In this document: piece by piece, positions 1 to 19,016 of the stretch
How positions within the stretch are numbered: position 1 is the first letter of the stretch
Layout of the letters: every line of letters starts with the position of its first letter
The notes under the pieces: model-generated
Database searches by the model: none
The model's input: only the letters and a program-made list of their open reading frames with translations
What the model was told of the DNA's origin: nothing
Made by a program: the position numbers and the translations under genes
Source of the DNA: Candidatus Krumholzibacteriota bacterium
GTDB taxonomy: Bacteria > Krumholzibacteriota > Krumholzibacteriia > Krumholzibacteriales > Krumholzibacteriaceae
Length of the DNA: 19,016 bases
Assembly (NCBI GenBank): GCA_016932415.1
Contig: JAFGCX010000012.1
Coordinates: 1-19,016 of the forward strand
Direction: 5' to 3'

Positions 1-2348
1 CAGCCAGGTACTCCACCATGATCGATAAATGAGTAAACTAATCCTTCCTTTGTAATGGATGAATTATTCAGTATTTCAACATCAGTACTCTCGTTGTTTA
101 AACGTGAAATTTCTAGATCTTTGATTTCAACCGGAGATGACAAAGTCCATGTGATTTTAATTGAACACCCCACTCTACTAATCGATGAGCTTTCTAAAAG
201 TGCAGCTACAATCTCTTCTGGAATAAGGAGGCAATATTCACTGCTATTTCCATGTCTATCAACAGCACAAAGCTTGTAGTATTGCCCATTTGTAGAAGAC
301 CATTCGTTGTCAAAGAAATATGATTGAACAGTAGAAGCAATTCGATTTTCAGAATTTGGCTCAAAACCATAGGAAGTCCCCCGGAATAATTCGTAATGAG
401 ACAGATCAGTTTCAGAATTAACATCCCAGGTGAGATTAAGCCCAGACGGATAAGATATTTGCTCTCCCTCAAAGCTTGTTGGTATGCTCGGAGGTAGGTT
501 ATCAACCGAATAACCACTATCAATTTGTGAAATGAAGAAGACACTAGGGACATCAGTGTGTGCAGTGACTACATAATCATTCCACTGGGCTCCGTATGCT
601 GTTGAGTCATTGTCTGTAGGTACAAGAAGACAATACTCAATGTCCTGTTTCGCTGAATGAAATCCTACGGATGCCCAATCACCAGGAGGAAACCCTAACG
701 CTGTCGCTTGCTCATAAGATAATGTAGGTTTATCTCTATTAAGTATTTCTTGTACATTCAGCGAAGACTTAAGAGTAATATTTGTATCATCTGACACATA
801 TTCACTAGATAACGCAGGTCCTATTCTCTTCCAAACATTGTACCCCGATATCGGATATTCATTTACATTTACCTGGTCATGGTCTGATCCTCTAAGATAG
901 ATTCTGAGAATCCCTCCTTCATCAGAGGGGTTATCATTGATTGATTCTATCGCTGGATCTACAATACCCCAGTATCCAGTAGCACCAAATTTTTGAATGT
1001 AAACATTTTCTTCAGTACTATAATCGATACTTGTATACCATGTCACATAAATACCATTGTCTTCTGTTGAAATTATTTTTGGATAATGAGCTCTTTCTTC
1101 TGTTCCGGAAATTGTTACACCATCAACAGCCCAGTATGGTTGTCCATCAGAATTGATTTTTTGAGTATACAGTGAATATATTCCGTCTCTTGAATCACGC
1201 CATACAACGATGCTATTCCCATCTCCATCATTAACGACTTGTGGGTCCTTTTGCTCTGCCACGTTGGTGCAAATGGGAATTCCATTAGTACTCCACAATG
1301 GAACACCTTGTCCATCGAACCTCTGCGCATAAATATCACCAGTTAAAGGGGCTTCTCTGGTATCACGCCAAACAACTACGACTCCATCATTTCCATCCAA
1401 GGCGATTACAGATTGATGCTGATTTGCTGTTATAGAACAACAGTCCACCTCCCAAAGTAATGTTCCAGCAGAATCTATTCTTGATGTATAAGTATCAAGA
1501 TCGCCCGTGACTCCGCCTCTGCTAGTTATGAATGCACCACCAGCTCCATCGGCAATTACCTTGTAATAATCTGAAGGCCATGAAAGTGGTATATAGAGAC
1601 CGTCCAGAGTCCACTGAATTTCACCATTTCCATTTACTTTTTGCCCATAAACAGCAGTTGTAGTTCTACTATCACTCCAAATAATAATCGCCCCACCATA
1701 ACCATCTGATACAATTTCGGGCTGGTTTACACGTGTTGCGACGGTGCATATTGGAATGCCATCTACTTCCCACTCTATATGACCATTAAAGCTTACTTTC
1801 TGAGCATAAATATGTCTTACCTCTGATCCTTCACGACGATCCCACCATGCTACTATTGCACCTCCACTGCCATCTTGAGTACAACTGAATCCAGAATCCA
1901 CATCTCCTTCGCTTGTACATATCGGTACACCATCAGATTGCCACTGAATTATTCCGTTTTTATCTATACGTTGAGCAAAAATATCCCAATGCCCGTTTCT
2001 ATAATCATTCCATACAATAATCGCTCCACCACTGTTATCATTGATTATTTGAGGATATCCTTGCCAGCCTTCCACGCTAGGACATATTGCAACTCCACCA
2101 TTTTGCCAATAAAAATTTCCCTCATGATCAATTCGCTGTGAATAAATATTTCCTACCCCGCTTCTTCCATCAGACCAGGCTAAATATGCTCCTCTAGCTC
2201 CATCGGCAACCAGAACTGGCATATCTTGCTGGCTTTCATCTTCAACTAAAAGGATTCCATAATCAATCCATCTAGCACTTGCTGATGAAACCAAGATTGA
2301 TAGGCAGAACAGAATTAAGGCACTATTCCAATAAGAGTTAATTTTCAT
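1..2348 (-). CDS. Exported propeller-repeat protein with fibronectin-like domains (3' end outside window)
   Basis: An uninterrupted minus-strand reading frame runs from an ATG at 2348 to the window edge, about 782 codons with no stop. The start is supported by a GGGGGAG ribosome site 3 nt upstream and a good promoter. Residues 1-26 form a signal peptide (short polar start, hydrophobic LILFCLSILV core, cleavage near SASA). Residues about 41-459 are eight tandem repeats of about 50 residues built on GGA-hhhhW-DxR, IYAQ-hhD and a G-x4-W-x3-G turn followed by IC, probably beta-propeller blades. Then come a domain with a GYNVWKR strand, a fibronectin-III-like segment (PPSIPTSF, LTWDVNSETDLSHYELFRG) and the start of another Ig-like domain cut by the edge. 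Proteins of this build in FCB bacteria usually end in a FlgD/type IX sorting domain, which would lie outside the window. A surface or secreted role is inferred; no enzyme motif is visible. Composition is AT-rich, unlike the genes right of 6100. Confidence 0.85.
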   Translation of the reverse strand, partial: MKINSYWNSALILFCLSILVSSASARWIDYGILLVEDESQQDMPVLVADGARGAYLAWSDGRSGVGNIYSQRIDHEGNFYWQNGGVAICPSVEGWQGYPQIINDNSGGAIIVWNDYRNGHWDIFAQRIDKNGIIQWQSDGVPICTSEGDVDSGFSCTQDGSGGAIVAWWDRREGSEVRHIYAQKVSFNGHIEWEVDGIPICTVATRVNQPEIVSDGYGGAIIIWSDSRTTTAVYGQKVNGNGEIQWTLDGLYIPLSWPSDYYKVIADGAGGAFITSRGGVTGDLDTYTSRIDSAGTLLWEVDCCSITANQHQSVIALDGNDGVVVVWRDTREAPLTGDIYAQRFDGQGVPLWSTNGIPICTNVAEQKDPQVVNDGDGNSIVVWRDSRDGIYSLYTQKINSDGQPYWAVDGVTISGTEERAHYPKIISTEDNGIYVTWYTSIDYSTEENVYIQKFGATGYWGIVDPAIESINDNPSDEGGILRIYLRGSDHDQVNVNEYPISGYNVWKRIGPALSSEYVSDDTNITLKSSLNVQEILNRDKPTLSYEQATALGFPPGDWASVGFHSAKQDIEYCLLVPTDNDSTAYGAQWNDYVVTAHTDVPSVFFISQIDSGYSVDNLPPSIPTSFEGEQISYPSGLNLTWDVNSETDLSHYELFRGTSYGFEPNSENRIASTVQSYFFDNEWSSTNGQYYKLCAVDRHGNSSEYCLLIPEEIVAALLESSSISRVGCSIKITWTLSSPVEIKDLEISRLNNESTDVEILNNSSITKEGLVYSFIDHGGVPG
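971..2228 (-). repeat. Eight tandem ~50-residue protein repeats within the exported propeller protein
   Basis: These are protein-level repeats with diverged DNA. The recurring pattern is (D/N)G-x-GGA-(hydrophobic)4-W-x-D-x-R, then (I/V)YAQ(R/K)hD, x-x-G-x-I-x-W and DG-h-P-IC. Copies 1, 2, 3, 4, 6 and 7 match well. Copy 5 lacks the W-x-D-x-R core and copy 8 is degenerate. Eight copies would suit an eight-bladed propeller, but the fold is inferred from the pattern only. Confidence 0.75.
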
Positions 2349-2379
2349 TGTCTCCCCCTAGTTAAACCGCGTGTTGCCC

Positions 2380-2408
2380 ATTGTATCAGAACCCAATCGC
2401 AGAATCAA
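2380..2408 (-). promoter_or_regulatory. Sigma70-type promoter for the propeller-repeat gene
   Basis: On the minus strand, TTGATT (2408-2403), a 17-nt spacer and TACAAT (2385-2380). The -10 box is preceded by TGA, giving an extended -10. The predicted transcript start is about 25 nt before the ATG at 2348, a normal leader length. Confidence 0.6.
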
Positions 2409-2584
2409 GTTAACCGTTAAAAATGTCCTATTTAGTAGTCATCTCGAAAGCATCATTTAAACGACTCATAAAGGGCATTATAAGGCTGTTCTAGGGCTTT
2501 GGGGAGAAACTTAGAGCTAAGATAAGGGTTAAAAAAATCGCAAATAACGGCAAATAAGGCGGTCGTTTTCAATAACTAGCCTGC

Positions 2585-2620
2585 TCCACCCCCTAGGGGC
2601 TAATCTGGGTCTGGCCCACC
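2585..2620. repeat. Dispersed 36-bp intergenic repeat, copy 1
   Basis: This matches 5747-5782 at 29 of 36 positions with no gap, in the same orientation. Invariant cores are TCCACCCCCT, then GGG, then AATCTGGG, followed by a C-rich end. Copy 1 contains the perfect palindrome CCCCTAGGGG, which copy 2 has lost. It lies about 40 bp after the stop codon of the 961-residue gene. Function is unknown. Confidence 0.6.
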
Positions 2621-2661
2621 CTTGCTTTACTCGAAGATCGATTGCAGATTCAGATTAACAA

Positions 2662-5547
2662 TTATCTCAGAAGAACCATTTTCTTCGATAGAGTCTCTTT
2701 CCCGGCTTTTAGTCTGTAAATATATATTCCTGAGCTAACAGAGCTGCCATTCAAATCCTTACCATTCCAATCGATTGAGTAAAAACCATTTTCCTGGGAA
2801 TCATTGACCAATGTCGCAATGTGTTTACCAGAAACATCAAATATCTGGAGCAGAACAGAGCATCTGCTCGGCAAAAAGTATTCAATCGTTGTTGTGGGAT
2901 TCAAAGGGTTGGGGAAATTTTGATATAACGTTGGTATATCTGTGTGTAGCGGCATATCAACATTATCCTCAGTTGTTGCACTCGCATATATACCAACAAT
3001 ACCACTCCCTGGAACTGAAAATGAAATAGAATTTAAAATGGTATCAAGAACGGTGTCGACAAATATGAATCTTGAATCATCGGAAAGCCAATATACATCA
3101 AGTTGATTCTCAGAAAATATGCCCGCTGCTAAAACATCTTCATTAGTGTATCGCATTTCGACTTCATAGCTGCCTAATTCCAATAGTGAATCTTCCATGA
3201 TAGCTGTGTAGTATAGATATCGACCTATTGGAACAGGACCATTATAGACCAGTGTATCTGGAACTATTTCGAAGTAGGTCGCTGACAAACTGATGGAATC
3301 TTCGTATGCTTCTTCCGAAATAAAACTAACAGAGAACATTCCATCCGGTGAATCCACAGTATATTCACCATTGACCAGTAACCCTGTCTCAGTTGCACAT
3401 GAATATACTGGATATAGATCACTTCCAGTTAATCCATTCTGGGTTGAAAGAAATGAACCGCAATTAGATTCTAAAGATACATGATAAGTTTTTAAGTTTT
3501 CATTCATCACCATTTCTAGCTCATCATTTTCACAAGCAGTATGGTTAATTCCATGAGATAGATAAGTAGCCGCAACTCTCTCAATTGGGATAATTGCAGA
3601 CCCCCAAATTGGAATTGTATACCATGGCATCGTAACATTATCAGGATCTACGTTAAACGCAAAGTCCCACAGGGACTTATCTTGATCACATGCAATCACC
3701 GTAACAAAATCCATTAGGCGCCCACCTGTTGCATGAGCCAAATCCATTGGGCTGTAATGTCCTTCTTTATTTTGTTCGGTTCTTAATGAAATGTAGCTAA
3801 TATCGTATACGGTTTTACCATGCGCTACAATATACAATCCACTAACGGATGGATCTTCAAGAAGAGTTGTCAATTCACCGATTGTTGGATCTTCAGCAAT
3901 TACGGTCTCCCACCCACGGTTCGAAAATAGTTCTTCAGCCTTCCAAAGCAAATCACCCATCATAAACGGATCCGTATTATTACTAGCATACCCTCTCACT
4001 AAAACTGCCTTGGGAGCAGGATTAGCAGCATTTGGCCACACGCTTACGGTTGCTGTCTGTTCATCTGAGCAACCTGTTTCATTTGTAATTTCAAGTCGAA
4101 CATCCCAACTAGCATCACAACCTGCAGGGTATGTATGCACAGGATTTTGAATTCTGCTTTTGTTACCATCACCAAAATCCCAATACCAAGATACGGGATC
4201 GCCTGTTGAAGTATCAAGAAATTGGACAACCGAGTTACCTGCTGGATTTTGTGAAACACTAAAATTTGCAATTAACTCTTGAAGAAACCAACATTCAAAC
4301 CAAAATGGGCCCCCTATAGAACCCACATAGCCGGAATAACCATTTTCTGACCAGCCATAAGCATACGCATGGCCACATGCATTTTGTTCAATATAAATAT
4401 CCTGATCGCAATCGTATAGATAAAATATTAATTGAGGTTCACAAATAACCTCTCCTCCCCAGGTGGTAGTCGCAATCCATGGTTTATAACATCTAGTTTG
4501 TTCAGAGTATGTACTCCAAACTACAGATAAAAAGTCTTCATTATGATTAGAAATGTCTAGACTTTGACAATGCTTATGAGAATGCGCAAACACCTCACTA
4601 TGGCAGGCTCCCACATCAATGAGCACGTCAATTTTATTCCCGTTTACAACAGCCCCTATTTTGTTTTCCATAGTAACGTATGAAACAGCCCAATTGCCAT
4701 TATCATCAATAGAAGCACATATATGGTTTTTTCGATTAAATGGAAATAAAGGCCCCGTGACATCTCTTCCATCAATTCCGTTGCTCACAACTACCGAATT
4801 AAGTCCAGTACTTGAAATAGCTCGTATTCTATTCAAGCTTGGTATATAAGCTCCCCTACTCTCTAACTCTCCCCATACTATTATATAATTACCGTTTCCG
4901 GATGCATCAACATCCATATCCCTAAAATAAATATTGGATCCATATTCCCTACTCGCGATCATTGTGGGACCCAATATTGATCCATCTGGTTCAATATATT
5001 TACATAGAAGGTCTATCGGTCCCTCAGTGACAATTCGTTCATAGACCATTATAGTATTTCCAATAGCATCGGTAGAATACCCATGTATATTATATCTCCC
5101 GTTGGGGACAATTGGTAAAGCAAAGGGTATTTCATCTGATACTGGCGATCCAAACTCATTATAGTATCTTATATATCTATTAAAGTCTTCTTCTTTAATA
5201 TAGACGACAATCACTATCCCAGCATCGTTGATGCCTACATAGCTTGGATAGGCATCACTAAAGGAAACATAGCCCGATGGGTAGGTTGAACCAGGGGAGT
5301 AGATAGAAATCAAACCTGTATAATTCTTACTTACCCCTCTCGCCATGAAGCCATTATCAGTTAATGAAAACAGCGGCTTCCTATAATTAGAATCATTATA
5401 GAAATGGCTCGAAATGGGACTGCAATCAGCATACAATTTTTGAGGTGATAGTAGTAACGTAAAAATAAATAATGCAATATGTACCATGCATAAAACACCA
5501 AAACGAGTTATTGGAGAGATATTATAACGATTCATCGTTAAAACCAT
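2662..5547 (-). CDS. Exported multidomain protein: PKD, caspase/CHAT-like domain, C-terminal sorting domain
   Basis: 961 residues. Residues about 15-40 are a signal peptide ending near LYA-DC. Residues 41-425 are beta-rich and not recognised, with many cysteines at 315-420. Residues about 426-503 are a PKD domain (WDFGDG at 456-461, HTYPAG at 471-476). Residues about 512-670 resemble a clan CD (caspase/CHAT/gingipain) core: strand KAVLVRGY, then GLYIVAHGK with H576, then DFVTVIAC with C620, the usual His-Gly and Cys positions at the ends of two core strands. Residues about 873-961 are a FlgD-like/type IX sorting domain (YQNFPNPLNPTTTIEY, then SSGIYIYRL and KKMVLL), which in FCB bacteria directs proteins to the cell surface. 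A secreted or surface peptidase is the inference; the domain could also be catalytically dead. The start may instead be the ATG at 5535; neither has a strong ribosome site. The gene is AT-rich and has its own promoter. Confidence 0.88.
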   Translation of the reverse strand: MVLTMNRYNISPITRFGVLCMVHIALFIFTLLLSPQKLYADCSPISSHFYNDSNYRKPLFSLTDNGFMARGVSKNYTGLISIYSPGSTYPSGYVSFSDAYPSYVGINDAGIVIVVYIKEEDFNRYIRYYNEFGSPVSDEIPFALPIVPNGRYNIHGYSTDAIGNTIMVYERIVTEGPIDLLCKYIEPDGSILGPTMIASREYGSNIYFRDMDVDASGNGNYIIVWGELESRGAYIPSLNRIRAISSTGLNSVVVSNGIDGRDVTGPLFPFNRKNHICASIDDNGNWAVSYVTMENKIGAVVNGNKIDVLIDVGACHSEVFAHSHKHCQSLDISNHNEDFLSVVWSTYSEQTRCYKPWIATTTWGGEVICEPQLIFYLYDCDQDIYIEQNACGHAYAYGWSENGYSGYVGSIGGPFWFECWFLQELIANFSVSQNPAGNSVVQFLDTSTGDPVSWYWDFGDGNKSRIQNPVHTYPAGCDASWDVRLEITNETGCSDEQTATVSVWPNAANPAPKAVLVRGYASNNTDPFMMGDLLWKAEELFSNRGWETVIAEDPTIGELTTLLEDPSVSGLYIVAHGKTVYDISYISLRTEQNKEGHYSPMDLAHATGGRLMDFVTVIACDQDKSLWDFAFNVDPDNVTMPWYTIPIWGSAIIPIERVAATYLSHGINHTACENDELEMVMNENLKTYHVSLESNCGSFLSTQNGLTGSDLYPVYSCATETGLLVNGEYTVDSPDGMFSVSFISEEAYEDSISLSATYFEIVPDTLVYNGPVPIGRYLYYTAIMEDSLLELGSYEVEMRYTNEDVLAAGIFSENQLDVYWLSDDSRFIFVDTVLDTILNSISFSVPGSGIVGIYASATTEDNVDMPLHTDIPTLYQNFPNPLNPTTTIEYFLPSRCSVLLQIFDVSGKHIATLVNDSQENGFYSIDWNGKDLNGSSVSSGIYIYRLKAGKETLSKKMVLLR

Positions 5548-5596
5548 CCTAGCGAAGGATTAATTAGTTTATACGCTTTAGGACTGAATACTGAGG

Positions 5597-5625
5597 AGCG
5601 TAGCAAAAGATATCGATTTTGTCAA
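5597..5625 (-). promoter_or_regulatory. Promoter with extended -10 for the caspase-like exported protein
   Basis: On the minus strand, a perfect TTGACA (5625-5620), a 17-nt spacer and TACGCT (5602-5597) preceded by TGC, which gives an extended -10. The predicted start lies about 40-55 nt upstream of the candidate ATGs at 5547 and 5535. Confidence 0.55.
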
Positions 5626-5746
5626 ATCGGCTAGATGTTTAAATATATGGAGAATTGTTCAGCACATTTAAATAAGGAAATTCCCTGAATCATATCTAAG
5701 CATTATCAGCTTTTGCAAGAGCTGTGAATTGATCATATATCTAGGA

Positions 5747-5782
5747 TCCACCCCCTTGGGCCGAATCTGGGCCTACCCCCCC
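5747..5782. repeat. Dispersed 36-bp intergenic repeat, copy 2
   Basis: The partner of 2585-2620, in the same orientation, with 29 of 36 positions identical. It lies 200 bp upstream of the caspase-like gene, so the two copies flank that gene as direct repeats about 3.16 kb apart. Confidence 0.6.
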
Positions 5783-5891
5783 TACATCACGCTCAATCTG
5801 CATGGTCAACCTTCACTAAAAAATTGATCCAGATTGCTTCCTAAATGGAGTAGCTAAGTAGAGGAACGAATTCAGTTGAAAGGACTTCTCT

Positions 5892-5912
5892 TGTTGACAT
5901 TATGTTGACATT
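5892..5912. repeat. Double 10-mer TGTTGACATT spaced by one base
   Basis: TGTTGACATT occurs at 5892-5901 and again at 5903-5912, a pitch of 11 bp (one helical turn), about 65 bp beyond the 3' end of tRNA-Pro. Each copy contains TTGACA, but no suitable -10 box follows on the plus strand. Protein-binding repeats, such as integrase arm-type sites, are possible but unproven. Confidence 0.45.
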
Positions 5913-5977
5913 TCTAAGGAGGAAAATCGGCCAACAAATCTTGGCTTGTGTAATTGCTTGTTTTATTAGAAGATATC

Positions 5978-6055
5978 TGGTCGGGGTGACTGGATTCGAA
6001 CCAGCGACTTCCTGCTCCCAAAGCAGGCGCGCTAACCGAACTGCGCTACACCCCG
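5978..6055 (-). tRNA. tRNA-Pro (anticodon TGG)
   Basis: 78 nt with CCA encoded. The acceptor stem pairs CGGGGTG with CACCCCG, the discriminator is A, and the C1:G72 pair is the one typical of bacterial tRNA-Pro. The D arm is GCGC/GCGC. The anticodon stem CCTGC/GCAGG encloses loop TTTGGGA, giving anticodon TGG. The T arm GCTGG/CCAGT encloses TTCGAAT. It lies 51 bp after the stop of the glycosyltransferase gene on the same strand. Its 3' end points into the AT-rich block to the left. Confidence 0.97.
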
Positions 6056-6068
6056 ACCCGAAGACAGG

Positions 6069-6095
6069 TCTATATATACAAAAAGCCGGGCTCAA
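6069..6095 (-). promoter_or_regulatory. Possible promoter for tRNA-Pro
   Basis: On the minus strand, TTGAGC (6095-6090), a short 15-nt spacer and TATAGA (6074-6069), ending 14 nt before the mature tRNA 5' end. The spacing is suboptimal. Read-through from the upstream glycosyltransferase gene is an alternative. Confidence 0.3.
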
Positions 6096-6106
6096 ATCAT
6101 AGCGAT

Positions 6107-7342
6107 TTATTTTTTCTTCGCCGCAGCGCTCACTTCTTCATAGAGACCGATGATCTGCTTGTAGTGCGCCGCCGGGCCGTAGAGATCTTCCGCCTTTTTC
6201 CTTCCCGCAGCCCCCATGCCGCGGCGCGCCTCCGGATCATCGATCATCCTGCCGAGGCACTCGCGCAGTTTCTCCGTGTCCCCCGCTGGAAAGAGAAGCC
6301 CGTTGACACCTTCCTCGACCATCTCCGGTATCCCCCCGATATCGGCAGCTACTACCGCCTTCCCGGCGGCAAGCGATTCCATCACCGAGAATGGAAGGTT
6401 CTCGTACCATCTCGACGGCACGACGACAAACTGCGACTCCTCGAGAAGGCGCCGAAGCTCGCTACCGGTGACAAAACCGAGGAATTCGACATCGGCGCCC
6501 TTTTCCTGGACATATCTCTTAAGCTCCCCGGAGAGCGGGCCCTCGCCGGCGATCTTGAGCTTTCCCTTTTTCAGGGAAGCGGCCGCGTCGATAAGCAGGT
6601 CGATCCCCTTTTCACGCGAAAGCCGCCCGAAATAGAGAAAATAATCTTTCTCCCTGCCCGTATCGAACGATTCCACGTCGACGAAATTCGGTATAGCTAT
6701 GATCTTTTCCCTGCTGATCTTTCCCTCGATCAGTTTCCCCATCAGGAACCGGCTCGGAGTGATGAACCTGTTTACTCTCGCCGGGACTCTCGACAGCCTG
6801 TCGTATAGGGTCGTCGCCATCGCGACGACGCTCGCCGGAAGACTCCCCTTCTTGCACCTGTGCGTCACGCAGTTGAGGTACCGCTTCGGGAGGCAGAGTT
6901 CGCATATCTCGTCCCCCCGGAGAAAGGTCGTGTTCGGGCAGACGAGGCGATAGTCGTGCAGCGTCCAGACGACCGGGATGTTTCTTCTTACGAGAGGCTG
7001 TATGATAGACGTCGTCAGGTGCCCGTGAATATTATGGAAATGGGCAAGATCTGGCCTTTTATCCTCGATCAGCTTCGTTATCTTCTCCCTCGCCTCCCTG
7101 CTGTAAACAGACCTGGAGACGACCCGAAGAGCCGCGGCGGGAGAGGAATCGGCAAGCAGGGATGGAAAATCGATCTCGCTGGTAAAATATTCCGAATATG
7201 GCGATTCGATGTTCTGCGGATGGCGCATGGCGAAATGGATCACCTCGTGTCCCTTTTCCTCGAGGAGCCTGGAGAGATTGAACATATACGTCGAATCGCC
7301 GCCCCTGTAATAGTGATATGTCTGGACCATCAGGATCCGCAT
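6107..7342 (-). CDS. GT4-family glycosyltransferase with cysteine cluster
   Basis: 411 residues from the ATG at 7342, chosen because GAGGGAG sits 7 nt upstream and MRILMVQTYHYYRGGDSTY is the usual GT-B beginning. A GTG 45 nt further upstream has no ribosome site. Family GT4 enzymes transfer a sugar from a nucleotide donor with retention, acting on the cytoplasmic side during glycan assembly. The N-terminal acceptor half carries GGDSTYM and HFHNIHGH. The C-terminal donor half carries LYFGRLSREKGIDLL, IAGEGPL and the E-x7-E pair E314/E322 (ENLPFSVME). Cysteines C135, C147, C150, C158 and C163, with a following HRCKKGS motif, mark a GT4 subgroup and could bind metal (inference). Donor and acceptor cannot be predicted. 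The gene is divergent from the beta-barrel gene and stops 51 bp before tRNA-Pro. Confidence 0.92.
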   Translation of the reverse strand: MRILMVQTYHYYRGGDSTYMFNLSRLLEEKGHEVIHFAMRHPQNIESPYSEYFTSEIDFPSLLADSSPAAALRVVSRSVYSREAREKITKLIEDKRPDLAHFHNIHGHLTTSIIQPLVRRNIPVVWTLHDYRLVCPNTTFLRGDEICELCLPKRYLNCVTHRCKKGSLPASVVAMATTLYDRLSRVPARVNRFITPSRFLMGKLIEGKISREKIIAIPNFVDVESFDTGREKDYFLYFGRLSREKGIDLLIDAAASLKKGKLKIAGEGPLSGELKRYVQEKGADVEFLGFVTGSELRRLLEESQFVVVPSRWYENLPFSVMESLAAGKAVVAADIGGIPEMVEEGVNGLLFPAGDTEKLRECLGRMIDDPEARRGMGAAGRKKAEDLYGPAAHYKQIIGLYEEVSAAAKKK

Positions 7343-7401
7343 CGACCGACTCCCTCGAAAAATTGCCGCCCCGCCGGGAAAACCCACGCCCGGGGTCTCT
7401 G

Positions 7402-7430
7402 AATCTACATCAATACGGCATTGATATCAA
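7402..7430 (-). promoter_or_regulatory. Promoter of the 6107-7342 glycosyltransferase with a palindrome in its spacer
   Basis: On the minus strand, TTGATA (7430-7425), a 17-nt spacer and TAGATT (7407-7402), with a predicted leader of about 50 nt. The inverted repeat ATCAAT-N5-ATTGAT occupies 7409-7425, almost exactly the spacer, where a bound regulator would block RNA polymerase. The promoter boxes are moderate; the operator role is inferred. Confidence 0.45.
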
Positions 7431-7473
7431 AGAAAATGAGCACCCGGAGCCGCCGGGGCGGCATATAAACAGC

Positions 7474-7502
7474 TTGACTATACCGCCTGCGTTTATTATA
7501 CA
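7474..7502 (+). promoter_or_regulatory. Strong sigma70-type promoter for the beta-barrel gene
   Basis: TTGACT (7474-7479), a 17-nt spacer and TATACA (7497-7502), five of six matches in each box with ideal spacing. The predicted start is near 7509-7510, about 40 nt before the coding start. A 6-bp-stem GC-rich inverted repeat (7449-7462) lies just upstream, between the divergent promoters. Confidence 0.75.
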
Positions 7503-7550
7503 AATTGTATATGACTATGATATTTATGGCGCTCTGAACGGAGGATGGCG

Positions 7551-8174
7551 TTGAGGGAAAAAAGCTTTATCTCGGGGGTTTCGCTCTTTCTGTTTTTCTG
7601 CCTTGCGCTGACAGGATCGGCTTTCGGCCAGGCGAATTCAGACAAGGCTGTTATTCATTTTGGCGCTTCGTATAACAAGGCTCTCGTCGATGATACAGGC
7701 AACGGTTTCTTCGGGCTTGATATCTACGCGGGAAAGATGATCACGAACTCTCTCTGCCTGGGATTCGGCGTCGGATACGACATCGTCCACTACGACACTC
7801 CGGCCGAAGAGCTTGGAAAAGACGATCCTTTCAAGGAAATGCTCTCTGTAATACCTTTCACGCTGAAGGCCAAATATTACTTCACTTTTTCACAGATGAT
7901 CCAGGCTTACGTCTCGGCGGGAAGCGGAGTATATCGCGCCGCTCCTTCACTTGCCGGACGGCCGATTCCATCTCCACCCGATGTGGGAGCGATCGGCCCG
8001 ATAGGAAGTTCAGTCAATTGTCCCGGAGGATCGATCGGTATCGGCCTCGACTACTGGTTCCTTCTGACGACCGGGATAGGGTTCGAGATCGAATATCATA
8101 TGTTCAAGGTCCCCGACAGGGACAGCTTCAGTTATTTTCAGGCCCGCGTGGATTATTCGCTGATCAAGTTCTAG
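7551..8174 (+). CDS. Small outer-membrane beta-barrel protein
   Basis: 207 residues from a TTG at 7551. I prefer this start because GGAGG (7540-7544) lies 6 nt before it, whereas the in-frame ATG at 7545 abuts GGAGG with no spacer; either gives nearly the same protein. A signal peptide (LFLFFCLALTGSAFG, cleavage after AFG or AFGQA) is followed by alternating beta strands: AVIHFGASYNKAL, FFGLDIYAGKMI, LCLGFGVGYDIV, FTLKAKYYFTF, QAYVSAGSGVY, SIGIGLDYWFL, GFEIEYHMF and YFQARVDYSLIKF. The protein ends in phenylalanine, the usual C-terminal barrel signal recognised by BamA. This suggests an eight-stranded OmpW/OmpA-type barrel, but the exact family and cargo are unknown. It is the only plus-strand protein gene in the window, a monocistronic unit with its own promoter and terminator. 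Confidence 0.85.
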   Translation: MREKSFISGVSLFLFFCLALTGSAFGQANSDKAVIHFGASYNKALVDDTGNGFFGLDIYAGKMITNSLCLGFGVGYDIVHYDTPAEELGKDDPFKEMLSVIPFTLKAKYYFTFSQMIQAYVSAGSGVYRAAPSLAGRPIPSPPDVGAIGPIGSSVNCPGGSIGIGLDYWFLLTTGIGFEIEYHMFKVPDRDSFSYFQARVDYSLIKF

Positions 8175-8202
8175 GCCGCGTTAATTATCAGATGAGATTG
8201 CG

Positions 8203-8233
8203 ATCCCCGCGGCAGCCGCCGCGGGGATTTTTT
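8203..8233 (+). terminator. Rho-independent terminator of the beta-barrel gene
   Basis: A perfect 10-bp stem (ATCCCCGCGG / CCGCGGGGAT) with a 6-nt loop is followed directly by a T6 run, 28 nt after the stop at 8174. The convergent prmC gene ends at 8258. Read from the other strand the stem has no T tract, so it mainly serves the plus strand. Confidence 0.92.
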
Positions 8234-8257
8234 ATGCTCCGGCCGACGGGTCTTCCC

Positions 8258-9109
8258 TTATTTCCGCACCGCGCTGAAGACCCTGATCTTGTCGCCGTCG
8301 CTGACGGTATTGATTTTTTCGTAAAATCCGCTCTTTTTGAACAACCTTGTCACTATCTTGTCCTGCCCCGCTCCGATCTCGAAGGCAAGCGCTCCCCCAG
8401 GCCTTAGATAAACGGGAGATTCAGCGAGAAGGCGCCTGAATATATCGATGCCATAGGCTCCGGCGTCGAGCGCTACGACCGGTTCAAAACCGGTTATACT
8501 GGAGTCGAGTTTCTCGAGCGAGCTGGTCGGTATGTACGGAGGGTTGCAGACTACAAGATCGACCTTTCCCTCGACACCTTCCCGATCTATCGGATCGAAA
8601 AGGTTTCCACAGAAGAGCTTCACTTTTTCTCCCACGCCGAATCTCTCGACATTGCGCGCGGCGACATCGACAGCTTCCCGGCTTATATCAGAAGCCAGTA
8701 TCTTCGCGTTCGACGTGTGAAGAGCCAGCGACACCGCGATATTGCCGCTGCCCGTTCCGATCTCCACCACGATGATCTCCGGCTTTTCAATCTGCATCTC
8801 CCCGATCAGGGCGAGACATCTTTTCGTAAGCATCTCTGTCTCCGCCCTCGGGATCAGGGCGCCCGGAGCGCAATGGAAATTGACTCCCATGAACGGAGCC
8901 TCTCCAAGGATATACTCGATCGGCTTTCCCTCTTTCCTCATCTCCACAAGCTGGTCTATCGTCACTCCCGATTTCTCGAGAAAACCGGGAGAAGCATCGG
9001 CGAGCTTTCCGCCAGACGCGATATCGGCTATCCTGATGATCTCCCTGACCGGATCTTCGAACCCTTCATCCCTGAGACGCTGGTAGATCTTGATCAGCCA
9101 TGAATACAT
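8258..9109 (-). CDS. prmC: Peptide chain release factor N5-glutamine methyltransferase
   Basis: 283 residues, the normal PrmC length. PrmC uses S-adenosylmethionine to methylate the glutamine of the GGQ motif in release factors RF1 and RF2, in the cytoplasm, raising termination efficiency. An N-terminal helical domain (about 1-80) precedes the Rossmann methyltransferase core. The SAM-binding motif is VEIGTGSGNIAVSLA (E116 onward). The family-defining NPPY sits at 189-192, followed by the EPVVALDAG segment. The ATG at 9109 has GGGAG 7 nt upstream. The gene follows a glycosyltransferase gene by 21 bp on the same strand, so it is probably cotranscribed. The usual neighbour prfA is absent from this window. 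Confidence 0.96.
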   Translation of the reverse strand: MYSWLIKIYQRLRDEGFEDPVREIIRIADIASGGKLADASPGFLEKSGVTIDQLVEMRKEGKPIEYILGEAPFMGVNFHCAPGALIPRAETEMLTKRCLALIGEMQIEKPEIIVVEIGTGSGNIAVSLALHTSNAKILASDISREAVDVAARNVERFGVGEKVKLFCGNLFDPIDREGVEGKVDLVVCNPPYIPTSSLEKLDSSITGFEPVVALDAGAYGIDIFRRLLAESPVYLRPGGALAFEIGAGQDKIVTRLFKKSGFYEKINTVSDGDKIRVFSAVRK

Positions 9110-9130
9110 ATCGACGCTCCCTGCCGCCTG

Positions 9131-10228
9131 TCAGGCTTTATTACCCATCGCCATATATAGTTCGTGATATTGCCTGGCGATCGCTTCCCAGCTGTGGTCA
9201 GCTTTCACCTTTTCGAGAGCTTTTGCTCCCTTTTTGCGGGCCTCTTCCGGATGCAGGAGAACATATTCAAGTTTTTCCGCCAGATCAGCAGGATCTGAGA
9301 CCCTGAAAGAATATCCTATACCCGCCGCGACCGCTTCGTTCTCCGGAATGTCGCTGTAGACCGTCGGCGTACCGTAAGCGAGCCCCTCGAGCAAGGCGAT
9401 CGACATAGCCTCGTACTCCGATGGGAAGATGAATACCCTCGCGTGGGCGTACAGCGCGAAGAATTCGTCTCCCCTGAGAAATCCCGTGAATATTACATTG
9501 CCGGGAGCTTCCTTCCTCAGCTGCTCGAAATATTCGTGATCGGTCGCTTCACCCCCTCCCGCTATTACAAGCGGGATATCGGTGCCGAGGATCCTGTACC
9601 CTTCCATCAATGTGGAAAGCCCCTTCGTCTTCTCTATCCTTCCTGCCGAGCAGAAAAAGAACTCCGCCTCATTTAGAGACCACTTCTCAAGGCAGGATGG
9701 ATCGGGCTTTTCCCTTATCTCGATCCCGTTGGGAATATGGATCACATCGCTCTGGTACCTGAGATTATAATAATCAGCCAGTGGTTTAGATACGGAGGTC
9801 CTCACCTTCGGGATCCTGATGAAAGCCTTTTCCGCGAGCTTCGAAAGGGTCTTTGGCAGGGGGCCCCATTTTTTCCTTATGTATGCCTGCCCGTGGGAAG
9901 TAGCGATCACTCCGAACCTCGAACGCGGCAGACAGGCGAGGATAGCGGGGTCGACGCTGTGGATGTGGATTATGTCAAAATCCTCCCGGCGGGTCTTCAT
10001 CGAGGCGTTCCACATATGGGATATCATCTCAAGCGCTTTCCTCCTGCTGCCTGGGACCGGTATCACCCTGGCGCCGCGATAATCGCCGGCGCCGCTGCAA
10101 TAGGAATCATATCCGTAAACGGTGATCTCGTGGCCGAGCTTCGACAGGTGGGGAAGCAGTGAATCGACGACGACCTCCACTCCATGCCGGCCGGGGACCC
10201 CTTTTATGCCGAGGATCGCGATCTTCAT
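9131..10228 (-). CDS. GT4-family glycosyltransferase
   Basis: 365 residues from the ATG at 10228. GGAG sits 7 nt upstream; the adjacent TTG at 10231 would leave only 4 nt. This is a retaining GT-B glycosyltransferase. The acceptor-side domain begins MKIAILGIKGVPGRHGVEVV, with IIHIHSVDPA at about 86-95 and SHGQAYIRK at about 111-119. The donor-side domain has CSAGRIEKTKGL, VIAGGGEA and the E-x7-E pair E273/E281 (EAMSIALLE). The GIKGVPGRHGVEVVVD opening resembles rhamnosyl/glucosyl-type GT4 enzymes of polysaccharide synthesis, but the sugar is not predictable. It starts 18 bp after the radical SAM gene stop and ends 21 bp before prmC, so the three genes look cotranscribed. Confidence 0.92.
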   Translation of the reverse strand: MKIAILGIKGVPGRHGVEVVVDSLLPHLSKLGHEITVYGYDSYCSGAGDYRGARVIPVPGSRRKALEMISHMWNASMKTRREDFDIIHIHSVDPAILACLPRSRFGVIATSHGQAYIRKKWGPLPKTLSKLAEKAFIRIPKVRTSVSKPLADYYNLRYQSDVIHIPNGIEIREKPDPSCLEKWSLNEAEFFFCSAGRIEKTKGLSTLMEGYRILGTDIPLVIAGGGEATDHEYFEQLRKEAPGNVIFTGFLRGDEFFALYAHARVFIFPSEYEAMSIALLEGLAYGTPTVYSDIPENEAVAAGIGYSFRVSDPADLAEKLEYVLLHPEEARKKGAKALEKVKADHSWEAIARQYHELYMAMGNKA

Positions 10229-10245
10229 CAATCGACTCCGGTTAT

Positions 10246-11241
10246 CTACTCAAGGGATGCCGGTTTTCCCTGCATCACCCTCAGTTTGTTTCTGGCGACC
10301 CATAATATCGGCTTCAGGGGGTTTCGTCTCATCGCCGGAACGGCCGTTCCGGTCATCCAGCAGTTGCGCTTGCACGAGGCGACTTTCTTTCTTACTTCCT
10401 CGGCCTGCCTGCTGTTCCATATCTCTTCGAACGATTGCGTCTTCAGGTCTCCCATCACCCATGGTTCGAACGACCCGTTGCATGCGAGGACCCGTCCCCA
10501 TGGATCAAGGAAGAAAGTATCTGTTCCCGCGTTGCATGGTATCGGCCTTGTCTTTCCCTGCACATGCCCTAGAAGCCCGAGGTTGAGATAAGCCCTGAAC
10601 CAGTCTTTCACCCTTTTTTTGAGCTTCGCTCTTGGAGAGGAAAGAAGCGCCTCGATAAACTGGCGCATCGATTCCTCGACCTCGCTCCTGTTCTCGATCC
10701 TGTTGTCTTCCTTAAAGAAATAGAACGAATTGTGTACGACGGCGTTTGCGAATTCGACCCCCATCGAGGCGACGAGCGAATAGAGGTCGAGCAGGTCGCG
10801 GCAGTTGTCCCCCGAGATCGTCATGGCGAACCCCACGTCTTTCAGGCCGAGCTGCTTGAGCCTCAGCACCGCCCTCAAAGCCCTGTCGAACCCATCCTCT
10901 ATTCCGCGAAGCCTGTCGTTGAGAGCGGGAAGCCCTTCGATGCTGACCCGTATCGTTATATCGTGAAAATCCTTCGCTATATCGATGATCCTGTCATAGA
11001 AGAATCCGTTGGTGCTGATCTCGAGCCTCTCCGATTTCGTGTCTAGGATCTCTACGATCCGGTGTATATCGCCGCGGATCATCGGCTCGCCGCCGGTAAT
11101 ATTCAGCCGCTGCATGCCGCCGGGGATCTTGTTGAGGATCTCCGGGTCGAACTCTTCGGAAGCCCTGCTCGGATTCTGCCAGGCGTTGCACATCTGGCAT
11201 CTCGCGTTGCACCTGTACGTAGTTATGATCGCGCATTCCAT
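10246..11241 (-). CDS. Radical SAM / SPASM-type protein
   Basis: 331 residues from the ATG at 11241; a GTG at 11295 would add 18 residues but has no ribosome site and an unconserved-looking extension. The 4Fe-4S/SAM-binding motif CNARCQMC gives cysteines C11, C15 and C18 near the N-terminus, as usual. NITGGEP is the SAM-contacting GGE motif, and ISTNGF and IRVSIEG are further TIM-barrel strands. The C-terminal part has spaced cysteines (CNAGTDTFF, then LACNGSFEPW, then SCKRNC) typical of a SPASM auxiliary-cluster domain. Such enzymes modify peptides (RiPP maturases, anaerobic sulfatase-maturing enzymes) or act in glycan and lipid pathways. The glycosyltransferase 18 bp downstream favours a glycan context, but the substrate is unknown. 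Confidence 0.9.
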   Translation of the reverse strand: MECAIITTYRCNARCQMCNAWQNPSRASEEFDPEILNKIPGGMQRLNITGGEPMIRGDIHRIVEILDTKSERLEISTNGFFYDRIIDIAKDFHDITIRVSIEGLPALNDRLRGIEDGFDRALRAVLRLKQLGLKDVGFAMTISGDNCRDLLDLYSLVASMGVEFANAVVHNSFYFFKEDNRIENRSEVEESMRQFIEALLSSPRAKLKKRVKDWFRAYLNLGLLGHVQGKTRPIPCNAGTDTFFLDPWGRVLACNGSFEPWVMGDLKTQSFEEIWNSRQAEEVRKKVASCKRNCWMTGTAVPAMRRNPLKPILWVARNKLRVMQGKPASLE

Positions 11242-11365
11242 CGCGGTTTCCGCGCCCTTTTCCGGCAGTATTCCCGCGTGACAGGCAGATGTCACCGCGG
11301 GGGATGCCTGTAAATACCTTTTTGCCGGGCTCTCGCCGCCTCTCCGGCGCCACGGCCCGGCCGGT

Positions 11366-11443
11366 CTATGCGTACCCTCCCGTTAAAAACCTAGCAATAT
11401 TTATGACAATCGCCGCCGGGCCCTTCCCTGCCATCTTGCTCAC
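11366..11443 (-). CDS. Possible 25-residue peptide between ABC permease and radical SAM gene
   Basis: A GTG overlaps the permease stop as GTGA and opens a 25-codon frame ending in TAG at 11366. The upstream AGGAG lies only 3 nt away; an internal ATG at 11434 is an alternative start. The peptide is small and mostly hydrophobic, contains AAIVINIARFL and ends TGGYA. It has no cysteine and no obvious signal peptide. A RiPP precursor is conceivable because a radical SAM/SPASM gene follows. A chance frame is at least as likely. Confidence 0.2.
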   Translation of the reverse strand: MSKMAGKGPAAIVINIARFLTGGYA

Positions 11444-12708
11444 GCTCTCCTCATCCATTTGAAGATCTCCCTGACATCGGGGCGTTTTCCATACATCAGT
11501 ATCCCGATCCTGAATATCTTCGCCGAGATCAATGCTGATATATAAATACTCCCTATCATTATAAGGATGCTGAGGACGATCTGCCAGGCGGGAGGAGTAA
11601 GAATATTTATCCTCATGAACATGACGATAGGGGCGAACAGCGGTATCATGCTGAGCACCGTTGCGAACAATCCGTCGGGGGTCTGAATTATCATCATCGG
11701 TATGATGATCGTAAAAACGAGGCAGAGGACTATCGGTTGCTGAAGCTGCTGGGCCTCCTGGTCGGTATTGCACACCGACCCGACCCCGGCGAACATCGTC
11801 GCGTAGAAAAAGAACCCGAGAAGATAAAACACGATAAAATATCCGAGGGTCGCGGGCGAGAGACTCGCGGCGACTTCGGCGACCGGGCCTCCGAGGCTCA
11901 GGCCGTAGAGCGCCAGGGCGATGGCGCACGTCACCCAGATCAGGTACTGCGTCAAGCCTACGGCGCCGACTCCGATGATCTTGCCTATAAGAAGATCGAT
12001 CGGCCTCAGCGATGACAGCATCACTTCGATGACCCTGTTGTTCTTCTCTTCTATTACGCTTCTCTGCACGGCGATCCCCCACATCAGGATCGACATGTAG
12101 AGCATCATGATAAAGACCATCGTCGACATGAAGATCGAATCGAACCCCTTGCCCGTCTCTTCCTGTCCTTCCTTGACCTGGATCATCTCGATCTTTACTT
12201 CCCTGACGAGCTTGCCGACGATATCGTACCGAAGTCCCTCCCTTTTCAACCTCTCGCTTATCACCACGTTGTCTATGACTGATTCGAACTTTTCCATCGT
12301 CTTGAGGTTGCCGAGCCTTTTGCCGAAAAACGTCGCTTTGCTTTCGCTTATCACATCGCTCGGAAGGATGAGGTACCCGTCGATCGCGTCGCTTTCGATC
12401 TCCTGGTTCAATCCTTTTTTGATGCTTTCGATCTCCAACCCGTTGCTTTTGATCTCCCGCAGCCTGTATTTCGCGCTTCCGTCGGAGAGTGTGTCGGTGA
12501 GTGCCGATTCAAGTTCGCCGTATATCACTCCGCTCTGGTCGATGACGGCGATCTTGACCTCTGTCTCCGGAGTGAATTTCATGAACATCATCGGCGCGAA
12601 AATTATCCCTCCCATAAGGAGGGGGCCGAGTATCGTTCCGATCAGAAAGCTCTTTTTCTTCACTCTTTCGAGGTATTCCCTCTTGATTACCTTAAGCATC
12701 TTGTTCAT
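11440..12708 (-). CDS. ABC-2 type transporter permease (NatB-like)
   Basis: 422 residues from the ATG at 12708 (MNKMLKVIKREYLERV). I chose it over the GTG pair at 12720 because the family starts with this cytoplasmic helix and GGTGAG lies just upstream. A first membrane segment (about 22-45, LIGTILGPLLMGGIIFAPMMF) is followed by a long extracytoplasmic region to about residue 200. A cluster of membrane spans fills the C-terminal half (FIMMLYMSILMWG, GVGAVGLTQYLIW, YFIVFYLLGFFFY, PIVLCLVFTIIIP, IVLSILIMIGSIY). The VIEEKNNRVIEVMLSS motif before the core is typical of NatB/YhaP-type ABC-2 permeases. It overlaps the ATPase gene by 17 bp, implying translational coupling; together they form an export complex of unknown substrate (sodium export is only a family analogy). 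Confidence 0.93.
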   Translation of the reverse strand: MNKMLKVIKREYLERVKKKSFLIGTILGPLLMGGIIFAPMMFMKFTPETEVKIAVIDQSGVIYGELESALTDTLSDGSAKYRLREIKSNGLEIESIKKGLNQEIESDAIDGYLILPSDVISESKATFFGKRLGNLKTMEKFESVIDNVVISERLKREGLRYDIVGKLVREVKIEMIQVKEGQEETGKGFDSIFMSTMVFIMMLYMSILMWGIAVQRSVIEEKNNRVIEVMLSSLRPIDLLIGKIIGVGAVGLTQYLIWVTCAIALALYGLSLGGPVAEVAASLSPATLGYFIVFYLLGFFFYATMFAGVGSVCNTDQEAQQLQQPIVLCLVFTIIIPMMIIQTPDGLFATVLSMIPLFAPIVMFMRINILTPPAWQIVLSILIMIGSIYISALISAKIFRIGILMYGKRPDVREIFKWMRRA

Positions 12709-13609
12709 CGAGCTCACCACCCCTCTCCTTGACTTTCATTATGAAAATATCGTGCAGGGATATCTCCCCTATCTCATACTTCACGACCTGCCCGTTTTCC
12801 ACCGCGAAACCGAGTATCCTGTTCGGATCGGCTCCGTCCTTCAGATTCAGGGTCAGGTCCTGGCCGAATTCGGCGATCTTCTCGACATCGGGGTGCTTTT
12901 CCAGAAGGTTCTTATCTCCGGAAAATCTCATTGAGACCATATTCTTGCTGAACTTCATCTTGATATCGCTCAACCTGCCTTCGAGCACCTTTCTGCCCTT
13001 GTTAATAAGGCATATCCTCTCGCACAGTTTCTCGACCTGGTCCATCAGGTGGGTCGAAAGGACGACTGTCCTGCCGTCGTTCTTCATGCTGATTATGATA
13101 TCCTTGAGGATCTGCGTGTTGATCGGATCGAGCCCCGAGAACGGTTCATCGAGTATCACGAGCTGCGGATCGTGAAGTATAGTCGATATGAACTGGATCT
13201 TCTGCTGCATCCCTTTTGAAAGCGATTCGACCGTCTTGTCGCTCCATTCGCCCAGTTCGACCTTTTCAAGCCATTCGTTCGCCCTTTTTTCAGCTATCGA
13301 TCTTTTGATCCCCTTTATCTCTCCGAGAAAGATGAGGTGGTCCAGGACTTTCATCTTTCTGTACATCCCTCTTTCCTCAGGAAGATACCCGATCTTTTCT
13401 TTCGCTTTTTCGTTAAGGGGGGCGTCGAAAAGGTTGATCTTTCCTTCATCGGGCTGGATGATATTCATTATCATCCTTATCGTCGTCGTTTTTCCCGCTC
13501 CGTTCGGGCCAAGAAGCCCGTATATCCCCCCCGGTTCTATCAGAAGCGAAAGATCGTCGACCGCGGTATGCCCGTCGTACCTCTTTGTGACATTCTCTAT
13601 CGAAAGCAA
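12692..13609 (-). CDS. ABC transporter ATP-binding protein (NatA-like)
   Basis: 305 residues from a TTG at 13609 with GGAGG 7 nt upstream. It hydrolyses ATP to drive the adjacent permease at the inner membrane. Walker A is GPNGAGKT (34-41). The Q-loop region reads GYLPEERGMY (74-83), with Glu where many ABC proteins have Gln, as is common in the NatA/YhaQ group. The signature is LSKGMQQ (130-136), Walker B LVILDE (150-155), then the D-loop SGLD and switch histidine VLSTH. A C-terminal extension of about 80 residues, also typical of this group, follows the ATPase core. A 125-bp gap from rdgB carries an inverted repeat, so the pair probably has separate regulation. Confidence 0.95.
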   Translation of the reverse strand: MLSIENVTKRYDGHTAVDDLSLLIEPGGIYGLLGPNGAGKTTTIRMIMNIIQPDEGKINLFDAPLNEKAKEKIGYLPEERGMYRKMKVLDHLIFLGEIKGIKRSIAEKRANEWLEKVELGEWSDKTVESLSKGMQQKIQFISTILHDPQLVILDEPFSGLDPINTQILKDIIISMKNDGRTVVLSTHLMDQVEKLCERICLINKGRKVLEGRLSDIKMKFSKNMVSMRFSGDKNLLEKHPDVEKIAEFGQDLTLNLKDGADPNRILGFAVENGQVVKYEIGEISLHDIFIMKVKERGGELDEQDA

Positions 13610-13643
13610 AATCTCTCCTCCCTCTCTCTGTTTGACTCTGCCC

Positions 13644-13671
13644 GTATCTGCCCTTCCATCCCGGCAGATAC
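13644..13671. promoter_or_regulatory. Perfect 9+9 bp inverted repeat upstream of the ABC transporter genes
   Basis: GTATCTGCC-N10-GGCAGATAC, a perfect dyad with about two helical turns between half-site centres. It lies 35 bp before the ATPase start. On the minus strand it directly follows a TATATATA run that could act as a -10 box, although no good -35 is seen. There is no T tract, so it is not a terminator. An operator or a leader hairpin is the likely role (inference). Confidence 0.5.
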
Positions 13672-13734
13672 CGATATATATACAACAGTCGATATTCTTT
13701 ATTCGATATCTTCCCTGACGATGGAAAGATCTTT

Positions 13735-14361
13735 TTATTCGCCGTCCCGCTTCTCCCCGCCCTGGAGACCGAATTCGATAAGCCCCTTCATCTCTATCAG
13801 CGCCCTGTACCTGTGGCTGATCCTGTTCTTCCTCTCCGGCCCGATCTCAGCAGCCGTCATCCCCTCGGCGGGGATAAGAAAGACGGGGTCGTACCCGAAC
13901 CCGTTCGAACCTGCCGGTTCGGCGGCGATCATGCCCTCGAGTATCCCTTCGGTCACCAGCACCCTGTCATTCGTCCCCGGAGCGGGATAAAGGACCATCA
14001 CGCATCTGAACCTCGCCGATCTCTCGCTGCCGGTCTTTCCTTCGAGCTCTCCGAGAAGAAGCCTTGAACGCTCTTCGTCGCTCAGTCCCTCTCCTCCGTA
14101 GCGCGCCGACTCTATCCCAGGCCTGAGGCCAAGGGCATCGACCTCGATCCCCGAATCGTCAGCAAGGGCTGGCAGGCCTGTAGCGGCGTGCGCGGCCTTT
14201 GCTTTTATCAGCGCGTTTTCATAAAAGCTCTTTCCATCCTCCGCCGGCGCCTCGAAAGGAGGAAAATCCTCGAGGGATACGAGCTCGACATCGGTATCTG
14301 AGAGGATCGAGCGGATCTCCCTGATCTTTCCAACGTTCCTTGTCCCGACTACTATTTTCAT
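13735..14361 (-). CDS. rdgB: XTP/dITP diphosphatase (non-canonical purine NTP pyrophosphatase)
   Basis: 208 residues from the ATG at 14361, which overlaps the rph stop as TGATG; the longer upstream frame is rph read out of phase. The enzyme hydrolyses ITP, dITP and XTP to monophosphate and pyrophosphate in the cytoplasm, keeping deaminated purines out of DNA and RNA. Family motifs are GTRNVGK (6-12), the DDSGIEVDAL segment with the catalytic acidic residues, GIESARYGGE, AGSNGFGYDPVF and ISHRYRAL near the C-terminus. Length is normal. The rph-rdgB pairing is found in many bacteria and the 1-base overlap implies coupled translation. Confidence 0.96.
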   Translation of the reverse strand: MKIVVGTRNVGKIREIRSILSDTDVELVSLEDFPPFEAPAEDGKSFYENALIKAKAAHAATGLPALADDSGIEVDALGLRPGIESARYGGEGLSDEERSRLLLGELEGKTGSERSARFRCVMVLYPAPGTNDRVLVTEGILEGMIAAEPAGSNGFGYDPVFLIPAEGMTAAEIGPERKNRISHRYRALIEMKGLIEFGLQGGEKRDGE

Positions 14362-15068
14362 CAGCCGGTCAGCACCTTTTTCTGAAATCTTACTATCTTC
14401 CTTATCCCCGCTTTTGCCGATACAAGCATCTTCTGAAGCTCCTCCTCTGAAAATGCTTCTCCCTCGGCGGTCCCCTGCACTTCTATATATTCCCCTTTGT
14501 CGTTCATCACGACATTCATATCGACATCGGCGGTGGAATCGAGTTTGTAGTCGAGATCGAGCTTTACCTTTCCGCCTTTCATCCCGACGCTTACCGCCGC
14601 CACATGGCCCTTTATAACCTTTTTTTCCAGTTGGAGCTTTTCGAGGGCTCGGGCCACCGCGATAAACCCGCCATTGATCGACGCTGTCCTCGTACCGCCA
14701 TCGGCTTCGATGACGTCGCAATCGACTATGATCGTCCTCTCTCCAAGAGACTCGAGATCGATGACGGCTCGGATCGAACGTCCGATCAACCTCTGGATCT
14801 CATGCGTCCGCCCCTTCATCTTTCCCTTCGCCGATTCCCTCTGGATCCTCTCCGGGCTCGACCTTGGAAGCATCCCGTATTCCGCGGTGATCCATCCCTT
14901 ACCCGTCCCACGGAGAAACGACGGCACGGAGTTTTCGACCGTCGCCACGCAGATCACCCTCGTCCTGCCCATCTCGATAAGGACCGACCCGTACGCTCCG
15001 CCTATATAATTCACAGTCGCTTTGAGTTCCCTCAGCTCATTGCTTTTTCTCTTTTTTTCAACCGCCAT
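14361..15068 (-). CDS. rph: Ribonuclease PH
   Basis: 235 residues from the ATG at 15068. A TTG at 15104 would add 12 residues but has no ribosome site, and the family normally begins close to the NELRELK segment seen here. RNase PH is a phosphate-dependent 3'-to-5' exoribonuclease that trims tRNA precursors in a hexameric ring. Visible family features are LIEMGRTRVICVATVE, the EYGMLPRSS loop with downstream arginines for RNA and phosphate binding, DCDVIEADGGTRTASINGGF and DLDYKLDSTADVDMNVVM. The first codons overlap the murI end by 11 bp and the stop overlaps rdgB, placing it mid-operon. Confidence 0.96.
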   Translation of the reverse strand: MAVEKKRKSNELRELKATVNYIGGAYGSVLIEMGRTRVICVATVENSVPSFLRGTGKGWITAEYGMLPRSSPERIQRESAKGKMKGRTHEIQRLIGRSIRAVIDLESLGERTIIVDCDVIEADGGTRTASINGGFIAVARALEKLQLEKKVIKGHVAAVSVGMKGGKVKLDLDYKLDSTADVDMNVVMNDKGEYIEVQGTAEGEAFSEEELQKMLVSAKAGIRKIVRFQKKVLTG

Positions 15069-15918
15069 CTGTCCGCCATCCTTTACCGTCCGATTCTTTT
15101 CCAACGTGTTCGACCCTGCCTATCGGTTTTCCCAGGAATTTTTCTCCTACTTCCTTGAAAAGATAAGGAGTATCGCTTACAAAACATTCGAAGGCGCCTT
15201 CGCCTTCGGCGTCATTGAGAAGATCTCTTTCCCTCAGCGTCTTTTCTATCTCGATCGCCGTCTCGGAGGCGGAATCGACGAGGACTACCGACTCTCCGGC
15301 GACTTTCGATATCACATTCCTGAGAAGAGGATAATGGGTGCATCCGAGAACGAGCGTGTCCGCTTTGAAACCGGCAAGAGGCCGCAGATACCTGCGTATG
15401 ACCATCTCGGTCACTTCGTCCTCGAGCCAGCCTTCCTCCGCGAGGGACACGAGCAGGGGACAGGGGTGGGAACGTATCTCGAGAGAAGGATCGATATCGT
15501 AGATGGCTTGTTCATAAGCCCTCGACCTTATCGTCGCAGCCGTTCCTATGACTGCTATCCTTTTGTTCCGCGTAGCCCGGGCCGCCGCTCTCGCGCCGGG
15601 AAGGAGCACTCCCGTGATCGGAATATCCTCTTTTTCCCTGAGCCCGGGTAGCGCGATCGATGATGCCGTATTGCACGCCACCACTAGTAGTTTGACATCT
15701 TTTGTCTTGAGGAATTCTATGTTTTCGCTGGCAAACCTTCTGACAGTATCGGGGCTCTTCGATCCGTACGGGACGCGCGCCGTATCCCCGAAATAGACTA
15801 TCGTTTCGCCTGGAAGCCGTTTCATAATCTCGTGGACTACCGTCAATCCACCGACTCCTGAATCGAATACACCGATAGCTTTTTTTCTCTCATCGTTCAT
15901 TACGGCCCAGTCTTCCAT
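15058..15918 (-). CDS. murI: Glutamate racemase
   Basis: 286 residues from the ATG at 15918; the ATG at 15900 is an alternative and neither has a strong ribosome site. The enzyme interconverts L- and D-glutamate without a cofactor, supplying D-Glu for peptidoglycan. It has the two catalytic cysteines in their usual contexts, C82 in VACNTASS and C193 in GCTHYPLL. It also shows the N-terminal IGVFDSGVGGLTV motif and the substrate-binding YFGDTARVPYG. Length is normal for MurI. It begins 10 bp after the GerMN gene and overlaps rph, in an operon that also contains a cell-wall amidase. Confidence 0.97.
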   Translation of the reverse strand: MEDWAVMNDERKKAIGVFDSGVGGLTVVHEIMKRLPGETIVYFGDTARVPYGSKSPDTVRRFASENIEFLKTKDVKLLVVACNTASSIALPGLREKEDIPITGVLLPGARAAARATRNKRIAVIGTAATIRSRAYEQAIYDIDPSLEIRSHPCPLLVSLAEEGWLEDEVTEMVIRRYLRPLAGFKADTLVLGCTHYPLLRNVISKVAGESVVLVDSASETAIEIEKTLRERDLLNDAEGEGAFECFVSDTPYLFKEVGEKFLGKPIGRVEHVGKESDGKGWRTDGG

Positions 15919-15928
15919 CTGCCGGCGA

Positions 15929-16480
15929 TCATCGCCAGCTCAACAGGTCGAGAGGTTTTCTCGTGTCATAATGGCCGGAGATCGTTTCCACCGGATATCC
16001 ATCGACAAGAAATTGCAGTTTTCTGATCTGTGGAAAATTCGAGCCGATCGTGCGAAGGATCATCACGATCGTATAATATTCACTGACTCCCCCGCCAGGA
16101 TGGCCTGATACCAGGTTCCTGTTGAAGTCGAGGAAGATCGTCCTCGTCTCCTCCACCCAGAACACGGCGATCACGTCGGTGCCTTCAGGAAGCGCCGAGA
16201 CCATATCTCCACTCTCCGGACCAGCGGCCAGCGCTCTTATCACTCCCCTGACCTGTTCCTCAAGCCCCTCTCCGACGGCTATCTCCCTCGTCTCCGAAAG
16301 AAGCCCGCTCGCGTCTTTTCCCGCGAAGAAGAGAGTGACGCTTCTCGTCTCCTCAGGTACTGCCAGAGGGCTGGGAAGTTTCTGCGACCGGCTCAGCCGG
16401 TCCCATTTCCCTGTCAGAAAGAACCCTGCCGCGACTACGGCGGCTATCAGGGCGATTATTATTATTTTCCTGGTCGAAAT
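15929..16480 (-). CDS. Membrane-anchored GerMN-domain protein with unusual start
   Basis: About 183 residues if initiated at the ATT at 16480. The frame runs upstream past the first GTG (16243) through a clear membrane anchor (IIIIALIAAVVAAGFFLTG, about residues 6-24) and a charged linker to a TGA at 16496-16498, with no ATG, GTG or TTG in between. The GerMN domain spans about 45-175: RSVTLFFAG, GLEEQVRGVIRAL, LPEGTDVIAVF, TIFLDFNRNL, SEYYTIVMILRTI, IRKLQFLVDGYPVETISGH and KPLDLL. GerMN domains occur in GerM and in periplasmic lipoproteins tied to envelope processes. The gene sits between a peptidoglycan amidase and murI, the known gerM/racE/rph neighbourhood. AAAGG lies 8 nt before an ATC and 11 nt before the ATT. 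Either a rare start codon or a one-base frameshift after a GTG at 16499 explains the gap. Confidence 0.8.
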   Translation of the reverse strand: MSTRKIIIIALIAAVVAAGFFLTGKWDRLSRSQKLPSPLAVPEETRSVTLFFAGKDASGLLSETREIAVGEGLEEQVRGVIRALAAGPESGDMVSALPEGTDVIAVFWVEETRTIFLDFNRNLVSGHPGGGVSEYYTIVMILRTIGSNFPQIRKLQFLVDGYPVETISGHYDTRKPLDLLSWR

Positions 16481-16570
16481 GATATCTCTTGCCTTTCACC
16501 GAGGGTCACACCGTGATACCTGTCTTCGCTGACGATGCTATTCGCCTCTGTCCCCGCTCAAGGGAAACGA

Positions 16571-18166
16571 TCATCTCAAGGCACTGGCATTTTCAGTATA
16601 TTTCTCCTGCAGACGGCCGACAGCCTTGACTATTCCTTCGACAACCCTCGCCTTGAAGAGCGGATCCTGCAAAAGCTCTTCTTCCTCGGGGTTCGAGAGA
16701 AAAGCCACCTCGACAAGTACCGCGGGCATCCTGAGGCCTCTGAGGACGAGCAGGCCTGCCTGTTTTACGCCCCTGTTCCTTATGTCTACGAGGGTGCTCA
16801 TCTCTTTCTGTATCAGCTCGGCAAGTTCGCTGCTCTCGCTGATGAATTCATTCTGGACCATGTCCCAGAGTATGAAGTCGAGTTCTTCAAGCTCTTTCGG
16901 CTGTAATTCGGGGTTTTCGAATTTTACCGAGGCGTTTTCCTCTTCGGCGAGCCGTAGATCATCTTCGCTGCGCGCCGGTGCGAGGAAAAATGTCTCGAAC
17001 CCTCCCGCGTCGGGATGGAACCATCCGTTGCAATGGATGCTGATGAAGAGGTCGGCTCCTTCCGAGTTGGCGATCTCAGCTCTGCGGCTCAGAGGGATAA
17101 GAATATCCTCGGTCCTGGTGAGGATCACCTCTACGCCGAGTTCCTCGATCAACCTGTCTCGCAGGATCATCGAGTACTCGAGGTTTATATCTTTTTCGTT
17201 CAGTCCAGATGGGCTTACCTTCCCTTTGTCTATCCCACCGTGCCCCGGGTCGATAGCGATCTTCGAGATCCTGCCGATAAGGGCTTTTTTCCTGTCGAGG
17301 ATCTCCGTCATCTTCATCCCCGCGTAATCGGGATCGGGGATCTCTGGCAGTTTCGTCTTTTCAAGGTATATGATGAGTTTTTTACCCGTATCGTCCTCTT
17401 CCCTGTTTTCAAGGAATTCCACCCTGAATCTTGCCGCCGATCTCTTCACGTCGAAGAAGAGATAAGCATCATGCTCGGTCTGTTCCGCCCTTATCCTGTT
17501 GAAGAGTCCTTTTCCCGAAGTGGCCGAAAATTTAAGAGAGTTGAGTTTCCCGCCGTAGATCTTCACCCTCAGGAGCCCGGGCGTTTCGCTGTCGACATGA
17601 TAGAGAAGTTCCTCGGTCAGATCGAGGACCGCTTTCGACCAGTTTTCCTCATCGATGAACTCAAGCCCCGTAACATTGTACTCCGGCGAACCTATAGTCA
17701 GAACGAGCCTTTCCGCGTCAAGCTCGATCTTTTCACCGGAACGGGGGGCGAGGATCCCCGAAATGAATTCTATCGGGATCATTACAAGTCCGTTGTCGTA
17801 CCTGACGGGCATTCTCATCATCACGGGGTGATCGTCGACGATCACTACCCGCGTATCTACGGTGAACATGAACCTGTGTCCTGAAATGCTGAGAAGAAGC
17901 TTGCGCGCCCCGGGGTTCCAGTGCCTGGTGGCCTTGAAGACGCGCGCCAGCGAATACCCCGATATAAAAAGTTCTTCGCTCTCCGCTTCAAGTTTAAGGA
18001 GATCGATATCCTCTGTCTGGCGCCCGTCGGCGTAGACGACTCCGAGGACCCTCTCCGCTTCGCTCCTTGAGGTCTGCGCGGAGGAACTGCCCCCAACGAC
18101 GAAGAAAGCGGCAAAAATCGTGGCGACAAGAAGTGTCAGGAAGTAATATTGATTTCCACGAACCAC
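16571..18166 (-). CDS. N-acetylmuramoyl-L-alanine amidase (Amidase_3), exported
   Basis: 531 residues from a GTG at 18166 with GAGG 5 nt upstream. A signal peptide or anchor (about 8-30, FLTLLVATIFAAFFVVGG) directs it to the periplasm. Residues about 85-160 resemble the copper-amine-oxidase N-terminal-like fold found on envelope proteins. Residues about 165-270 look like an AMIN-type targeting domain. Residues about 302-520 are the zinc amidase that cuts the amide between MurNAc and L-Ala of peptidoglycan. Zinc and catalytic residues are in place: H309 (DPGHGG), E324 (LNEKD), H378 (SIHCN) and E486 (LVEVAFLSN). An acidic insertion at about 400-445 could be the regulatory helix that blocks the active site in AmiB/AmiC-type enzymes (inference). 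It starts 12 bp after smpB and precedes the GerMN gene by 90 bp. Confidence 0.94.
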   Translation of the reverse strand: MVRGNQYYFLTLLVATIFAAFFVVGGSSSAQTSRSEAERVLGVVYADGRQTEDIDLLKLEAESEELFISGYSLARVFKATRHWNPGARKLLLSISGHRFMFTVDTRVVIVDDHPVMMRMPVRYDNGLVMIPIEFISGILAPRSGEKIELDAERLVLTIGSPEYNVTGLEFIDEENWSKAVLDLTEELLYHVDSETPGLLRVKIYGGKLNSLKFSATSGKGLFNRIRAEQTEHDAYLFFDVKRSAARFRVEFLENREEDDTGKKLIIYLEKTKLPEIPDPDYAGMKMTEILDRKKALIGRISKIAIDPGHGGIDKGKVSPSGLNEKDINLEYSMILRDRLIEELGVEVILTRTEDILIPLSRRAEIANSEGADLFISIHCNGWFHPDAGGFETFFLAPARSEDDLRLAEEENASVKFENPELQPKELEELDFILWDMVQNEFISESSELAELIQKEMSTLVDIRNRGVKQAGLLVLRGLRMPAVLVEVAFLSNPEEEELLQDPLFKARVVEGIVKAVGRLQEKYTENASALR

Positions 18167-18178
18167 AGCAGCCTCAGC

Positions 18179-18637
18179 CTACCTTTCACGATTCTTGTCT
18201 TTCAGCGCCCTTGCCAGTTCTCTTTTAGCGTCCCTGTCGGCGATAGTACGCCTTTTATCGTAAGCCCTTTTCCCCTTGGCCAGCCCGATCTCCACCTTTA
18301 TCCTTCCCGCATCGTTGAAATATATCTTCAGGGGGACGATCGTAAGCCCTTTTTCTCTTGTCTTGCCGAGCAGGCGCTTGATCTCCTTGGCATGCATGAG
18401 CAGTTTTCTCGTCCTGGTCGGCTCATGATTGTACCGGTTGCCCTGTTTATACGGACTGATATGCGCGTTGAAAAGAAATATTTCCTCGTTTTCGATCGAA
18501 GCGTACGAATCCTTCAGATGAGCGCTTCCCGCCCTTAGAGACTTGACTTCCGTACCGGTCAGGACGACGCCCGCTTCCATCGTCTCGATGATAGTGTAAT
18601 CATGCCTCGCCTTCCTGTTCGTGCAAACGATCTTCAT
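18179..18637 (-). CDS. smpB: SsrA-binding protein
   Basis: 152 residues from the ATG at 18637. The open frame extends 47 codons further upstream, but that part is compositionally unlike SmpB, and the family starts at the segment [11 protein letters not shown]. SmpB binds tmRNA and brings it to stalled ribosomes for trans-translation. Family motifs are [51 protein letters not shown] and the basic C-terminal tail [18 protein letters not shown], which folds into the decoding centre. It is the first gene of the large minus-strand run. No ssrA tmRNA gene is visible in the window. Confidence 0.97.
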
Positions 18638-18848
18638 GATATCTGATACACCCTGGCCACCGGGAAATATCCCCCCCGCGAAAAAACAATAAAACCACAT
18701 CCCCGCTGATAGTCCAGCGCGGGTGGAAGACCGGACGGTCGACAGGCGAAAACTACCAGAGAGAAGGCTTATTATCAAGTAAAAACAGGTATTTTAAGCA
18801 TCCGTGGACTATGGCCGGCGACCCTCGCGGCCAGGTCGATCAGAGAGA

Positions 18849-18878
18849 GGCGGGAAATAATAACGACTTTTTCCCGCC
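18849..18878. repeat. 9+9 bp inverted repeat abutting the tRNA-Leu promoter
   Basis: GGCGGGAAA (18849-18857) and TTTCCCGCC (18870-18878) are perfect complements separated by 12 nt. The right arm ends immediately before the TTGACA at 18879. No T tract follows on either strand, so it is not a standard terminator. It may be an operator or an activator site. Confidence 0.55.
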
Positions 18879-18907
18879 TTGACAAAAGGGGGTCGGTTAA
18901 TTATTGT
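18879..18907 (+). promoter_or_regulatory. Promoter of tRNA-Leu
   Basis: A perfect TTGACA (18879-18884), 17 nt, then TATTGT (18902-18907). The predicted start is about 18914-18915, near 18 nt before the mature tRNA 5' end. Confidence 0.6.
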
Positions 18908-18932
18908 AATTATCTGAAATTATTATGACTAT

Positions 18933-19016
18933 GCCTGAGTGGTGGAACTGGTAGACGCGCTGCGTTCAGGGCGCAGTGGGGGTAACTCCGTGGGGGTTCG
19001 ACTCCCCCCTCAGGCA
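18933..19016 (+). tRNA. tRNA-Leu (anticodon CAG), 3' CCA beyond the window
   Basis: 84 nt are visible, ending at the discriminator A at the last base. The acceptor GCCTGAG pairs with CTCAGGC. The anticodon stem CTGCG/CGCAG encloses TTCAGGG, giving anticodon CAG. A long class II variable arm (TGGGGGTAACTCCGT region) and a T arm GGGGG-TTCGACT-CCCCC complete it. Whether CCA is encoded cannot be seen. Confidence 0.95.

What the first reader, a model, noticed from the sequence alone, without database searches (positions are those of the whole stretch)
3536..4016. Caspase/CHAT-like (clan CD) domain inside an exported, sorting-domain-tagged protein
Seen: residues about 512-670 of the 961-residue protein show a strand ending His-Gly (GLYIVAHGK, H576) and, 44 residues later, a strand ending Ala-Cys (DFVTVIAC, C620). 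Known: clan CD peptidases (caspases, CHAT, gingipain C25, clostripain C11) carry the catalytic His in an HG motif and the Cys after a hydrophobic strand in this order. Inference: a secreted or surface cysteine peptidase joined to a PKD domain and a FlgD/type IX-like C-terminal domain. I do not recognise this exact architecture. Gingipains are the closest functional analogy, but sequence similarity is not evident by eye.
Basis: partly seen in the sequence, partly recalled or inferred. Interest (0 to 1): 0.72.

Follow-up and report, generated by a model that had tools for sequence, protein, structure and literature searches.

The report
Rare caspase-like domain in exported protein
A bacterium from a little-known group makes a secreted protein carrying what is probably a very divergent, caspase-fold protein-cutting domain; it matches no catalogued family, but secreted enzymes of this general kind (gingipain relatives) are already common in the same bacteria, so it is a modest novelty.

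Summary
Window 2662-5547 (- strand) encodes a 961-aa protein with H576 in VAHG and C620 ending VTVIAC, at the stated coordinates. The protein has a signal peptide, an N-terminal propeller-like region, a PKD domain, this orphan domain (about 510-717), a beta-sandwich and a type IX secretion (T9SS) sorting tail. The genome encodes the T9SS translocon SprA, so the tail is meaningful. No Pfam, NCBIfam, PHROGs or PDB-sequence match covers the orphan domain. One homologue was found, in another family of the same class, with the same PKD-domain-sandwich order (domain 23% identical). H576 is the only conserved histidine of six; G577 and C620 are conserved too. A single-sequence AlphaFold model gives the caspase core order, and Foldseek ranks 44 caspase chains first (E 6.7e-6), with C620 at the catalytic Cys. 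A second model with the homologue added was weak (best caspase E 0.09). All four cysteines of the domain are conserved, so a structural role for C620 is not excluded. Verdict: a T9SS-exported protein with a probable divergent clan CD (caspase-like) cysteine peptidase domain, not detectably a C25 gingipain. Peptidase activity is inferred, not shown.

The parts
2662..5547 (-). gene of the 961-aa exported protein (M5, codon 5533-5535, may be the true start: AGGATGG lies 8 nt before it)
   Evidence: for the upstream sequence
5425..5547 (-). signal peptide, about residues 1-41 (by eye: hydrophobic core, LYA/DC)
   Evidence: sequence read directly; no predictor available
4282..5415 (-). N-terminal region, about residues 45-422, with repeated 'D..GN.I.VW' blocks that look like a beta-propeller; no family match
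   Evidence: inference from the repeats
4039..4263 (-). PKD domain, residues 429-503
   Evidence: PF18911 48 bits, E 1.3e-12 over 441-503
3655..4014 (-). caspase/haemoglobinase-like core, residues 512-631: beta1, alpha1, beta2, alpha2, beta3(HG), hairpin, alpha3, beta4(Cys)
   Evidence: AlphaFold model m6dca050e8f56 and Foldseek/VIA matches to caspases; conserved in L027
3820..3822 (-). H576, proposed catalytic His (VAHG)
   Evidence: only conserved His of six in the domain
3688..3690 (-). C620, proposed catalytic Cys (VTVIAC)
   Evidence: conserved; aligned with the catalytic Cys of caspases-1, -2, -3, -6 and -11 (range ends)
3397..3654 (-). rest of the orphan domain, residues 632-717, with conserved C672, C696, C717; fold unresolved
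   Evidence: mean pLDDT mostly under 40 in both models
2947..3396 (-). beta-sandwich, residues 718-867, conserved with the homologue (30%)
2665..2937 (-). T9SS type A sorting domain (FlgD-Ig-like), residues 871-961
   Evidence: TIGR04183 39.9 bits, cut-off 23; PF18962 and PF13860; 74 matches in the own genome, nearly all to this tail

Best explanation
The gene encodes a T9SS cargo: Sec signal peptide, passage through the outer membrane directed by the C-terminal tail, then release or anchoring at the surface. Its central domain is a highly divergent clan CD (caspase/gingipain-fold) cysteine peptidase. C620 at the end of beta4 attacks the peptide bond and H576 at the end of beta3 assists. The PKD and N-terminal propeller-like regions are accessory binding or spacer modules, and the beta-sandwich follows the catalytic domain as the Ig-like domain does in gingipains. 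Shown: sequence, domain matches, presence of SprA, conservation of both residues in one homologue. Inferred: the fold (predicted only, and unresolved beyond the first four strands), catalysis, substrate, surface anchoring.
For: Dyad order, HG glycine and Cys conserved in the only homologue, with H576 the only conserved His. AlphaFold single-sequence model: strands end at H576 (model 68-76) and C620 (model 115-120), with a hairpin between, as in caspases. Foldseek: ranks 1-44 all caspases (E from 6.7e-6, prob 1.00) and SAVED-CHAT at rank 45. VIA alignments with caspases-1, -2, -3, -6 and -11 end, in many rows, at model residue 120 = C620 against chain residues 285, 320, 163, 163 and 254, their catalytic Cys (residue identities from general knowledge). 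Clan CD definition with dyad at the ends of beta3 and beta4 and a Gly beside the His: PMC4357240. T9SS tail and SprA (471 bits, cut-off 200) in the same genome.
Against: Model confidence is moderate to low (mean pLDDT 46.7; about 48-59 around the dyad). VIA Z of 7-7.5 for caspases is matched by CheY-like and corrinoid-binding folds. The two-row model gives caspase hits only at E 0.09. All four Cys of the domain are conserved, allowing a disulfide role for C620. The domain is the least conserved part (23%, PKD 38%, sandwich 30%), unusual for a working enzyme beside accessory domains. No match to any clan CD profile.
Confidence: 0.55

Rival explanations
1. Caspase-like fold without peptidase activity: a pseudo-enzyme or binding domain in a surface protein that kept the fold and, by descent, the His and Cys.
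For: Fast divergence of the domain relative to PKD and sandwich; beta5, beta6 and S1 pocket not recognisable. Bacterial pseudo-orthocaspases are described (PMC6426788 abstract).
Against: Pseudo-variants usually lose the dyad; here both residues are kept at 23% identity while the other five His are not.
Confidence: 0.15
2. Another Rossmann-like or flavodoxin-like alpha/beta domain whose HG and Cys are coincidental; C620 is one of four structural cysteines forming disulfides in an exported protein.
For: All four Cys conserved, an even number; HG-Cys pattern in 1.75% of shuffles; VIA rows with AerR, TadZ, corrinoid-binding and lumazine synthase folds score as high as caspases; the second model does not favour caspases.
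Confidence: 0.2
3. A divergent member of peptidase family C25 (gingipain), shortened so that only the catalytic subdomain remains.
For: C25 cargo is common in this class (78 of 78 genomes, 5 in the own genome); hhalign places HG on HG and Cys on Cys (E 0.095); the homologue reads VGHG, as C25 does.
Against: PF01364 does not match; HMMER with a local C25 profile gives no positive score; the hhalign score is reached by 15 of 200 shuffles; PKD sits where the first alpha/beta subdomain would be.
Confidence: 0.1

Closest known systems
Peptidase family C25 (gingipains; PF01364), T9SS cargo
   Same: exported with a T9SS tail, His-Gly then Cys, beta-sandwich domain after the putative catalytic domain
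   Different: no profile match, domain about 200 aa against 374, PKD instead of a first alpha/beta subdomain
Caspases (family C14A)
   Same: predicted core order and position of His and Cys; best Foldseek matches
   Different: no sequence similarity detected, extracellular, bacterial, no p10-like half recognised
CHAT domain, SAVED-CHAT (PDB 8tl0)
   Same: Foldseek rank 45, E 3e-4
   Different: CHAT of that system is an intracellular defence protease; no CHAT profile match here
Homologue in G030 (L027/L056, 1336 aa)
   Same: PKD, orphan domain with HG and Cys, beta-sandwich, T9SS tail in the same order
   Different: different N-terminus; FG-GAP and ASPIC/UnbV repeats between sandwich and tail

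Membership tests
Clan CD (caspase/haemoglobinase fold) cysteine peptidases | His then Cys in sequence, with Gly beside the His | tested here: met
   H576-G577 and C620, conserved in the homologue; definition from PMC4357240
Clan CD (caspase/haemoglobinase fold) cysteine peptidases | Minimal core beta1-beta4 with alpha1-alpha3, dyad at the ends of beta3 and beta4 | tested here: inconclusive
   present in model m6dca050e8f56 with Foldseek E 6.7e-6 to caspases, but moderate pLDDT and not strengthened by the second model; distance not measurable
Clan CD (caspase/haemoglobinase fold) cysteine peptidases | Six-stranded sheet including beta5, beta6 and S1 pocket | tested here: inconclusive
   residues 621-717 have mean pLDDT mostly under 40 in both models
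Clan CD (caspase/haemoglobinase fold) cysteine peptidases | Cysteine peptidase activity | not testable with these tools
   needs a biochemical assay
Peptidase family C25 | Match to PF01364 | tested here: not met
   no match up to E 10; local C25 HMM gives no positive score
Peptidase family C25 | Two alpha/beta subdomains before the Ig-like domain | tested here: not met
   PKD at 441-503 directly precedes the single domain
C14, C11, C13, CHAT sequence families | Match to the family's profile | tested here: not met
   no Pfam or NCBIfam match to the domain up to E 10; the only PADLOC row is a weak, unrelated M28B match, E 0.026
T9SS cargo, type A tail | Signal peptide, C-terminal sorting domain, T9SS translocon in the genome | tested here: met
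   TIGR04183 above cut-off, SprA above cut-off, signal peptide by eye

The most novel reading that the evidence does not exclude
A new, very rare family of clan CD peptidases secreted by T9SS, with a PKD-peptidase-beta-sandwich module that has moved between unrelated N- and C-terminal partners and that no public family describes.
Probability: 0.42. Interest if true: 0.45.

Novelty: new variant of a known kind. Interest (0 to 1): 0.36.

Why it matters
If active, it would be a peptidase family of the caspase fold that sequence profiles do not see, carried by a T9SS cargo outside the well-studied organisms. That would suggest that annotated C25 peptidases undercount the exported clan CD enzymes in these bacteria. 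It would not change any general principle, since gingipain-type T9SS peptidases are well known and abundant in the same genomes.

Tried and rejected
Close-relative scans of viral, genome, phage and plasmid collections with the domain, and profile scans of viral and genome collections, found no relative. Weak genome hits L023, L024 and L025 (E 0.06-0.6) are chance: L023 lies on a membrane protein, L024 on the opposite strand of another gene, L025 covers only the N-terminal edge in a 76-aa frame with a stop. Profile searches of 387, 386 and 388 genomes (partly overlapping) gave only the known pair plus two weak partial rows; the two searches around other centres returned nothing, without a positive control in those sets. 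Searches covered one genome each and say nothing. hhalign against 14 local C25 sequences aligned HG and Cys but 15 of 200 column shuffles scored as well. The viral structure library gave no match below E 0.001. The neighbouring 782-aa protein is not a detectable relative. A 17-nt inverted match between 4005-4021 and the tRNA-Pro anticodon arm was judged to be chance. One search used a rough made-up string, not a real sequence, and is not used as evidence.

Full report
OBSERVATION. The 961-aa protein is read from window 2662-5547 on the minus strand. H576 is in GLYIVAHGK and C620 in DFVTVIACDQD, 44 residues apart, at the stated coordinates. In 20,000 shuffles of the protein, 1.75% contain a comparable hydrophobic-HG to hydrophobic-Cys pattern, so the motif alone is weak evidence.

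ARCHITECTURE. Pfam and NCBIfam find PKD (441-503) and the T9SS sorting / FlgD-Ig tail (878-958), both above cut-off, and nothing for 510-867. PHROGs, PADLOC and PDB sequences add nothing of use for the orphan domain. The genome has 74 places matching this protein, nearly all to its tail, and encodes SprA, the T9SS translocon, at 471 bits against a cut-off of 200. The tail is therefore very probably a working export address (inference). C25 peptidases, the gingipain family, occur in all 78 genomes of the class that were searched, five in this one, but this domain is not among them.

HOMOLOGUE. Searching PKD, the domain and the sandwich together across the 80 held genomes of the class gave one homologue beyond PKD alone, G030:C146 (E 3.4e-37, 29% identity over query positions 7-433). 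It is a 1336-aa protein with a different N-terminus, FG-GAP and ASPIC/UnbV repeats, and a T9SS tail. Identity is 38% in PKD, 23% in the orphan domain and 30% in the sandwich. H576, G577 and C620 are identical in both; of six aligned histidines only H576 is conserved; all four cysteines (620, 672, 696, 717) are conserved. The His-Cys spacing is 44 and 41. Profile scans of further genome sets (partly overlapping) found no third member, and the named-genome collection gave none. The sharing of a PKD-domain-sandwich block between proteins with unlike flanks suggests a mobile module (inference).

FOLD. A single-sequence AlphaFold model of residues 501-741 has block-mean pLDDT of roughly 50-80 over most of its first 120 residues and the order beta1, alpha1, beta2, alpha2, beta3 (ending at H576), hairpin, alpha3, beta4 (ending at C620). 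Foldseek against the PDB ranks caspases 1 to 44 (E from 6.7e-6, prob 1.00), then SAVED-CHAT. In many VIA alignments with caspases-1, -2, -3, -6 and -11 the aligned range ends at model residue 120 (C620) and at the catalytic Cys of the caspase. Caution is due. VIA Z of about 7 is also reached by unrelated alpha/beta folds. The second model, built on two rows and 357 residues, is poor between residues 574 and 716 and finds caspases only at E 0.09, prob 0.95. It still ends one strand at residue 574, two residues before H576, and one at C620. Residues 621-717 are unresolved in both. The sandwich at 718-867 resembles C-terminal beta-sandwiches of glycoside hydrolases at Z up to 8.8, a common arrangement.

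MECHANISM. By the published definition, clan CD enzymes share a six-stranded sheet with His and Cys at the ends of beta3 and beta4 and a Gly beside the His (PMC4357240). The sequence-level part of this is met; the structural part is predicted, not shown. The most likely reading is an exported cysteine peptidase using H576 and C620, with PKD and the N-terminal region for binding or spacing. The main rivals are a non-catalytic caspase-like domain, and a different alpha/beta fold in which C620 is one of four disulfide cysteines.

MEMBERSHIP. C25 membership fails on profile match and on domain make-up; an hhalign comparison with local C25 proteins aligned the dyads but was not clearly better than shuffles. 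C14, C11, C13 and CHAT profiles do not match either. The domain can be said to look like clan CD; it cannot be filed in any existing family.

VERDICT. The thing is a rare, divergent variant of a known kind: T9SS-exported, probably caspase-fold, possibly a peptidase.

Noticed in passing
window 1-5970 against 6060-19016: GC is 39.5% on one side and 53.6% on the other side of the tRNA-Pro gene (5978-6055, -); both large exported-protein genes lie on the low-GC side, downstream of the tRNA 3' end, as in a tRNA-adjacent genomic island. No repeat of the tRNA end was found in the contig and no integrase was seen, and the contig ends at base 1.
   Followed up: partly
window 3-2348 (-): A second exported protein, 782 aa and cut by the contig end, with repeats of the form 'DG.GG.I..W.D.R' like a beta-propeller; no family above cut-off.
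   Followed up: partly
L056 2121-3698 and 3722-5362 (G030): Next to the homologue lie an ankyrin-repeat protein and a BlaR1/M56-like membrane peptidase by eye; neither was checked against a library.
   Followed up: no
window 5533-5547: The start codon may be the second ATG (M5): AGGATGG lies 8 nt upstream of it, while the first ATG has no well-spaced ribosome-binding site.
   Followed up: no
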